The position numbers were made by a program, and so were the translations under genes. Shown piece after piece: positions 1 through 64,000 of a stretch of 64,000 nucleotides of DNA. The notes beneath the pieces are model-generated. The model was given only the letters and a program-made list of their open reading frames with translations. It made no database searches and was not told the DNA's origin. Source of the stretch: a virus; the IMG/VR virus record IMGVR_UViG_3300042892_005961, positions 62,001 through 126,000 of that record. One strand, written 5' to 3'. Every line of letters begins with the position of its first letter. Position 1 is the first letter of the stretch.

Positions 1-251
1 GCATAATAACCGGATTCATATTTAATATAGTGTAATGAATATATTATTTCATCTTCTTCTAATGTTACATATTTTAATAATGTATCAACTAATATCTTAT
101 TAGTTAAATCACAATAAAATATTTCTTTTAAATGAATTACATTTTTAAAATCGTGATATGATTTTATTTTTTTATTTTCATTTCCAAAATTATAATTTTT
201 TAACATTATATCAATGTCATCATAATTAATTTTATTTTTAAATATATTCAT
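1..251 (-). CDS. 2OG-Fe(II) oxygenase-like protein, N-terminal part (runs off left edge)
   Basis: An open frame starts with ATG at 251 and runs without a stop to the left edge (83 codons seen). The last visible residues, LHYIKYESGYY, resemble the strand just before the HxD iron-binding motif of prolyl-4-hydroxylase-like 2-oxoglutarate/Fe(II) oxygenases, where an aromatic residue and a Gly precede the metal His. The metal ligands themselves lie outside the window, so the assignment is tentative. It sits 6 bases after a sulfotransferase-like gene on the same strand, and two further oxygenases lie upstream, which supports the reading. Confidence 0.5.
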   Translation of the reverse strand, partial: MNIFKNKINYDDIDIMLKNYNFGNENKKIKSYHDFKNVIHLKEIFYCDLTNKILVDTLLKYVTLEEDEIIYSLHYIKYESGYY

Positions 252-257
252 TATGTA

Positions 258-815
258 CTAAATAAGTGTTTTTGTTTTATTAATTCTATATTTGTTACCA
301 ATTGGAAATCCTATATTTTTAACTTCTTCTATATTAAGATAATTAACAATTTTTTTAAATCCATTATTATAATATAATTCTTCGTAAGAAATTGTAAAAA
401 AATCTTTATTAACATATTTTTCTTTAAATTCAGATTTTAATATCTTAAAATATTCTGTTTTTTCTTTGGTAATTGAATTTTCTGATGTTTTATAAACATA
501 TGGTAGATGCCAGTTATCCGTATTTACCGCATTTAAAAATGATTCCAATTGTTCTTGTGTATTTTCTCTATATAGTACAATAATTTTATCGGATACATTT
601 AACAATGAATTCCAATTTAAAGTAGGATAATATATTTCTTTAATACAAAGATGTTTAGTTTTATATTTATAATCTTTTGGGTCAATATTATTTTGAAACC
701 ATTTACTATTAGGATTTTCCGGTTCAAATAGTGTGGTAAAGTTTTTATTAAAATAAAACCAATTCGTAAGATTTGTTGAACCACTTCTCGGTTCTGCTAA
801 AATTGTGATAATCAT
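258..815 (-). CDS. Sulfotransferase-like protein
   Basis: 185 aa. Residues 9-14 (PRSGST) match the phosphosulfate-binding loop of PAPS-dependent sulfotransferases, following a short hydrophobic strand (IITILAE). Residues 81-85 (LYREN) with Ser92 resemble the second PAPS site (Arg, then Ser about 8 residues on). The known family role is transfer of sulfate from PAPS to a sugar or other hydroxyl. The protein is short for the family (usually 250-300 aa), so it may be a minimal version. The acceptor is unknown. It lies among oxygenases and about 4 kb from an APS kinase able to make the donor. Confidence 0.72.
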   Translation of the reverse strand: MIITILAEPRSGSTNLTNWFYFNKNFTTLFEPENPNSKWFQNNIDPKDYKYKTKHLCIKEIYYPTLNWNSLLNVSDKIIVLYRENTQEQLESFLNAVNTDNWHLPYVYKTSENSITKEKTEYFKILKSEFKEKYVNKDFFTISYEELYYNNGFKKIVNYLNIEEVKNIGFPIGNKYRINKTKTLI

Positions 816-833
816 ATTAATAATATTTTTATA

Positions 834-1421
834 TTAAAGTATTGTTTTTTTTTCCTTTAAAATCGGAAAATCAAATAATACATTTGCGGCAATTACAATT
901 CTATCGATAGTAGAATTAATTGAAGTATCAGGTCTATGATATACATCTGCAGGGAAAATAACAAGTTCATTTTCTTCTGGTAAAAACATCCTTTGTACAT
1001 TATCTTCTTTATCCATAAAAAATAATTTACCATCGTTCCCAGTTAAATTATTTGGCATTTGTACATAATAAGTGAATGTGCAATTGCTTTCTATTGATTT
1101 TTTTACATGTGGAGCAAACATTGTGTGGTTATGATAATGAGATTGTGTATCCTCATCCCTAGAAATAAAAATCCAAGAATATAAACAATAATCAACTTCT
1201 TCAACTTTTTTATCTTTTTTAAATAATTCTATACATCTCTTAACACCATAATTTAAAATAAAATCAATTTCTTTACATGTTAATACTATGTTAGTTTGAA
1301 TACCTGGTGTCAGATGTGATGGTTCATAATTAAATAATGATACGTTTTGATATATTTTTTTTATCAAAATTTCTTTTTCATATGGATATTTTATTTTTTC
1401 TCTATATATTTTATCAATCAT
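834..1421 (-). CDS. 2OG-Fe(II) oxygenase-like protein (phage type)
   Basis: 195 aa. The central and C-terminal part follows the pattern of phage-type putative 2OG-Fe(II) oxygenases (PF13759-like): HYHNH at 95-99, then a Y-Y-V-Q-x-P strand, a Gly-rich turn and F-F-M-D, a FPADVYHRP segment with the distal His162, and Arg174 (DRIVIAAN) as the likely 2-oxoglutarate anchor. Such enzymes hydroxylate proteins or small molecules; the substrate here is unknown. The exact metal triad is less clear than in the next gene. Its start overlaps the stop of the upstream oxygenase gene (1418) by 4 bases, so the two are probably co-translated. Confidence 0.65.
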   Translation of the reverse strand: MIDKIYREKIKYPYEKEILIKKIYQNVSLFNYEPSHLTPGIQTNIVLTCKEIDFILNYGVKRCIELFKKDKKVEEVDYCLYSWIFISRDEDTQSHYHNHTMFAPHVKKSIESNCTFTYYVQMPNNLTGNDGKLFFMDKEDNVQRMFLPEENELVIFPADVYHRPDTSINSTIDRIVIAANVLFDFPILKEKKTIL

Positions 1422-2032
1422 AGTAAACTAATTATATTTTTTGTTTTAAGATTTGTTTCATAAATCCACCCACTTATAGAATATCTTTTATAATTTTTAT
1501 CAATAATTTCATCTACACAATGTAAATCTTTTATATTTTCAACATCAAAAATATTTAAACTATTAAATTTGGGTAATAATTTGTATGTAATATTATTTTT
1601 ATCATCTATGAAGTTTAAGCAACCACCTTTTTTTTCATCTGCATCTTTTGTTAAATTGTAAACAAAAGCATATTTTCTACCCAAAGATACATCGTTATGT
1701 GGAGATAAAAAATGGCCATATGTATATTTTGAGACAAATACACTCTGTGCTGTAAAAAACTTATCTTCTAACAATTTACTAATTTCTAATTCCAAATTTA
1801 ATAGAAAAAATAAGTTTTGTATAAATTCTTTGTTTTCAATACTACTATACCAATATGAAAATTCACCTTCTTTAAATTTTGATTTTTCATATTCATAAGA
1901 TTTTTTATGTTTTGAATTTGTAATCCAATCAGTTTGAGAATCGATTATATCATATACATTATTTGCAATACCATCAGATAAAAAATTTTCTATTTGTATT
2001 GGTTTTTTTTTTAATTCTTCAATATACCCCAT
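1418..2032 (-). CDS. Prolyl-4-hydroxylase-like 2OG-Fe(II) oxygenase
   Basis: 204 aa with the complete set of catalytic residues: His112 and Asp114 in PHND, distal His171, and Arg183 for 2-oxoglutarate. The surrounding strands (YGHFLSPHND, YNLTKD, GGCLNFID, FNSLNIFDV, RYSISGWI) are typical of the P4Hc double-stranded beta-helix. It probably hydroxylates a protein or a sugar-linked substrate. It overlaps the following oxygenase gene by 4 bases and lies 11 bases after a sulfotransferase-like gene. Confidence 0.82.
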   Translation of the reverse strand: MGYIEELKKKPIQIENFLSDGIANNVYDIIDSQTDWITNSKHKKSYEYEKSKFKEGEFSYWYSSIENKEFIQNLFFLLNLELEISKLLEDKFFTAQSVFVSKYTYGHFLSPHNDVSLGRKYAFVYNLTKDADEKKGGCLNFIDDKNNITYKLLPKFNSLNIFDVENIKDLHCVDEIIDKNYKRYSISGWIYETNLKTKNIISLL

Positions 2033-2043
2033 AATACTTAATT

Positions 2044-2733
2044 TTATACTAAATTACCTTTTTTTACAAATCTTGATTCAAAAGTATCCCACAAAAAAGT
2101 TTTTAGTTCATTATTAACTTCTATTTTATTTTTTATTTTTTTAGTATCGTTCATTTTGGTAATTTCTAATTTTACTCCAAATTTATTGTTTATAAAATTA
2201 ATAAATTTATCAATTTCGGTTATATCAAATTCGTATGTACATTTTTCATTTTCTTTCCAATATTTTTGGGAATTAAAAATATATAAAGTACCAGGTAGAT
2301 TTTTATTTATTTTTATAAATAAACTATTATAATAGTTTTGCACTTCAGACTGGTTTTCAGAATATATAGCATTTGCAAAATTATTATTAAAATGTTTGTA
2401 TATAAATGCATTATCAACATCTTCCCAATTACAAATTAATTCATTATTATGTTGTATTGCAGAAGAATAGAAAAAAAATTCAAATGCACTTAATAATCTA
2501 TCTAACCAATTTCTTGTTATGCAAATAGTATCTTTATGACCAAAATAATCTATACAATCTTTTTTTCTACTATGAAAATGAGGGATAATTTTATTTTTAG
2601 ATTCTTCTATTAAATGTGTTCCACTTATAATTTTTTTTATATTTAAAGATGAATTATAAATTGAGTTTTCAATTGAAACCGATGCGCATCTTGGAATTGA
2701 TATCCAAATTAATTCATTGTTAATAAGAAACAT
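2044..2733 (-). CDS. Sulfotransferase-like protein
   Basis: 229 aa. The N-terminus has a hydrophobic strand followed by PRCASVS (14-20), matching the 5'-phosphosulfate loop of carbohydrate sulfotransferases, in which Ser/Thr end the loop. ICITRNWLDRLLSAF carries Arg74 and Ser82, the expected 3'-phosphate site. The overall layout resembles the Sulfotransfer_2 group, which sulfates glycans. It is distinct from the sulfotransferase-like gene at 258-815. With the APS kinase gene at 5256-5693 it suggests a sulfation pathway. Confidence 0.74.
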   Translation of the reverse strand: MFLINNELIWISIPRCASVSIENSIYNSSLNIKKIISGTHLIEESKNKIIPHFHSRKKDCIDYFGHKDTICITRNWLDRLLSAFEFFFYSSAIQHNNELICNWEDVDNAFIYKHFNNNFANAIYSENQSEVQNYYNSLFIKINKNLPGTLYIFNSQKYWKENEKCTYEFDITEIDKFINFINNKFGVKLEITKMNDTKKIKNKIEVNNELKTFLWDTFESRFVKKGNLV

Positions 2734-2744
2734 TTAAATTTAAT

Positions 2745-3008
2745 TTAGATTATATTTTTTTGTTTATTTTCTGAAAAATATTTAAAATCAACATCGTCCC
2801 ATTTTCCTTTAGGACATGCATTTTGTTTTTCAGAAAATATTTTTTTTGAAAGTGGGCAACCACAGGCCGAACAAATAGGTTTTTTAATTACATATTTTTT
2901 ATATTCACATGTACCACATATGTTAGCTCTATTTAATGCAAGTGTTTTTTGGCCTTCATTTGGATTAAAAGAAATAATCCACGCATTAATTATCTCCGCA
3001 ATTTTCAT
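2745..3008 (-). CDS. Small zinc-ribbon protein
   Basis: 87 aa. Six Cys residues (31, 34, 46, 49, 51, 65) are arranged as CxxC, CxxCxC and CPxGKW, which predicts a treble-clef or ribbon zinc site. An amphipathic N-terminal segment (IAEIINAWIISF) precedes it. Small proteins of this type, with a CGCPLxxK segment, occur in phages, but their role is not known to me. It is first in the minus-strand run of oxygenase and sulfotransferase genes. Confidence 0.6.
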   Translation of the reverse strand: MKIAEIINAWIISFNPNEGQKTLALNRANICGTCEYKKYVIKKPICSACGCPLSKKIFSEKQNACPKGKWDDVDFKYFSENKQKNII

Positions 3009-3025
3009 AACCTATTTAATAAAAT

Positions 3026-3103
3026 TTAAGAATTTGAAGTTACAATTAATGAACCTATTTGTGTCATTATTGTATTGATTGTAGTAATTTCTTGTGCTGT
3101 CAT
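3026..3103 (-). CDS. Possible 25-residue small ORF
   Basis: ATG at 3103 opens a 25-codon frame ending in TAA at 3026. The product is polar and Thr/Ile-rich (begins MTAQEITTINTIMTQ). It fills most of the 117-base gap between two larger genes. No Shine-Dalgarno is present, as for other genes here. It could be a genuine micro-gene or chance. Confidence 0.25.
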   Translation of the reverse strand: MTAQEITTINTIMTQIGSLIVTSNS

Positions 3104-3125
3104 ATTTTAAGTATTTTTAATTATA

Positions 3126-4634
3126 TTATAATGGTAAACAAACCAAACTTGGTGAAAAACAAGGGCCTCCACCATTGTAGGTACAATATTCATACATTTT
3201 GTCGCATCCACCAGCACCAATTCCAAATGTGTTACAAGGTTGACATTGGTAATTATGTTCAATTGCTACAAACATACCATCATTTGTTTTGGTTAGGAAT
3301 AAATGTTCATCTTGAACAGTTATTGTCCATCCGTCAAACCCATTAACACTATTCGTTATATTTGTAACGGTTTTTTCTACCACACTTACTGTTTCTAAAT
3401 CATCTGTCTGAACTAAAAGGATTTTATCACCAATTTGTAACATATCTAATGTAGTATCTTCCAAATTTAAAGCAGTCCATTTAACAATATCTCCTCTTTT
3501 TATTAGATATTGTGATATTGATGTATCTTCCCACGTTGTATTATCATCAAATGTAATAGTTGTCATTGGTGACAAAACATTTGATTTTTGTTTACCTAAA
3601 ACTACATTTGTTGAAAATGTTGAGTTTGATAAAAATTCAGTAAAATTAACACTATATCCTCTAAGTTCATCTGATTCTGTTAAATTTGGTTGATTTTCGT
3701 ATAACTTTATTGTTTTTACCACATCTCCAACTTGTAATTCTAATCCTGTCTTATATGACCCATCTGCCATCATAACCAAATCGTCATCCATTAATTTTGG
3801 TTTATTAATAGTTTGTGTACCTGAAATATATGATTTTCTGAAATTAGGATTTACTTCAAACGTTTCAGTATCGTAAGTGACATCTTCAAATAATTGAACA
3901 TTACCATGTTTAGTATATGCTCCAATTGCAATTGATTCTAATGTAGGTGGATATAATAGATTATATGAACGAACTACTGTTGCAGTATTATTTTCAATTT
4001 TTTCAGCGTTAAAATAATACTCCATTAAAAAATATTCATTAGATACATTTTGTAATACTACATCTAATTGTTCTTGAGTTGCAACTTTAAAAAATTTAGG
4101 ATATTCGTTTCTATCATATACTGGATATTTTGCTTTTAAAACAAAATTTGGGTGAACTCCATTGTCGTTAAATGTTGTAATGTTTGACACTAATTGGTTT
4201 GACTCATCCATATAAGCAAATTGACTACCAAATTCGGTAGATTGTATTAACTTTAAAAAGTTTACCTTATCTTTACAATAAGTTTCATCTACAATTGCGG
4301 TTACATCATATGCACTTCTTATGATTAAATGAGTTTCCGAATCCTCTACATATGGGATAGTAATATTATTTGCAACCTCACTAAATACATATTCTATGTT
4401 TAGTGTCACACATAATTCTTGTAATTTTTTCTCAAATTGTATTATTCCACCAATATATGTTACTTTTGTAAAATTATTAGAAGCTATAAAGTTGGTTAAT
4501 TCGTTTAAATCAAATGTGTTATCAATTTCTGTTTGAGTCATTCGATTCATACCTGCATTAGTATTTATTTCAATTGGTTTTAAATTACCTAATGAATTAT
4601 ATACTAAATCGGTCCCTAATAATACTGTTCTCAT
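3126..4634 (-). CDS. ATP-grasp-like / Hint-domain fusion with Cys-rich tail
   Basis: 502 aa. Residues 1 to about 270 look like an ATP-grasp fold: the opening MRTVLLGTDLVYN with LKPIEINTNAG, then NFVLKAKYPVYDR (164-175), and FLMEYY followed by VVRSYNLLYPP (202-230). Residues about 280-461 resemble a Hint (hedgehog/intein) domain: DDLVMMADGSYKTGLELQVGDVV at the start and WTITVQDEHLFLTKTNDG...VAIEHN at the end. The usual Cys/Ser nucleophile at the Hint start appears to be Lys280, and the terminal HN is followed by Tyr, so splicing or cleavage may be lost or altered. The last 40 residues hold six Cys. Function is unknown. A conserved upstream element lies at 4653-4662. Confidence 0.6.
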   Translation of the reverse strand: MRTVLLGTDLVYNSLGNLKPIEINTNAGMNRMTQTEIDNTFDLNELTNFIASNNFTKVTYIGGIIQFEKKLQELCVTLNIEYVFSEVANNITIPYVEDSETHLIIRSAYDVTAIVDETYCKDKVNFLKLIQSTEFGSQFAYMDESNQLVSNITTFNDNGVHPNFVLKAKYPVYDRNEYPKFFKVATQEQLDVVLQNVSNEYFLMEYYFNAEKIENNTATVVRSYNLLYPPTLESIAIGAYTKHGNVQLFEDVTYDTETFEVNPNFRKSYISGTQTINKPKLMDDDLVMMADGSYKTGLELQVGDVVKTIKLYENQPNLTESDELRGYSVNFTEFLSNSTFSTNVVLGKQKSNVLSPMTTITFDDNTTWEDTSISQYLIKRGDIVKWTALNLEDTTLDMLQIGDKILLVQTDDLETVSVVEKTVTNITNSVNGFDGWTITVQDEHLFLTKTNDGMFVAIEHNYQCQPCNTFGIGAGGCDKMYEYCTYNGGGPCFSPSLVCLPL

Positions 4635-4652
4635 GTTTTTTTGTTATTTATA

Positions 4653-4662
4653 ATAAATACTT
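4653..4662 (-). promoter_or_regulatory. Conserved upstream element AAGTATTTAT
   Basis: On the minus strand this reads AAGTATTTAT and lies 18 bases before the ATG of the ATP-grasp/Hint gene. The same decamer precedes the fibre genes starting at 45309, 52638 and 60166. It overlaps the stop codon of the upstream DUF2061 gene. Its complement, ATAAATACTT, resembles the T4 late -10 sequence, but on the other strand. Confidence 0.4.
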
Positions 4663-4876
4663 ATTTTTTATCTTTTAGTCCAAATTTTATCCATTTATAC
4701 CAAATTCTTTCATGAAGATAATATTGAATGGGTTTATATATCAGTTCTACCACCCCGAAAGCCGTACCAACCTTGATTGATCCACTTACCCACCATATTA
4801 TTAAAAACCCAATAAGAGTACTTACAATACGATATGAGATGGTTTTAGCAATATGTCGTTTACGTTCTACTATCAT
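4661..4876 (-). CDS. DUF2061 small membrane protein
   Basis: 71 aa. KTISYRIVSTLIGFLIIWWVSG forms one membrane helix. A second apolar stretch (VGTAFGVVELIYKPIQYYLHERIW) ends in the YYLHERIWYK signature of the DUF2061 family. In bacteria, members are often encoded beside sulfate-activation genes, and here it overlaps by 4 bases with a nucleotidyltransferase gene that in turn overlaps an APS kinase gene. An accessory role at the membrane in sulfate activation is plausible but unproven. Confidence 0.8.
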   Translation of the reverse strand: MIVERKRHIAKTISYRIVSTLIGFLIIWWVSGSIKVGTAFGVVELIYKPIQYYLHERIWYKWIKFGLKDKK

Positions 4877-5259
4877 TTGTCATTCATATCAGGATATTCT
4901 ATAATATCTCCGTTTGAGTCAATATACCCGTTTCTGATACTTGTACCACTAATTTTAGCAACTTCTTCAGGTGGTTCGTGGTAAATAACATCATACCCAA
5001 CTCCTCTACCATAATTAATACTCTCAATATCAGGAATAATGGATATGTTAATTCTATGTGAATTTTCCTTAAAAAACGGTTCGTCCGATAAATCCATCAT
5101 TACTTGTTGAGCCGTTTTAGGGTTATTCTCATCTGTCTCTACATTTCTAATAGCCACCCACACATTCTTCCCCTTTTCTAATTGTTGATTAAGTAACCAT
5201 TCGTGGCCCTTGTGCCAATTCTGCCAGCGTCCTACATACATTGCATATTTCTTACTCAT
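4873..5259 (-). CDS. Cytidylyltransferase-like nucleotidyltransferase
   Basis: 128 aa. The HxGH motif of the HIGH-superfamily nucleotidyltransferases is at 16-19 (HKGH), preceded by the strand MYVGRWQNW. ISGTSIR at 103-109 matches the second conserved motif. These enzymes move an NMP from NTP to a phosphorylated small molecule. It lacks the QTRNPxHxxH motif of ATP sulfurylase, so it is not a standard Sat. Gene overlaps of 4 bases on both sides tie it to DUF2061 and APS kinase. It may make APS or an activated sugar; this is unresolved. Confidence 0.75.
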   Translation of the reverse strand: MSKKYAMYVGRWQNWHKGHEWLLNQQLEKGKNVWVAIRNVETDENNPKTAQQVMMDLSDEPFFKENSHRINISIIPDIESINYGRGVGYDVIYHEPPEEVAKISGTSIRNGYIDSNGDIIEYPDMNDK

Positions 5260-5693
5260 AGTGTTAATTTTTTTAATATTTCATAATAAGAATCTACTTC
5301 GGTTTTATCCGTTGTATCCAAATCTATAAAGTTTTCGGTAGGTGGTTCGTAGTTCTCTACGTGAAACTGATTTCTACCTCTATCCTCTGTCGTGCGTACA
5401 TAAACCTCAATAACATCTTCTCTATTCTTAAAGTCCTCTCTTTGGTCTTTATATGGGGAAACTAAGGATACCAAGACCGTAAACCCCTTTTTATTCAAAA
5501 ATTGAGCGATGTCTTGTGCTCTTTCAATATTTTTTTTCCTTCCCACCTCAGAATAGTCCTTATTTTGGAAAATGTCCCTTAAATCGTCCCCATCTATAAT
5601 AATAGTATTCTCCTTACCAAAATGGGTTAGGAGGTTGTTTACTAACGTAGTTTTACCAGATGCGGGTTGTCCTGTGAACCAATATATTGACAT
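5256..5693 (-). CDS. cysC: Adenylylsulfate (APS) kinase-like protein
   Basis: 145 aa. The P-loop is at 8-16 (GQPASGKTT). DGDDLR at 34-39 and SLVSPYKDQR at 76-85 match the APS kinase signatures (Asp-Gly-Asp-x-x-Arg and the S-P-x-x-x-x-R loop). The enzyme phosphorylates APS to PAPS, the donor for sulfotransferases. It is somewhat short (typical CysC about 180-200 aa). Two sulfotransferase-like genes lie within 5 kb on the same strand, which makes a coherent sulfation pathway. A related P-loop kinase cannot be fully excluded. Confidence 0.78.
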   Translation of the reverse strand: MSIYWFTGQPASGKTTLVNNLLTHFGKENTIIIDGDDLRDIFQNKDYSEVGRKKNIERAQDIAQFLNKKGFTVLVSLVSPYKDQREDFKNREDVIEVYVRTTEDRGRNQFHVENYEPPTENFIDLDTTDKTEVDSYYEILKKLTL

Positions 5694-5712
5694 AATACTA
5701 TAATATAATCAA

Positions 5713-6447
5713 TTAAAGTGATTTTGAGAAATAATTCTCAATAAATTTTTCATTTAATGGATCATTTTTTATTCTTTCCATTATTTTATTCGCAATAAAT
5801 TTATTTCCTTCTTCATTTGCGTGTCCCTGTTCATCCCTATTGAACCTTTTTTCTTTAAAAAGATCAATTAAACCAGTAAATAATGTTCTAATATGTAAAC
5901 CAAAATCAACAAATCTACTTAAATCAATTTTTTTATATATCTCCAATTCCGTTATACTATAATCAAATTGCATATAATTGAAAAAATAATAAGGAATGTC
6001 ATGATTTATTAAAAATTGTTGTAAAGAATATATATAATGAATTGTATGCATACTGCCCATCGGTTCATACTTTAAATGGTATTCTGTGTTATCATATAAA
6101 GTTACATATACTGGTTTTTCATCCATTAAACAATGTTCTCGTCTATTTGGTCCCGACCATTGTATTATAACAAAATCAGGTTTTTTACCTGTACTCATTA
6201 ATTTACATATGGATTCCATTGATTGGTGAAATATCTTATCATTACCGACACCAGATATCGCATCATTAACTAAAAAGTCTTTATCTAATGCCTTTATTTC
6301 ACTTAAAGTCAAAGGTAAAATATATTGATTATGATAATAGTTAAATGATTTGGTAAATCCACTCATAAGTTGATTAGGCCAAACATAACTCTCTTTGAGT
6401 GTTGGGTGATCGTCACTATGTGAACAACCATTTGTATATATTAACAT
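5713..6447 (-). CDS. SGNH/GDSL hydrolase-like protein
   Basis: 244 aa. NGCSHSDD near residue 6 matches block I (Gly-x-Ser) of the SGNH superfamily. VGNDKI supplies the block with Gly/Asn. QGHANEEGNKFIANKI near the C-terminus fits block V with its catalytic His, though the usual DxxH is relaxed. Family members remove or transfer acyl (often acetyl) groups on glycans. This is one of six such genes in the window. Confidence 0.65.
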   Translation of the reverse strand: MLIYTNGCSHSDDHPTLKESYVWPNQLMSGFTKSFNYYHNQYILPLTLSEIKALDKDFLVNDAISGVGNDKIFHQSMESICKLMSTGKKPDFVIIQWSGPNRREHCLMDEKPVYVTLYDNTEYHLKYEPMGSMHTIHYIYSLQQFLINHDIPYYFFNYMQFDYSITELEIYKKIDLSRFVDFGLHIRTLFTGLIDLFKEKRFNRDEQGHANEEGNKFIANKIMERIKNDPLNEKFIENYFSKSL

Positions 6448-6450
6448 AGA

Positions 6451-6567
6451 TTAGTGGTTATAAATAAACGGATCTCTTTTACGTAATTCTTCTAATTTCT
6501 TTTTAAATTCCTTCTTTCTTTTCTTGTCAGCAAAGTATTTCTTCACCCAATTGATTAGTTTTTTCAT
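6451..6567 (-). CDS. 38-residue basic, charged small protein
   Basis: ATG at 6567 opens 38 codons ending in TAA at 6451. The start overlaps the stop of the upstream SGNH gene by one base (TAATG), and the frame fills the whole gap to the next gene. The product begins MKKLINWVKKYFADKK, continues as a Lys/Arg/Glu-rich helix and ends RDPFIYNH. The compact fit between neighbours supports a real gene. Function is unknown; it may bind nucleic acid or membranes. Confidence 0.55.
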   Translation of the reverse strand: MKKLINWVKKYFADKKRKKEFKKKLEELRKRDPFIYNH

Positions 6568-7259
6568 TATATTATATTTTTAAGTTTATCATTTAATAAG
6601 TATTCGTAAAACATTCTGTTCATTTTTTCACTCCAATGATCGTCGCCAAAAATACCACGTTCACCATTTGAATTAATATAATCATCTTGGAGGGTCTCCC
6701 AAAAATTTATATTTTTTTCCAAGATTTTCCTATCCTCAATGTTACTATTTTCATAGTTTAAATTGTCCCACGAAAAAACATACACATAAGATGGTGTGAT
6801 TTTAATTAAACTATCAATTATTTCAAGATAATTTGAATGTGAAGATTCAGTTGAATTAAAAATCTGACACATTTTTATTAATTCTTCATTTAAATAATCA
6901 AAACCATCTATGTTTTCATTACCTTTTGACTCCGCACCAATAAACTTATTTACAAATTTATAACCATTAACATCAAATTTGTACCAATTATCTTTTTTTA
7001 AAGGTAACCTTGTTCTGTGAAATGCCGGTAAACAAATTATTAAAATGTCATCTTGTTTTAAATTGGGGATTGATATTATCCATTTATCAATTATTGTTTG
7101 TACATCTCTACTTGGTTGTCCGTCCACAATAACGTTATAATTTAATACATTTTCTTCTATTAATCTCGTCCACGTATGTAATTTATTTATTGAAATTAAT
7201 TCATATAATTTGTCCGTTTTCATAACAAAACTATCTCCAATAATTAAAAATCTTTTCAT
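6567..7259 (-). CDS. SGNH hydrolase-like protein
   Basis: 230 aa. The opening MKRFLIIGDSF contains the block I G-D-S motif (Ser10). A central strand, DDILIICLPAFHR, is followed by a variable region, and GDDHWSEKMNRMF near residue 205 fits the DxxH block V. It probably acts as an esterase or acyltransferase on a glycan. The acidic, Asn-rich middle is variable, as in the other SGNH proteins here. Confidence 0.7.
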   Translation of the reverse strand: MKRFLIIGDSFVMKTDKLYELISINKLHTWTRLIEENVLNYNVIVDGQPSRDVQTIIDKWIISIPNLKQDDILIICLPAFHRTRLPLKKDNWYKFDVNGYKFVNKFIGAESKGNENIDGFDYLNEELIKMCQIFNSTESSHSNYLEIIDSLIKITPSYVYVFSWDNLNYENSNIEDRKILEKNINFWETLQDDYINSNGERGIFGDDHWSEKMNRMFYEYLLNDKLKNII

Positions 7260-7262
7260 ATT

Positions 7263-8930
7263 TTAATTTTTATACATAACATAATTACCCATTACTAATA
7301 TATCCATATCAGTATCAAAGAAAGTGTCGACGGCATCTTTAGGTGTCAACACCATTGTCTTATCTTTAACATTGAATGAGGTATTCAGTAAAATTGGATA
7401 ACCACTTAATTTTTCAAATTCATTTAGTAAATCATGAATTACAGTGTGTTTATAAACTGTTTGAACTCTCGCACTACCGTCTACATGAGTAACAGCCGGT
7501 AATTTATCTCGATATTCTTCCTTTACTTTAACAACTTGATTCATATAAGGAACATCATCCGTCATCTCGAAGAATTGATCTTGTTTCTCTTTGGTTACCA
7601 TTGGGGCAAATGGTCTAAAACCTTCTCTTTTCTTAATTACCTTATTAATTCTATCTTTCATATTTGGTAATGTTGGATTTGCTAATATTGATCTATTACC
7701 CAACGCTCTTGATCCGAATTCTATATGACCATTAAACCATCCAACAACCTTACCTTCAAATAATTTTTGTGCAATGTGTGTTCTTAATTTATTTTCAGAT
7801 TCAAACTTTTTAAAGTTCTTGGTGCCAATTGCTCGTCTAATATCATCTAAATAATATTCAGGACCTAAAAATGGATTTCTTGTAATTTTACTTCTTACTT
7901 TACGTTCTTTAACTAAGTAATGAACCACAGCACCTATTGCCGACCCTGCGTCAGATGGTGCGGGTGGAATCCAAAGATGATTGAAGTGTGACTTATCAAT
8001 AATTTTACCGTTAGCAGTTCCGTTATAAGCACAACCACCACTTAATGTTAAGTTTGGGCTTTTACTTACGTGTCTAATTGATTTGATAATCTCAAACAAT
8101 ACCTCTTCATATCTTAATTGAACCGCAGCTGCCAAATCTTTATGTGTTTGTTCTAATGTTTCTTCAGGTAATCTTTGTGGAACACTTAATAGTTCCGCAA
8201 GTTTCTCATTAAACATAGACTTATCGGTCTTATTCCAACAAAATACATCCATATTACACACTAACTTACCACTTTTAAATGAAATCAAATCACGTACCTC
8301 TTTAATATACTTTTGAGGGTCACCGTAAGATGCTAATCCCATTACCTTATATTCACCTTCATTTGGTCTAAACCCTAAATAAGAGGTTAATGCGGAGTAA
8401 TAAAGACCCATTGAATGTGGATACTTTGCAAGTGAACTATATTTGATTCCATTGTAATCGGCAACTCCTAATGACACCGTATCAATCTCACCCACACCGT
8501 CAACTGATAAACAAGTTGATTCCTCAAAATGTGATGTATAATGTGCATAATACTGATGAGCTTCATGATGTGTTGAATAAAACACCGTGGAACAAATCTC
8601 TTTTAATTTCTTATCAATTTCTTTTACGTTATTACGTATTTTAAAATAGGACTTTAACGAATATATTGGATTCTTAAACCATTGAGGTTTAATGTTTTCC
8701 ATTACTCGTTGGTATTTTAATTGTGGATCTTCATAATAACAAACCGCCTGTAAGTTCTTAGGTGTAATCTTATATTGTTTATAGATATATTCCAACGCTT
8801 TGGTTGGGAACGAATCATCATGTTTAATACCTGTGAATTTTTCTTCTTCACAAGCGAATATCAATTGGTTATCTCTGAATAAACAAACAGATGAATCGTG
8901 ATAAAATGCGGATATACCTATTATATACAT
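7263..8930 (-). CDS. Carbamoyltransferase (NodU/CmcH family)
   Basis: 555 aa, normal length for the family. The N-terminal Kae1-like ATPase fold shows IIGISAFYHDSS, CEEEKFTGIKHD, STHHEAH with metal-site His121, His122 and His126, and VDGVGE (Asp144). The C-terminal YrdC-like half shows LSGGCAYNGTANGKI and GHIEFGSRALGNRSILANP. Family members transfer carbamoyl from carbamoyl phosphate, through carbamoyl-AMP, onto a hydroxyl of a sugar or antibiotic. Here, among glycan genes, a sugar 3-O or 6-O position is the likely target. Confidence 0.93.
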   Translation of the reverse strand: MYIIGISAFYHDSSVCLFRDNQLIFACEEEKFTGIKHDDSFPTKALEYIYKQYKITPKNLQAVCYYEDPQLKYQRVMENIKPQWFKNPIYSLKSYFKIRNNVKEIDKKLKEICSTVFYSTHHEAHQYYAHYTSHFEESTCLSVDGVGEIDTVSLGVADYNGIKYSSLAKYPHSMGLYYSALTSYLGFRPNEGEYKVMGLASYGDPQKYIKEVRDLISFKSGKLVCNMDVFCWNKTDKSMFNEKLAELLSVPQRLPEETLEQTHKDLAAAVQLRYEEVLFEIIKSIRHVSKSPNLTLSGGCAYNGTANGKIIDKSHFNHLWIPPAPSDAGSAIGAVVHYLVKERKVRSKITRNPFLGPEYYLDDIRRAIGTKNFKKFESENKLRTHIAQKLFEGKVVGWFNGHIEFGSRALGNRSILANPTLPNMKDRINKVIKKREGFRPFAPMVTKEKQDQFFEMTDDVPYMNQVVKVKEEYRDKLPAVTHVDGSARVQTVYKHTVIHDLLNEFEKLSGYPILLNTSFNVKDKTMVLTPKDAVDTFFDTDMDILVMGNYVMYKN

Positions 8931-8933
8931 TAC

Positions 8934-9668
8934 TTACTTTTTATACAAAACCCTTTTTAATTGTTCGGGTCCTATGTGTCTTATTGGGTTATGAACTCCT
9001 AAAGGGTTTGGTGAAAATACATCCTCCATACTAAACTTCATTGCGGTTTCAATATCAGCAACTCCGTTCCCCTCCATATACTTCATAAAATAAATATCCT
9101 CTAAAATATCTTCAGTAATTGGATTATTTTCACAAATTTCAATCATTTTACTAACTGTTCTTAATGATAATCCCCCGTTTCCAACCCATTGATTTTCTTT
9201 GGGTTTTCTCCACGGTGCACCTACATAATCATATTCTAAAAAATCATCTATTCCGCTCCTTAATAATAAGGAATCTGTTTGGAAGATTAAAGCCTTAGTC
9301 CCTTTTACTTGTCTCCAAAACTCAACACTTTCCATATATCTACTATGTTCAGTATGATTAAAGTTATCAATTCCAATATTTGTTAAAACCACATTACCTA
9401 AACTTAACTTAATGTTTTCGACCAATTCTTTATTTTGATTACCGTGAAATATTTGTAACCCCCATTTGATAGGTGAATTTGTTTCATTTAAATAAAACAT
9501 TGTTGATTTAATAACGGTTAACAGATCGGGATGAACTCTGGGTTCTATAATGACCGCATAATAATCTGTTTCCGTTGAGATATGTGGGATATATCCAACG
9601 TGTTTCACATATTCTTCGGTTAGGAACTGTTCCCAAATCTTTTTAGATTCTTCGTTTGATTTCGTCAT
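8934..9668 (-). CDS. DUF5672-type glycosyltransferase-like protein
   Basis: 244 aa from the ATG at 9668; a longer frame begins with a TTG at 9683. The block FQTDSLLLRSGIDDFLEYDYVGAPW followed by WVGNGGLSLR is characteristic of DUF5672 proteins, which have a GT-A-like fold. Their donor and acceptor are unknown. The start overlaps the preceding SGNH gene by 26 bases in another frame. Confidence 0.75.
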   Translation of the reverse strand: MTKSNEESKKIWEQFLTEEYVKHVGYIPHISTETDYYAVIIEPRVHPDLLTVIKSTMFYLNETNSPIKWGLQIFHGNQNKELVENIKLSLGNVVLTNIGIDNFNHTEHSRYMESVEFWRQVKGTKALIFQTDSLLLRSGIDDFLEYDYVGAPWRKPKENQWVGNGGLSLRTVSKMIEICENNPITEDILEDIYFMKYMEGNGVADIETAMKFSMEDVFSPNPLGVHNPIRHIGPEQLKRVLYKK

Positions 9669-10266
9669 ATATGTGTTTTGCAATTATTTTATACCCGTTT
9701 AGATTTGGATGGTAATCTCCTTCATAGAAGTTCTTTTCATCGTTCCATACACTCCTACTACCATATTCCCACACACCGATATTATTTTTAATTTCGTATT
9801 TTCTTAATACATCAGATACGCACCCATCTGGATTTATAAAATATTCAGGTAATTTTTTTGTATCAACATCCTCTTCTCTAAATGACGGATAGAAAGAATT
9901 AAAATAAAAATGTTTATACCCTTCTAATAGTTCTTCCATTAATAGATATATCTCAACCACGTTGTGAATATCTTTTGATTTATAACGATATGGATACGAT
10001 AGCATTATAATTACTATATCGTCTTTGTTTATAAATCCATTCTCAACCGTTTCTTTAAGATCTTTTAAAATATATTCATTACCATAACCACAAACACCTA
10101 AATTGACATATTCACACTTCAATTTATCAGATACCCATCTTGGCCAAGAGTTCATGTCTCTCAGTTTTTGGATAAACATATGTGGAAATGGTTCTTCTTT
10201 ATATTTTACATCTGTTTCAATTCCATGTCCTGCAGTCCAACTATCACCAAACGTAATTAATCTCAT
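9643..10266 (-). CDS. SGNH hydrolase-like protein
   Basis: 207 aa. All blocks are visible: FGDSWTAGHG (Ser9) as block I, the oxyanion Gly60 in GVCGYGNEYI with Asn63, and DYHPNLNGYKIIA with Asp184 and His186 as block V. This is the most canonical SGNH protein in the window, so it is probably a catalytically active esterase or acyltransferase. It shares one base with the neighbouring SGNH gene at 10266. Confidence 0.82.
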   Translation of the reverse strand: MRLITFGDSWTAGHGIETDVKYKEEPFPHMFIQKLRDMNSWPRWVSDKLKCEYVNLGVCGYGNEYILKDLKETVENGFINKDDIVIIMLSYPYRYKSKDIHNVVEIYLLMEELLEGYKHFYFNSFYPSFREEDVDTKKLPEYFINPDGCVSDVLRKYEIKNNIGVWEYGSRSVWNDEKNFYEGDYHPNLNGYKIIAKHIYDEIKRRI

Positions 10267-11006
10267 TATATATTTTTTATGATATGGTTATAGAAATAGT
10301 CCGCTTGATTTTTGTGTCCGAACTCTCCCATATGGTCATCAATTACAACACCATTAGTTTCTTCAACAATTCTTGCCTTAAGAACTCCATCAAAGAACAT
10401 TGGTAAGTTTAAATAACCCAACAAGTTTGTTTTGCTACTTTCATTATCTCTTACAACAATACATTTTTTATCATCCTCTTGAATATTATGTTGATTGAAT
10501 ATTGTCTCGTCGGCCGTCCAATAAAAATTATGTGCACCGATGTTATTTAAATATACATTTATAAATCTCATCCATTGGTTTACTTCTAACGCCCATAAAG
10601 GATGAGATCTATTATACATTATTTCTTCTATTGTTCTTTTTGAAAATCCAGTTCCACCAAAATTATTTTCCGAAACTAATATTTGTGTAAAAATATTTTC
10701 ATCTAAATTTACAGATATAAATCTTGTAAGGTTTGTCCATCCAAACACCACAATATCATCTTGTTTTATTAACTCACATACATTAATGAACTGATTGAAA
10801 ATGTTGTAATTAGATGAACCCCCAACGGCACAATTCATTACCTTACAGTTTAATCTTTCCCCAAGTATGGTCGGCCAAACTGGTGGTAAATTACCTCCTC
10901 TCCATTTTTTATATTTATCAAAATCATTTTCAAATGGAAAAAATATTCCATCAATTGGGTCGTACTCCGCAGTAAAACTACATCCAAATGTCCAAAGTGT
11001 TCTCAT
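10266..11006 (-). CDS. SGNH hydrolase-like protein
   Basis: 246 aa. Block I is GCSFT (8-12, Ser10). GGSSNYNIF (62-70) supplies the Gly and Asn blocks. DDHMGEFGH (223-231) is the C-terminal Asp/His block. QDDIVVFGWTNLTRF is a central strand typical of the fold. It is adjacent to another SGNH gene, sharing one base at both ends of the run, so the set is translated as a unit. Confidence 0.72.
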   Translation of the reverse strand: MRTLWTFGCSFTAEYDPIDGIFFPFENDFDKYKKWRGGNLPPVWPTILGERLNCKVMNCAVGGSSNYNIFNQFINVCELIKQDDIVVFGWTNLTRFISVNLDENIFTQILVSENNFGGTGFSKRTIEEIMYNRSHPLWALEVNQWMRFINVYLNNIGAHNFYWTADETIFNQHNIQEDDKKCIVVRDNESSKTNLLGYLNLPMFFDGVLKARIVEETNGVVIDDHMGEFGHKNQADYFYNHIIKNI

Positions 11007-12304
11007 TATATTAAACTTTCAAAAAATTGATAATCTTTTTCAACAATATTCAACATGTTCCATACTTTTTGTTTATTGTCTTCAAATCTTTGTTTATTGT
11101 TCTTATAGAACTCTTTAACTTGGTCTTGTATTCCGTCTAATCTTTTTATTTCTTCAACAAACATTTCTAATCTTCTCATTTGATTTGGTTCGTTGTCATA
11201 TGAATGATTAATAATATCATCAAAAAAATCAAAATTATATTTCTCTTTCATTGTTTTAATATGATATTGTGTTGCGAGTATCATTGGTAATTGATAATAA
11301 AAAAATGGTCTGTAAGATTTCTCACTAATATGTGTTACGAATAGGTCATCAAAAAATTTAGATTCGGTGACAATATTAATATATGAGTTTTCGTAGTTCA
11401 TTCCAAATTCGGGTATTCTCATCCACGAAGGAAAACCTTCTATGTTTGGTTCTTTAAATAAATTAAACCAATCTTTATTTTTTTCCATATCACTTCTCTT
11501 GAACTTAATATCGTTGAAAAAAATTATTTCATCTTTGAAATATTCTTTTTGTTCTCTTGTAAAAATTTTATCATAATAATGTCCTATTGGAAAACAATCG
11601 TATGGTGGTACCAAAGACCAATTAATTTTTTCTAATAGTCCTTCTTTTTTCAAAAAACATAACAAAGCGTATCTGTGATGTTTTGGTGTTTTATTAAAAC
11701 ACATAAACATTTTACCTTCCTTGTCATCAACCCAATTACATCCTCCTGCATTTGTCAATGAAAAATTAGACGAATGTGCAATGAAATGTAACGTATGTAC
11801 ATTTATTCCACTATTGTGTTTAATTTTAAGGTCATTCAACCTTTCATTATTATTAATTACGTAAAATTGTTTTGGGTCTAAATTTCTATGTTCAAGATAT
11901 TCTAATAATCTAATAAAACCGCTTTCATAATCCGGTTCGTGTTCTGTTATTATAATTACTTTTAAATTTTTACATTTTTGTAAACATTCAATAACCTCTT
12001 CACTTAATGGTGATTTTTCAAACTTCTCTGTGGCCTTTTCTTCATTCTCAACAAATAAATTTATTATATCGATATTACCGTGTGCAATTGGGTAATAAAA
12101 ATTTAAATCAGGTCTAAAATAAACTTCACTTAAATTGTGTGATTTAATTTCAAATTTATTTTGCTCCTTTGTTTCTATTTGAAAATGTAATAATAGATGT
12201 TGGAAATTAAATGTGAACCTATCTCCTCCATTGTATTTGAAGGTATTGGTTTCACTATCCCATCTATCATAACAAAGATTTAATATCTTGTTTTTTTCCT
12301 CCAT
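11006..12304 (-). CDS. Putative glycosyltransferase, SEK-motif family member
   Basis: 432 aa from the ATG at 12304. An in-frame ATG at 12319 adds five residues, but the paralogue starting at 18927 begins at the matching position. The conserved C-terminal core is YINIVTES, then HISEKSYRPF, YQLPMILA and FDFFDDIINHSYDNEP. The acidic/Lys SEK block and the following Pro recall the donor-site region of GT10/exostosin-like GT-B enzymes, but I cannot place the family firmly. Four relatives lie in the window. It overlaps the sugar dehydrogenase gene by 38 bases. Confidence 0.55.
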   Translation of the reverse strand: MEEKNKILNLCYDRWDSETNTFKYNGGDRFTFNFQHLLLHFQIETKEQNKFEIKSHNLSEVYFRPDLNFYYPIAHGNIDIINLFVENEEKATEKFEKSPLSEEVIECLQKCKNLKVIIITEHEPDYESGFIRLLEYLEHRNLDPKQFYVINNNERLNDLKIKHNSGINVHTLHFIAHSSNFSLTNAGGCNWVDDKEGKMFMCFNKTPKHHRYALLCFLKKEGLLEKINWSLVPPYDCFPIGHYYDKIFTREQKEYFKDEIIFFNDIKFKRSDMEKNKDWFNLFKEPNIEGFPSWMRIPEFGMNYENSYINIVTESKFFDDLFVTHISEKSYRPFFYYQLPMILATQYHIKTMKEKYNFDFFDDIINHSYDNEPNQMRRLEMFVEEIKRLDGIQDQVKEFYKNNKQRFEDNKQKVWNMLNIVEKDYQFFESLI

Positions 12305-13442
12305 AATAAATTGTGTCATTTAATTTTCTTTCTCTCCACGGATCCACAACAATACTACCTTCAGGAAATATTGTTTCATTAAAAATACCTCTATGTCCTA
12401 ATAAATAAACCGCCGGTTCTTCAATCTTATCAAAATCAACATTTTCTTTGTAAGTAAAGTTAACATAATAACCAACTAGTACTGAATATGAACCTTCCGT
12501 AAATTCCACACCTGGTTTATAACTTTTACCCATAATAATAATTGGTAAATTGTGTTGTCTTGCTTGTCTAACTAATTTATCGGCTAAGTTTTTCGCTTGA
12601 ACCTCTCTTGTTTTCATTATTGAATCAAATAAATCATATCCCAATCCAAATCTTTGTGAAAGATATCTTAATGCGATATTATCTCTTGGGTGACACGAAC
12701 CTCCGTCACCCATACCCGCTTTCATATATGCGGGACCTGTGATTCTATTGGTACTTCTTTCTAATGCTCCCGTTACTACATCTGTATTCATACTACCGTT
12801 TTTCTCGGCGATGTCTTGAATCATGTTAACCAAAGTTAATTTTGCTGATATAAACGTATTGTAAAATATTTTTATACCCTCCGCTTCATCCCAATTACCA
12901 ATTTCATATCTTGTGCCGTGTGTTACTATTGTATCATAAAAATCTTTCAATATTTTTGCATCCGTTGTTGTTGATCCGTCCTCAGTTCCAATTATAATCA
13001 TTTCAGGATTGACCATATCATGTTTAACGGTACCCATAGCAATTAGATATGGATTATAAATAAATCTATAATTTCTAACTAATGAATAAAATTGACTTCT
13101 TGTTGTACCGGGTAGTACTGTTGATATTAGTACCACCAATTGTGATTTATTTGTATACTCATTTAACTCATTTAAAATACCTTGTACAATTGTATAGTCA
13201 AAATCTTTTGGTGGTAATTGTGCCATTGGTTGACTACCATCATATGCTGGATCATGTGGTGTTGGTACCGCAATGAATATTATTTCTCTATCTTTACAAA
13301 CATCCTCTAAAGATGTTGTCATTGTAAATTTAGTATCGGTGACTAATTTTACATCATAACCTAACACATCGTGACCGGCTTCGTACATTACTTCAGCCGC
13401 ATCTTTACCTAATTTACCAATTCCAATAAATCCTACTTTCAT
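12267..13442 (-). CDS. UDP-glucose/GDP-mannose dehydrogenase family protein
   Basis: 391 aa. The N-terminal Rossmann fold has GFIGIGKLG (4-12) and AVPTPHD. The catalytic region holds Lys191 and Asn195, and Cys250 lies in GMGDGGSCHPRD, the signature of enzymes oxidising a nucleotide-sugar C6 alcohol to a uronic acid with two NAD+. GKSYKPGVEFTEGS marks the C-terminal UDP-binding domain. It probably supplies a UDP-uronic acid. Overlap with the next gene at the C-terminus is unusual but frames are clear. Confidence 0.9.
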   Translation of the reverse strand: MKVGFIGIGKLGKDAAEVMYEAGHDVLGYDVKLVTDTKFTMTTSLEDVCKDREIIFIAVPTPHDPAYDGSQPMAQLPPKDFDYTIVQGILNELNEYTNKSQLVVLISTVLPGTTRSQFYSLVRNYRFIYNPYLIAMGTVKHDMVNPEMIIIGTEDGSTTTDAKILKDFYDTIVTHGTRYEIGNWDEAEGIKIFYNTFISAKLTLVNMIQDIAEKNGSMNTDVVTGALERSTNRITGPAYMKAGMGDGGSCHPRDNIALRYLSQRFGLGYDLFDSIMKTREVQAKNLADKLVRQARQHNLPIIIMGKSYKPGVEFTEGSYSVLVGYYVNFTYKENVDFDKIEEPAVYLLGHRGIFNETIFPEGSIVVDPWRERKLNDTIYYGGKKQDIKSLL

Positions 13443-13448
13443 ATTATA

Positions 13449-14723
13449 TTATATTTTATTTAAGTCAGACCATATCTCGTCTAATACATCGGATATGTCT
13501 TTGTTTATTTCCATTTCACTATATTTTAAATCATATAGTTCTCTATACTTCAATTGATTGTGTTGACATACTTCTTTCATTTCATTTCTCATCTGATGAA
13601 GTTGTTCCGTTGACAATTCACTCAATCTTTTTAATTCTTTTGATATCATTATAGATCGTTGATCTCTATTTGGTTCATTATCGTAATTCTCATCAAACCA
13701 TTTGTCAAATGTTCTATAACCCTTCTCTTTAAGATATTTCAATGAGTATTGATTACCGTACAATAAGAATGGATGTCCGACCATTAATGGTTTCCAAATT
13801 TTCTCTGAGAAGAATAAAGTGCCGTCGTCAACCAATGATTCTGTAACCATTGAAAGGAATGTTCTCTCATAATCTTCTTTAGTTATATTAACCGCCAAAT
13901 TATAATTCAAATCGTATCTATGATCAATAATAAATGGTGCGTTATCTTTTAAATAATTTAAATGATCTTGATTTAAATAATCGGGTATAGGTTCTCTTAA
14001 TTTATTTAAACTTACTAATCCCTTATCAAAAACACCGTATTCTAATAAATGTGTTAAGAACACTAATCTCTGTGGTCTTGGATTTCTATTATATGATAAA
14101 AATAAATATCTATTATCAATTGGTTTAAAATCAACTGGTGTCATTTCATCATACCTATTCCAAGGTTCAAACGAATGTGTCGGTCTTGCTTGAAAACCTA
14201 ATTCTCTTTCTTTAACAAGTTGGTCAGATATTAGATTACCACAGATTAAATAAACTGAATTAATGGGGAAATCCATATCTTTTCTCCATTTTTCCAAAAT
14301 TTCTAAATCATGATTACCATATGATCCCGAATATCCTTCAAATAAGTAAATTAAGACTATTTTAGACTTTCCATTTCTCACATCATCAATGTATTGTTTT
14401 GACATACACTTAAATCCTATGTCAAAGTTTTCCACAAAAAAATGTAGGTTCCAAACATTAATAATGTATATATGTGGTTGATTATCAATGTTTTCTATTG
14501 GTGTGTATTCAATATCTTTAGAGTAATTAGGGGTTATGATTCCCTTGAATCTTCCGTTATCAAAAAGATCACCGTCTTCACTAAATATATTCCACATACC
14601 CCACATTAAAGGTCTGTGCAATTCCTTTAATTCATTAAGATACCACGTCTTTGATGAACCGTTAGGTCTATAGTAATTAATAATACTATCCCATTGTTCT
14701 AAACTGCAAATGATTTTACCCAT
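13449..14723 (-). CDS. Putative glycosyltransferase, SEK-motif family member
   Basis: 424 aa. The C-terminal core runs SMVTESL, FFSEKIWKPLMVGHPFLLYG, then YRTFDKWFDENYDNEPNR. This follows the same order as the proteins at 11006, 17747, 18927 and 24638, and most closely the last. RYLFLSYNRNPRPQRLVFL in the middle is also shared. Probably a GT-B-like sugar transferase, though donor and linkage cannot be told. It is the first gene of a minus-strand run that begins at the divergent region 14724-14799. Confidence 0.55.
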   Translation of the reverse strand: MGKIICSLEQWDSIINYYRPNGSSKTWYLNELKELHRPLMWGMWNIFSEDGDLFDNGRFKGIITPNYSKDIEYTPIENIDNQPHIYIINVWNLHFFVENFDIGFKCMSKQYIDDVRNGKSKIVLIYLFEGYSGSYGNHDLEILEKWRKDMDFPINSVYLICGNLISDQLVKERELGFQARPTHSFEPWNRYDEMTPVDFKPIDNRYLFLSYNRNPRPQRLVFLTHLLEYGVFDKGLVSLNKLREPIPDYLNQDHLNYLKDNAPFIIDHRYDLNYNLAVNITKEDYERTFLSMVTESLVDDGTLFFSEKIWKPLMVGHPFLLYGNQYSLKYLKEKGYRTFDKWFDENYDNEPNRDQRSIMISKELKRLSELSTEQLHQMRNEMKEVCQHNQLKYRELYDLKYSEMEINKDISDVLDEIWSDLNKI

Positions 14724-14799
14724 AAATTATTATGAAATATAAATAAAAAAAACCATAATAACAATTTGTAATTCATTATTTTTTTTGTATATTTTATAT
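14724..14799. promoter_or_regulatory. Divergent intergenic promoter region
   Basis: This 76-base, very AT-rich spacer separates a minus-strand and a plus-strand operon, so promoters for both should lie here. On the minus strand, TATTTAT (14739-14745) is 15 bases before the ATG at 14723 and resembles the element found before fibre genes. On the plus strand a T-tract and TATATTTTATAT sit directly before the ATG at 14800. No confident -35 box is visible. Confidence 0.45.
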
Positions 14800-15771
14800 A
14801 TGAAAATATTAATAACCGGAGGGGCCGGATACCTTGGATCGGTAATTACGGGAAAAATGTTGTCTGAAGGACACGAAGTTGTTGTTCTTGACAAGTTAAT
14901 CTTTAATCAGGTTTCTCTTTTATCATACACCTCAAATCCTAAATTTAAATTTATACATGGTGATGTTCGTAACGTAACCTTATTAGAAAGACTTTGTAAT
15001 GAGTGTGATGTTATAATTCCATTGGCCGCAATTGTAGGGTTTCCAGCATGTGCGTCAGAACCTGAATTGGCGAAAGAAATTAATTTTCAACAAATAGTTA
15101 ATATTGTCAAATTTACAAATGGTAAAAATAAAAAGATATTATATCCAAATACAAATAGTGGGTATGGATTAGGGACGGGACAATTGGAATGTACTGAGGA
15201 ATCTCCATTAACTCCAATATCTGTTTATGGACAAACTAAATGTGAAGCCGAAAACTTTTTAAAAAATTGTACCGATGCGATAATTTTTAGATTAGCAACT
15301 GTATTTGGTGTTTCTCCTCGTATGAGAACTGATTTACTAGTGAACGATTTTACATACAAAGCAATAACTGACAAATATATTGTTGTATTTGAAAAGAATT
15401 TTAAACGTAATTTCATTCACATTCAAGATGTTGCATCGGTTTTCTTATTTATGTTAGAAAATTATGATCTACATAAGGGTGAAATTTTTAATGTCGGTTT
15501 AAGTAATGCTAATTTATCTAAACAAGAATTACTTGAGAGAATACAAACTCATGTAAAGAACTTTGCGGTTTCATATAATGATTATTATGAAGATCCAGAT
15601 AAAAGAGATTATATTGTATCAAATGATAAAATAGAATCAATCGGATGGTTTCCTAAATGGACTATCGATATGGGTATTGAAGAATTAATAATGGCTTACC
15701 AAATGATAGTACCAAGAATGGGTGCTGAATTTAGAAATGGATTTCCATTAGGATACGCAAATCAAACATAA
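14800..15771 (+). CDS. NAD-dependent sugar epimerase/dehydratase (extended SDR)
   Basis: 323 aa from the ATG at 14800; an upstream in-frame TTG would add only five residues. The NAD motif is GGAGYLG (7-13). The catalytic pair Tyr143 and Lys147 is in SVYGQTK, with NTNSGYG upstream as the Ser strand. RDVR and NFKRNFIHIQDVA match the extended SDR pattern. The enzyme probably epimerises or dehydrates a nucleotide sugar. It opens a plus-strand operon of sugar genes running to 24179. Confidence 0.87.
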   Translation: MKILITGGAGYLGSVITGKMLSEGHEVVVLDKLIFNQVSLLSYTSNPKFKFIHGDVRNVTLLERLCNECDVIIPLAAIVGFPACASEPELAKEINFQQIVNIVKFTNGKNKKILYPNTNSGYGLGTGQLECTEESPLTPISVYGQTKCEAENFLKNCTDAIIFRLATVFGVSPRMRTDLLVNDFTYKAITDKYIVVFEKNFKRNFIHIQDVASVFLFMLENYDLHKGEIFNVGLSNANLSKQELLERIQTHVKNFAVSYNDYYEDPDKRDYIVSNDKIESIGWFPKWTIDMGIEELIMAYQMIVPRMGAEFRNGFPLGYANQT

Positions 15772-15772
15772 T

Positions 15773-16588
15773 ATGGATTTATCAAAATATAAATATTTTT
15801 ATGTAAATGGGTCATCATACTGTGAAGGTGGTGGTTTAGAGGAACCTGAAATAAGAGATGATAGTGTTATTCCTGAATATCAAAAACAATTTGGGGTTAC
15901 TTGGTCAGATAGATCTGAAGTTAATTTTGGTAAACGATTATCTGATATAATTGGAATACCCTGTATTAATGAGGCTAAGTGCGGTGGTGGGATGGAAAGG
16001 TTGGTTAGAAAGACATATGATTTTATTGATACTCATTGGTACGAAAAAGATGAGTTTTTTTTAATATTGGAAAAACCTGATTCAACAAGATTTGAATTTT
16101 ACTTTAACGAAATTAAAGATTATTATATTGCTAACTCCGTTTTTAAAAATGAAGACTATAACCTTGAATTTTCTTACGCTACAAGATCGTATAATAATAA
16201 ATTACTAAATGAATTTGATAAAAAATATCAAGATAAATTCAAACAATACTTTTTAGATTTTTTTAATTTAGAAGAAAACATTAAAAAGAATGAACTACAA
16301 TTTGTTGGTTTATACTCTTTTTGTAAATTGAATAATATTAAGGTATTTGTTATGTCTCCTAATAACATATATTTTAAAAGATGTTTTAATAGTGAAGACA
16401 TAATTTCATTCACAAAATATAATATTGGTGATGATATCGCTGGATGGTGTAAAAATAATAATTTATTAATTAAAGATGAAATTGGTAATGAGTTTAATGA
16501 TTTTCATCCTGGTTATTTCGGTCATTTAGAATATGCTAAGGAGCTTGCTAAATTTTTAGAAAAAAAAGAAAATAAAAAATTAATATGA
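15773..16588 (+). CDS. SGNH hydrolase-like protein
   Basis: 271 aa. VNGSSYCEGGG (11-21) fits block I. AKCGGGMERLVRK fits the Gly block. DFHPGYFGHLEYAKEL near the C-terminus fits block V with DxH. The central part (about 100-190) is long and Lys/Asn-rich. Its gene starts 2 bases after the epimerase stop and overlaps the RmlC-like gene by 4 bases, so it belongs to the same sugar operon and may act on that sugar. Confidence 0.66.
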   Translation: MDLSKYKYFYVNGSSYCEGGGLEEPEIRDDSVIPEYQKQFGVTWSDRSEVNFGKRLSDIIGIPCINEAKCGGGMERLVRKTYDFIDTHWYEKDEFFLILEKPDSTRFEFYFNEIKDYYIANSVFKNEDYNLEFSYATRSYNNKLLNEFDKKYQDKFKQYFLDFFNLEENIKKNELQFVGLYSFCKLNNIKVFVMSPNNIYFKRCFNSEDIISFTKYNIGDDIAGWCKNNNLLIKDEIGNEFNDFHPGYFGHLEYAKELAKFLEKKENKKLI

Positions 16589-17130
16589 GTAATAAATGGG
16601 ATGAGTTCATAGAAACTCCGTCAAAAAAATTCGGGTACCAAGTACCTATGTTTACACCTTCAATTTATAGAGAATATAGAGGTGAGATATTCACTACATT
16701 TCATAGTGAAGAACATCCTGTGATGAAACATATTCATTATGAGAAATCTGAAATTAGTATTCACGGTAGATTCTCAAAATCATACAAGGGAGTGTTAAGA
16801 GGTCTACATTACGATAATAAAACTTGGAAATTAGTACAAGCTGCAGTTGGTGATATATATTTAATAGTATTAGATATGAGACCAACGTCAGACACATTCG
16901 GTGAATGGGAATCCTTTATGATTACCGAGAAAGATAGAAATCAAGTATTGGTTCCGCCAGGTTTTGCGAACGGTCATTACGCGTTAACCGATTGTATGTT
17001 CCATTATAACCTATTTTATAAAGATGGTTATGTGGATGCAAATGAACAAGGTGTTGTTAAATGGAACGATCCTGAATATCAAATGGAATGGCCAACAAAT
17101 AATCCAATATTACAAAAAAGAGACAGATGA
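16585..17130 (+). CDS. dTDP-4-dehydrorhamnose 3,5-epimerase-like protein (RmlC family)
   Basis: 181 aa, near the usual 180-185. The signature KGVLRGLHYD places the catalytic base at His75. KLVQAAVGDIYLIVLDMR and FGEW follow as in RmlC, and VPPGFANGHYAL and DPEYQMEWP complete the cupin fold. The enzyme inverts C3 and/or C5 of a 4-keto-6-deoxy nucleotide sugar. RmlA, B and D are not seen here, so the precursor must come from elsewhere in the genome or from the host. Confidence 0.87.
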   Translation: MSNKWDEFIETPSKKFGYQVPMFTPSIYREYRGEIFTTFHSEEHPVMKHIHYEKSEISIHGRFSKSYKGVLRGLHYDNKTWKLVQAAVGDIYLIVLDMRPTSDTFGEWESFMITEKDRNQVLVPPGFANGHYALTDCMFHYNLFYKDGYVDANEQGVVKWNDPEYQMEWPTNNPILQKRDR

Positions 17131-17762
17131 TTAAAAATTTAAACGATGAATTACCAATTGTTAGAGACGCACAATATACAGTTGAGGATTTAATAAAATA
17201 TGAAAAAATGATTGCTGACCATTGGGAAGCTGGTAGAATAAAAGGACCAGTTCATCTTAGTGGTGGTAATGAATCGGAATTACTTGAAATTGGTAAAAGA
17301 ATTAAAACCACTGATTGGGTATTCTCAACATGGAGGTCACATTATCACGCATTAATCAAAGGTGTGTCTCCCGTTTGGTTAGAACAAGAGATTCTTGAAG
17401 GTCGTTCTATAACTATTGTTAGTAAAGAAGATAGATTCTATTCATCTGCAATTGTTGGTGCAATCATACCAATTGCAACAGGTGTGGCATTAGCAAATAA
17501 AAGAGACGGTAAAGATGATAAAGTTTGGTGTTTTATTGGTGACATGGCATTTGAAACTGGTGGTTTTTATGAAATGCACAAATACGCTCAACGTTATGAT
17601 TTACCAATACGTTTTGTTGTTGAGGATAATGGTGTATCAACAAACACCCCTACAGAAGAAACGTGGAACGGAATAAAAAGAGATGTCCCAAGTGATGTTA
17701 TTTGGTATGAATATAAAAAAGAGTGGCCGCACTACGGAACAGGAAAATGGGTGATTTTTTAA
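17127..17762 (+). CDS. Thiamine-diphosphate enzyme, E1-alpha/transketolase PP-type subunit
   Basis: 211 aa. The ThDP/Mg2+ site is visible as GDM (138-140) followed 26 residues later by EDNG (166-169), the GDx...N motif with Met in place of the usual Gly. TWRSHYHALIKGV (68-80) resembles the substrate-entry block of E1-alpha proteins, and the segment from ITIVSK to GVALANK the cofactor-proximal helix. It is much shorter than pyruvate dehydrogenase E1-alpha (about 320-360 aa). A matching Pyr-type subunit is encoded at 23631. A role in making a branched or chain-extended sugar is possible. Confidence 0.78.
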   Translation: MIKNLNDELPIVRDAQYTVEDLIKYEKMIADHWEAGRIKGPVHLSGGNESELLEIGKRIKTTDWVFSTWRSHYHALIKGVSPVWLEQEILEGRSITIVSKEDRFYSSAIVGAIIPIATGVALANKRDGKDDKVWCFIGDMAFETGGFYEMHKYAQRYDLPIRFVVEDNGVSTNTPTEETWNGIKRDVPSDVIWYEYKKEWPHYGTGKWVIF

Positions 17763-18934
17763 ATATATTGGTGGGGGATTACGAAGATATTGATGAGAGA
17801 TATTATTATCAAATTAGAGAACCTAAAGAACGTAAATTTAGTAAAATAAAGAATGTTTTGGGATCTATTGGTATTAATAATGTCGTTGAATGTAATTCTA
17901 TTATAAATAATGATCAGAATTACTATTATTTTATTTATCAATTATCTGACTTGAGGTTTTTAGAACTGCCAACATTTTTAAAACCTGAATTTATTGAATT
18001 AATGAAAAACAATAAAAATTTAAATGTTGTCTTTTTAAATGAACATGAATCTGAATCAGAAGAAAATTATATTTTACTTAGTGAATCGGTAATAAAACAA
18101 GAATTAAATCCTAATCAATTTTATTTTATTAATAATAATTCTAATTTAGACTATTATAAATTAAAAAATAATGGTGTTAATGTTTATTCTTTAAGATTTC
18201 TACCTTCCTATTATTCAAAACACATTTTTAAAAATGATATTGATATTGTAACTGATAAAGAATTTTTATTTATGTGTCATAATAAAAGAATTAAACCTCA
18301 TAGATTTGGAATTCTTTTAGAAATGAAAAAATTAAATATTATTAACAATATCGATTGGTCTTTTCTTTTAAATGATGACCCAAATAGAGATTATTATCAG
18401 TTTTTTAAAAAATTATATAGTGACGATGAAATTACTTCTTTATTATCTCACATAGAATATTTTAATGAATTAGGTATCAAAAAAAGTAAATATGAAAATA
18501 ATCAATTAAATGATAATTTACAAAATGATTTTATTTATACCAAAACATTTGAAAATGCGTATATTAATATCGTAACTGAGACTTATTTTGAGGGTAACCG
18601 TGTTCATATTACTGAAAAGTCTTTTAAGCCGTTTAATTTTTATCAATTACCTATTTTTTTAACAACATATGGTCATGTTAAAAAATTAAAAGAAATATAT
18701 AAATTTGATATGTTTGATGACTTTATTGATCACTCATACGATAATGAAATTGATGATAAAAAAAGATTTAGACTTATTGTACGTGAAATTGAAAAATTAA
18801 ATGGTATGGATGTGAAAAATTTTTACAATAAGAATATTGACAGATTAATACAAAATAAAAAAATAATATCTGAGATATCTAATGATACTTGTGATATTGA
18901 ATACTTTAAAAAATTAACAAAGAGTAATGGATAA
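17747..18934 (+). CDS. Putative glycosyltransferase, SEK-motif family member
   Basis: 395 aa from the ATG at 17747; a GTG at 17723 in frame is less likely. The core has ESEENYILLSESV, QFYFINNN, FLFMCHNKRIKPHRF, YINIVTETYF, HITEKSFKPF and DFIDHSYDNE, the same order as the next gene and the gene at 11006. Here the acidic pair is TEK instead of SEK. It overlaps the thiamine enzyme gene by 16 bases and the next paralogue by 8. Strongly A/T and Asn/Lys-rich. Confidence 0.55.
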   Translation: MGDFLNILVGDYEDIDERYYYQIREPKERKFSKIKNVLGSIGINNVVECNSIINNDQNYYYFIYQLSDLRFLELPTFLKPEFIELMKNNKNLNVVFLNEHESESEENYILLSESVIKQELNPNQFYFINNNSNLDYYKLKNNGVNVYSLRFLPSYYSKHIFKNDIDIVTDKEFLFMCHNKRIKPHRFGILLEMKKLNIINNIDWSFLLNDDPNRDYYQFFKKLYSDDEITSLLSHIEYFNELGIKKSKYENNQLNDNLQNDFIYTKTFENAYINIVTETYFEGNRVHITEKSFKPFNFYQLPIFLTTYGHVKKLKEIYKFDMFDDFIDHSYDNEIDDKKRFRLIVREIEKLNGMDVKNFYNKNIDRLIQNKKIISEISNDTCDIEYFKKLTKSNG

Positions 18935-20165
18935 AATTTTAAACACGGTATATGATTCTTGGGATGGTGATGACATGTTACCCAATTTATGTAATACCAC
19001 TAATAGTAATTCATTTAGAACAGTAAAAGGATTATTTAATTTCTATGAAGTTATTGATCAAGTAAGAAATTGTAAGATTGAAGACGTATACAATAACCCA
19101 AATGAGAAATATTTTTATTTTATTAATCCAGTTGGTAATTCCTTATATTTGTTTCACCAATTTAAAAAAATACCTTTACCTGAAAACGTTGTTGAATGTT
19201 TTATGAAATGTGAGAATTTTAACATAGTAATTATAAATGAACACGAGCCAGAAACTAAAGAATATATAAAATTTATTGATGACGATTGTTTAGATAAGGG
19301 TTATGACAGAAAACGGTTTTATATATTAAATAATAACTCTAGGTTAAGTCAACATAAGCAATCTTTAAATTCTGAACTTAATGTTTATTCAACGGGATTT
19401 TTATTAAAATTTATATCTAAACATTTATGTAAATATGACTCTAAATTTATACCGGAGAAAAACTCTGAATTTTTTATGTGTCATAATCGTAGTCCAAAAA
19501 TACATCGTTATGTTTTTATTTGTTTATTATTAAAAAATGGTTTAATTGACGATGTTGATTGGTCTATGGTCATGGGTTGGTATCGTAAAACGAATAGATA
19601 CGGTGGATTCTATGAAGATTTATTAACAAAATATGAGACGCATTTTGTTTATCAAGAACAAATTGCTTATTTGGAAAATGTTGAGGTTAAACGAAGTAAA
19701 TTTGAGGTAGACAAAGATTGGTTTACGTCTGAGGAAATTTCACCTTCTTTTGAGTGGAATCAGATATATGAATTAAAAACGTATGAAAGTTCATACGTTA
19801 ATATTGTTACAGAATCAAATTTCTTGTTTAATGAAATTCACATTACCGAAAAGACACTAAAACCATTTTATTTCTATCAATTTCCTATTTTCTTATCCTC
19901 AATGAACCACATTAAATACATTAAAGAAATGTATGGTTTTGATATGTTTGACGACATACTTGATCATTCTTATGATAATGAGCCTGATAATAAAAAAAGA
20001 TTATTTATGGTATATGATGAAGTAAAAAGACTTAGTAAAAATAAAGACAAACTTATTGAGTTTTATAAAAATAACGAATCGAGGTTTGAAAAAAATAAAC
20101 AAATTGTTATTAATATTTCTAAATTAAATAAAGACTTAGAATATTTTAATAACATAAACAAATAA
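18927..20165 (+). CDS. Putative glycosyltransferase, SEK-motif family member
   Basis: 412 aa. It begins MDKILNTVYDSWDGDD, aligning with KILNLCYDRWDSE in the 11006 gene. Shared blocks follow: INEHEPETKEY, RFYILNNNSRL, FFMCHNRSPKIHRYVF, YVNIVTESNF, HITEKTLKPF and DDILDHSYDNEPD. A tandem duplication with the preceding gene is likely. Probably transfers a sugar, with specificity unknown. Confidence 0.55.
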   Translation: MDKILNTVYDSWDGDDMLPNLCNTTNSNSFRTVKGLFNFYEVIDQVRNCKIEDVYNNPNEKYFYFINPVGNSLYLFHQFKKIPLPENVVECFMKCENFNIVIINEHEPETKEYIKFIDDDCLDKGYDRKRFYILNNNSRLSQHKQSLNSELNVYSTGFLLKFISKHLCKYDSKFIPEKNSEFFMCHNRSPKIHRYVFICLLLKNGLIDDVDWSMVMGWYRKTNRYGGFYEDLLTKYETHFVYQEQIAYLENVEVKRSKFEVDKDWFTSEEISPSFEWNQIYELKTYESSYVNIVTESNFLFNEIHITEKTLKPFYFYQFPIFLSSMNHIKYIKEMYGFDMFDDILDHSYDNEPDNKKRLFMVYDEVKRLSKNKDKLIEFYKNNESRFEKNKQIVINISKLNKDLEYFNNINK

Positions 20166-20171
20166 TATATT

Positions 20172-21815
20172 ATGAAAAAAGTATTAATAACGGGGTGTTC
20201 TGGTTTGGTTGGAACCTACTTAATAAAAAAATTTTTAAGGGAACGATACCATGTGATTGGTGTTGACATAAATGAACCCAACATTTCAACCAAAAGATTT
20301 TCATTTGAAAAAATGGATCTTACTAAAGAAGATAATATTAGTAATATATTAAATAAATATTCTCCTGATGTTGTTATTAATGCATTTGGAATAAAGGGTT
20401 CTCCTATTAGAGCTAAAACTAAACCTGTTGATTTCTTATACCCGTCTTTTAAAATTAATACGGAATTGATTCATCAATGTTATAAAAGAGATATATGGTT
20501 AGTTTTTATGAGTTCTGTTGGTGTGTATGCTCCCGCTGAAAAATTTGTAGAGGATGATGTATGGAAAACATTACCATCTGAACATGATTGGTTTCCATCT
20601 TGGTCTAAAAGGACTGGTGAATTGTTATTAGAAGCGTATAAAGTTCAATATGGGTATGATAAATGGTCAATTATAAGACCTGCCAATATATTTGGTGAAT
20701 ATGATGACTTTAGTGGTAATGGTACCGTAATATCAACTACAATTAAGAAAATATGGGAATCTGAAGGGACAATGGAATGTTGGGGAGATGGTAGTCCAAC
20801 TAGAGACTTTGTATTTGGTGATGACGTTGCAGATGCAATATATAAAATGTATGAAAATAAAATTAATGATATTGTAAATTTTGGTTCAGGAGAAGAAATT
20901 ACTATTAAATCGATGATTGATGATTTAGTTAAAATTAGTGGTAAAGATATTACCATCACGTGGGATTCAACTAAACCTAATGGTGATCTTAGAAGACAAA
21001 TGGATGTGACTAAACAAAAATCATATGATTTATTACCTTCTAAACCATTTGTAGATGCTCTTAAAAAAACATACTATTATTACATTTCACAATTCCCAAA
21101 TCCAAATTTAGATTTCAATGTAAGAGATTTTTTATCAAAAGGTTACTATGTTGGTAATAGTGGTAAATTATTTAAAGATGTTAATGATTTTAATCGTAAT
21201 GTTGATTTAGTAATTTCTTCATCTAATGATAAAAGTAATTATTTGTATAGATACGAATATGGTGTTGCTAGTGGTGATGATAACTATAAACGTAGTATTA
21301 CCTTAGATGAAGTTCCGGCCAGAGATGAATTTATTAAAAATAACGACGCATTTGTGATTCAAAAGTGGTGGGAAACTCATAACATATCTAAAGATATGAT
21401 GGACGCTAAAATGTATTTTAGAACCTTAATTGATTCATACATACCAAACATTTATCCTGATTTAAAAGATAATATACTACATCAAGATAATTTTACATTA
21501 TACGAGAATGGTGATTTCATTACTCCTCATCAGGATGGTTATAATGCTGCAAGATATTGTGTTGTTTTAATTTACCTTTCAGATGAAAAAGACTATATTG
21601 ATGGTGGTGGTAAATTAATCATTGATGATGGTGATACTAAAGAAGAAGTATTACCGGTAAAATATAATTTTAGTATATTAGATTTTAGTGAAAACAATGT
21701 TAATCATGCGGTTGAGGTAGTTAAAAATAATTTTAGAAGATTCACTTACATTGATTTTATTTATAATGAAAGTGAATTTAAAACATGGCAAAAAAAAGAA
21801 CAAAATAAAATATGA
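20172..21815 (+). CDS. Fusion: sugar epimerase (SDR) plus 2OG-Fe(II) oxygenase
   Basis: 547 aa. Residues 1 to about 305 form an extended SDR: TGCSGLVG (7-14), MSSVGVY (113-119), Lys146 in SWSKRTGE, IIRPANIFG. The Tyr of YxxxK is replaced; residue 142 is Pro. Residues about 310-535 form a P4Hc-type oxygenase: His453 and Asp455 in PHQDG, GGGKLIIDDGD, distal His512 in NHAVEVV and Arg523. The two halves are joined in one uninterrupted frame. A single enzyme that both epimerises and hydroxylates a sugar, or channels between steps, is plausible. Confidence 0.75.
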   Translation: MKKVLITGCSGLVGTYLIKKFLRERYHVIGVDINEPNISTKRFSFEKMDLTKEDNISNILNKYSPDVVINAFGIKGSPIRAKTKPVDFLYPSFKINTELIHQCYKRDIWLVFMSSVGVYAPAEKFVEDDVWKTLPSEHDWFPSWSKRTGELLLEAYKVQYGYDKWSIIRPANIFGEYDDFSGNGTVISTTIKKIWESEGTMECWGDGSPTRDFVFGDDVADAIYKMYENKINDIVNFGSGEEITIKSMIDDLVKISGKDITITWDSTKPNGDLRRQMDVTKQKSYDLLPSKPFVDALKKTYYYYISQFPNPNLDFNVRDFLSKGYYVGNSGKLFKDVNDFNRNVDLVISSSNDKSNYLYRYEYGVASGDDNYKRSITLDEVPARDEFIKNNDAFVIQKWWETHNISKDMMDAKMYFRTLIDSYIPNIYPDLKDNILHQDNFTLYENGDFITPHQDGYNAARYCVVLIYLSDEKDYIDGGGKLIIDDGDTKEEVLPVKYNFSILDFSENNVNHAVEVVKNNFRRFTYIDFIYNESEFKTWQKKEQNKI

Positions 21816-22792
21816 TGAATAAAAATTCCAAAATATTAATCACTGGTGGTTCGGGATTAGTAGGACAAAATTTAACCGAAAGATTACTTAGAGAAGGATA
21901 TACCAATTTAAGAGTAAACCTACATAAAAGAGGTGTTAGAACTACCCACGATGGTGTTGATTACACATACCATGATTTACAAACTTATGAAGGTTGTTTA
22001 ATGGCAACAAAAGAAGTGGATGTGGTATTTCATGCTGCTGCTTCAACATCTAATGCTGTGGACACTGTAGTTGATCCATTAGCTCATGTTACACCAAATG
22101 TTGCAATGAATAACTTCTTAATTGATTCTAGTTGGAGAAATAAGGTTCAACATTACATCTTCTTATCATCTAATACAGTTTATCCACCAAAAGGAGATGA
22201 ACCCGTTGTTGAGACTGATTTCTTATTTAATGAACCATATCCCGTTTACTTCCCTGTGGGTTGGATGAAGAGATATGCTGAGATTCAATGTGAATTGTAT
22301 GGAAAGTATTTACCTGTTAAAATGAAATGTACTGTCGTTAGACCAGCTAATTTGTTTGGTCCTCATGATAAGTATGATTTCAATAAGTGTCACGTTACTC
22401 CAGCAACCATTCGTAAAGTTGCTGACAGAATGAACCCAATTCCAGTGTGGGGTGATGGTAGTGAATTGAGAGATCTATTGTACATTGAAGATTTTGTTGA
22501 GGCATTACAAGTTATTATGGAAAATGAAACTGAAATGTTTGAAGTATATAATGTTGGTTCTAATAAAGTTTATTCAGTATTGGAAGTATTAGATATAATG
22601 AAAACAATTGCGGAACATGATGCACCAATAGAATTTATTAGTGGAAAACCTTCTATGATACCTACACGTAAAATTGATTCTAATAAAATTAAAGAAAAAT
22701 TAGGTTGGGAATCAAAAACATCTTTGTCGGTAGGTTTGAAGAAAGGTTACGATTGGTATAATGAACATAAAGAAGAATTTAATAAAATTTAA
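21812..22792 (+). CDS. NAD-dependent epimerase/reductase (GDP-fucose synthase-like)
   Basis: 326 aa, preceded by a 4-base overlap with the fusion gene. NAD motif GGSGLVG (12-18), HAAAST (74-79), FLSSNTVYPP. The NEPYP segment and GWMKRYAEIQCELYG resemble GDP-L-fucose synthase, with Lys153, but the residue four before it is Val149 rather than Tyr. VVRPANLFGPHDKYD and WGDGSELRDLLYIEDF complete the fold. It probably finishes a deoxy sugar by epimerisation/reduction. The altered Tyr leaves activity uncertain. Confidence 0.8.
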   Translation: MMNKNSKILITGGSGLVGQNLTERLLREGYTNLRVNLHKRGVRTTHDGVDYTYHDLQTYEGCLMATKEVDVVFHAAASTSNAVDTVVDPLAHVTPNVAMNNFLIDSSWRNKVQHYIFLSSNTVYPPKGDEPVVETDFLFNEPYPVYFPVGWMKRYAEIQCELYGKYLPVKMKCTVVRPANLFGPHDKYDFNKCHVTPATIRKVADRMNPIPVWGDGSELRDLLYIEDFVEALQVIMENETEMFEVYNVGSNKVYSVLEVLDIMKTIAEHDAPIEFISGKPSMIPTRKIDSNKIKEKLGWESKTSLSVGLKKGYDWYNEHKEEFNKI

Positions 22793-22800
22793 TAAATAAA

Positions 22801-23634
22801 ATGAAAGGATTACTATTTGGGGGTTGTTCATTTACATGGGGTCAGGGGTTATATTTCTATTCGGATTTACCTGGTTTAGTTTACCCCCCAAATGAAACAA
22901 CATATGAAAGACATCATTTAACTGACGCACATTTAAAATTTAAAGATACAATTCGTCATCCAAGATTGATTGCAAATCATTTTAATACATTTGAAGTTGT
23001 AAAAAATCTTAATGGTGGTTCTGAAGATGAAACGTTTGATTTTTTTAACATTATTTTTGACCGTAACACAAAAGGTCGAGAACATTTATCATATGAAAAA
23101 TATTCATATGAAGATATTGATTATATTATAATTCAATTAAGTCAAGTTTCGAGAAATAAATTTTGGTTTACTTTGAATGGTAAAAGACAATTCTGTGGTG
23201 CTTGGGTAGGTGGTGATAACAAGATAAATTTTGGATACAATATTGAAAATTTATTTATATGGATGGAACAAAATAATATGTCTGTTGATGAATGGTTTGA
23301 ATTACATAAAGATTTACAAGTAAAACGTTTAAAAAAAGAATTGATATTTTATGAAGAAAAGGGAATAAAACCAATTATATTTGCTTGGACGGACGAATTA
23401 CTTAGTAGAATTAAAAAAGATGATTATCTTTATAGTAAATTTATTAACATTGAATATAATGGGGAACCGTTTGAGACAATAGAAAATTTACAGAGGAGAC
23501 ATGGTAATATGGAAATCAAAAGTGACTTTAATAACTTCACAAATACCCCTCCGATGGATCACCACCCGTCAAAAGAGTGTCATCAAATATTTGCACAAAA
23601 CATAATAAAAAGAATAGAAAAAGATTTAATATGA
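22801..23634 (+). CDS. SGNH hydrolase-like protein
   Basis: 277 aa. GGCSFTWGQG (7-16) is block I, LNGGSEDET the Gly block, and MDHHPSKECHQIFAQ near the C-terminus the block with Asp253 and His255. Central strands (YIIIQLSQVSR; PIIFAWTD) fit the fold. It starts 8 bases after the epimerase stop, and its stop overlaps the start of the E1-beta-like gene (ATGA), so it is part of the same sugar operon. Confidence 0.72.
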   Translation: MKGLLFGGCSFTWGQGLYFYSDLPGLVYPPNETTYERHHLTDAHLKFKDTIRHPRLIANHFNTFEVVKNLNGGSEDETFDFFNIIFDRNTKGREHLSYEKYSYEDIDYIIIQLSQVSRNKFWFTLNGKRQFCGAWVGGDNKINFGYNIENLFIWMEQNNMSVDEWFELHKDLQVKRLKKELIFYEEKGIKPIIFAWTDELLSRIKKDDYLYSKFINIEYNGEPFETIENLQRRHGNMEIKSDFNNFTNTPPMDHHPSKECHQIFAQNIIKRIEKDLI

Positions 23635-24179
23635 GTTCACCACAATACACCCCGTACAAGGACGCACTAACTAATTCAATGACTTACCTTGGTCAACAGG
23701 AAGATACCGTTTTTATAGGTCAACAAGTCCTTTGGCACGGTAATCCTATGAGCACCACAATAGGTGAAGTTCCTAAAGATAAACTAATTGAACTTCCCGT
23801 TATGGAAGAATCTCAAATGGGTATGTCATTAGGAATGGCAATGGCGGGTAAGTTTGTTGTTACATTCTACCCTCGTTGGGATTTTGTGATATGTGCAACA
23901 AATCAATTGGTAAATCATGTTGATAAAATTGGGTTAATGAGTCAAGGTAAATGGAAACCTAATATGATTGTTCGTTTAGGTAAAGGTTCTGATAAACCAT
24001 TAGATCCGGGTCACCAACATAGAGGTAACTATTTTGAAGAATTTAAATCTATGTGTCCTAATACTAAATTTTGGGATTTAAAGAATTATTCAGAGATTGA
24101 ATCAATTTATAAAAACGCATATACTGAAGGTGGTATTCATGTTATAGTTGAATATCCTGAGTTATATTACGAATCATAA
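23631..24179 (+). CDS. Thiamine-diphosphate enzyme, Pyr-type (E1-beta-like) subunit
   Basis: 182 aa from the ATG at 23631, which overlaps the previous stop; a longer frame to 23577 would overlap 58 bases. LPVMEESQMGMSLGMAMAGKFVV holds the conserved Glu59 that activates ThDP, followed by the helix where E1-beta proteins bind the E1-alpha partner. It lacks the C-terminal transketolase domain of full E1-beta (about 325 aa). It is separated by five genes from its probable partner at 17127. A terminator follows directly. Confidence 0.7.
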   Translation: MSSPQYTPYKDALTNSMTYLGQQEDTVFIGQQVLWHGNPMSTTIGEVPKDKLIELPVMEESQMGMSLGMAMAGKFVVTFYPRWDFVICATNQLVNHVDKIGLMSQGKWKPNMIVRLGKGSDKPLDPGHQHRGNYFEEFKSMCPNTKFWDLKNYSEIESIYKNAYTEGGIHVIVEYPELYYES

Positions 24180-24205
24180 AAAAAGGGACTTAATGTCCCT
24201 TTTTA
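24178..24205. terminator. Bidirectional hairpin terminator between convergent genes
   Basis: A perfect 10-bp stem AAAAAGGGAC (24180-24189) / GTCCCTTTTT (24195-24204) surrounds a TTAAT loop. It sits between the plus-strand E1-beta-like gene and the minus-strand gene ending at 24207. The A and T tracts allow function on both strands. Confidence 0.85.
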
Positions 24206-24206
24206 T

Positions 24207-24638
24207 TTATCCTTCCATTTCTTCATCTTTCTTTGGCCAACTAACTTCCCAATCTTTAAAATCTGCAGCAATACAATCAATTTTATAATCTTTTCTACCA
24301 CCAACAACTTCTTGTATTTTATTCTTTGCAGTATTCCTAATACCATTTAATCCGTGTGTCAATGCCAACATACTTGGTCCTTCTTTTCCACTTCTTACAT
24401 TAGATTCATTATGCCAAATGTGTAAATTCATCTGTGCACATACAATAACAGCTCTTAACATTTCACCAGTAATTACAACATCTTTTTCACTTAATATAAG
24501 TTGTATATCATGTGTAATGTCTGCAATTTCTTGAGCATACTCTTCTTTGTGTTCGGTTATAAAAACCTCTTTTAATTGTACAATTGATAATCTATCAAGT
24601 AATTCCGATAATGTCGGTAAAAATCTTCTTTGTTTCAT
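24207..24638 (-). CDS. Small helical conserved protein (possibly DUF4254-like)
   Basis: 143 aa. LPTLSELLDRLSIVQLKEVFI followed by a predicted all-helical region with DITHDIQLILSEK recalls DUF4254-type proteins, often found near glycan genes. The match is from memory of the pattern and is weak. It overlaps the following glycosyltransferase gene by one base, suggesting a linked role. Function unknown. Confidence 0.45.
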   Translation of the reverse strand: MKQRRFLPTLSELLDRLSIVQLKEVFITEHKEEYAQEIADITHDIQLILSEKDVVITGEMLRAVIVCAQMNLHIWHNESNVRSGKEGPSMLALTHGLNGIRNTAKNKIQEVVGGRKDYKIDCIAADFKDWEVSWPKKDEEMEG

Positions 24639-25936
24639 TATATTAATGATTTATATTTTAGTTTATTTGTTTCTTCATTACAATATCTTTTCATTTCTAA
24701 ATACGCATCAGGAAATCTAAATAATTTCTCAATCAATGCATTATAATTATATTCAATCGTATCTTCCATTGATTTAAACCACCCAATTTTATCTTCTATA
24801 TTAACCACCTTTCTAATTGATTCAATTAGATATTGAAGTCTCTCATGTGTTGGTAATGTGTCATATCCTTCATCTATAAAACCATCAAAAGTCTTATATC
24901 CAATTTTTCTCATCATATTAAGACTATCTTTATTACCCATTATCATATATGGGTGTCTACAAGCTAATACTTTAAATGTTTTTTCACTTAAGAACATTGT
25001 TTGATCACTATCACCACAATGTGCTTCACTAATGACCGTAACAAATGTATCCAAACAAATATCATCATTAAAACGATTAATGTAGAAACTATCATCTAAC
25101 TCATTATTAGGTTTTTCATAAACTAATAAAGGTAGTCCTTTAGTAATTTCATTCAATAATTCTTCTTCCATATGTTTCCCTTCCCATTGATACCAATGTT
25201 TTGGAAAATCATTCATACTAACTAATCCGTCTTTTAATAAACCAGAATGATAAAGATAATTGTAGAACCAAACTCTCTGTGGTCTAATTCTTTTATTTAA
25301 ACACGCAAACGATTTTAATTTTTCAGGATGTGTAAGTTTATAATTAATATGATCTTGAAATGTTGGTAACGGATGTGCTTTCTCACCTTTAGATCGACCA
25401 TAACAAGTCATACCCATATCTAATTCAAAATGTGGGTATGGTATAACCTTTAATTTTTCAATTATATTATTATCTTCACACCATTTATCATAAACCACAT
25501 CTGCAATCATATTACCTGTTACATATATGATACGTTTTGGTGATACATCCCACTCTTGACATTGTTTATGAAAATAATCCCACAGCCATGATGTTTGATA
25601 ACCTTCTAAACTTTGATCTAACATTAAGAATGCTTTTTTATCTCTTAAATCTTTTAAGTATTTTTCATTAAGATGAAAAAAGAAACTTTTGACTCTTGGG
25701 TTATAACCTGTCCAATCATCGGGACTATGATTTACCGAAACTGGTATAATATATCCGTTTTTTTCGTCACTAGCGGGATAATATTGTAATTCACTATGTT
25801 TGTCATGTGCTTGAACGTATATCTGTGTTGCAGTTAATAATGCTGAAATACCAAACCTACCAATACCAGATGGATTAATATCATTACATGATGTAAAATT
25901 TGCTAACTTTTCTGTGTCCTCAAATAAGAAATCCAT
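24638..25936 (-). CDS. Putative glycosyltransferase, SEK-motif family member
   Basis: 432 aa. It shares with the 13449 protein the blocks IYVTGNMIADVV, FACLNKRIRPQRVWF, FVTVISEAH, FLSEKTFKVLACRHPYMIMGN and YKTFDGFIDEGYD. The N-terminal half is distinct. Presumably a GT-B-like glycosyltransferase. It is followed at 3 bases by a radical SAM gene, in the same direction. Confidence 0.55.
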   Translation of the reverse strand: MDFLFEDTEKLANFTSCNDINPSGIGRFGISALLTATQIYVQAHDKHSELQYYPASDEKNGYIIPVSVNHSPDDWTGYNPRVKSFFFHLNEKYLKDLRDKKAFLMLDQSLEGYQTSWLWDYFHKQCQEWDVSPKRIIYVTGNMIADVVYDKWCEDNNIIEKLKVIPYPHFELDMGMTCYGRSKGEKAHPLPTFQDHINYKLTHPEKLKSFACLNKRIRPQRVWFYNYLYHSGLLKDGLVSMNDFPKHWYQWEGKHMEEELLNEITKGLPLLVYEKPNNELDDSFYINRFNDDICLDTFVTVISEAHCGDSDQTMFLSEKTFKVLACRHPYMIMGNKDSLNMMRKIGYKTFDGFIDEGYDTLPTHERLQYLIESIRKVVNIEDKIGWFKSMEDTIEYNYNALIEKLFRFPDAYLEMKRYCNEETNKLKYKSLI

Positions 25937-25938
25937 TA

Positions 25939-27393
25939 TTAAATTGGTTTATTATAATTTTCTTTATCTGAAACATATACACCTGGCTCAAAATGAGTTA
26001 TTCTACCATCAGTCATTGCCACATACGGAATTGTATTATCAATTACTAATGAATTGTACCAATCTTCCAATTCAGGGAACGTCTCAACAAAATTCTTATT
26101 TCTACGAATATCATATTGAACATAAAAACTTTTAAAATCATGATATTGCATTGACATATCCATTTCACTTGTATTATGACCTCTATTAACAACTTCGATA
26201 TAATCAATTAATCTTTGAATTTGTGCTCCTTCATTCATATTAATTAATGGATTCTTTTTATGTTTTCTCCACCACATTGATAACTTACCATGTAAATCAT
26301 GCTTGACGTCATCTGGTAATGTAAGTGGTGACATAAATGCTGGCCATCTTAATATGTTAAAATCTACAACTGGTTTATGTGTTCCGTATTTTTCTTTTAA
26401 TTTCAACATATCATCTAAAAATTCGGTAATGCTAAATAAACACAAACTATTAATTGTCATCATGATAACAACTTGTCTAATTTTAGCACTCTCAATTACT
26501 TTAACTAAATTACTTCTCCATAGTTCATAATTTAATCCATCTCTAATATATTCCGCTTGCTCACCATAAGCTTCACAACTTGTATACAAATCGAATTCTT
26601 TGATATCTAATTCGTGAGATATACTAATTAACCTATTCACAGTCGTTTCGTTAAGACCTAGGTTAGAATTGACTGCAAGTCGTAAATTAGGGGATGGGTA
26701 TTGTTTCATTATATCCATGAACTGCCAAAAATTACGTGACTGTGATGGTTCTCCACCAGTTATACGTATTTCCATTAATTTTTGAGACAATTCAGGCCAC
26801 CATTTTAAGAAAGCATCCACATATGGATTGTTTTCATTGTATTTACCATAAATCTCTGACCAAGAACCATCTGCGTAATATGCACCTGCACTTGTGGTTT
26901 TAAAATTTTGATATGGTCCGTTATCTCTAATATCTTTACCCCATGTTGTTGAGTATCCTGAATTACAATATGAACATGCAAAATTACATGTTCTATCAAA
27001 ACTAACCTCCATAGTTTGAGGTATAATGTCAGCATCCCAAGGTAATTCATTTAACGCCGCAATATCTTCAGGACTATATATTTGACTTTTATATACCCTA
27101 TCGGAAATATTATTTCTACCAATATCCTCAATCTTCCAACAGTAAGAACATTCCGCCGGTTTAACACCCTCTAACATCATTTTACGGATTTCCTTTTTGA
27201 AATCGGTATTATGTAATGCTGCAGGGTTGGTTTTAATTGCTTCAACATCTATTGGATGTGGTAATGGTAGGTGACATGAATTTGTAAACCCATGACCTAA
27301 ATGTAAACTTACGTTTAACCATTTAGCAGCACAAAAACTACAACTTACTTTATTTAAATGTTCATCTCTCCAATCACTTAAGTGTTCTGACAT
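25939..27393 (-). CDS. Twitch-domain radical SAM protein
   Basis: 484 aa. The radical SAM motif CxxxCxxC is at Cys136, Cys140 and Cys143 (TCNFACSYC). RITGGEPSQSRNFW supplies the GGE SAM-binding motif. Additional Cys at 18, 21, 40, 82 and 85 before the barrel probably bind an auxiliary Fe-S cluster, as in twitch radical SAM proteins. Family reactions include peptide and sugar modification; the substrate is unknown. The next protein carries a related domain. Confidence 0.82.
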   Translation of the reverse strand: MSEHLSDWRDEHLNKVSCSFCAAKWLNVSLHLGHGFTNSCHLPLPHPIDVEAIKTNPAALHNTDFKKEIRKMMLEGVKPAECSYCWKIEDIGRNNISDRVYKSQIYSPEDIAALNELPWDADIIPQTMEVSFDRTCNFACSYCNSGYSTTWGKDIRDNGPYQNFKTTSAGAYYADGSWSEIYGKYNENNPYVDAFLKWWPELSQKLMEIRITGGEPSQSRNFWQFMDIMKQYPSPNLRLAVNSNLGLNETTVNRLISISHELDIKEFDLYTSCEAYGEQAEYIRDGLNYELWRSNLVKVIESAKIRQVVIMMTINSLCLFSITEFLDDMLKLKEKYGTHKPVVDFNILRWPAFMSPLTLPDDVKHDLHGKLSMWWRKHKKNPLINMNEGAQIQRLIDYIEVVNRGHNTSEMDMSMQYHDFKSFYVQYDIRRNKNFVETFPELEDWYNSLVIDNTIPYVAMTDGRITHFEPGVYVSDKENYNKPI

Positions 27394-27439
27394 ATTGGTG
27401 TTTTTTTTATAATATAAACTTTATTATTGACATATGAAA

Positions 27440-28177
27440 TTATATAATAAATTCTTTTGGTACCTTTTCTAAGAAATTACTATTTTTAGATTCATCGTAT
27501 ACTATACCTAAATTATTAACTGTTTTAAAATCATATAAACAGACGATATCATCATAAAATCTATTTTTTAAAATTACATCGGTTTCCTTTTCATATATAC
27601 TTTTAGAATCTTTAATGTTTGAAGTTTTACTTATTAATGAAAAATGATTCATTTCTATTTTAGTAAAACCTCCAAATGTGTTTGGATGTGGACTTGGACT
27701 GCAACAACCGATAAATAATCCAGGTCTTTTGTAGTCATCGACAAACTCATTGGTGAAATCAATATGATTGTCCTCAACAAAGTTTTTATAAACGGTTATT
27801 CTATTTTCATCTCTAATAATACTAACGGTCATTCCTTTTTCAATATCTTCTTTAGTTACTGATTTAAATACAACATTATTATAACAATCTTCAGATTCAG
27901 TGGTTGTCCAAAATTCAAAACATAACTCCCCTTGTGGTTTATTATAGCTTAATCCCATATTTTTACCTGATTTACCAAATATCATACGAACATCCTCACC
28001 CTCGTAGTTGTCTTCTATTTTAAAATTACATGTAATAATAAAATTTTCGTTGTAAAAAAAATCAGTTACTGATTGATTTTCAGATTTATTGAATTCGGTC
28101 ACATATTGATTTTCGTGGTGTGTAGATAAGTCCCATTGAAACTTTAACCAATACGGTTCTCTATAATTTATTGTCAT
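27440..28177 (-). CDS. Concanavalin/LamG-like lectin protein
   Basis: 245 aa. The strands FIITCNFKI, MIFGKSGKNMGLSYN, LCFEFWTT, FIGCCSPSPHPNTFGGFTKIEMNHFSLI and IVCLYDFKTV match those seen twice in the fused domain of the adjacent 940-aa protein. It predicts a LamG/concanavalin-type beta-sandwich that may bind a glycan. No enzymatic motif is visible. Its gene overlaps the 940-aa gene by 17 bases. Confidence 0.6.
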   Translation of the reverse strand: MTINYREPYWLKFQWDLSTHHENQYVTEFNKSENQSVTDFFYNENFIITCNFKIEDNYEGEDVRMIFGKSGKNMGLSYNKPQGELCFEFWTTTESEDCYNNVVFKSVTKEDIEKGMTVSIIRDENRITVYKNFVEDNHIDFTNEFVDDYKRPGLFIGCCSPSPHPNTFGGFTKIEMNHFSLISKTSNIKDSKSIYEKETDVILKNRFYDDIVCLYDFKTVNNLGIVYDESKNSNFLEKVPKEFII

Positions 28178-30983
28178 TTTCTATTTTTTTAATAAAGTTA
28201 GTTAATTCAGGATAGTACTCTTGGCAATTCATACCTCTTCTTACTTCATATTCTTTTATGAATTTCAAGAAATCTTTTTTATTATCGTCAAATAAACTCA
28301 TTTCAGTTTCATAGTCTGTCACAAATATATCTCTTAATCTTACAATCTTTTCTATTTCTTGTGTTGAGAATCCTACGTCTTCAATTGTTTGTTGTTCGTA
28401 AAAATTAAGACTCCTATATGTTGAGTTGAACTTCATGTATTTAATCCACCTATTAAAATATTCAACATCTATATAATCTTTTAATATTCTAAATGTCATA
28501 AAAGATGGGTGACGAAGATATGATGTGTCTAAAATTATTGCTGAGTTCCAATACCTCTTAGTGTTGAAATGTTTAATTTTATATTCGTGTATCTTTTTAA
28601 TTAATTTCTCATAAGAGAATATACTGAACACATTGAACGTTGACATTACAACAATTGTTACTTTATCTAGTACTGTTAATATCTTATCGATGTTTGAAAA
28701 TAATCTATCAAATTCTAATCCAAATCTTGTGTATTCGGCTTGTTTACCATAACCCTCACATGATGTGAATAATACAACTTCTTTGACTCTATCTTCTGAT
28801 ATTATTTTTTCAAGTTTCAATATTAATCTATCAATCAATTCATCGTTAACCCCCAAATTACTATTGATTGATAATTTTAATTCTTTATTGGGTGTTTCAG
28901 ATTCGATAATATAATCCAATACTTTCCATGTGTCTTTAGATAATAAAGGTTCTCCTCCTGTTATTCTAAAAGTATCTAACGTTGAGTATAATTCAGGGAA
29001 CCATTGCCAAAACGCCTCGACGTATGGATTTTCTTCTGTTTGTCTATATGGTTTAGTTCCTCTATCCTCCATTCTTTTTGTCCCATTATATTCGTGTGTC
29101 TCTAAACTATATCCGCCGTATTCATTTATTTCTTCCATCCACTTAGAAGAATATTCAGGACCACAATACGCACATTTAAAATTACACGTATTAGAAAAAC
29201 TAACTTCGGCATATTTTGGATTATAGTTATCTCTCCAATGTGAATTGGCAATCTCATCAAAATAAGGTTCAGACCACGGTTCTGATGATTTAAAAAATCT
29301 ATCAGAGAAAGAATCTGAATTATCTTCAACGTTCCAACAATATTGACATTCTGAAGGTCGTTTACCTTCTAACATTTCTTTTCTTGCTTGTTTTTTAACT
29401 ACACTATTATGTAACGATGTTGGATTTCTTTTAATCTCATCTAAACCTATCTTATGTGGTTCAGGATGGTGACAACTATGTGTCGTACCATTATGTAAGT
29501 GCATTGTTACTTGTGTCCATTTAGCTAAACAAAATCCACAACCGACTTTATTTAACTTATCTTTCATTTGATTAAAATCTACCATTTTTTTAAATGATAA
29601 AAGATCAACCATTTCAATTGAGGTTTCTTTATTTAAATTATCGAAAATTTCAAGGTCTTCAGTCCTTTTAAAATTAAAATATGTTAGTAGATTATCAGAT
29701 TTAATATTCTTCTCAAGATCTTCAATACTCATTATACCATAATAGACACTAAAATGATTTAATTCCATTTCTGTAAAACATCTATGACTTTCCAATAAAG
29801 AGCTTGGATTGTGGCAACCAAAATAAATTGGTTCTGTATTATAATCTGTCAATAAATCTTCAGTCACCTCAATTCTATCAATTAATTTGAAATTGTGATA
29901 TAATTCAAAATATGAATTTTTTTCATAGATAATTGAAATCGTTAAACCATTATGTAAATTATTTTGATTTATCTTATAATCTTTATGACAATGAAATTGG
30001 GTATCTGTTTCATTTTTTTGTGTCCAATATTCAAAAACAAATTTTTCCACTTCATAATCAAAACTAATACCAAAGTTTTTACCTGGTATACCTAAGAATC
30101 CTATTTTTTGATCTTGGGTATATTGTCTTTCAACTTTAAAAGTAATGTTAAGTGAATAACTTTTATTACTTAATACGTTTTGTAATTCTTTTGTTTTTAA
30201 GATAAAAGGTTTTTGGTGTTCTATCTTTAAACCCGGTACCCTTATTTTCTTATGTTTAATTCTGTCAGCAACACTACTATTTAAATCACTTAATGATATC
30301 TTAATAAGTTTGTCTTTTTGATTTTGAATAATGTTGTATTCCAAATCTTCTTTATGAACCAAATATTTTTCCTTAAAATCAAAATAACATGATAAATTAT
30401 CGTTTTTTATTTTACTATTGTTATAGAATTTTTCAATATCAACTATATCATTTACACCATTAAAAATACTAAAATGAAGTACATCCATTTCAGTAAAACA
30501 TCTATGTCTTTCATTGTCAGCATCGGGATTGTGGCAACCCATATATAACGGTTGGGTTAAGTAATCTTCAAATAATGGACCGTCTAATTCAATTTCAAAA
30601 AATAAATAAAAATTATGATATAACTCAAACTTTAAATTTTCTTTATCATATATCAAAGTAAATACTATACCGTTTTCAATGTCATTTCTATTAATATGAA
30701 AATCTTTGTAACAATGAAAAGTGTCCTTTCCTTTATTCCCCTTTGTCCAAAATTCAAATACAAATGTCTCGACCTCAAAATCGTAACTAATCCCAAAGTT
30801 TTTACCTGGCATTCCAAAGAATCCTATTTTTTCACTATCATCGTGAAATTTATCTACCTTAAATTCTATTGTTAACGTTGTACTTTCCGTTAATAATGGA
30901 TTTATTTTATCGCTATTAATATTTGGTAACTCTAATAACCAGGGTTTTTCGTATTCTAAAAACATTCTATTTTGTTTTAACAT
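28161..30983 (-). CDS. Fusion of two LamG-like lectin domains and a radical SAM domain
   Basis: 940 aa; an ATG at 30965 would drop six residues and give a 1-base gap to the upstream stop. Two LamG-like domains (about 15-205 and 255-445) repeat the pattern F-x-G-x-P-G-K-N-F-G-I-S and a GCHNP...HRCFTEM motif. Residues about 470-940 are a twitch-type radical SAM domain: auxiliary Cys482, 485, 504, 546 and 549, the SAM cluster Cys600, Cys604 and Cys607 (TCNFKCAYC), and RITGGEPLLSKDTW. The lectins may target the enzyme to a glycan. I know of no described protein with this layout. Confidence 0.78.
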   Translation of the reverse strand: MLKQNRMFLEYEKPWLLELPNINSDKINPLLTESTTLTIEFKVDKFHDDSEKIGFFGMPGKNFGISYDFEVETFVFEFWTKGNKGKDTFHCYKDFHINRNDIENGIVFTLIYDKENLKFELYHNFYLFFEIELDGPLFEDYLTQPLYMGCHNPDADNERHRCFTEMDVLHFSIFNGVNDIVDIEKFYNNSKIKNDNLSCYFDFKEKYLVHKEDLEYNIIQNQKDKLIKISLSDLNSSVADRIKHKKIRVPGLKIEHQKPFILKTKELQNVLSNKSYSLNITFKVERQYTQDQKIGFLGIPGKNFGISFDYEVEKFVFEYWTQKNETDTQFHCHKDYKINQNNLHNGLTISIIYEKNSYFELYHNFKLIDRIEVTEDLLTDYNTEPIYFGCHNPSSLLESHRCFTEMELNHFSVYYGIMSIEDLEKNIKSDNLLTYFNFKRTEDLEIFDNLNKETSIEMVDLLSFKKMVDFNQMKDKLNKVGCGFCLAKWTQVTMHLHNGTTHSCHHPEPHKIGLDEIKRNPTSLHNSVVKKQARKEMLEGKRPSECQYCWNVEDNSDSFSDRFFKSSEPWSEPYFDEIANSHWRDNYNPKYAEVSFSNTCNFKCAYCGPEYSSKWMEEINEYGGYSLETHEYNGTKRMEDRGTKPYRQTEENPYVEAFWQWFPELYSTLDTFRITGGEPLLSKDTWKVLDYIIESETPNKELKLSINSNLGVNDELIDRLILKLEKIISEDRVKEVVLFTSCEGYGKQAEYTRFGLEFDRLFSNIDKILTVLDKVTIVVMSTFNVFSIFSYEKLIKKIHEYKIKHFNTKRYWNSAIILDTSYLRHPSFMTFRILKDYIDVEYFNRWIKYMKFNSTYRSLNFYEQQTIEDVGFSTQEIEKIVRLRDIFVTDYETEMSLFDDNKKDFLKFIKEYEVRRGMNCQEYYPELTNFIKKIENDNKL

Positions 30984-32412
30984 TTATAAACATTGTATTT
31001 GGGTATATCGTCTCATCAACACTTATGATATCCAATACGTCTAATATTTTATTTAATCCGTCTTCTTTATAATCTATCTTTTTTTGTTGCATTTCAGTAA
31101 CAAATCTTTTCTCATTTCTTGCGGTCGTTTCTCCTTTTGCCCATTTATCAATTCCATCAACTTTAATAAATCCTTCATCCTCATGAAACATACACTTAAA
31201 GTTACCTTCTCTTCTTATTGGAATAATATTATCTACAACTTCGATATTTTCTTTAGTAATTTCAGTATTAAGATTTTCACATATTATGTTATTTACCTTA
31301 TCTAAATAACCATTCTCAAAATCCATATGTAAAACCAAACTTTTTTCTTTACTAACCGACGTTTTTATATTTTTATAACACTTGTCATATATTTTAACTT
31401 CAGCAATTTGACCTTTAAAATATGTTTTTTGGTTGCTACAAAACCCTAATATAAATGGATTGGTGTTATCGTGTTTTTTAAGGTTTTCTCCGACCATGAA
31501 TGGTTTATTCTCTTTAACATCGTTTACGTTAGTAACTAATTCATTGTTAACAAAGAAATACATTTCTTTTGTTTTATTATCAAATGAAACTGTCACCCAC
31601 GTCCATTCATTTTCAAATTTCTTAACCCAATTATTATGATAATTTTCGTTTTTATCAAAAACTGTCATGTTAACCGTCCTTGAATTATTAAAGGATAACC
31701 CCCATGTCCAAGATTCGTGTTTTCTTAATATTGGGTATTCAATAAATTTCTTTTCTTTGTCACCAACCAACCAAATAGGCACTTTCTCTTGTTGTTGTTC
31801 TGCTTTAAATAATACAGAAATAGTATGATTACCAGATAAACATTTACTTATCTTTTCGTTTGTTGGTATAACCACTAATGAATCATCTCCATTAAAATTT
31901 ACAACCGATTTTTCTTTATGTGATTTAAAAATCTTACCATCTTTATAACCCTCAAAATAACACCTCCAAAAAAGATCATCATCTTCTTGACCCCAATCCC
32001 AATATTCGTTTGAATAACCATTGGTTTGATACGCTTGTTCTTTGGTAAATAAAACAACACCTCCAAAGTATTGATCATACCCTAATGTGTAATTATACTT
32101 TGATAATTTGGTTGCAATATGAACTGGTGATTTTTCAGGATAGGAGTAATCACAAATTAAATTATCTTTATCGATTGCTAACATATCCACGTCGTGCCAA
32201 GCTACATAATCACAACCATCTTCAAAAGCATAATGTGCTGCAATGTTTTTTGTTGCCCCTCTATTAAATAATTTATCATCAACTTGATGTCCAACATAAA
32301 ATTTATGTTCTATTCCTTTTTCGTTTAAATATTTTGATAAATGTGGTATCAAATTCTCAATGTGTTCCTTTCTATTTCTGTACGGTATACAAATACCTAA
32401 TTTATGACTCAT
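30967..32412 (-). CDS. GT7-type galactosyltransferase with inserted LamG-like domain
   Basis: 481 aa. The first 170 residues match GT7 (beta-1,4-galactosyltransferase) enzymes: CIPYRNRKEH, DVD at 74-76 (metal-binding DxD), FGGVVLFTKEQAYQTNGY, and WGQEDDDLFWRC (140-151). A LamG-like domain (about 172-372) follows, with NHTISVLFKA, WTWGLSFNN and FILGFCSNQKTYFKGQIAEVKIYD. Residues about 395-481 resume GT7-like sequence (MFHEDEG...ARNEKRF). The lectin thus appears to sit within the transferase. Overlaps the 940-aa gene by 17 bases. Confidence 0.75.
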   Translation of the reverse strand: MSHKLGICIPYRNRKEHIENLIPHLSKYLNEKGIEHKFYVGHQVDDKLFNRGATKNIAAHYAFEDGCDYVAWHDVDMLAIDKDNLICDYSYPEKSPVHIATKLSKYNYTLGYDQYFGGVVLFTKEQAYQTNGYSNEYWDWGQEDDDLFWRCYFEGYKDGKIFKSHKEKSVVNFNGDDSLVVIPTNEKISKCLSGNHTISVLFKAEQQQEKVPIWLVGDKEKKFIEYPILRKHESWTWGLSFNNSRTVNMTVFDKNENYHNNWVKKFENEWTWVTVSFDNKTKEMYFFVNNELVTNVNDVKENKPFMVGENLKKHDNTNPFILGFCSNQKTYFKGQIAEVKIYDKCYKNIKTSVSKEKSLVLHMDFENGYLDKVNNIICENLNTEITKENIEVVDNIIPIRREGNFKCMFHEDEGFIKVDGIDKWAKGETTARNEKRFVTEMQQKKIDYKEDGLNKILDVLDIISVDETIYPNTMFINVKTK

Positions 32413-33824
32413 ATTCCAACTGTTACAAATGTTATGTTATTTTCGTTTGTTATTCCGTGTTCTACAAAATTTAAATCTGATAATCCATCGTTATATAATA
32501 ATTCGTGATTTGTAGATACTTCATTTATAAATCGTAGTTGATTCCATCTAGTAGATTGATCTTTCCATTTGTTATCTAAAAATCCATTTTCTTCGTGAGG
32601 TAAACTTTCAAATAGAGATTTTCTCCTATGTGGAACATATAATTCGTATATACTATCTACTATTAAGTCTGTAATTTCACAATTAATGATTTCACCATCA
32701 TTATTATTTCCTGATAAATCTTTTAATTTATAACCTTTTATTATCTTAGTGTCATAATATAATTTAAGGGAATCCGCAGATTTGTAATCACCAAAATTTT
32801 GTGTTAAACCCTTAAATTTATTTTTTGATATTTCCATTATTTCATTATCATCTAAAACGATATCATAAACGGCAAAAGCATCAAAATATCCTTTAAAATA
32901 TTTTGGTTCATATTCATTGTTAAGGTCACCTGTTCCAATATAAAAAAATGGTTGTTTTTGGTATTGATGTAGTTTTCCTGAAAATTCTACTTTACCAATA
33001 ATATCCCCGTCTTGGTATACTTTAATAATCTTATCTACGTCATTAATTGTAATGGAAATATTTGTCTTATAATTTTTCTTTATTTTAGAATTGACATAAA
33101 GTACATTATGTTTATTATCAAAAGTACAAATATTATATCTGGAAAATGAGTTGAATGATATTGAAAAATCATATCCTGGTATTGTAAATATATTAAATTG
33201 ATCCACTTCTTTTGTATGGTCACATATTATATCATCAGGATAAAAGGAAATAAATAATGTAATATCCTTATTAAAGTTAAGATTATTTATACCTTTTACG
33301 TAAGCATCTTTTCCATTAAATTTTAATACAGAACCTGATGTTCCCATATTGTCTAAATAAAGTGTATTTAAATCTAAATTATTTTTTATACATCTCAATA
33401 ATAAATCGGTGTCTTCATAACCCCACCCCCAATACTTGTTAGAATACCCGTTTATTTTTTTAAAATCTTTAACATTAAACATTGTAACTCCTCCAAAATA
33501 GGTATCGAATAATTCCCTATCTTGGTTTGAAAAATTGGTGGCTAAGTGTGTGGGTGTAATAGAATAACTATAATCTACATCAATCGGTAACATGTCTATA
33601 TCATGAAAAACAACATACTTACATTTAAGTTTCTCAGCATAAGTAAATCCTATATTTAATAACATTCCTCTATTGAATAATTTAGCATCATCTTGTTCAA
33701 CTATAATAATTTCATAAGGAATATTCTTTTCATTAAGATATTTTGTAATTCTTTCTTTAAAAATGTCAAGTTGATCGTATCTATTTCTAAATGGAACAAC
33801 CACTCCGATTTTTTTATTTCGCAT
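32409..33824 (-). CDS. GT7-type glycosyltransferase with inserted LamG-like domain
   Basis: 471 aa. VVVPFRNRYDQ, DID at 75-77, FGGVTMFNVKDFKKINGYSNKYWGWGYEDTDLLLRC cover the GT7 core (to about residue 150). A LamG-like domain follows, with FNIFTIPGYDFSISFN, FFYIGTGD and FKGYFDAFAVYDIVL, and GT7-like residues return near the C-terminus (PHEENGF, RFINEV). The layout matches the neighbouring gene, with little sequence identity in the lectin region. It overlaps that gene by 4 bases. Confidence 0.73.
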   Translation of the reverse strand: MRNKKIGVVVPFRNRYDQLDIFKERITKYLNEKNIPYEIIIVEQDDAKLFNRGMLLNIGFTYAEKLKCKYVVFHDIDMLPIDVDYSYSITPTHLATNFSNQDRELFDTYFGGVTMFNVKDFKKINGYSNKYWGWGYEDTDLLLRCIKNNLDLNTLYLDNMGTSGSVLKFNGKDAYVKGINNLNFNKDITLFISFYPDDIICDHTKEVDQFNIFTIPGYDFSISFNSFSRYNICTFDNKHNVLYVNSKIKKNYKTNISITINDVDKIIKVYQDGDIIGKVEFSGKLHQYQKQPFFYIGTGDLNNEYEPKYFKGYFDAFAVYDIVLDDNEIMEISKNKFKGLTQNFGDYKSADSLKLYYDTKIIKGYKLKDLSGNNNDGEIINCEITDLIVDSIYELYVPHRRKSLFESLPHEENGFLDNKWKDQSTRWNQLRFINEVSTNHELLYNDGLSDLNFVEHGITNENNITFVTVGI

Positions 33825-34062
33825 TTTTCTTTACTTTCTTATCGTCAGTTTTAATTTCTTCTTCTTCTTTGAATGGAATTTCTTTCACTATTTTATTATG
33901 AAATTCAGCCAAATAATATTGGACTCTATTTCCCCATTCATCTTTATCTATTTCCTCAAACCACACAGTTAATGCGTCTAATGAATTAGCGATTTTTTCT
34001 AATGCCTTGATTTTACGTGTTTCAAGTTCAAGTTCAATTTTATCTTTTTCTTCCTTTGTCAT
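33814..34062 (-). CDS. Small charged helical protein
   Basis: 82 aa. The N-terminal half (EKDKIELELETRKIKALEKIANSL) predicts a coiled coil, followed by LTVWFEEIDKDEWGNRVQYYLAEF and a Lys/Glu-rich tail. I do not recognise the family. It overlaps both neighbours (11 and 4 bases), so it is translated with glycan genes. Confidence 0.5.
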   Translation of the reverse strand: MTKEEKDKIELELETRKIKALEKIANSLDALTVWFEEIDKDEWGNRVQYYLAEFHNKIVKEIPFKEEEEIKTDDKKVKKNAK

Positions 34063-34916
34063 ATTGATATGATTTTTTTAATTAATTTATTCCAATTTTT
34101 ATAACGGTTATATTCGGGTTTATCTAATCCTAATTCAAACATAAAATCAGGATTTAATAAATCTATTTTAAAATTTGTCTTCTTTAATTCTTTATACATT
34201 TGAAAATATTCACTTGAAAATGCGTACTCTTCATTTAGGTTTGCAACATTCATTACTCTATCTATCGATGTTGAATCCCATTTAAAGTGATGAACTTGTA
34301 CCGAGTGTGTATCCACCGGTGCAATTAATGGATGACTCCATCCTTGCCATCTCCATGTTGTGTGGTCATCGATTTTAGCGTAATGTTGTCCTGCCGTCAC
34401 ATCAACATATCCTTTCATAATACAAATCTTATTTGGACACGCATTACTCATTGGATATCTAAAAAAACCAGCATTAGGAAATTGTTCCCATATAGATATG
34501 TCATTAACTAACTCACTAAACTCACCTCCACTACCTATTCTATCAATAAAACCACCTCTTACAATATCCCAATTATTTTCTTGACAATCATATATTATTT
34601 TACGTAAATCATCATTAGGATATAAATGGAATTCATCAATATCGGCAATAACATACCAATTATCTTTTTGTTTTGCTTTAGCAAAATTATAAAGTTGTGT
34701 TACTTTTTCCCAATCAAATACTCTTTCTTGAACGGTTATAACAACATTAACTTTTTCGTAGTTTTTAATTACTTGATTAATTTCTTCGGTTAAATTTGGA
34801 TATAACTCCGTTTCATAAACGGCAATCAAAATTTCATCAACATGTTTTTGATAATGTTCAATGAAATGTGGAAGTAAGTTAATTCCGTGACCTATGACTG
34901 TTAATAATTTAATCAT
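34059..34916 (-). CDS. Glycosyltransferase family 2/92-like protein
   Basis: 285 aa. The N-terminus MIKLLTVIGHGINLLPHFIEHY resembles the start of GT2-like/GT92 proteins, and WYVIADIDEFHLYP holds the DxD metal site. VHHFKWDS later in the protein fits the conserved His/Trp near the acceptor. It probably adds a sugar; the acceptor is unknown. It overlaps the methyltransferase gene by 4 bases. Confidence 0.78.
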   Translation of the reverse strand: MIKLLTVIGHGINLLPHFIEHYQKHVDEILIAVYETELYPNLTEEINQVIKNYEKVNVVITVQERVFDWEKVTQLYNFAKAKQKDNWYVIADIDEFHLYPNDDLRKIIYDCQENNWDIVRGGFIDRIGSGGEFSELVNDISIWEQFPNAGFFRYPMSNACPNKICIMKGYVDVTAGQHYAKIDDHTTWRWQGWSHPLIAPVDTHSVQVHHFKWDSTSIDRVMNVANLNEEYAFSSEYFQMYKELKKTNFKIDLLNPDFMFELGLDKPEYNRYKNWNKLIKKIISI

Positions 34917-35638
34917 TTCTTATTAATTACCGTTATACCACTTGAAGATGGTTTGTTAGGTAATATACGAAAATTATATAAATTAATCAAATTATATGAT
35001 GGGTTTTTTTCTAATTCCTTAACTAATTTTGATGGTCCATCAAATCTATGATGGTCTTTTTTTGAATCTTCAGATATTAATAGATTTTCCTCGTAATTCG
35101 GATCGGTATCGTGTATAACGATAATTCCTTTATCAGATAAAATATTTGAATATAAATCAAAATCCAATTTAACTCCCTCATAGGAATGGTCACCATCAAT
35201 AAATAAAACATCTATCTTTATATCTTGTAAAACAAAGAAATTATAATAAGCATCTTCTGATGTTGATTTAATTAATCGTGGTTGGAATTGTTTGTGATAG
35301 TATGAGTTTTCATCCTCTAAATCATTTGGACCTCCAATACCGTTACATGCGTCAACGATATATGTTACACCAATGTCTCCCCAATTAATATCAGGGTTAC
35401 CTTCAAATATTCCTTGTTTGTGTAAATCAATTCTTGCTTGTGTCATAATACGGGGTATAAACCCACCTCCCGACCCGATACAGACACAGGTTTTTGCTCT
35501 CATATGTTGTATCAGTGAATAAACAATAAGACCGTCACCCATATGTTCTGTCGTTGCACCATGTGTCCATCTATAAGGGACTGAATCACCCCCATTTGTT
35601 GTGATATTTCCTGTTATGAAATCTTGATTGGTTATCAT
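34913..35638 (-). CDS. SAM-dependent methyltransferase (class I)
   Basis: 241 aa from the ATG at 35638; the upstream in-frame TTG is less likely. CVCIGSGGGFIPRIM is the SAM-binding motif I, and VLFIDGDHSYEGVKLDFDLY and GIIVIHDTDPNYEEN match class I methyltransferases that act on small molecules or sugars. It likely O-methylates a glycan, judged from position in the run of glycan genes. Confidence 0.77.
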   Translation of the reverse strand: MITNQDFITGNITTNGGDSVPYRWTHGATTEHMGDGLIVYSLIQHMRAKTCVCIGSGGGFIPRIMTQARIDLHKQGIFEGNPDINWGDIGVTYIVDACNGIGGPNDLEDENSYYHKQFQPRLIKSTSEDAYYNFFVLQDIKIDVLFIDGDHSYEGVKLDFDLYSNILSDKGIIVIHDTDPNYEENLLISEDSKKDHHRFDGPSKLVKELEKNPSYNLINLYNFRILPNKPSSSGITVINKK

Positions 35639-35662
35639 CAAGATAATATACGAAAAATATTT

Positions 35663-36787
35663 CTATAAACCAAACCTTGATTTTTGTGCGTTGTAATTTA
35701 GTAAAACTTCGGAGTCTGATAATTGTCTATTATATATTCTTGAAAGAGACATACGTCCATTTAAGGGTTGGATAAAATTGGGATCATCATAACTTATTCC
35801 TAAATCAACAGGTTTACTGCTATTACATACATTGTTTATGTGGCTTCCATATAATAAATTAGTCCAAGACTGTGAAACGCCATTTCTATGTATTTTCATT
35901 GTTGTGTATCCCGCCGACCCTTTTGAAAAACATAAATGATACCATTGACCAGTAGTTATAATACCGGTCGAAGTCAAAGCACCTTCTAAACATTGTCCAT
36001 ACACTTGGGATGAATAATAACCACTAATTTTTCCATCACTACCAACCGATAGTGAAAATACCGGCCAATAATCATTATCGGTATTTTTTTTAATGATTGA
36101 TGGGTTTGACGATAATGAATTAAAGTACACCCACGATTCTAATGTGAATTCAGACGTTCCGTGGTCAACATCTGTGGTTCTAACATAATCATTAGTCCCA
36201 TCAAATACAATATATCCACTATTACCACTATTAAATGTTGGACCATTTGTTAACGTACCCGCATTTCCGTTATTACTTAAATCTGTCCATTTTGTAGCAA
36301 AATCATAGGATATTGTTCCAATTATATAATCACCTGTATCTGAACAATTGTCACTTGTATATCTGACAATTGTGTGTTCTGCACCACCACTATCAATTAA
36401 TATTATTCTAGATACTCTCGGGTGATGACTTACTACCGCAGAACCTTCAACATATCTCCAATATCTGCGAGCTCCTACTGAATTTAAACCGATACCTGAA
36501 CCTGTTTGGAATCCACATGATGTGTTGTTTGACATGACACCAGTGAAGGCTGTTGTCCAACTTGAGTTATCATCACTATATTGTACAGTATAATTTGAAC
36601 TTCTTAACCCACCTCCATAACTAGAATATATTTTAACACCAACAATTACCGGTGCAGTATTATATGAATTTTTATTACCAGCATCTAAATGCATTACCAA
36701 TCCATCCATTGATAATTGTTTTATTACTTCACTGGTGGGACCTATTGAAGTTTTGTATAATTTATTTCCGTTTAAATCTAATGGCAT
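35663..36787 (-). CDS. LamG adhesin with inserted discoidin (F5/8-type C)-like domain
   Basis: 374 aa. The N-terminus MPLDLNGNKLYKTS is followed by the split LamG motif GLVMHLDAGNKNSY ... KWTDLSNNGNAGTL. Between them, about residues 45-155, VKIYSSYGGGLRSSNYTVQYS, RRYWRYVEGSAVV and VSRIILID resemble a discoidin domain. The LamG continues with FTLESWVYF, GQWYHLCFSKG and MSLSRIYNRQLSDSEV to a terminal FGL. Probably an adhesin-type fibre tip; no signal peptide. Confidence 0.72.
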   Translation of the reverse strand: MPLDLNGNKLYKTSIGPTSEVIKQLSMDGLVMHLDAGNKNSYNTAPVIVGVKIYSSYGGGLRSSNYTVQYSDDNSSWTTAFTGVMSNNTSCGFQTGSGIGLNSVGARRYWRYVEGSAVVSHHPRVSRIILIDSGGAEHTIVRYTSDNCSDTGDYIIGTISYDFATKWTDLSNNGNAGTLTNGPTFNSGNSGYIVFDGTNDYVRTTDVDHGTSEFTLESWVYFNSLSSNPSIIKKNTDNDYWPVFSLSVGSDGKISGYYSSQVYGQCLEGALTSTGIITTGQWYHLCFSKGSAGYTTMKIHRNGVSQSWTNLLYGSHINNVCNSSKPVDLGISYDDPNFIQPLNGRMSLSRIYNRQLSDSEVLLNYNAQKSRFGL

Positions 36788-36789
36788 AA

Positions 36790-37374
36790 TTAAAAAATAT
36801 AAATGTCAGATACAATTGTTTTTGCTGGTCCGTTACATGCCCTTCCGTGAGTTGGTCCTGCTGAAGAAATTCCATTTCTTCTACTTAACATATAAAATGA
36901 ACGTGAAGCAGAATATGCATATCCTCCATGCATAAAATTTGTAGAATCATTATCACATGCACCTGATTTTTTAGTATATTGTGAATACTCAAAACAATTT
37001 AAAAAATCAAATATCCTATCTCCACTTGCTGAATCCCAAGTTAACATACCAGATGATGGTGAATATCCATCTGCGTTAAAGTTCCAACAACTTGCATACC
37101 CTTCACAATAATATTTACAAATTAAATAAGACCATTTATATTCTGATTTTATTTTAATTGCAAATCCACTACTATCACACCCACTATTTCCATGTTGAAA
37201 ATCTAAATAATAACCACCAGAATCAGTACCAATCGCGTTTATTGAATATGTACCACTATAATTTATGGTGTCAATCATATCGGCGGTAACTCGTCTAAAT
37301 GATTTATTCATTATCAATCCATCAGGTGATAATGCAGTAGATGATAAAGTATTTCCAGCTATATTAAATCCCAT
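36790..37374 (-). CDS. Probable fibre-tip protein
   Basis: 194 aa. The N-terminus MGFNIAGNTLSSTALSPDG matches the leading module of the neighbouring LamG genes. The rest is Gly/Ser/Tyr-rich with eight Cys and no clear family (ends VSDIYIF). It lies between two LamG-type fibre genes on the same strand. Function inferred only from context. Confidence 0.5.
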   Translation of the reverse strand: MGFNIAGNTLSSTALSPDGLIMNKSFRRVTADMIDTINYSGTYSINAIGTDSGGYYLDFQHGNSGCDSSGFAIKIKSEYKWSYLICKYYCEGYASCWNFNADGYSPSSGMLTWDSASGDRIFDFLNCFEYSQYTKKSGACDNDSTNFMHGGYAYSASRSFYMLSRRNGISSAGPTHGRACNGPAKTIVSDIYIF

Positions 37375-37385
37375 AATATTTAATT

Positions 37386-38111
37386 TTATATTCCAAATCT
37401 TCCTTTTAATGCATTAAAATTCGATAGTACTTCCGCTCCCGCTAATGCTCTATTATATATTTTAATAACGGCAATACCACCACTAAATTGTCTACCAGAA
37501 CTTTCTCTACCTATTACCCATGTTGGGTTTGATGTTGATGTTCCTGTTACACCAAATACCTTTCCATAGTTTCCATCTGTCCATTGATGTACGTTTGTGT
37601 TATCCCAAACACAACAGAAATGATGCCATCCACCTCTACTTACCGCCGAAGTGCTTTCATGATAACCTTCGGGAGCGTGTGAATACCAATAGTTGGATTG
37701 TTTCATTGTATCTTTGGTTATACTCATATATGCCGCACCACCATCTCTTGCTAAAATTATAGTTCCTCTATCACCCGATGTTATTTCACTCGCAGCAGGA
37801 TATATCCACGCTTCTAATGTTAGAGATGTTGTTGGAAATCCCGTCATACTATTTCCTTGCATATAGTGACCATCGGATGTTAAGTTGAATGCTGTTCTAC
37901 CTCCAACTGATGTCCATCCAGGTGAACCAATGATAGTTACATTATTTCCATATGTACTTAAATCGGTCCAAGTAGTTCCACTACCTGGATAGGAATTTAT
38001 ATTACCCGCATCTAAGTGACATATTAATCCAGTCTCTATTACATTTTTAGTAAAAGAACCACTACTTAATGATGTTGAACTAATAATATTACCCCCTACA
38101 TTTATCGGCAT
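37386..38111 (-). CDS. LamG-like adhesin/fibre-tip protein
   Basis: 241 aa. It opens with MPINVGGNIISSTSLSSG. LICHLDAGNINSYPGSGTTW, TDLSTYGNNVTIIG, SLTLEAWIYPAA, WHHFCCVWD, WVIGRESSGRQFSGGIAVIKIYNRALAGAEV show a full LamG domain. Shares its C-terminal FNALKGRFGI with the LamG gene at 35663. Probably binds host glycans as a fibre tip. Confidence 0.74.
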   Translation of the reverse strand: MPINVGGNIISSTSLSSGSFTKNVIETGLICHLDAGNINSYPGSGTTWTDLSTYGNNVTIIGSPGWTSVGGRTAFNLTSDGHYMQGNSMTGFPTTSLTLEAWIYPAASEITSGDRGTIILARDGGAAYMSITKDTMKQSNYWYSHAPEGYHESTSAVSRGGWHHFCCVWDNTNVHQWTDGNYGKVFGVTGTSTSNPTWVIGRESSGRQFSGGIAVIKIYNRALAGAEVLSNFNALKGRFGI

Positions 38112-38311
38112 TATATTTCTTTTATTTTTAAATTTCTACCAACGTACCTATTATCTAATTGTAATTCTATTTTTTTGTTTTCAGCTTCTTCTAATGTTTC
38201 AAATTGAAATTTTTCATCTCCATCTATGCAAGTGCACCAATCAATATACTGCATATCTTCAGGTGTGCTTTCTAATACAGGTAATAATTGTTTTAATATA
38301 ATATATCTCAT
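38111..38311 (-). CDS. Small hypothetical protein
   Basis: 66 aa, starting MRYIILKQLLPVLESTPEDMQ. It contains a WCTCIDGDEKFQFETLEEAENKK region and no known motif that I recognise. It shares one base with the LamG gene. A near-match of the upstream element lies at 38317-38326, only 5 bases before its ATG. Confidence 0.45.
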   Translation of the reverse strand: MRYIILKQLLPVLESTPEDMQYIDWCTCIDGDEKFQFETLEEAENKKIELQLDNRYVGRNLKIKEI

Positions 38312-38316
38312 ATTTT

Positions 38317-38326
38317 ATAAATATTT
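38317..38326 (-). promoter_or_regulatory. Near-match to AAGTATTTAT element
   Basis: On the minus strand it reads AAATATTTAT, one mismatch from the AAGTATTTAT element. It lies only 5 bases before the ATG at 38311, which leaves little room for a promoter -10 element, so it may be an unrelated AT-rich sequence. Confidence 0.2.
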
Positions 38327-38332
38327 GTTTTA

Positions 38333-39544
38333 TTAATCTATACTTAACCAAACATATGCAGGTAAAAAGTTAGCTACACTATTTCCCAATGCCCAAGATA
38401 TAATTCCTGATGTTGTTGTTCTAGGATTATTACCACCCGCCACTCCTAAACCAAATCCTGAGTCAGCTCCACCTGATGAAGTTCTATTAAAGAACGCAGC
38501 AGCTTCATCCATTGGTGCACCTATCCATGCTCCCGCTCTACCTGTACTTTGCAAACTACTAAATGTTCCCAAATGTTCTGTTGTTAATCCAAACCCATAT
38601 GCATTTCCTGTATTAGCTGCGGATGTAGAGTTAGATGAAACATTTGCAAACGAACCCAAACCATAATAATTTAAAATTGTTTCTGCTCCACCAAAATCAG
38701 TAAAATTAGAACCTAAAAAATTTGTCATTCCATGATATGTGGTAGAAACTGTTGTTGAAAGTTGAGGGTCTGTACTATCCGGACCTACACCTGAACCATT
38801 TCCAACAGATATACTACTAAATACACTATATAGACTTGTTTTTTGTGCGTTCCATTGCATAATAGGAGGGATTCTATTTCCCATTTCATATAATAATCTT
38901 GTAAACGGAAAAGAATTCCAAGCACCATATTTTGCCATTCTTCCACTTTGTAAATTAAAATCACTTTGATTTACTAAAGTGTTGTTTTGCCATAATGGAC
39001 TTCCCGCCGGCATATCATGTATATTGTGACATTTTAATGCTAATACCCAATTTCGTTGTTGATGCCAATTAAATTTAACATACCCTAAAAATATTTGACT
39101 TCCAAAGTTTAACCAATATACACCAGGTCTTTGATTATATGTGGTTGATGCTGAAGATAGAGATGTGATTGCCGTTGCTGGTGTATTTTCGGCCTTAATA
39201 TTTAATGGTGTTGCAGTACTATTCATATAAACACCCGTATTGTCAACTATCAACGGTGTGTTCCAAGAAATTGTGGCATCCGCAGTTCCATTACCCGCAG
39301 TACTAAATGAAATTCCACCATTATCTAGTCCTAATGCTAATGCTGGTTGTGATGAGTTTCTATATGCAAATACTCCACTTGCATTTGTATATGCGTTTGA
39401 TGATAAATAAAATTGATTTTGACTATTTGTATTTGAGAATAATATTTGACCTCTTGGGAGCATTATACCTCCGTATTGTGACGGTCCAACATATGAATAA
39501 TTTGTCGCACCTGCAATAATATTACTATTTGTAATTAATGGCAT
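38333..39544 (-). CDS. Probable tail-fibre protein
   Basis: 403 aa, beginning MPLITNSNIIAGATNYSYVG. It is Gly/Ser/Asn/Thr-rich with many beta segments (PQSTVSTTYHG-like, GVYWLNFGSQIFLGYVKFNWHQQRNWVLAL) and ends AYVWLSID. It resembles phage fibre or adhesin proteins and, in part, fibrinogen-like folds, but I cannot place it in a family. It is in a run of fibre-tip genes on the same strand. Confidence 0.5.
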   Translation of the reverse strand: MPLITNSNIIAGATNYSYVGPSQYGGIMLPRGQILFSNTNSQNQFYLSSNAYTNASGVFAYRNSSQPALALGLDNGGISFSTAGNGTADATISWNTPLIVDNTGVYMNSTATPLNIKAENTPATAITSLSSASTTYNQRPGVYWLNFGSQIFLGYVKFNWHQQRNWVLALKCHNIHDMPAGSPLWQNNTLVNQSDFNLQSGRMAKYGAWNSFPFTRLLYEMGNRIPPIMQWNAQKTSLYSVFSSISVGNGSGVGPDSTDPQLSTTVSTTYHGMTNFLGSNFTDFGGAETILNYYGLGSFANVSSNSTSAANTGNAYGFGLTTEHLGTFSSLQSTGRAGAWIGAPMDEAAAFFNRTSSGGADSGFGLGVAGGNNPRTTTSGIISWALGNSVANFLPAYVWLSID

Positions 39545-39547
39545 CTT

Positions 39548-39814
39548 TTATGGTTTAGGGTATTGCTGTTTAACTTGTTGTATTGATTGGTACCATTCAC
39601 CGTTACTTGTTAAACTACCGCTCACATTTAATTCATGCCACAACATATCTAATTGATTACCCAATGATGGGTATATTTGTTGTCTATCTCTTTGATATTG
39701 TGTTGCGTAATGTTCAGCTAAACCAACATAGAAACCATATCTTTGGTCTTCTGTAAGTGGTGTTCCATCAACTGGACTTAATAATGGTTCTCCTTTATCT
39801 AATTCGTGTATCAT
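39548..39814 (-). CDS. Phage tail-associated small protein
   Basis: 88 aa. RQQIYPSLGNQLDMLWHEL is a motif commonly seen in phage tail or assembly proteins (YPSxxxQLDMLWH). It starts with MIHELDKGEPLLSPVDG. Its location between fibre genes supports a structural or assembly role. Confidence 0.62.
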   Translation of the reverse strand: MIHELDKGEPLLSPVDGTPLTEDQRYGFYVGLAEHYATQYQRDRQQIYPSLGNQLDMLWHELNVSGSLTSNGEWYQSIQQVKQQYPKP

Positions 39815-39823
39815 ATTATATAA

Positions 39824-40264
39824 TTATTTTACTCTTGTTAAAATTGATGATTCGTATCCTGCTGAATTTAATATTCTTATATTAAAATAAACGGTTAATC
39901 CATTTTGTCCTGATGTGTTGGTAAATCTTAACCAATTTCTATCAACATTACCTTCTTGATGATGAGATACTGAATAATCTCCCCACGATAAAATCGGTGT
40001 GTGTTGTAATCCATATCTTGATACATCAAACTCAAATATTCCATATCTCCAAGTGCCCGTTGTAAAATTAAAAAAATTACAAAGACCTATTGTTCTTACA
40101 TACCCACTCGTATTACATATTAAATCAACCGAAGAACCATTATTAATTGTTGCAGTTCCTACCCATTCATTCATACCACCAAATTGATTACTCATTAACA
40201 TTCTTGGTGATGTTATTGACGTTGCACTTAATTCTGGTGATGTTGTTGATATTAAATTTGCCAT
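39824..40264 (-). CDS. Small fibre protein, first of three tandem paralogues
   Basis: 146 aa. It begins MANLISTTSPEL and ends ESSILTRVK. Shared with the next two genes are a Ser/Thr-rich start, a central WRYGIFEFDVSRYGLQ segment and NWLRFTNTSGQNG. The pattern suggests a beta-rich attachment or tip domain. Spacing is 1 base to the next paralogue. Confidence 0.5.
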   Translation of the reverse strand: MANLISTTSPELSATSITSPRMLMSNQFGGMNEWVGTATINNGSSVDLICNTSGYVRTIGLCNFFNFTTGTWRYGIFEFDVSRYGLQHTPILSWGDYSVSHHQEGNVDRNWLRFTNTSGQNGLTVYFNIRILNSAGYESSILTRVK

Positions 40265-40265
40265 A

Positions 40266-40733
40266 TTATCTTACTCTTTGGGTTAAATGTGATGATACAA
40301 AATCACCGGGTCCTTGTACATTCAATACAAAGTAATATGTCCCATTACCCCATTCAGAACCTATCGTATTGTAAAATCTACAATAATTCGTTCCATATGA
40401 TGGATTATGTCTAGCCACAGACCACGTACCAGTACTTGTTAGTGTTTGAATATTAAAACCATATTCTGATAATTGAAAATAAAAACTACCACAATGTATT
40501 TGAGATTGGAATACTACCCAACTACAAAATCCATACATACGGTTATGAACTCCCGTATTACCAAATAGGTCAACATAGTTTGTTGCACTATTGACCGATG
40601 TTGGTATTGATACTCCTCCGCTATACTCCCTCATCATATGATTATAACTCGTATTATTCAATATACGCGGAGATGTAAAACTCGTAGATGCAGTTAATGT
40701 ACCATTTATTGTTGTATTTTGTAAAGTTGCCAT
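40266..40733 (-). CDS. Small fibre protein, second tandem paralogue
   Basis: 155 aa. MATLQNTTINGTL opens, GSFYFQLSEYGFN and NYCRFYNTIGSEWGNG match the position of segments in its neighbours, and it ends LTQRV. Shares one base with the following gene. Function is likely that of an exchangeable fibre tip. Only weak identity to its relatives. Confidence 0.48.
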   Translation of the reverse strand: MATLQNTTINGTLTASTSFTSPRILNNTSYNHMMREYSGGVSIPTSVNSATNYVDLFGNTGVHNRMYGFCSWVVFQSQIHCGSFYFQLSEYGFNIQTLTSTGTWSVARHNPSYGTNYCRFYNTIGSEWGNGTYYFVLNVQGPGDFVSSHLTQRVR

Positions 40734-41203
40734 TAAACGTATCTTGTTAAAATTGGTGATGTTATCGCATTGGCGTTTGGTGCAAATAATGTTATATTAA
40801 CTAAACATGTGGCATTTCCCCACGATACATTATATTGGTTTGTAAATCTTAACCAACTTTTAGAAGCACTCGTTGGGTCTTGATAATATGAAAATGTTAT
40901 TAATTGGTCGTTAGTTGGTCCTGATGTTGTTTGTAAACCATATTGTGATAATGCAAACCAAACATTTTGAGTACCATTATAACTTTGATATGATAAAAAA
41001 CTAATATACCCCGTTACCCATTGCCAATTATTATTATTACAAAGTACATCCGTATATGGTGTCGCAGTATAGTAAGGTGAAGTTACGGAAACATTACCAC
41101 CCCATTGTTGTAAAGCCATTGCATTAGAACAAATTGTACTACTCGCATTTGACGTAGATGTTGCATTGTATGTTGTTACCGTTGTACCTATTAATGTTGC
41201 CAT
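40733..41203 (-). CDS. Small fibre protein, third tandem paralogue
   Basis: 156 aa. MATLIGTTVTTYN opens; VWFALSQYGLQ, SWLRFTNQYNVSWGNATC and a C-terminal SPILTRYV align with the other two. It overlaps the S74-domain gene by one base, so the three paralogues and that gene form a tight run. Confidence 0.48.
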   Translation of the reverse strand: MATLIGTTVTTYNATSTSNASSTICSNAMALQQWGGNVSVTSPYYTATPYTDVLCNNNNWQWVTGYISFLSYQSYNGTQNVWFALSQYGLQTTSGPTNDQLITFSYYQDPTSASKSWLRFTNQYNVSWGNATCLVNITLFAPNANAITSPILTRYV

Positions 41204-41814
41204 TATTTATTTGATTTAAGTTCTTCAATTTCTTTTTTCAAATCTTTTATTGCTTCAATTAAAACCGCGGTAATCCTACCATAAGAAACTGAATCCGGCT
41301 CTCCTTCTTCATTTTTTAAAACAACCTCAGGTAATATTTCATTTAATTCTTCCGCTATTAAACCTAATTCTTTTAATCCTGTATCTTTTTTGGTATATGT
41401 TACACCTCTCATTTGAAGAACTTTATCTAAACCATATTTAACGGTTTCAATATTATCTTTATATCGTACTGATGAATTTTCAGTGATAGTACCTGAAAAT
41501 GTGGCATTTTGATTAAATGTCATTTGTGCACTACTATTCCAACTAAATAAACTATTATATTCAGTATTAGCAGCATTTGGAGTTTTAAAAGAACCCGCAT
41601 TTCTCCAAATATATTCAGTACCATTCCCACCAAATGAGCTACCTGCATTACCTGATACGTCAACATTAAAAGCTAATGTAACAGCATCGGTTTGGTAATT
41701 CGTTCCAGTGGACCCTACCAATAATGTTCTATAAGATGTGGAATACCCAAAATAAGAACCTGTTAATGCATTTCTACCACTTATTGTTACTAATCCATTA
41801 TTATTTAGTGGCAT
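41203..41814 (-). CDS. Tail protein with C-terminal Peptidase S74 chaperone domain
   Basis: 203 aa. The N-terminus (MPLNNNGLVTISGRN) matches neighbouring fibre-tip starts. Residues about 114-203 (SSVRYKDNIETVKYGLDKVL, GLIAEELNEILPEVV, YGRITAVLIEAIKDLKKEI) are the intramolecular chaperone of endosialidase-type tailspikes, which helps trimer folding and then autocleaves near Ser115. The fibre part is very short, so it may serve a larger partner. Confidence 0.83.
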   Translation of the reverse strand: MPLNNNGLVTISGRNALTGSYFGYSTSYRTLLVGSTGTNYQTDAVTLAFNVDVSGNAGSSFGGNGTEYIWRNAGSFKTPNAANTEYNSLFSWNSSAQMTFNQNATFSGTITENSSVRYKDNIETVKYGLDKVLQMRGVTYTKKDTGLKELGLIAEELNEILPEVVLKNEEGEPDSVSYGRITAVLIEAIKDLKKEIEELKSNK

Positions 41815-41817
41815 CTC

Positions 41818-44800
41818 TTATGATTTTTTAGGAGTTGCGATATTAGGGTCAACTTCAGTTAAAGCAAACTTATATACTTTACCCTTCTTATTATTATATA
41901 AGAATAAATCATCTTCACCCTCTACTATTGTCCAATCACCAATTCCGTTATTTAAAGATAAATCCGATGTATAAACTGTACTCCAACGAGCGGCCGCCGA
42001 ACCTAAATCTCTTGTTCCATTTGCCTCAGGTAAAACGTTACCTGCCACCGTTAATGTTGATCCGTCAAATGTTAAATTGGCTTCAGCATTTAATGTAACA
42101 CCACCGGCACTTGTCATTATTCTATTATCAACCGCATTTGTAATTGTTGTTGTACCACTAGAACCTGAAGAACCGTTACTACCACTAGAACCTGAAGTTC
42201 CAGAACTACCGTTAGAACCTGAAGAACCACTAGTTCCTGATGACCCTGAACTACCCGATGTTCCACTAGAACCTGAAGATCCGTTAGATCCACTAGAACC
42301 TGATGTACCACTAGACCCTGAAGAACCATTTGAACCTGATGTTCCTGAAGATCCACTAGTACCTGAAGTTGCCGCAGTATATGATGTTCCGTTTATTGAT
42401 AATGAACCAGTTATACTTAAACTACCCGTAACTTGATGTGTGTCATCTAATGTGTCTCCAAACTTTGTTGATCCTGAAGAATACATAACAGATGATGTAA
42501 CATATGTCATGAAAAGTTCGTCAGCCGTAATTGCTCCCTTAACTTTAAAAGAACCTGTAATCTCAACATTTTTAGTTGCCGACCATATAGACCCTGTTTG
42601 TGCGAATATTGAATCTCCCGATGAACCACTTGAACCATTGGAACCTGAACTACCTGATGTTCCACTTGATCCTGAAGTACCTGAAGTACCACCTGAACCA
42701 GACGATCCTGATCCACCACTAGAACCTGATGTACCTGATGTTGCGGACGTATATGATAGACCACCAATTGTAACTCCATTTGTAAAATTAGCTGAACCCG
42801 ATACGATAATATCGTCACCAAAAACAACACTATTACCACCTGAACTTAATATTTTAGATCCGTCTTGTAGTACAATATTTCCTCTAACATCAACCGAACC
42901 CGTCGTTGGGTCAATTAATATATTACCTCCACCTGATGATTTCAATTGAATATCTCCATCCACAGTTTGGAATGTGATTGTATCTGTACCTTGTTCTAAA
43001 ATCTTAATTGATTGACCGTTGTCAGTTGTAATCTGTAATTCTTGGTTTGTACTACCCAAAACTTTTTGTCCGTCAATGTATAATGATGCACTTGATAAGT
43101 ATAAGTGTCTAAATGGATTTGACTCACTACCTAAATCAAAAGAACCACTACCCACAGGTACAATTGACCCACTGAATGTTTGTGTTCCTTTAAACGTATT
43201 TGAACCTGTTGTTGCAAAACCTAAATTTGTTCCTTGAACACTTGAACTTACTATATTACTACTTAATAGAGCTGAAGATAAATCAACCGCTCCACTTACC
43301 ATATGTCCTCCTCTAACAACGTTCACACTACCTGAAACTGCAAGTGGGAAATAAACATTAAGATTATTATTATCAACAGATTCTATTCTACTTGGTATGA
43401 TTATACTTCTACTATCATCCCAAACCGTAACAACAGGGAAATCAATACCTAAATTATGAAATACAGACCATGTTGTTAATGATGCAAATGTTTGTGTTGC
43501 TCCACCAATACCATCTCTACCACTTGTTCCTGATGTACCATTTGATCCTGATGAACCCGAACCTCCACTTGTTCCTGAAGAACCGTTAATACCACTAGTT
43601 CCTGAAGAACCATTAATACCACTCGTACCTGATGAACCGCTAGTTCCAGATGAACCACTTGTACCTGACGTACCCGCAGTTCCCGCTCCACCAACTGTTA
43701 CACTTATTGTTCCCTCTTGTGCAAATGGGAAATATACACTTATATTATTTGTGTCTGTTGAAATTATTTCACTTGGGATTACAATACGTCCGTCATTATC
43801 AAATACTTGAACTGATGGATATCTAACACCCATTTGGTGATTAAATGACCATGTGGCTGCTGCAACACTAACGTTTTGTGTTTTTGTTTGTCCGTTTAAT
43901 ACAACGGCGTTTAAAGCATGTGATGCCGTTAATGCGTATGATGAACTTGCAATTGTTGTTGTTGAACTTGATACGTATGAATTAAACCATGACTCATCTA
44001 ACTTACCTGTTCCAACAACTGCACCATTAACGTATAATGATCCAGTAATCTTTACAGATCCAGTAAAATTGTGATTATCATCTAATGTATTACCAAATGC
44101 CGTAGATCCTGATTCAAATAATACTGAAGATGTAACTAATGCCGTATGAATTTCTTTTGCTGTAAGTGTTCCTGTAATTGTTAAATCACCATTAACTTTT
44201 GCATTATTTGTTGTTTCCCAAACTGAACCTGTTAAAGCAAATAAACTATCTCCTGATGATCCTGATGAACCACTTGTTCCTGTTGTACCACTTGACCCTG
44301 CTGTTCCTGAAGAACCTGCTGTTCCTGAAGAACCGCTAGATCCTGATGTACCTGATGAACCGTTACTTCCACTAGTTCCTGATGAACCACTAGTTCCTGA
44401 AGAACCTGAAGTTCCTGTGGATCCACTAGACCCTGATGTACCTGAAGAACCATTAGATCCGCTAGAACCTGATGTTCCCGCAGTTCCTGAACTTCCTGAT
44501 GAACCATTTGAACCTGACGTACCTGAAGAACCACTAGATCCTGATGTTCCTGAACTACCTGAAGAACCACTAGTTCCTGTAGAACCGCTAGATCCTGATG
44601 TTCCTGAACTACCTGAAGAACCTGACGTTCCAGAAGAACCATTACTACCCGATGTTCCTGATGAACCATTAGATCCTGAAGTTCCACTAGAACCACTTGT
44701 ACCACTTGTTCCCGATGTTGTGGACGTATATTCGGTTCCATTTATATTAAATGAACCTGTTAAATTAATTGAACCTGATAAAATTAAATTATTGTTTTCA

Positions 44801-45309
44801 TCAAGTAACATTTGTCTGTTACCATTTCTACTGAAAACTAAACCATCAATATCAGTTGTTGCACCTCTTGCAGCACCTATCGTCCAATTCTCTCCACTCC
44901 AATTAAAACGAACACCCGATGCGACTCTATTTGGTGTGTTAAATCCTGCTGCATTATAAATTGAACTATCAGGAACAAATGCTTGAACATTTGCAACGGG
45001 GTCCGAACCTGATACTACTAATGATGTTAATGATGTATTCCCTAAAACTCTTAAAGAACCTGACGTATTTAAAGATCCTGTAATATTTTCTGTTCCAATT
45101 AAATTGAAACTACCACTAAGATTTAATGAACCTGTGTTCTGAGCATTTGTAGTAACTATTTCCTCAATAGAGGTAGAAGCCGATCCTGATTTGGCAAAGT
45201 ATAATTTACCGTCGGTTGTGTTTATTGCTATTTCCCCTAATTGTAATTGGGAGTTAGTAGGTCTATTCCCACCAGTGGAACTTCTACGTAGTTTTACTAT
45301 TTGACTCAT
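41818..45309 (-). CDS. Large repeat-rich tail fibre protein
   Basis: 1163 aa. The N-terminus (MSQIVKLRRSSTGG, then QLQLGEIAINTTDGKLYF) fits phage receptor-binding or tropism-determinant N-terminal domains. Four arrays of Thr/Ser-Gly repeats (GTSGSSG, GSNGSSG) alternate with phage-fibre modules such as ATWSFNHQMGVRYPSVQVFDNDG, which appears twice. The C-terminus is about 90 residues of unique sequence. A fibre-like, extended protein is expected. A 61-base leader separates the promoter-like element from its start. Confidence 0.78.
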   Translation of the reverse strand: MSQIVKLRRSSTGGNRPTNSQLQLGEIAINTTDGKLYFAKSGSASTSIEEIVTTNAQNTGSLNLSGSFNLIGTENITGSLNTSGSLRVLGNTSLTSLVVSGSDPVANVQAFVPDSSIYNAAGFNTPNRVASGVRFNWSGENWTIGAARGATTDIDGLVFSRNGNRQMLLDENNNLILSGSINLTGSFNINGTEYTSTTSGTSGTSGSSGTSGSNGSSGTSGSNGSSGTSGSSGSSGTSGSSGSTGTSGSSGSSGTSGSSGSSGTSGSNGSSGSSGTAGTSGSSGSNGSSGTSGSSGSTGTSGSSGTSGSSGTSGSNGSSGTSGSSGSSGTAGSSGTAGSSGTTGTSGSSGSSGDSLFALTGSVWETTNNAKVNGDLTITGTLTAKEIHTALVTSSVLFESGSTAFGNTLDDNHNFTGSVKITGSLYVNGAVVGTGKLDESWFNSYVSSSTTTIASSSYALTASHALNAVVLNGQTKTQNVSVAAATWSFNHQMGVRYPSVQVFDNDGRIVIPSEIISTDTNNISVYFPFAQEGTISVTVGGAGTAGTSGTSGSSGTSGSSGTSGINGSSGTSGINGSSGTSGGSGSSGSNGTSGTSGRDGIGGATQTFASLTTWSVFHNLGIDFPVVTVWDDSRSIIIPSRIESVDNNNLNVYFPLAVSGSVNVVRGGHMVSGAVDLSSALLSSNIVSSSVQGTNLGFATTGSNTFKGTQTFSGSIVPVGSGSFDLGSESNPFRHLYLSSASLYIDGQKVLGSTNQELQITTDNGQSIKILEQGTDTITFQTVDGDIQLKSSGGGNILIDPTTGSVDVRGNIVLQDGSKILSSGGNSVVFGDDIIVSGSANFTNGVTIGGLSYTSATSGTSGSSGGSGSSGSGGTSGTSGSSGTSGSSGSNGSSGSSGDSIFAQTGSIWSATKNVEITGSFKVKGAITADELFMTYVTSSVMYSSGSTKFGDTLDDTHQVTGSLSITGSLSINGTSYTAATSGTSGSSGTSGSNGSSGSSGTSGSSGSNGSSGSSGTSGSSGSSGTSGSSGSNGSSGTSGSSGSNGSSGSSGTTTITNAVDNRIMTSAGGVTLNAEANLTFDGSTLTVAGNVLPEANGTRDLGSAAARWSTVYTSDLSLNNGIGDWTIVEGEDDLFLYNNKKGKVYKFALTEVDPNIATPKKS
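42155..44723 (-). repeat. Four Thr/Ser-Gly coding repeat arrays in the 1163-aa fibre
   Basis: Coding for GTSGSSG-type units lies at roughly 44245-44720, 43505-43690, 42610-42745 and 42155-42370. The repeat is at the protein level; the DNA varies by synonymous codons, so the units are related but not identical. The antisense strand gives long Pro/Glu/Asp-rich open frames that are shadows. Confidence 0.8.
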
Positions 45310-45370
45310 ATATATGTGTTCTAAATCCTTGTGATATATATCACGGTTAAAGACCTATGTAGGTCTTATG
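45310..45370 (-). promoter_or_regulatory. Leader with two perfect inverted repeats
   Basis: Between the promoter-like element (45371-45380) and the start at 45309 lie GTGATATATATCAC (45331-45344, a perfect 14-base palindrome) and AAGACCTA / TAGGTCTT (45350-45357 and 45360-45367, 2-base loop). They could be mRNA hairpins or an operator. Confidence 0.4.
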
Positions 45371-45380
45371 ATAAATACTT
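45371..45380 (-). promoter_or_regulatory. Conserved upstream element AAGTATTTAT
   Basis: An exact copy on the minus strand, 61 bases before the start of the 1163-aa fibre gene and just downstream of the hairpin terminator at 45391-45419. That position is what a new transcription start after a terminator would look like. Confidence 0.45.
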
Positions 45381-45390
45381 GTTATAAATA

Positions 45391-45419
45391 AAAAAGGAGA
45401 CTTTTTATAGTCTCCTTTT
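45391..45419 (-). terminator. Hairpin terminator
   Basis: The 11-bp stem AAAAGGAGACT (45392-45402) / AGTCTCCTTTT (45409-45419) has a 6-base loop. In the minus direction it ends with a T-rich run after the stem. It follows the small gene ending at 45423. Confidence 0.75.
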
Positions 45420-45422
45420 GTT

Positions 45423-45593
45423 TTAATTTACGTTTTCAATTGAAAGAACTGTTCCTTCCTGTCTTCCAACATATTTGTTTACTTCTATCGTTGTAATGTT
45501 TAGTGCCTCTTCTATTGAGTTACCAACGGCACTACAATGATATGTTATTTTTTCTTCACCTACTTGATATTCTACTTTAAATCTATGTCTCAT
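45423..45593 (-). CDS. 56-residue hypothetical protein
   Basis: ATG at 45593, TAA at 45423. The product MRHRFKVEYQVGEEKITYHC... ends with a short Ser/Ile segment. Polar and beta-prone. No family recognised. It is flanked by a terminator downstream and the 1055-aa gene upstream, which supports a real gene. Confidence 0.55.
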   Translation of the reverse strand: MRHRFKVEYQVGEEKITYHCSAVGNSIEEALNITTIEVNKYVGRQEGTVLSIENVN

Positions 45594-45618
45594 TTTAATT
45601 TAATTTTATTTAATTTTA

Positions 45619-48600
45619 TTAAGGTTGTTCAGCACAAACACTTTTGTCCGATACTATTCCTGTATATGAAATTCTTCCTGAATATGGTGATCCTCCACTA
45701 TTTAAAGAAAACGCATGAGTTTCATTTTCACCGGTATATACGTTTACTAAATTAGGATCTGTAAAGAATTGTTCTACATTAAATGGTTGATCTGCTGTTG
45801 CATATACTGTAGTGTAGAAATCCATACCGTAATTTTGACAAGCCAAACTCGATGATGTATAAGATGGTCCTAATTGATAAGCATATGATGTTGCAGGTAC
45901 AGGTGTTGCAGTTGGTTCTGCTGTTGGTGGGAATGGTGTTGGTGTTGGTGATTGTGTTGGTTCATTTGTAGGAACTTGTGTTGGTTCTGCTGTTGGTGGG
46001 AATGGTGTTGGTGTTGGTGATTGTGTTGGTACGTTAGTTGGTACTGCTGTTGGTTCTGGTGTATTAGTTGGTACCGCTGTTGGTATATTTGTAGGTACTG
46101 CTGTTGGTACGTTAGTTGGTTCAGGTGTTGCTGTTGCTGGTAATGGTGTTGGTGTTGCTGTAGGTGCCGCCGGACAAGCTGTACAAGCTGTTTGTGCTGT
46201 TCCTGTTTGTGCCGAACCATCTCTCATAAACTCTCTTTCATCTGTACCATTAGAAACCCAGAATGTGGTGTTATTAGTCATATCACCATACACGTTACCA
46301 TACAATGTGGATGATAAACCTTTTATTTGAGTTAAGTTACATAATGATGTACCCTGTACGGTAATATTAACATTACCATATTCACCACCAGTACATGCTG
46401 TTGGTCCGTTAACTAAACTAACATAACCACTAAACGTAGTTTCAAATGGAGTTGGTTGTGGTGTTGGTGTTGCAGTTGCTGGTACAGGTGTATTTGTTGG
46501 TATTGCTGTTGGTACCGCTGTTGGTACCGCTGTTGGTACCGCTGTTGGTTCTGGTGTTGGTGTTGGTGATTGTGTTGGTACGTTAGTTGGTACTGCTGTT
46601 GGTTCTGGTGTATTAGTTGGTACCGCTGTTGGTATATTTGTAGGTACTGCTGTTGGTACGTTAGTTGGTACTGCTGTTGGTTCTGGTGTATTAGTTGGTA
46701 CTGCTGTTGGTACTGCTGTTGGTACTGCTGTTGGTTCAGGTGTTGCTGTTGCTGGTAATGGTGTTGGTGTTGATGTTGATGGATTAGCGCAGTCGCCGTT
46801 TACAGTACAAGGTGTTCCATTATCTACCACAGTCAATAATCCAATGTCGTCAGATATTATATCAGTACCTGACTGTATACATACCACTCTATTTGCACCA
46901 TTTGCAACCGACCATGAAACTAAACTACCATCTGAACATCTATTATATTCAAATATTATATTTCTATCTCCAGACTCATTATAAACTGTAACACATTCAC
47001 ACGATACCGGTGTTGGTGTTGGTGTTTCTGTTGCTGGTAATGGTGTTGGTGTTGGTGTATCTGTTGCCGGTAACGGTGTTGGTGTTGGTGATTCTGTTGG
47101 TGCGTTTGTTGGTTCAGCTGTTGGTGTTGGTGTTGGTGTTGGGGCCGATATTGTAGAACAATCTATTACTGTAGAAATCATACCATCATTATCCACAGTT
47201 ACAATATAACTAATATTTGCACCTTGCGTTGTTACTAATTTGTAAATATATCCATTAGGTACTAAGTATTGATTTTTAGTACATTCATTTGAGAATAGAT
47301 AATTACCGGTTTCTAAAGTTGATCCACCGACTATGTAATATACAGTATCAGTATCTGATTGGCATACATCATATAAACTATTTGGATTATACGTTTGTTT
47401 CGCATTAAATGCAATTGGAGGTAGTATTGTTGCACAATCATTAACAGATGTCACCATACCAGTATTATCCACTGTTACCAAATATGTTATATCTGAACCA
47501 TCAGTTGTTATTAATTTATAGAGATAATTGTTTGGAACTACTTGAGTTAAAGTTGAATCGGTGTATAAATAAATTCCTGGATCATTAATACTACCTGAAT
47601 TTATTGCATATACATTATTCGTACCTCCTGATGTACAAGCACAGTATAAACTTTCAGTACCATCAATTTGTAAACCATTGAACTCCGTTAATGAAACTGG
47701 TGTAGAAGTTGGTGTCGGTGTAACCGTTGGTGTTGATGTTGCCGGTAATGGTGTAGGTGTATCTGTTGGATTAGGTGTAGGTGTTGGTGTTGGTCCACTT
47801 ACATTTAAACAATTTATTAAACTGTATATTTCTCCATTTGGACCTCCATCAATAACGTATTTATTTATCGCATCTTCAATAATGTAGTAATCTCCCCCTA
47901 TTAAACCAAATATTGAAGTAAGTCCAGAATCACTATATAAAATATGTCCTGTATTTAATGATGGATATTCTGTGTAAACAGTATTATTAACTGATCCATT
48001 TTGACACGCAAAATAAGGTTCAAAATATCCTGTGACATCTATTTGATAAGAATATGACACAATTGTTGGTGTAGGTGTTGGTGTACTTGTTGCTGGTATT
48101 GGTGTTGGTGTTGGTGTATCTGTTGGTGTTGGCGTATCTGTTGGTACTTGTGTTGGTGTTGGTGTATCTGTTGGATTAGGTGTTGGGGTACTTGTTGCTG
48201 GTATTGGTGTTTCTGTTGGTGTAGGAGTTGTAGTTGTTGCATTGATACAATCAACACAATTAGGGTAGAACGTAATTGGAAAACTTCCGTCATCAGGTGT
48301 TGCATCAATTTTATTAACAATAGTATAACACTCGCTTAAAGTTGCACCTGTAAATTCTAAAAAGAAAGTATCGCCCGGTGCTAAGGTTGAACTTATTAAA
48401 TTTGCAATAAGTGTATTTGAACTAGTACATCCTGAGATGGTATAAGTTGTTACCGAAGTTAAATCTTGAGTTGGTGATGGTGTCGGCGTATCTGTTGGAT
48501 TAGGTGTTGGTGTACTTGTTGCCGGTACTGGTGTTGGTGTTGGCGTTGCCGTTGCGACAATTACCGTTGGTGTTGGTGTTGCAGTTGCACATGGAATACT

Positions 48601-48786
48601 AAAAGTACAAGTTTGACTAAAATCAGTAAAGTATAATGAATAATCACCTAAGTAGTTATCACTTACATAATTGTAAGGAACAACATGTGAACCTAAGTTA
48701 ATAGTTCCCCCACTACATGGTGAAAATGTAATTGTAGCAGTTTGACCACTATAATTTGTTGTTAATATCTGAACTGTTGTTGCCAT
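45619..48786 (-). CDS. Mucin-like Pro/Thr-repeat protein with several small domains
   Basis: 1055 aa. Blocks of [22 protein letters not shown] and AVPTAVPT repeats separate globular segments of about 50-100 aa (for example [39 protein letters not shown]). Several segments share the Y-x-Y-x-I start and a Cys pair. No signal peptide or enzymatic motif is visible. Such Pro/Thr linkers are rigid and, in other proteins, often O-glycosylated. A structural or tail-surface role is likely from its neighbours. Confidence 0.65.
45890..48595 (-). repeat. Pro/Thr-rich repeat arrays of the 1055-aa protein
   Basis: Arrays lie near 45890-46165, 46445-46780, 47010-47140, 47695-47800, 48060-48230 and 48470-48590. 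DNA units vary, mostly GGTGTTGGTGT-like in the plus strand. They encode PTPTP, PTAVPT and [14 protein letters not shown] units. Confidence 0.75.
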
Positions 48787-48805
48787 TTTATATCTATCTT
48801 TATTT

Positions 48806-49198
48806 TTATATTATATTATAAGTTATATCACAAGTCATATCAAATGGTACTACATTATATGTAATATCACAAGATGGTACGGATGGTGTTGGTGTTGGTG
48901 TACTAGTTGATACTGATGTAGGTTGTGGTGTTGGCGTTGGTGTATCAGTTGCCGGTAAAGGTGTTTCTGTATTTGTTGGTGTAGGTGTCGGAGTATCTGT
49001 TGGATTAGGAGTTGGTGTACTTGTTGCCGGTAATGGTGTAGCGGTACTAGTAGGTTGTGGTGTTGGTGTATCGGTTGCCGGTAAAGGAGTAGGTGTATTT
49101 GTAACTACATTAGTTGGCGCAGGTGTTGGAGTAGGTGTAGGTGTTCCATTATTAGTATTTGGAACTATTCTAAGTTTTCCTGAAAATTGTATACCCAT
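48806..49198 (-). CDS. Short Pro/Thr-rich mucin-like protein
   Basis: 130 aa. A short N-terminal segment ([14 protein letters not shown]) is followed by about 90 residues of PTPTP and PATxTPTP repeats like those of the 1055-aa protein, and a C-terminus containing repeated CDITYNVV and CDITYNII. Probably a paralogue or split version of the neighbour. One-mismatch upstream element at 49207-49216. Confidence 0.55.
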
Positions 49199-49206
49199 AG
49201 TACTCT

Positions 49207-49216
49207 ATAAATAGTT
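49207..49216 (-). promoter_or_regulatory. Near-match to AAGTATTTAT element
   Basis: On the minus strand it reads AACTATTTAT, one mismatch from the element. It lies 8 bases before the ATG at 49198 and follows the hairpin at 49239-49267. The short distance would imply a leaderless transcript. Confidence 0.35.
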
Positions 49217-49238
49217 TATTTTTCTAATAAGACAAAAA

Positions 49239-49267
49239 AAAAGGAAGATTTTTTAGATCTTCCTTTT
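49239..49267 (-). terminator. Hairpin terminator
   Basis: The 11-bp stem AAAAGGAAGAT (49239-49249) / ATCTTCCTTTT (49257-49267) has a 7-base loop. In the minus direction it is followed by a run of nine T. It ends the unit of the 1116-aa fibre gene. Confidence 0.8.
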
Positions 49268-49287
49268 AATTTTTTTGTTACGTTTTT

Positions 49288-52200
49288 TTAGAACGTTCCA
49301 CCGTCTATTGTATTTGTGAATGTTAAACTACCATCTGAGGTTTTATAACCTAATATTGTTGTCACCACATCACTCGTATCTGTTGTTGGTACCTCACCAA
49401 ATATGTCGTTAGCATTTTTAAATGTAACATTTGATCTTGTACTACTTATCAAGTCATTACCGTTAGTTGATACTTTTAACGTACCCGCTACTACTGTGTT
49501 TCCTGATACCGATTCAACTGTGAATTTATCTGTATTGAATTGTAATGTTGTACCACTATATTTCAATAAACTATCACCGATTGTGTTGTCTGAAGATGCA
49601 ATTGGGAATGTTCCACTTGTTAAACTTGTTTCACTTCCTAATGCTCCTGCGGTTGTTCCAATTACTTTACTTGAGTTATTTGAACCGTCAACTGTTAACC
49701 AATCATTATTAGTTGAATCCCATAACAATGAACCTGATTGATCCGCTGAACCTGAATCATATCCACTGATACCTGCGTATCTTTGGAATGGTGAGTAAGC
49801 GTTTACTAAGATAATATTATCACCGATTGCAACTGTACTTGATTGGATGTTTACATTTGTAGAAGAACCTAATACTTGTAAGTTTCCTGATACAAATAAA
49901 TCTCCACCTAAACTTGTTGCTGAACCTGAACTTACAGTTAATGAACCTGTGATTGAAGTGTTAGAATTAACTTGTAGACCTGCTGCTGTTACTGATGCTG
50001 TTACCGCACCACTTGCAATTTTGTCTAATTGTAATCCTGTTACACCACTTGCCGGTATGTTATATAAACCATTACCGTCTCCTATGAATGAACCTGTGAA
50101 TACTGAAGAAGTAACTGGTTGATTAAACTTAACACTTAAGTTTGTCTCCCAAACTGAACCTGTAAGTGCAAATATACTATCTCCTGAAGATCCTGATGTT
50201 CCTGAAGAACCAGACGTACCACTTGTACCACTTGAACCTGCAGTTCCTGAAGATCCACTTGTACCCGAAGTACCTGATGATCCGTCACTACCTGAAGTTC
50301 CTGACGCACCATCTACACCACTTGTTCCTGAAGAACCACTAGATCCTGACGTTCCGCTTGTTCCGCTAGAACCTGAAGTTCCACTTGTTCCTGAACTTCC
50401 TGATGTACCACTTGTACCTGATGTTCCGTCAGAACCGCTAGAACCTGAAGTTCCACTTGTTCCTGAAGAACCACTAGTACCTGAAGTGCCTGATGATCCA
50501 TCACTACCTGAAGAACCTGATGTACCTGAAGTTCCTGAACTACCTGATGTACCAGATGTTCCTGAAGATCCATCACTACCTGACGATCCACTTGTTCCTG
50601 AAGAACCATTAGATCCTGAAGTACCTGAAGTACCTGAACTTCCACTTGTTCCTGAAGAACCATCACTACCTGAAGAACCTGATGTACCTGATGTACCTGC
50701 AGTTCCTGAAGTTCCTGATGAACCGTCAGAACCGCTAGATCCTGAAGTACCTGAAGTACCTGAAGAACCTGATGTTCCAGCACTTCCGCTTGTACCTGAT
50801 GAACCGTCACTACCTGATGATCCACTTGTTCCTGAAGAACCATTACCACCGACAGTTGCGATTACTGTACCCGTTTGAGCCTCGTTAAAATATACTTTTA
50901 AGTTATTACTATCAATAACTTCAATTTCTGTTGGGATTACAACTTTATCACTATTATCAAATACATTGATTGCCGGATATTTGTATCCTAAATTGTGGTT
51001 GAATGACCATGTTGTTGATGCTGAACCAACTACTAATGTTTTAGTTTGACCTGAAACAATTACTGCGTTTTCTGCATAAACAGCATAAGATGCTGAAGTT
51101 GCAAATGATGATGTTCCAGCAAATTGAGATGTTGAACTTGAAACATATGAATTAAATGCTGATTCATCTAACTTACCTGTTCCAACTGTAACACCGTTCA
51201 ACATTAATGAACCTGTAATATTAACAGAACCTGTAAACTCGTGTGTGTCGTCTGATGTATCACCAAATTTGGTTGAACCTGATGTATACATTATTGAAGA
51301 ACTTACGTAATCAATATTTAATTGTCTTGCAGTTAAAATACCGTTAATAAATGTATCACCATTTACTCTGAATGTTCCGTCAGATGCGATAGATGCACTT
51401 ACTGAACCGCTAACTATTTTATTTAATTCTAAACCTGTTACACCCGAAGCTGGAATGTTGTATAAACCTGCACCATCACCTTTAAATGAACCTGTGAACG
51501 CAGATGCCGTTACCGGTTGATTAAATTTAACACTTAAGTTTGTTTCCCAAACTGATCCTGTAAGAGCAAATATACTATCTCCTGAAGAGCCTGATGTACC
51601 TGATGTTCCTGAAGTACCCGATGTACCACTTGTACCTGATGTTCCGTCAGATCCGCTAGATCCCGAAGTTCCACTTGTTCCTGATGAACCACTAGATCCT
51701 GAAGTTCCTGAAGTACCTGAACTTCCACTTGTTCCTGAAGATCCGTCTGATCCACTTGAACCTGATGTACCTGATGTACCTGCAGTTCCTGAAGTTCCTG
51801 AAGAACCGTCAGAACCGCTAGATCCTGAAGTACCTGAAGAACCTGAAGTTCCGCTAGTTCCTGAAGTACCCGATGATCCATCAGAACCGCTAGATCCTGA
51901 AGTTCCACTTGTTCCTGAAGAACCACTAGTACCTGAAGTACCTGAAGAACCGTCAGAACCGCTAGATCCTGAAGTGCCCGCAGTTCCTGAAGAACCACTA
52001 GTACCTGATGTACCTGATGATCCATCACTACCTGAAGAACCTGAAGTTCCACTTGTTCCTGAAGAACCATCAGAACCACTAGATCCTGAAGTACCCGATG
52101 TACCTGAAGTACCTGCAGTTCCAGAAGAACCACTAGAACCTGAAGTACCTGAAGTACCTGAACTATTTGAAGTGTATTCTAATCCATTTAAAAAGAAACT

Positions 52201-52638
52201 ACCAGTTATGTTCATTGAACCACTGATATTAACTTGACTACCAAACGTTGCAGTTGTACCCGTTAAACTAGTAATTGTAACACCACTGATAGTATTACCT
52301 TCAATGTTACCTACTAAGTTTAATGAGCTATTACCAACGTTATCGCTGTTTAATATGTATAATTTCTTTTCAGAACTGGCATAGAATGGTGTACCATCTA
52401 AACCAGAACCATATGTACCAGCAGCAATCGTTGGTGCGTTAGCTCCTTGATATATCTTGGAGACTGCCTTAAATGCTCCTGCAACCCCTTCGTCACCAAG
52501 AGCTGGTGAACCGATAAAGATAAATGGACCCTGTAAGTCACTTATCGAACCGGTTGCGATGATTAATTCACCATTTCTAGCTGTTGTATTTTTGAGGGTT
52601 GCTAACGAACCCCTCCTGTGTTTAATGATTTGTGCCAT
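49288..52638 (-). CDS. Large repeat-rich tail fibre protein
   Basis: 1116 aa. The N-terminus MAQIIKHRRGSLATLKNTTARNG resembles other phage fibre starts. A GTSGSSG array (about residues 160-360) and another (about 600-820) flank fibre modules such as TTWSFNHNLGYKYPAINVFDNSDK and SVWETNLSVKFNQPVT, the latter appearing twice. The C-terminus has about 250 residues of unique sequence (TSLGGDLFVSGNLQVLG...). Expected to form a long trimeric fibre. Confidence 0.76.
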   Translation of the reverse strand: MAQIIKHRRGSLATLKNTTARNGELIIATGSISDLQGPFIFIGSPALGDEGVAGAFKAVSKIYQGANAPTIAAGTYGSGLDGTPFYASSEKKLYILNSDNVGNSSLNLVGNIEGNTISGVTITSLTGTTATFGSQVNISGSMNITGSFFLNGLEYTSNSSGTSGTSGSSGSSGTAGTSGTSGTSGSSGSDGSSGTSGTSGSSGSDGSSGTSGTSGSSGTAGTSGSSGSDGSSGTSGTSGSSGTSGTSGSSGSDGSSGTSGTSGTSGSSGTSGSSGSDGSSGTSGTAGTSGTSGSSGSDGSSGTSGSSGTSGTSGSSGSSGTSGTSGSSGSDGTSGTSGTSGTSGTSGTSGSSGDSIFALTGSVWETNLSVKFNQPVTASAFTGSFKGDGAGLYNIPASGVTGLELNKIVSGSVSASIASDGTFRVNGDTFINGILTARQLNIDYVSSSIMYTSGSTKFGDTSDDTHEFTGSVNITGSLMLNGVTVGTGKLDESAFNSYVSSSTSQFAGTSSFATSASYAVYAENAVIVSGQTKTLVVGSASTTWSFNHNLGYKYPAINVFDNSDKVVIPTEIEVIDSNNLKVYFNEAQTGTVIATVGGNGSSGTSGSSGSDGSSGTSGSAGTSGSSGTSGTSGSSGSDGSSGTSGTAGTSGTSGSSGSDGSSGTSGSSGTSGTSGSNGSSGTSGSSGSDGSSGTSGTSGSSGTSGTSGSSGSDGSSGTSGTSGSSGTSGTSGSSGSDGTSGTSGTSGSSGTSGTSGSSGTSGTSGSSGSSGTSGVDGASGTSGSDGSSGTSGTSGSSGTAGSSGTSGTSGSSGTSGSSGDSIFALTGSVWETNLSVKFNQPVTSSVFTGSFIGDGNGLYNIPASGVTGLQLDKIASGAVTASVTAAGLQVNSNTSITGSLTVSSGSATSLGGDLFVSGNLQVLGSSTNVNIQSSTVAIGDNIILVNAYSPFQRYAGISGYDSGSADQSGSLLWDSTNNDWLTVDGSNNSSKVIGTTAGALGSETSLTSGTFPIASSDNTIGDSLLKYSGTTLQFNTDKFTVESVSGNTVVAGTLKVSTNGNDLISSTRSNVTFKNANDIFGEVPTTDTSDVVTTILGYKTSDGSLTFTNTIDGGTF
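50180..52160 (-). repeat. Thr/Ser-Gly coding repeat arrays in the 1116-aa fibre
   Basis: Two arrays encoding GTSGSSG, GTSGSSGSDGSSGTSG and similar are at about 51570-52160 and 50180-50850. They consist of 6-18 codon subunits with synonymous variation. Confidence 0.8.
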
Positions 52639-52659
52639 CTACGTGTGTTTGTTTAGTTT

Positions 52660-52669
52660 ATAAATACTT
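52660..52669 (-). promoter_or_regulatory. Conserved upstream element AAGTATTTAT
   Basis: An exact copy on the minus strand, 21 bases before the ATG of the 1116-aa fibre gene. The 59 bases beyond it show no clear hairpin terminator; the spacer to the 1980-aa gene is AT-rich. Confidence 0.45.
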
Positions 52670-52728
52670 TATTTTTAATCATCTTCGAGTTTTTTCTATT
52701 AAATTTCTATATTTTTTTTTTTCACATA

Positions 52729-55700
52729 TTAAAAACCACCTAAATCCAATACAATATTATTTTGTTCTTGTGATATTACCCTTTGTCCTCCCATTGATAT
52801 TGAAGCAGAGATAATTTGTGATTGAATTTGAGCTTGCATCATTGCCATAGCACCTGATATAATAAGTGATTCTCTTAATGGATCAGTTGATGTTAATGTT
52901 GTTGTTCCACGTACTGTTAAATCTCCATCAATAATAACTGAACCTGTTGTACGTAATGAACCTGTAAAATCATGTTTATCATCTAATGTATCACCGAATT
53001 TTGTTGATCCTGATTGATAAAGAATTGAAGATGTTACATAATCAATGTTTAATTGTTTTGCTGTGATTGTACCATCAATTACTACATCTGTATTAACTTT
53101 TAATTTTCCATCAGCTAATGATGCACTTACACTACCACTAACAATTCTATCTAAGTTAAGTCCTGTAATTCCTGATGATGGAATATTATATAATCCAGCT
53201 CCATCACCAACAAACGAACCACTAATTGTTCCGTTGTTTACGGTTAAATCACCTGTGTTAATTGTTAAATCACTATTTGTTAAATCAGCTTGACCGTTGA
53301 AGATGTATAAATTAGAACCGCTTGTTAAATAAAGTGAAGAACTGTCAGTCATTATAGTATTACTATCTGTAATACCAAATTCTGATGTAATTCTTAATGA
53401 ACCTGTAATTTCTACATCGTTTGTTGTTGCCCATACGCTACCTGTTAGAGCGAATAAAGAATCTCCACTAGATCCTGACGAACCATCTGATCCACTTGAA
53501 CCTGAAGTTCCTGAAGTTCCATCTGAACCTGATGAACCACTTGTTCCTGATGTACCATCACTACCCGAAGAACCTGAAGTTCCTGAAGAACCACTTGTTC
53601 CTGAAGTTCCGTCCGATCCACTAGAACCTGAAGTTCCACTTGTACCATCCGATCCACTAGAACCTGAAGTACCACTTGTCCCTGATGTTCCCGCAACTTG
53701 TCCAACTGATGTTAAAACAAAAGAATATGCGGTATTACCTTCAGTATACCAAATAACAGTATGAGATGTTGAATCTTGGTTATCAACCAATACTGTAACC
53801 AACATTCTATTTGTTGGGTCGATGGTTGTTGTTGGTAAAACTAAATCGGTTTGTACTTCTGTAGATGTAACTGAATCGGTCCAACCTATGTAAGATGGTG
53901 TACTTACTAATACTGGACCTATTGGTGTACCTGTAGAATCCGTTAATTGTATACTAACTTGAGCAAATAAATGATCGTTTGATGCTTGTTTTAGGAAGTG
54001 TAAATGAAATCTTTGCGTTCCACCTGGTATAACATTAAATCCTAATTCAGGTGTAATAAATGTTGATACTACACTATCGTTAGTATTACCTGGTAAATTA
54101 ATTGTAACTCCTGTTTGTGAAGCTGATGAAGGATATATATCTAAATCTCTGTATGTGTTAATTCCCGATAATTCTGATTGATTAAAATAATACACTTGAC
54201 CAGCAGATATACCTGTTGCACCTGATGTACCACTAGATCCTGAAGTACCATCTGAACCTGAAGAACCAGATGTTCCTGAAGAACCTGATGTACCTGAAGA
54301 ACCATCTGATCCTGAAGAACCACTTGTCCCTGAAGTTCCATCAGATCCGCTAGAACCTGATGTACCACTAGACCCATCACTACCACTAGATCCTGAAGTA
54401 CCTGACGAACCGTCACTACCACTAGATCCTGAAGTACCACTAGATCCATCACTACCTGAAGAACCGCTAGTTCCTGATGTACCATCTGATCCACTTGAAC
54501 CTGAAGTACCACTTGTTCCTGCTCCACCAACAGATGCAACTACATGTCCTGCCGTTGCGACGTTGAAATATACTTCAATTAAATCTTGATTTACACTTCT
54601 TATTGTTTCAGGGATTACTATGTAACCGTTATCATCAAAAACATTAATAACAGGGTATCTTTCATGTAAATTGTGTGTGAAAGACCACGTTGTTGAAGGT
54701 GAAGAAACGTATAATTGTTTATTAGCCCCTGATACTATTACTGCATTTTCCGCAAATATCGCGTATGATGATGTTCCTGCAAATTGTGATGTATTTGAAC
54801 CTGTATATGTGTTAAACGCCGATTCATCTAATTTACCCGTACCAATTGCTTGACCGTTTAATGTTATTGAACCTGTTATATTAACTGAACCCGTAAAATT
54901 ATGTGTATCATCAAATGTGTCTCCGAATTTTGTTGATCCTGAAGAATAGAGAACAGATGAAGAAACCAATGTAATATTATATTCTTCCGCCGTTAGTACA
55001 CCTTTAATTTTTACTGAACCCGTAATTTCAACATTGTTTGTTGTTGTCCATGTTCCTGGTGTTATCTCAGCAAATAAACTATCTCCTGATGTACCATCGC
55101 TACCCGAAGAACCTGATGTACCGCTAGTTCCTGAAGTACCATCGGAACCTGATGTACCTGATGAACCGTCACTACCTGATGAACCTGATGTACCTGAACT
55201 ACCATCCGAACCACTTGTTCCACTAGATCCATCTGAACCACTTGTTCCTGATGTACCATCTGAACCTGAAGAACCACTTGTTCCCGATGTTCCTGAAGTC
55301 ATTGCTGAGAATGAAACACCATCTATAATTAAACTTCCACTTGTAATATTAAGAGATCCCGTTATTGAAGTATTAGTGTTAATATGTAAACCATCTAAAT
55401 CAATTGAAGCTGTATTACTACCACTACCGATTAAATTTAATTGTAATCCTGTAACACCTGATGCTGGTATGTTAATTAAATTACTACCATCACCATAGAT
55501 GTAAGCTCCACTTATTATTCCACCGTCAACATATATGTTTGAACCACTCGTCATGTATAATGACGAACTATCTGTCATTATAATATTAGCATCAACAACT
55601 CCTAATTGGGAAGTTATTGATAATGATCCCGTAATTTCTACGTCATTTGTTGTTGCCCAAACGCTACCCGTTAGAGCAAATAAACTATCACCTGAAGTAC

Positions 55701-58671
55701 CATCTGAACCTGATGAACCTGAAGTACCACTCGTACCATCTGAACCTGAAGTTCCTGATGAACCATCCGTACCATCGACACCCGAAATACCTGAAGTACC
55801 ATCACTACCTGAGGTTCCTGAAGAACCGTCTGAACCCGATGTACCCGATGTACCATCACTACCACTAGATCCTGATGTGCCTGAAGACCCGTCACTACCT
55901 GAAGAACCTGAAGTTCCTGATGTACCATCACTACCACTAGATCCTGAAGTACCTGAACTACCATCCGAACCACTTGTTCCTGATGTACCATCTGAACCAC
56001 TAGATCCTGATGTACCTGAAGACCCGTCACTACCTGAAGAACCTGAAGTTCCTGATGAACCACTTGTACCTGATGTACCAGAAGTCATCGCTGAGAATGA
56101 AACTCCGTCTATTATTAAACTACCACTTGAAATATTAACTGATCCTGATATAAAAACCGAACCCGTAAACTCGTGTGTGTCGTCCGATGTATTACCAAAT
56201 TTATTTGAACCTGATGTATAAAGAATTGAGGAACTTACATAATTAATATTTAATTGTTTTGCGGTTAATATACCATCAATATACGTGTCTCCATTAACCC
56301 TAAATGTTCCATCGGATTGAATAGAAGCGCTTACTGAACCACTTACTATTTGATTTAGTGCTAAATTTGTTACACCACTTGCCGGTATATTATATAATCC
56401 CGCACCATCACCAAAGAAGGCGGCAGTAATGTAACCACCATTTTCTATAATGATATTACTACCACTTGTTAATATAAGTGATGAACTGTCAGTTAAAAAT
56501 AAACTTGAATCAAATACACCTGAACCGTTGGATACTATTAATGAACCCGTAATAGATGTGTTGGTGTTAATATTAAATCCATCTAAACTAACCGAAGCCG
56601 TATTACTACCACTTGTAATTTTATTTAATTCTAATCCTGTTACACCTGAAGCTGGAATATTATATAATCCCGCACCATCACCAAAGAAGGACGCAGTAAT
56701 GTAACCACCATTTTCTATAATGATATTACTACCACTATTTAAAACCATTGAACTACTATCAGTCAAATACAAGAAAGAATTAACCGCATTAGTACCTTGA
56801 CTAACCGTTAACGAACCTGTAATTGATGTATCGGTATTAATGTTAAATCCATCTAAATTAATTGAGGCGGTATTACTACCACTTACTATTTGATTTAACT
56901 GTAAACCTGTAACTCCTGATGCTGGTATGTTAATTAAGTTTGAACCGTCTCCATAGATATAGGCTCCACTTATTATTCCACCATCTACATATATGTTTGA
57001 ACCACTTGTAAGATAAAGTGATGAACTATCTGTCATTATAATATTACTATCTGTAATACCTAATTCAGAAGTTATACTTAAACTACCTGTGATTTGAATA
57101 TCATTTGTTGTTGCCCAAAAAGATCCTGTTTGAGCAAATAAACTGTCTCCTGAAGTACCATCAGAACCACTTGTTCCTGAAGTTCCACTAGTTCCTGATG
57201 TTCCTGATGTACCATCACTTCCTGAAGTACCTGATGTTCCGTCACTACCTGAAGTGCCACTAGTACCATCACTACCGCTTGAACCTGAAGTGCCTGAAGA
57301 CCCGTCACTACCTGAAGAACCACTTGTTCCCGAAGTACCATCACTACCACTAGAACCTGAAGTACCTGATGAACCGTTCGTACCATCCACACCGCTTATA
57401 CCACTTGAACCACTAGTTCCTGAGGTACCATCTGAACCTGAAGTTCCACTTGTTCCATCTGATCCCGATGAACCACTAGTTCCCGATGTACCGTCTGATC
57501 CACTTGAACCCGAGGTACCTGAAGAACCATCCGAACCACTTGATCCCGATGTACCTGAACTACCATCACTACCTGAAGTGCCTGAAGTTCCTGAAGTACC
57601 ATCTGAACCACTTGTTCCTGATGATCCACTTGTTCCCGCAGTTCCACTAGTTCCTGATGTCATTGCAGAGAATGGAACACCATCTATAACTAAACTACCA
57701 CTTGAAATATTAACTGAACCACTGATGAACAATGAACCTGTAAATTCATGTGTGTCATCCGATGTATTACCAAATTTATTTGAACCTGATGTATAAAGTA
57801 TTGAAGAACTTACATAATCAATATTTAATTGTTTTGCGGTAATAATACCATCAACATTTAACGAACCTGTAATCTGTACGTCATTTGTTGTTGCCCAAAA
57901 AGATCCTGTTTGTGCAAATAAACTATCTCCTGATGTACCATCAGAACCACTTGTACCTGAAGAACCCGATGTACCTGATGAACCATCACTACCGCTAGAA
58001 CCTGATGAACCATCTGAACCACTAGTTCCTGAAGAACCATCCGTACCATTTACACCACTTATACCACTTGAACCACTAGTTCCCGAGGTACCGTCCGAAC
58101 CTGAAGAACCTGAAGTTCCGTCTGATCCCGAAGAACCAGAAGAACCGCTTGTACCTGCCGTACCCGCAGAACCAAACCCACCTGTTGATAGGTCTTTTAT
58201 TGAGTCTCCTAAGATATCATCAATCCAATAACCTAAATCGGGAAACGATAATTGATTTTTAGTTAAATTACCCAATTTTGCGACTCCATCAACATATTCA
58301 TAAAAAATACCATAACTTTCTTCAGTCGGTATATTATCTTGTGCAGATGAATTTATATAGATTTCTAAATTGGTATCTTCAAACTCAATATCTGCATTTT
58401 GATTATCATTAACAGTTATAGATTTAACTGTATAAATTTTACCTGTTGGTAATGCAAATTTCCATCCTATTTGTATATCATTTGCATTATATAAATCGTA
58501 ATTTGGTTCGTTCGTTGGATATGTGGCGTCCTGTGGTGTGATATCAACATTACATATAAATGAAAGGTATACCCCGTTATATGAATCGCCAGAAGTCCAA
58601 GTTGTTGAGATTGTTGTACTTCCAAACTTAATTTTACCAATTATTATTTTATCGGGAGTTCCTATTGCCAT
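52729..58671 (-). CDS. Giant repeat-rich tail fibre protein
   Basis: 1980 aa, the largest protein here. The N-terminus (MAIGTPDKIIIGKIKFGSTTISTTW) is a separate domain. At least six GTSGSSG/SGSDG arrays alternate with near-duplicate modules such as SLFAQTGSFWATTNDVQITGSLNV and DSSSLYLTSGSNIYVDGG. A TWSFTHNLHERYPVINVFDDNG module is shared with the other fibres. The C-terminus ends GQRVISQEQNNIVLDLGGF. Probably built by duplication of a fibre module with a repeat linker. Its start is 17 bases from the adjacent gene's stop. Confidence 0.78.
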   Translation of the reverse strand: MAIGTPDKIIIGKIKFGSTTISTTWTSGDSYNGVYLSFICNVDITPQDATYPTNEPNYDLYNANDIQIGWKFALPTGKIYTVKSITVNDNQNADIEFEDTNLEIYINSSAQDNIPTEESYGIFYEYVDGVAKLGNLTKNQLSFPDLGYWIDDILGDSIKDLSTGGFGSAGTAGTSGSSGSSGSDGTSGSSGSDGTSGTSGSSGISGVNGTDGSSGTSGSDGSSGSSGSDGSSGTSGSSGTSGSDGTSGDSLFAQTGSFWATTNDVQITGSLNVDGIITAKQLNIDYVSSSILYTSGSNKFGNTSDDTHEFTGSLFISGSVNISSGSLVIDGVPFSAMTSGTSGTAGTSGSSGTSGSDGTSGTSGTSGSDGSSGTSGSSGSDGSSGTSGSSGSDGTSGTSGSSGSDGTSGTSGSDGTSGTSGSSGISGVDGTNGSSGTSGSSGSDGTSGTSGSSGSDGSSGTSGSSGSDGTSGTSGSDGTSGTSGSDGTSGTSGTSGTSGTSGSDGTSGDSLFAQTGSFWATTNDIQITGSLSITSELGITDSNIIMTDSSSLYLTSGSNIYVDGGIISGAYIYGDGSNLINIPASGVTGLQLNQIVSGSNTASINLDGFNINTDTSITGSLTVSQGTNAVNSFLYLTDSSSMVLNSGSNIIIENGGYITASFFGDGAGLYNIPASGVTGLELNKITSGSNTASVSLDGFNINTNTSITGSLIVSNGSGVFDSSLFLTDSSSLILTSGSNIIIENGGYITAAFFGDGAGLYNIPASGVTNLALNQIVSGSVSASIQSDGTFRVNGDTYIDGILTAKQLNINYVSSSILYTSGSNKFGNTSDDTHEFTGSVFISGSVNISSGSLIIDGVSFSAMTSGTSGTSGSSGTSGSSGSDGSSGTSGSSGSDGTSGTSGSDGSSGTSGSSGSDGTSGTSGSSGSDGSSGTSGSSGSDGTSGTSGSDGSSGTSGSDGTSGISGVDGTDGSSGTSGSDGTSGTSGSSGSDGTSGDSLFALTGSVWATTNDVEITGSLSITSQLGVVDANIIMTDSSSLYMTSGSNIYVDGGIISGAYIYGDGSNLINIPASGVTGLQLNLIGSGSNTASIDLDGLHINTNTSITGSLNITSGSLIIDGVSFSAMTSGTSGTSGSSGSDGTSGTSGSDGSSGTSGSDGSSGTSGSSGSDGSSGTSGSDGTSGTSGTSGSSGSDGTSGDSLFAEITPGTWTTTNNVEITGSVKIKGVLTAEEYNITLVSSSVLYSSGSTKFGDTFDDTHNFTGSVNITGSITLNGQAIGTGKLDESAFNTYTGSNTSQFAGTSSYAIFAENAVIVSGANKQLYVSSPSTTWSFTHNLHERYPVINVFDDNGYIVIPETIRSVNQDLIEVYFNVATAGHVVASVGGAGTSGTSGSSGSDGTSGTSGSSGSDGSSGTSGSSGSDGSSGTSGSSGSDGSSGTSGSSGSDGTSGTSGSSGSDGSSGTSGSSGTSGSSGSDGTSGSSGTSGATGISAGQVYYFNQSELSGINTYRDLDIYPSSASQTGVTINLPGNTNDSVVSTFITPELGFNVIPGGTQRFHLHFLKQASNDHLFAQVSIQLTDSTGTPIGPVLVSTPSYIGWTDSVTSTEVQTDLVLPTTTIDPTNRMLVTVLVDNQDSTSHTVIWYTEGNTAYSFVLTSVGQVAGTSGTSGTSGSSGSDGTSGTSGSSGSDGTSGTSGSSGTSGSSGSDGTSGTSGSSGSDGTSGTSGSSGSDGSSGSSGDSLFALTGSVWATTNDVEITGSLRITSEFGITDSNTIMTDSSSLYLTSGSNLYIFNGQADLTNSDLTINTGDLTVNNGTISGSFVGDGAGLYNIPSSGITGLNLDRIVSGSVSASLADGKLKVNTDVVIDGTITAKQLNIDYVTSSILYQSGSTKFGDTLDDKHDFTGSLRTTGSVIIDGDLTVRGTTTLTSTDPLRESLIISGAMAMMQAQIQSQIISASISMGGQRVISQEQNNIVLDLGGF
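53465..58170 (-). repeat. Thr/Ser-Gly/Asp coding repeat arrays in the 1980-aa fibre
   Basis: Arrays near 57930-58170, 57145-57660, 55690-56090, 55085-55300, 54220-54525 and 53465-53695. Units GTSGSSGSDG vary in codon use. They alternate with nearly repeated fibre modules. Confidence 0.8.
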
Positions 58672-58687
58672 TCTATTTTTGTCTTTT

Positions 58688-60166
58688 TTAACTTATTAAT
58701 CCGAATGTTATTATACAAGTTGATTGAGCCGAACTTGAATATATAGCTCTGTCATACACTAAACCATATAAATCTAACGTTGTCCAATTTGAGGTTGATA
58801 ATGTTTGTATTGCAGACACAGTATTTGTTTGTGGAATTGTACTTCTACCTACAGGTGGAATACTAACAACATTACCATTTGTATTTCCGTGAACCATAAT
58901 ATTAACCAAAGGTTGTACTTGTTTACTTCCAGGTCTTGTTATTGTTAATCTTGAATTTGAAGGACAACTAAATACCCAACCTAAACCTTCTAACGTTGTT
59001 TTATTTTCACCATTAGGTCCCAACACATTCGCAATTGGCGTTCCCGCAGTATCGATATTACCTCCAGTTGTATTTAATGTAATTTGATACATTAATGCGG
59101 CACCCGCTGCTCCCACACCTGAGGAACCTGACGTTCCACTTGTACCAGTTGCTCCACTTGTTCCTGATGAACCACTTGTTCCTGATGTTCCCGTTAAACC
59201 TGAGGTACCTGAAGTACCTGCCGTTCCTGAAGAACCATTAGTTCCTGCAATACCAGATGTACCTGAAGTACCACTAGATCCGTTAGATCCACTTGTACCA
59301 TCCGTACCTCCACCACCTCCACCAACTATTGTAACAGTAACATTACCCGCACCATTATCTGTAACGGTTGCTCCATCAAATGTGATTTGATCTACTCCGT
59401 TAACTAATGTTGATCCGTCACCAACTTTAAGTGTCGTTGTTCCACCTCCTTCTCCTCCACTTATTGAACTATATAAGTTAATTGACCAACTATTATGATC
59501 ACTACCTCCCACATGTTCTAAAATTCTTATTACTAATTGTGTACCTGAATAACTAACAACACGTCCTATTAAATAATTTAATATATTACTCGCAGCAATT
59601 ACAAGTTGACCCGTGGTGTAAGATAAATTACTATCAACTGTGAAAGTAAGATCTTCTCCATCGTATTCGTCAATATCAGTAATGTATGTTGTTGATGATG
59701 TTTGATAAACATTTCCAGATGTACCTGAAGTGCCTGATGTACCTCTAGCACCGGAAGTACCTGATGAACCACTTGAACCGTGATTACCTGAAATACCGCT
59801 TGTTCCTGAAGAACCACTAGACCCGTTTGATCCTGACGTTCCACTTATACCTGAAGATCCTGATGTTCCCGAAGTTCCTGAAGAACCTGTTAAACCTGAA
59901 GAACCACTTGTACCAGATGTACCACTAGTACCTCTTGCACCTGAAGATCCTGAAGATCCCGAAGATCCTGAAGTACCTGACAAACCTGAAGAACCTGATG
60001 TGCCTGAAGATCCTGTGGTTAAATCAGTTAAACTTGTTCCTGAAACATATAAATTATCTGCGTAGACCGCATTTAATGGAGTTGTGGATGAACCGAGATC
60101 AATTGTGGTACCTGGTGTGACTGTTTCTGTATCAATCTGAGTCCAATTTATTCTTTGTAGTGCCAT
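58688..60166 (-). CDS. Repeat-containing fibre protein
   Basis: 492 aa. MALQRINWTQIDTETVTPG starts the protein. Two Thr/Ser-Gly arrays (about residues 50-150 and 290-355) flank a beta domain (YQTSSTTYITDIDEYDGEDL). GTSGATGTSG marks the second array. The C-terminus has QITLNTTGGNIDTAGTP and INIMVHGNTNGNV-like strands. It probably forms a thin fibre or an accessory of the giant fibre encoded next, 16 bases away. Confidence 0.73.
   Translation of the reverse strand: MALQRINWTQIDTETVTPGTTIDLGSSTTPLNAVYADNLYVSGTSLTDLTTGSSGTSGSSGLSGTSGSSGSSGSSGARGTSGTSGTSGSSGLTGSSGTSGTSGSSGISGTSGSNGSSGSSGTSGISGNHGSSGSSGTSGARGTSGTSGTSGNVYQTSSTTYITDIDEYDGEDLTFTVDSNLSYTTGQLVIAASNILNYLIGRVVSYSGTQLVIRILEHVGGSDHNSWSINLYSSISGGEGGGTTTLKVGDGSTLVNGVDQITFDGATVTDNGAGNVTVTIVGGGGGGTDGTSGSNGSSGTSGTSGIAGTNGSSGTAGTSGTSGLTGTSGTSGSSGTSGATGTSGTSGSSGVGAAGAALMYQITLNTTGGNIDTAGTPIANVLGPNGENKTTLEGLGWVFSCPSNSRLTITRPGSKQVQPLVNIMVHGNTNGNVVSIPPVGRSTIPQTNTVSAIQTLSTSNWTTLDLYGLVYDRAIYSSSAQSTCIITFGLIS
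59105..60020 (-). repeat. Thr/Ser-Gly coding arrays in the 492-aa fibre
   Basis: Arrays at about 59715-60020 and 59105-59305 encode SGTSGSSG and SGLTGSSG, with occasional Ala and Arg, interrupted by a beta domain. Confidence 0.75.
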
Positions 60167-60186
60167 GTAAAAGTAAAGTCTTTTAC

Positions 60187-60196
60187 ATAAATACTT
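60187..60196 (-). promoter_or_regulatory. Conserved upstream element AAGTATTTAT
   Basis: An exact copy on the minus strand, 20 bases before the ATG at 60166, just downstream of the terminator hairpin at 60216-60244. This is the clearest terminator-then-element arrangement. Confidence 0.5.
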
Positions 60197-60215
60197 TTAT
60201 TCCACTAATAGGCAT

Positions 60216-60244
60216 AAAAAAAAGGGTTTCAAACCCTTTTTTTT
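60216..60244 (-). terminator. Hairpin terminator
   Basis: Stem of about 13 bp, AAAAAAAAGGGTT (60216-60228) / AACCCTTTTTTTT (60232-60244), 3-base loop. In the minus direction it is followed by a run of T. It ends the glutaredoxin-thioredoxin unit; its first bases overlap the gene's stop region. Confidence 0.83.
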
Positions 60245-60519
60245 TATAATGTGTATTTTTTTATGATTTCAATACCTTCATCTCGATTATTAAAATCTTT
60301 TCCAGGTATAAAAACTAACCCTTCATCTGTGTTTTCTTTAGTAATATAGATAGTTGGAATTACATTTTGTTTTGTTTGTTCAACAACTTGGTTCCACACT
60401 TTTTTATTTTGACTTATCTCTATTTCATTAAATGATATTTGTAACTCATTTAATTCTTTTTTAAGATCATGACAATGTCCACATCCGTTCATAGTAAACA
60501 ATACTATATTATTAGACAT
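60244..60519 (-). CDS. Glutaredoxin-like protein
   Basis: 91 aa. VLFTMNGCGHCHDLK places the redox motif CGHC at 13-16. VIPTIYITKE supplies the cis-Pro loop. The protein probably reduces disulfides, for instance of ribonucleotide reductase, in concert with thioredoxin. It is 3 bases from a thioredoxin gene. Confidence 0.85.
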   Translation of the reverse strand: MSNNIVLFTMNGCGHCHDLKKELNELQISFNEIEISQNKKVWNQVVEQTKQNVIPTIYITKENTDEGLVFIPGKDFNNRDEGIEIIKKYTL

Positions 60520-60522
60520 ATA

Positions 60523-60828
60523 TTATAATGTATCTAAAATTTTACTATATACACTGTCAACGTTAGCCCCAACTGATCTGTTTATTAATGTATCCCCCTC
60601 GTAAATCATAATGGTAGGTACAGTACTAATACCTAATTCCATTACTGCGTCTTGGTTTTCATCAACATTTACTTTAACAAATGTAATATCTGAATATTTG
60701 TTAGATAAGTTAGATAATCTTGGTGTTAGTGCTCTACATGGTGAACACCAATCGGCTGTGTACTGAACTAATAATTTTTTTCCTTCTGATTGTAATTGTG
60801 CAACTTGTGCGGATGTTACGTATTCCAT
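60523..60828 (-). CDS. Thioredoxin
   Basis: 101 aa. YTADWCSPCRAL holds the CxxC motif (Cys28, Cys31), with STVPTIMIYEG as the cis-Pro loop and full thioredoxin length. WCSPC differs from the classical WCGPC at one residue. It may supply reducing power or act as a polymerase processivity partner; neither is shown. Confidence 0.9.
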   Translation of the reverse strand: MEYVTSAQVAQLQSEGKKLLVQYTADWCSPCRALTPRLSNLSNKYSDITFVKVNVDENQDAVMELGISTVPTIMIYEGDTLINRSVGANVDSVYSKILDTL

Positions 60829-60837
60829 TTGTTAATT

Positions 60838-61920
60838 TTAAAATCCTATTTTATTTCCTTTTGTGGATGTTTTATAGACTTCTGTGTCTATGTTATAAAT
60901 ATCAGCTAAAACCATACCTTCCTCAACTACTTGATTTTTTTCTAAATGTTTTAATAATTTATTGGTTTCCTCCACCGATAACTTCTCAAACTTATGTTCG
61001 GCAATTAAACGACCCTTACGAAGTAGTGCTTGATCAATTTTCTCTCTCTTCATGTTGAAGGTTGCAATAACTTGAATATTTAAACAATCCCCCAAAATAC
61101 CGTCAGTTAGATTAAGGATATTAGATACACCTGCCGGTGACCCGTTACCTTCACGATCACTAATAACTCGTTCAGCATCCTCAATTATTAAAACTGAGTT
61201 TTTGTGGTCCATCAAGAATGGTATAATAGTTGGTTCAGATAACATCTCCGCCATCGATGGTGGAATGAATAAAATATCTTTATCTTTAACCAAAGTAGTC
61301 AAATGTTTAATATAAGATGTCTTACCAGTACCAGGATCTCCGTGAAGTAAAATTATCCCCTTATCGTTATTTTTATTCAATCTTTCAACAATAACCTCAT
61401 GAATCTTATTAAAATCACTTCCATAATTTAATTCTAAATCTGTAGGTGGAACATATAAATCGTATTCTTCAGTATCTAAATGACCCATATCACTTTTAAC
61501 AAGTTGAATATTCGCTTTCTTTTTTGCAACCTCATACTTTTTGAATACACTAAAATCAATTTGTTCTTTAATACCTCCCTTAGTTCCATCGTAAGCAAAT
61601 TCAATATGAACCTGATTTTCTTTTGGTTCTTTATGTCCTCTACTTGACTTGTATGTTCTTACAAAAATTCCTGCAACATCATTCACAAATAAAGATTGTG
61701 TTGATGATTCATAAGTTTTAGATTTGATATTAATTTTTATAACTTCGGTGAACCCGTTCTTTTTTATTTCTTCAATAATATCAGGTTCATACAACAAACT
61801 TATATCCGTAAACTTTGATGGTAATTTGTCATACTTAATAACATAGTATTGTTCTGTTGGTATTTCATTTCCATAAACGGTATCGTAAATGGAATAATTA
61901 GTTGGTAAGTTCTTATTCAT
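60838..61920 (-). CDS. AAA ATPase
   Basis: 360 aa. Walker A GDPGTGKT (194-201), Walker B VLIIEDAE (243-250), sensor ATFN (near 286) and an arginine-finger-like LLRKGR. The N-terminal 185 residues are unassigned. It resembles Bcs1-like or similar phage AAA proteins. It could be a chaperone, clamp loader-like or DNA-associated motor; no clear choice. Confidence 0.82.
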   Translation of the reverse strand: MNKNLPTNYSIYDTVYGNEIPTEQYYVIKYDKLPSKFTDISLLYEPDIIEEIKKNGFTEVIKINIKSKTYESSTQSLFVNDVAGIFVRTYKSSRGHKEPKENQVHIEFAYDGTKGGIKEQIDFSVFKKYEVAKKKANIQLVKSDMGHLDTEEYDLYVPPTDLELNYGSDFNKIHEVIVERLNKNNDKGIILLHGDPGTGKTSYIKHLTTLVKDKDILFIPPSMAEMLSEPTIIPFLMDHKNSVLIIEDAERVISDREGNGSPAGVSNILNLTDGILGDCLNIQVIATFNMKREKIDQALLRKGRLIAEHKFEKLSVEETNKLLKHLEKNQVVEEGMVLADIYNIDTEVYKTSTKGNKIGF

Positions 61921-61928
61921 ATAATATT

Positions 61929-62264
61929 TTAATTAAGACAAATTGAACCGAAATTGGAGAATTCAATAAACACCCCATTATCGTAATCAAAGTCTTCTTT
62001 TTTAAATTGTATTCCGTTTTTAAATTTTGTTTTACTAATGACACTAATCGCCGCAATTGTTTTTCTTAATAATTCAAATTGTTCTCTGTCCAATGTTGCT
62101 GTTCCATTTTTTTCATAGTTCTTCTGTGCAATCTCAGTCATATGTTTGTAAAACAATTCTTCATCTGAATTACTTAAAAAAAATTCTTTTGCTTCTAAAT
62201 TGGTTTCAAAGTAATTTTTAACCGATTGAAGATATATTAAAACTTCAGGCGATAATTTATCCAT
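61929..62264 (-). CDS. Conserved hypothetical phage protein
   Basis: 111 aa. Predicted helical, with LSNSDEELFYKHMTEIAQ and REQFELLRKTIAAISVI, ending in a Phe/Asp-rich beta segment. I do not recognise the family. It shares one base with the NusG-like gene and is 8 bases from the AAA ATPase gene. Confidence 0.5.
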   Translation of the reverse strand: MDKLSPEVLIYLQSVKNYFETNLEAKEFFLSNSDEELFYKHMTEIAQKNYEKNGTATLDREQFELLRKTIAAISVISKTKFKNGIQFKKEDFDYDNGVFIEFSNFGSICLN

Positions 62265-62788
62265 TAAGGTTTCTGTATTTGGTCCAAAGTTAACGAAACT
62301 GCAGTATTTCTTCCAAATATTTTTATTTCTACGTCAACACGATCACCTTTTACTTCTTTAATAATACCACTAAATTCTTTGAATGGTCCTTCACATACTA
62401 TAATAGATTCTCCTGTATCAAATTTTAATTTTTTACTTTCAATATGTTCTTCTAATGTATCATCTTTCAATATACGTCTAACGTCAGTATCTTTTAATAA
62501 CATTGGCATCCTATCACCCATCATACCCATAATATTAGGTATTAAAGATATTACCTTCAAATCATCATTTTCTAATTGTTTAAGAGATTCAAAATAAAGA
62601 TATCCACTATATAATACTTTTTCTCTAATAACTTTTTTATTTTTAACTACAACGAATTCTTTCTCAGTAGGACAAACAAATCTTACAATTTTATTTATTC
62701 TACCTAAACCAATATCTTTATTGAATTGTTCAGTTAATGATCTTTCTTTACCGGGTAAAACTTTTACCACGTACCATGCTGTATTCAT
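62264..62788 (-). CDS. nusG: NusG/Spt5-like transcription factor
   Basis: 174 aa, the usual NusG length. WYVVKVLPGKERSL at the N-terminus, KVLYSGYLYFESL and NIMGMMGD match the NGN domain, and EGPFKEFSGIIKEV with VDVEIKIFGR is the KOW domain. It probably binds RNA polymerase and sets elongation or termination, possibly for late transcription. Either phage-specific or acquired from the host. Confidence 0.85.
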   Translation of the reverse strand: MNTAWYVVKVLPGKERSLTEQFNKDIGLGRINKIVRFVCPTEKEFVVVKNKKVIREKVLYSGYLYFESLKQLENDDLKVISLIPNIMGMMGDRMPMLLKDTDVRRILKDDTLEEHIESKKLKFDTGESIIVCEGPFKEFSGIIKEVKGDRVDVEIKIFGRNTAVSLTLDQIQKP

Positions 62789-62793
62789 GTCCT

Positions 62794-63807
62794 TTATTTT
62801 ATATCCTTTAATTTATTCTTTAGTTCCGTTTCTAATTTTTTTAATCTTTTTTCTTCTTCTTTTCTTTCTTTTTCTACTTGTCTTGCCTTTTTTAAAATAT
62901 CTCTTATTTTTCTTTCTTCTATCAATCTGTGTTTTTTCTCTTCTTTACCTTCAACTTGTGGAGCCTTATAATTCATAATCAATAATTCCGTTCCTTCATT
63001 TTGTGTTCCGTCTTTCTTAGCTGCAGCCGCTTTCTTAAAATTCTCGGTTCTCCATTCAAATTGATCTTTTGGAAACCATTCAACTAATTGAGGGAAATTG
63101 TAATATGATAAACTAAATTTACCTTCAATACTTTTCATACACTCCGCTAATCTAATATGATCGTTAACATCAAAATCGTGATTAGAATAATAGTTCTCAG
63201 TTTTCCAATATGGTGGATCCATATAGAAATATGTTGTCGGTGAATCATATTGTTTTACAACATCACAAAAATCTTTGTTCTCAACAAAACTAATACGATC
63301 AATGTGTTCTCTATATTTTGGGTTCTTTAACTTATCCATAAAAATTAAAACCTTACAACGATAGGCACCTTTATAATCTGTATATGAAGATGTTTCAGGT
63401 TTTGACCCTGAGAATACTTGTGTCAACACATACACATACTTACAAGTTATTTCTAAACTATTCTCTTCTGTTATAACTAATTCAGGATTAAATACTTCTT
63501 TCTGATATTGATTAAACATTTGTTCATATTCAGGTGGTGTGTCTTCAACTCCAACCGTTTGACATGGGTACGTTGATAACGCCTGATGTAAAACATCATA
63601 TTGTTTAGTCCACTTCATTAAGTTCGCATTAAGACGATTAAAGTCATTATAAACGACCGTTTTTAGATTTGGGAACTTGGTCAAATCCATATTAAAAAAT
63701 ACCCAAAACATACCACTAAAACCTTCTACGTATGTTTCAATATCTGTGGGTATATGTGGAACAATCCATTTACCTATTCGTGCCTTTCCTCCAATGTAAC
63801 TAATCAT
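62794..63807 (-). CDS. dam: DNA adenine methylase (Dam-type)
   Basis: 337 aa. SYIGGKARIGKWI is the SAM-binding N-terminal motif and DPPY (197-200) the catalytic motif IV. VYNDFNRLNANLM fits the target-recognition part of Dam-like enzymes. The C-terminal 60 residues form a Lys/Glu-rich coiled coil not found in typical Dam (about 270 aa). It probably methylates N6 of adenine, protecting the phage DNA; the sequence target is unknown. Confidence 0.87.
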   Translation of the reverse strand: MISYIGGKARIGKWIVPHIPTDIETYVEGFSGMFWVFFNMDLTKFPNLKTVVYNDFNRLNANLMKWTKQYDVLHQALSTYPCQTVGVEDTPPEYEQMFNQYQKEVFNPELVITEENSLEITCKYVYVLTQVFSGSKPETSSYTDYKGAYRCKVLIFMDKLKNPKYREHIDRISFVENKDFCDVVKQYDSPTTYFYMDPPYWKTENYYSNHDFDVNDHIRLAECMKSIEGKFSLSYYNFPQLVEWFPKDQFEWRTENFKKAAAAKKDGTQNEGTELLIMNYKAPQVEGKEEKKHRLIEERKIRDILKKARQVEKERKEEEKRLKKLETELKNKLKDIK

Positions 63808-63879
63808 TAATCATTTATTTATATCAAAAAATATAACCAAAATATTTGATAAAGAGAAATTTAAAGTATATATTTTATT
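63808..63879. promoter_or_regulatory. Divergent intergenic region
   Basis: A 72-base AT-rich spacer between the minus-strand Dam gene and a plus-strand gene at the right edge. It contains the inverted repeat TATCAAA (63822-63828) / TTTGATA (63845-63851), a possible operator. Promoters for both directions should lie here, with no confident boxes. Confidence 0.4.
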
Positions 63880-64000
63880 ATGGCTTGTAAAACATGTAAA
63901 GAAAAGGGTGATATCAAAGATGCTGGTAGTTTTGTACCTACAGGAGTTATCGTATTTGCGATAATTTGGACCTGTTTTGGTATCTATGGTGTTTATTCTT
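63880..64000 (+). CDS. Small membrane-like protein, N-terminal part (runs off right edge)
   Basis: ATG at 63880, open to the right edge (40 codons). MACKTCKEKGD has a CxxC pair, followed by an apolar helix (VIVFAIIWTCFGIYGVY). Probably a small membrane protein with a metal- or redox-binding N-terminus. Family not recognised. Confidence 0.5.
   Translation, partial: MACKTCKEKGDIKDAGSFVPTGVIVFAIIWTCFGIYGVYS

Follow-up and report, generated by a model that had tools for sequence, protein, structure and literature searches.

Organization of the locus

The DNA analyzed here is a window of 64 kb out of a 211,168-bp IMG/VR virus record, and all genes and features given below with coordinates of the window lie on its minus strand. 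At positions 28161..30983 the window carries a gene, rSAM1, for a protein of 940 aa that is made up, from the N-terminus, of lectin 1, lectin 2, an N-terminal twitch and a radical SAM barrel. The ORF begins with ATG and, in the ORF list, contains no internal stop. Residues 484-930, the radical SAM part, match NF033640 (N_Twi_rSAM, the 'twitch domain-containing radical SAM protein' of NCBIfam) with 307 bits against a curated cut-off of 170 bits (E 2e-91), from position 4 to position 397 of the 398 in the model, while the Pfam Radical_SAM model matches residues 594-720. The N-terminal twitch and the CxxxCxxC motif are common to this family and to the fusion proteins, which match nearly the full model and add one or two LamG-like domains at the N-terminus. 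By-eye inspection of the sequence revealed no export signal in the fusion protein, and therefore any guiding of the enzyme by its lectins would be intracellular.

In the direction of transcription the operon reads GT7b, GT7a, the fusion gene, lec3 and rSAM2, followed by conserved unknown genes, with overlaps of 4 nt between GT7b and GT7a, 17 nt between GT7a and the fusion gene, and 17 nt between the fusion gene and lec3. The initial annotation had noted a single-lectin gene and a stand-alone twitch radical SAM gene alongside the fusion, and both proved to be real. The first, lec3 (27440..28177), encodes a stand-alone lectin of 245 aa that is 27% identical to lectin 1, and its position after rSAM1 is conserved. 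The second, rSAM2 (25939..27393; 484 aa), encodes a stand-alone N_Twi_rSAM protein (NF033640, 296.6 bits) that retains 80-99% identity in syntenic loci. After rSAM2 come a protein conserved at this position in close relatives (24638..25936), glycosyltransferase-like by motif alone and with no Pfam or NCBIfam family over cut-off, and a conserved 143-aa protein (24207..24638).

Ahead of the fusion gene, two beta-4-galactosyltransferase-like proteins, GT7a (30967..32412) and a second GT7 with a LamG insert, GT7b (32409..33824), both exceed the Pfam cut-offs for GT7N, GT7C and Laminin_G_3. Residues 3-153 of GT7a match the beta-4-GalT7 structure 3lw6 at E 6e-31, and its LamG domain starts past the WGxEDD motif, within the catalytic domain; the insert of GT7b matches the LamG profile. 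The catalytic core up to WGxEDD is common to GT7a, GT7b and the GT7 enzymes beta-4-GalT7 and beta-4-GalT1. Unlike those beta-1,4-galactosyltransferases, the proteins described here are viral and have a catalytic domain split by the LamG insert.

Further upstream lie a small ORF of 82 aa (33814..34062), which matches no family and has homologues in many of these operons, a probable GT2-type glycosyltransferase (34059..34916; Glyco_tranf_2_4 weak at E 0.0014, with the homologue in locus L021 just over cut-off), and a methyltransferase assigned by Pfam (Methyltransf_24; 34913..35641). These are preceded by virion-type proteins (35663..38111; PHROG virion structural protein), with Laminin_G_3 in 35663-36787 and 37386-38111, and by a collagen-like tail fiber protein upstream of the operon (41818..45309; PHROG tail fiber, 8.5e-43). 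The phage is rich in LamG proteins, and within one region the domain occurs in several unrelated proteins. The window also holds nucleotide-sugar enzymes, among them SDR epimerases, an RmlC-like protein and a NodU-like carbamoyltransferase.

Assignment of the fused lectins to the LamG/ConA-like fold class

Neither Laminin_G_3 nor any other Pfam model exceeded its cut-off in the fused lectins, and lectin 1 gave no match; across the lectin family, Laminin_G_3 matches 4 of the 25 members at all, with a best E of 2e-4. Direct sequence searches of the PDB with a fused lectin or the whole fusion also returned no match. We assigned lectin 1 (aa 7-228; 30300..30965) by its match to the lectin profile A1, an AlphaFold2 model and Foldseek, and lectin 2 (aa 252-459; 29607..30230) by its match to A1, alignment A1 and the full-length model. 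The two are 46% identical across the aligned domain.

The AlphaFold2 model of lectin 1, built with 25 homologous domains, is a beta-sandwich (pLDDT 80.6, pTM 0.81). Foldseek returned 223 PDB matches to it at E<1e-3, and the best 50 of the 223 were mostly neurotoxin Hc lectin, pentraxin and PAPP-A LamG folds; these matches are ConA-like/LamG jelly rolls and identify the fold class alone. For the full-length fusion model the top structural match was the laminin LG4-5 domain pair, and the second sandwich was visible. Profile comparison linked the same lectins to their operon partners: A1 matched the GT7 LamG inserts (hhalign, 97.8%), and hmmsearch with A1 found the GT7 LamG insert at 1e-6 in a protein outside the profile, with the reversed-sequence control empty. 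The GT7 insert itself exceeds the Pfam Laminin_G_3 cut-off. The virion LamG domains of the same phage, by comparison, gave no match to the lectin profile. A search with A1, in which all lectins are pooled, failed because conserved stretches are lacking, and A4 and A5 were used in its place.

Taken together, these findings place the fused lectins in the LamG/ConA-like fold class, members of which may bind sugars; LamG domains can also bind proteins, and often do. The original description of two LamG-like sandwiches ahead of a twitch radical SAM domain was borne out by the AlphaFold2 fold, the profile link and the 307-bit NF033640 match, and structure prediction showed both sandwiches to be present within the first 450 residues.

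Predicted iron-sulfur clusters of the radical SAM part

Comparison with distant relatives shows seven invariant Cys residues in the radical SAM part. Three of them, C600, C604 and C607, form the intact CxxxCxxC reported initially (29163..29186), the SAM-binding [4Fe-4S] motif, which lies within the Pfam Radical_SAM match and is invariant in alignment A6. The other four, C485, C504, C546 and C549, make up the N-terminal twitch set (29337..29531; C485-x13-G-x4-C504 ... C546-x2-C549), which is invariant in A3, A6 and A7 and is predicted to hold an auxiliary Fe-S cluster. A GGEP motif (RITGGEP, residues 673-679) is invariant or nearly so in A6. The twitch set agrees with the pattern CX9-15GX4C published for the hairpin of SPASM/twitch domains (PMC6231123). 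Such domains have been described as extensions at the C-terminus (PMC9012708), while in the fusion protein the twitch set stands N-terminal to the barrel.

The invariant residues suggest one SAM cluster and, because four invariant Cys occur in the twitch motif, one fully ligated auxiliary cluster ahead of the barrel. The combination predicted here is known from BtrN of butirosin biosynthesis, an aminocyclitol dehydrogenase with a SAM cluster plus one auxiliary cluster ligated by four Cys; the latter is believed to take up an electron when a sugar-like alcohol is oxidized (PMC6231123, PMC9012708). BtrN differs from the fusion protein in having no lectins and in carrying its twitch after the barrel, and sequence similarity between the two is not significant, with profile E values of 0.6-0.7 confined to the CxxxCxxC region. 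In the full AlphaFold2 model, confidence is uneven over the radical SAM part, with pLDDT ranging from 30 to 94 by block.

Distribution and selection of the fusion

A scan of viral contigs with the fused lectins as query showed that the fusion recurs. Fused lectins were found in 26 IMG/VR contigs, in 25 of which lectin and radical SAM part share one ORF, the remaining one being cut by the contig end. Two lectins are present in 8 contigs and one in 18; some of the 26 are near-copies, so that distinct lineages number about a dozen. Pairwise dN/dS was 0.04-0.14 in the lectin part and 0.02-0.065 in the radical SAM part, indicating that both halves are maintained by purifying selection. Recurrence in 26 contigs with clean frames, together with the dN/dS of the lectin part, rules out a frameshift, chance joining or assembly error. 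Between the two-lectin and one-lectin groups, identity is ~40-46% in the lectin part compared to 71-77% in the radical SAM part. Such faster divergence of the lectins under purifying selection is as expected for a recognition module.

The association with GT7 proteins is similarly constant. Searching with GT7a identified 34 loci, and the LamG insert was kept in 34/34. Where enough downstream sequence was available, the GT7 was followed by a member of this radical SAM family, usually directly and otherwise nearby; at one GT7 locus a separate lectin alone was visible before the contig end.

Among the isolate phages of INPHARED there was no match to the full fusion, its radical SAM part or GT7a, and rSAM2 gave a 23% partial match in two Vibrio phages and nothing else. 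No lectin fusion was seen among at least 28 listed loci related to rSAM1 in GTDB contigs. Most N_Twi_rSAM members are lectin-free, among them the members in Bdellovibrionota and those that other phages carry as arrays of 5-9 genes. A candidate amidinotransferase at positions 15574-16581 of locus L010 was dropped, being without Pfam or NCBIfam support.

Origin of the fusion

The initial annotation had remarked that the neighboring genes looked as if the parts had been shuffled, a view that several lectin-free relatives support, since in these the radical SAM and lectin parts occur as separate neighbor genes. A separate lectin gene directly follows the radical SAM gene in L167, L168, L180, L181, L182 and L188, and phage L171 carries an alternating array of rSAM-lectin-rSAM-lectin-rSAM. 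The gene at the lectin position in L136 gave a weak hhalign match (76%); that in L021 gave no usable match to LamG (hhalign 3%) and was excluded from the count. At the thresholds used, no separate lectin gene was found in the lectin-free GT7 loci L178, L183 and L185-L187.

In trees built solely from the radical SAM part, two changes explain the lectin count, which most simply would have risen from 0 to 1 to 2. One later lectin loss is possible because, in the tree that includes L167 and L188, branch support for a single gain is moderate (75/87) and these two loci fall in a polytomy. The likely order of events is a separate gene, then fusion, then tandem duplication; the lectin tree did not settle whether lectin 1 and lectin 2 are mutual nearest kin (AU p 0.15).

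Possible function of the fusion protein

We tentatively favor, with a confidence somewhat short of even, the view that the fusion protein is a lectin-tethered cytoplasmic radical SAM enzyme that tailors a glycan synthesized by the two GT7 proteins, a proposal in which sugar binding, reaction and carrier are all putative. The GT7 pair, with LamG inside the catalytic fold, would build the glycan, and the LamG-type lectin domains would hold the radical SAM enzyme on this substrate. The lectin-bearing enzyme would then abstract a hydrogen atom from one of the sugars in the GT7-made glycan, and the four-Cys auxiliary cluster may accept an electron, resulting in oxidation (carbinol to ketone, as in BtrN) or setting up an epimerization. 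It is analogy with BtrN that suggests both this electron-acceptor role and the type of reaction. The glycan could be carried by the phage's own tail fibers or adhesins, or it could be a lipid-linked host surface glycan; both carriers fit, and the linkage of the operon to fiber genes does not clearly favor either. Virion glycosylation by phages is known (PMC12619734).

The best argument that the radical enzyme acts on a sugar is the GT7 pair with its built-in LamG domains, which the initial annotation had missed. The idea put forward initially, that of a radical enzyme guided to a sugar polymer, is plausible but falls short of proof because LamG domains can bind proteins too, and the target may be glycan on the phage's own fibers instead of a polymer of the host. 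Several observations count against tailoring of a GT7-made glycan: the lectin-free majority of the family implies that the core reaction needs no lectin, some lectin-free GT7 loci show no separate lectin gene at the thresholds used, LamG domains often bind proteins, the model of the radical SAM part is uneven in confidence, and the twitch, unlike that of BtrN, precedes the barrel in a protein with no significant similarity to BtrN. In a broader form of the proposal, the lectin-tethered enzyme would carry out in-chain radical chemistry on a glycan that is already assembled, by oxidation, epimerization or deoxygenation. It would then exemplify a wider pathway of phages, with N_Twi_rSAM arrays and LamG-bearing glycosyltransferases tailoring fiber or host-surface glycan; this extension we hold to be possible rather than probable.

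An unlikely alternative that nevertheless deserves weight is that the target of the radical SAM domain is a protein, such as an adjacent tail fiber or adhesin, modified in a RiPP-like manner, with LamG binding that protein or its glycan. Peptides are the substrate of many characterized SPASM/twitch enzymes (PMC6231123), collagen-like tail-fiber and LamG virion genes precede the operon, and the protein-binding capacity of LamG domains would serve such a role. However, neither a RiPP recognition element nor a precursor peptide was recognized with general Pfam and NCBIfam models, and a pure peptide role leaves the constant glycosyltransferase partners unexplained.

We consider it quite improbable that the enzyme acts on a small molecule, either a nucleotide sugar or an aminocyclitol, and that LamG, binding no polymer, only scaffolds a channeling complex with the GT7 proteins and lec3. 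Such an arrangement would account for the LamG-type domains borne by most operon partners, and it accords with both the small aminocyclitol substrate of BtrN (PMC9012708) and the nucleotide-sugar genes in the vicinity, but it does not readily explain the faster lectin divergence or the rise from one lectin copy to two.

The lectins could also be near-neutral passengers, mobile modules recombined from the phage's own adhesins, as its wealth of LamG proteins and the spread of the domain through unrelated proteins of one region might suggest. This we judge very improbable, given that purifying selection acts on the lectin part, that the fusion is kept in 26 contigs and the GT7 insert in 34/34 loci, and that the lectin profile does not match the virion LamG domains. 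Hypermodification of phage DNA, instead of glycan or protein, is scarcely credible: phage glycosyltransferases can modify DNA (PMC12619734), but this operon is linked to fiber genes and GT7 enzymes of known structure are beta-4-GalT-type galactosyltransferases.

Relation to known systems

Enzymes directed to their substrate by a lectin have a precedent in the polypeptide GalNAc-transferases, in which a ricin-type lectin domain directs the enzyme to glycosylated substrate. The likeness to the fusion protein is one of analogy only, since catalytic domain, lectin fold and chemistry are unrelated. A comparable genomic setting is the 'host recognition cluster' of pelagimyophages, where tail fibers, glycosyltransferases and radical SAM cassettes occur together and the glycosyltransferases are proposed to change the host O-chain against co-infection (PMC7029224). 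The tail-fiber and glycosyltransferase setting is similar to ours, and the lectin fusion, the GT7-LamG pair and the rSAM-lectin pairing were not seen in the passages of that account consulted.

The superfamilies involved are known. Three features are new, namely the fusion to lectins, which is conserved, the GT7 partners split by a LamG domain, and the pairing of rSAM with lectin genes. A literature search conducted mostly outside subscription journals found no paper on any of these three, nor a lectin-guided radical enzyme of this kind; likewise, we found no published substrate, ligand, activity or function for any N_Twi_rSAM protein. The question of the N_Twi_rSAM substrate becomes testable with the lectin-fused form, whose two GT7 partners belong to a known catalytic family. 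If radical chemistry does take place on an assembled glycan, it would offer a new carbohydrate-editing tool and a new layer of phage-host recognition. The fusion, invariably accompanied by two glycosyltransferases that bear a domain of this kind, suggests an unstudied radical step in sugar-coat remodeling by large aquatic phages.

N_Twi_rSAM genes are numerous in aquatic phages, where one locus holds up to nine in a row, and are also found in some Bdellovibrionota.

Radical SAM and lectin domains are also encoded separately, as at one related locus where they occupy alternating genes in the order rSAM-lectin-rSAM-lectin-rSAM (L171:8589-12550). Other architectures of N_Twi_rSAM (NF033640), the twitch domain-containing radical SAM family, were likewise observed. 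It is joined to a second radical SAM domain within a single 834-aa ORF in a Bdellovibrio MAG (L139:7983-10484), and family members at three further loci (L052:7497-9413, L078:11791-13488 and L070:13019-14587) bear a different N-terminal extension of ~135-190 aa, in none of which was a lectin recognised by sequence.

Phage loci L046, L050, L051, L053, L056, L059, L064 and L073 each possess an array of ~5-9 N_Twi_rSAM genes, immediately preceded by tail-fibre genes; in some of these arrays the genes are strictly consecutive, and in others they are interspersed with glycosyltransferase-like and SGNH-like genes. Among Bdellovibrionota MAGs, the genome containing locus L148 (G002) encodes ~14 genes above the NF033640 cut-off, several of them clustered (contig C15, around 638-665 kb), and further MAGs of this group encode one to several each.

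Sugar-related genes are present elsewhere in the window. One gene (20172-21815, + strand) encodes a fusion that combines a GDP-fucose-synthase-like sugar epimerase with a 2OG-Fe(II) oxygenase domain, and alpha (E1_dh)-like and beta (Transket_pyr)-like parts of a thiamine-diphosphate enzyme are encoded by two genes (17127-17762 and 23577-24179, both + strand) that sit within a nucleotide-sugar gene group. A NodU-like carbamoyltransferase (PHROG 1601, 2.4e-118) is encoded at 7263-8930 on the - strand.
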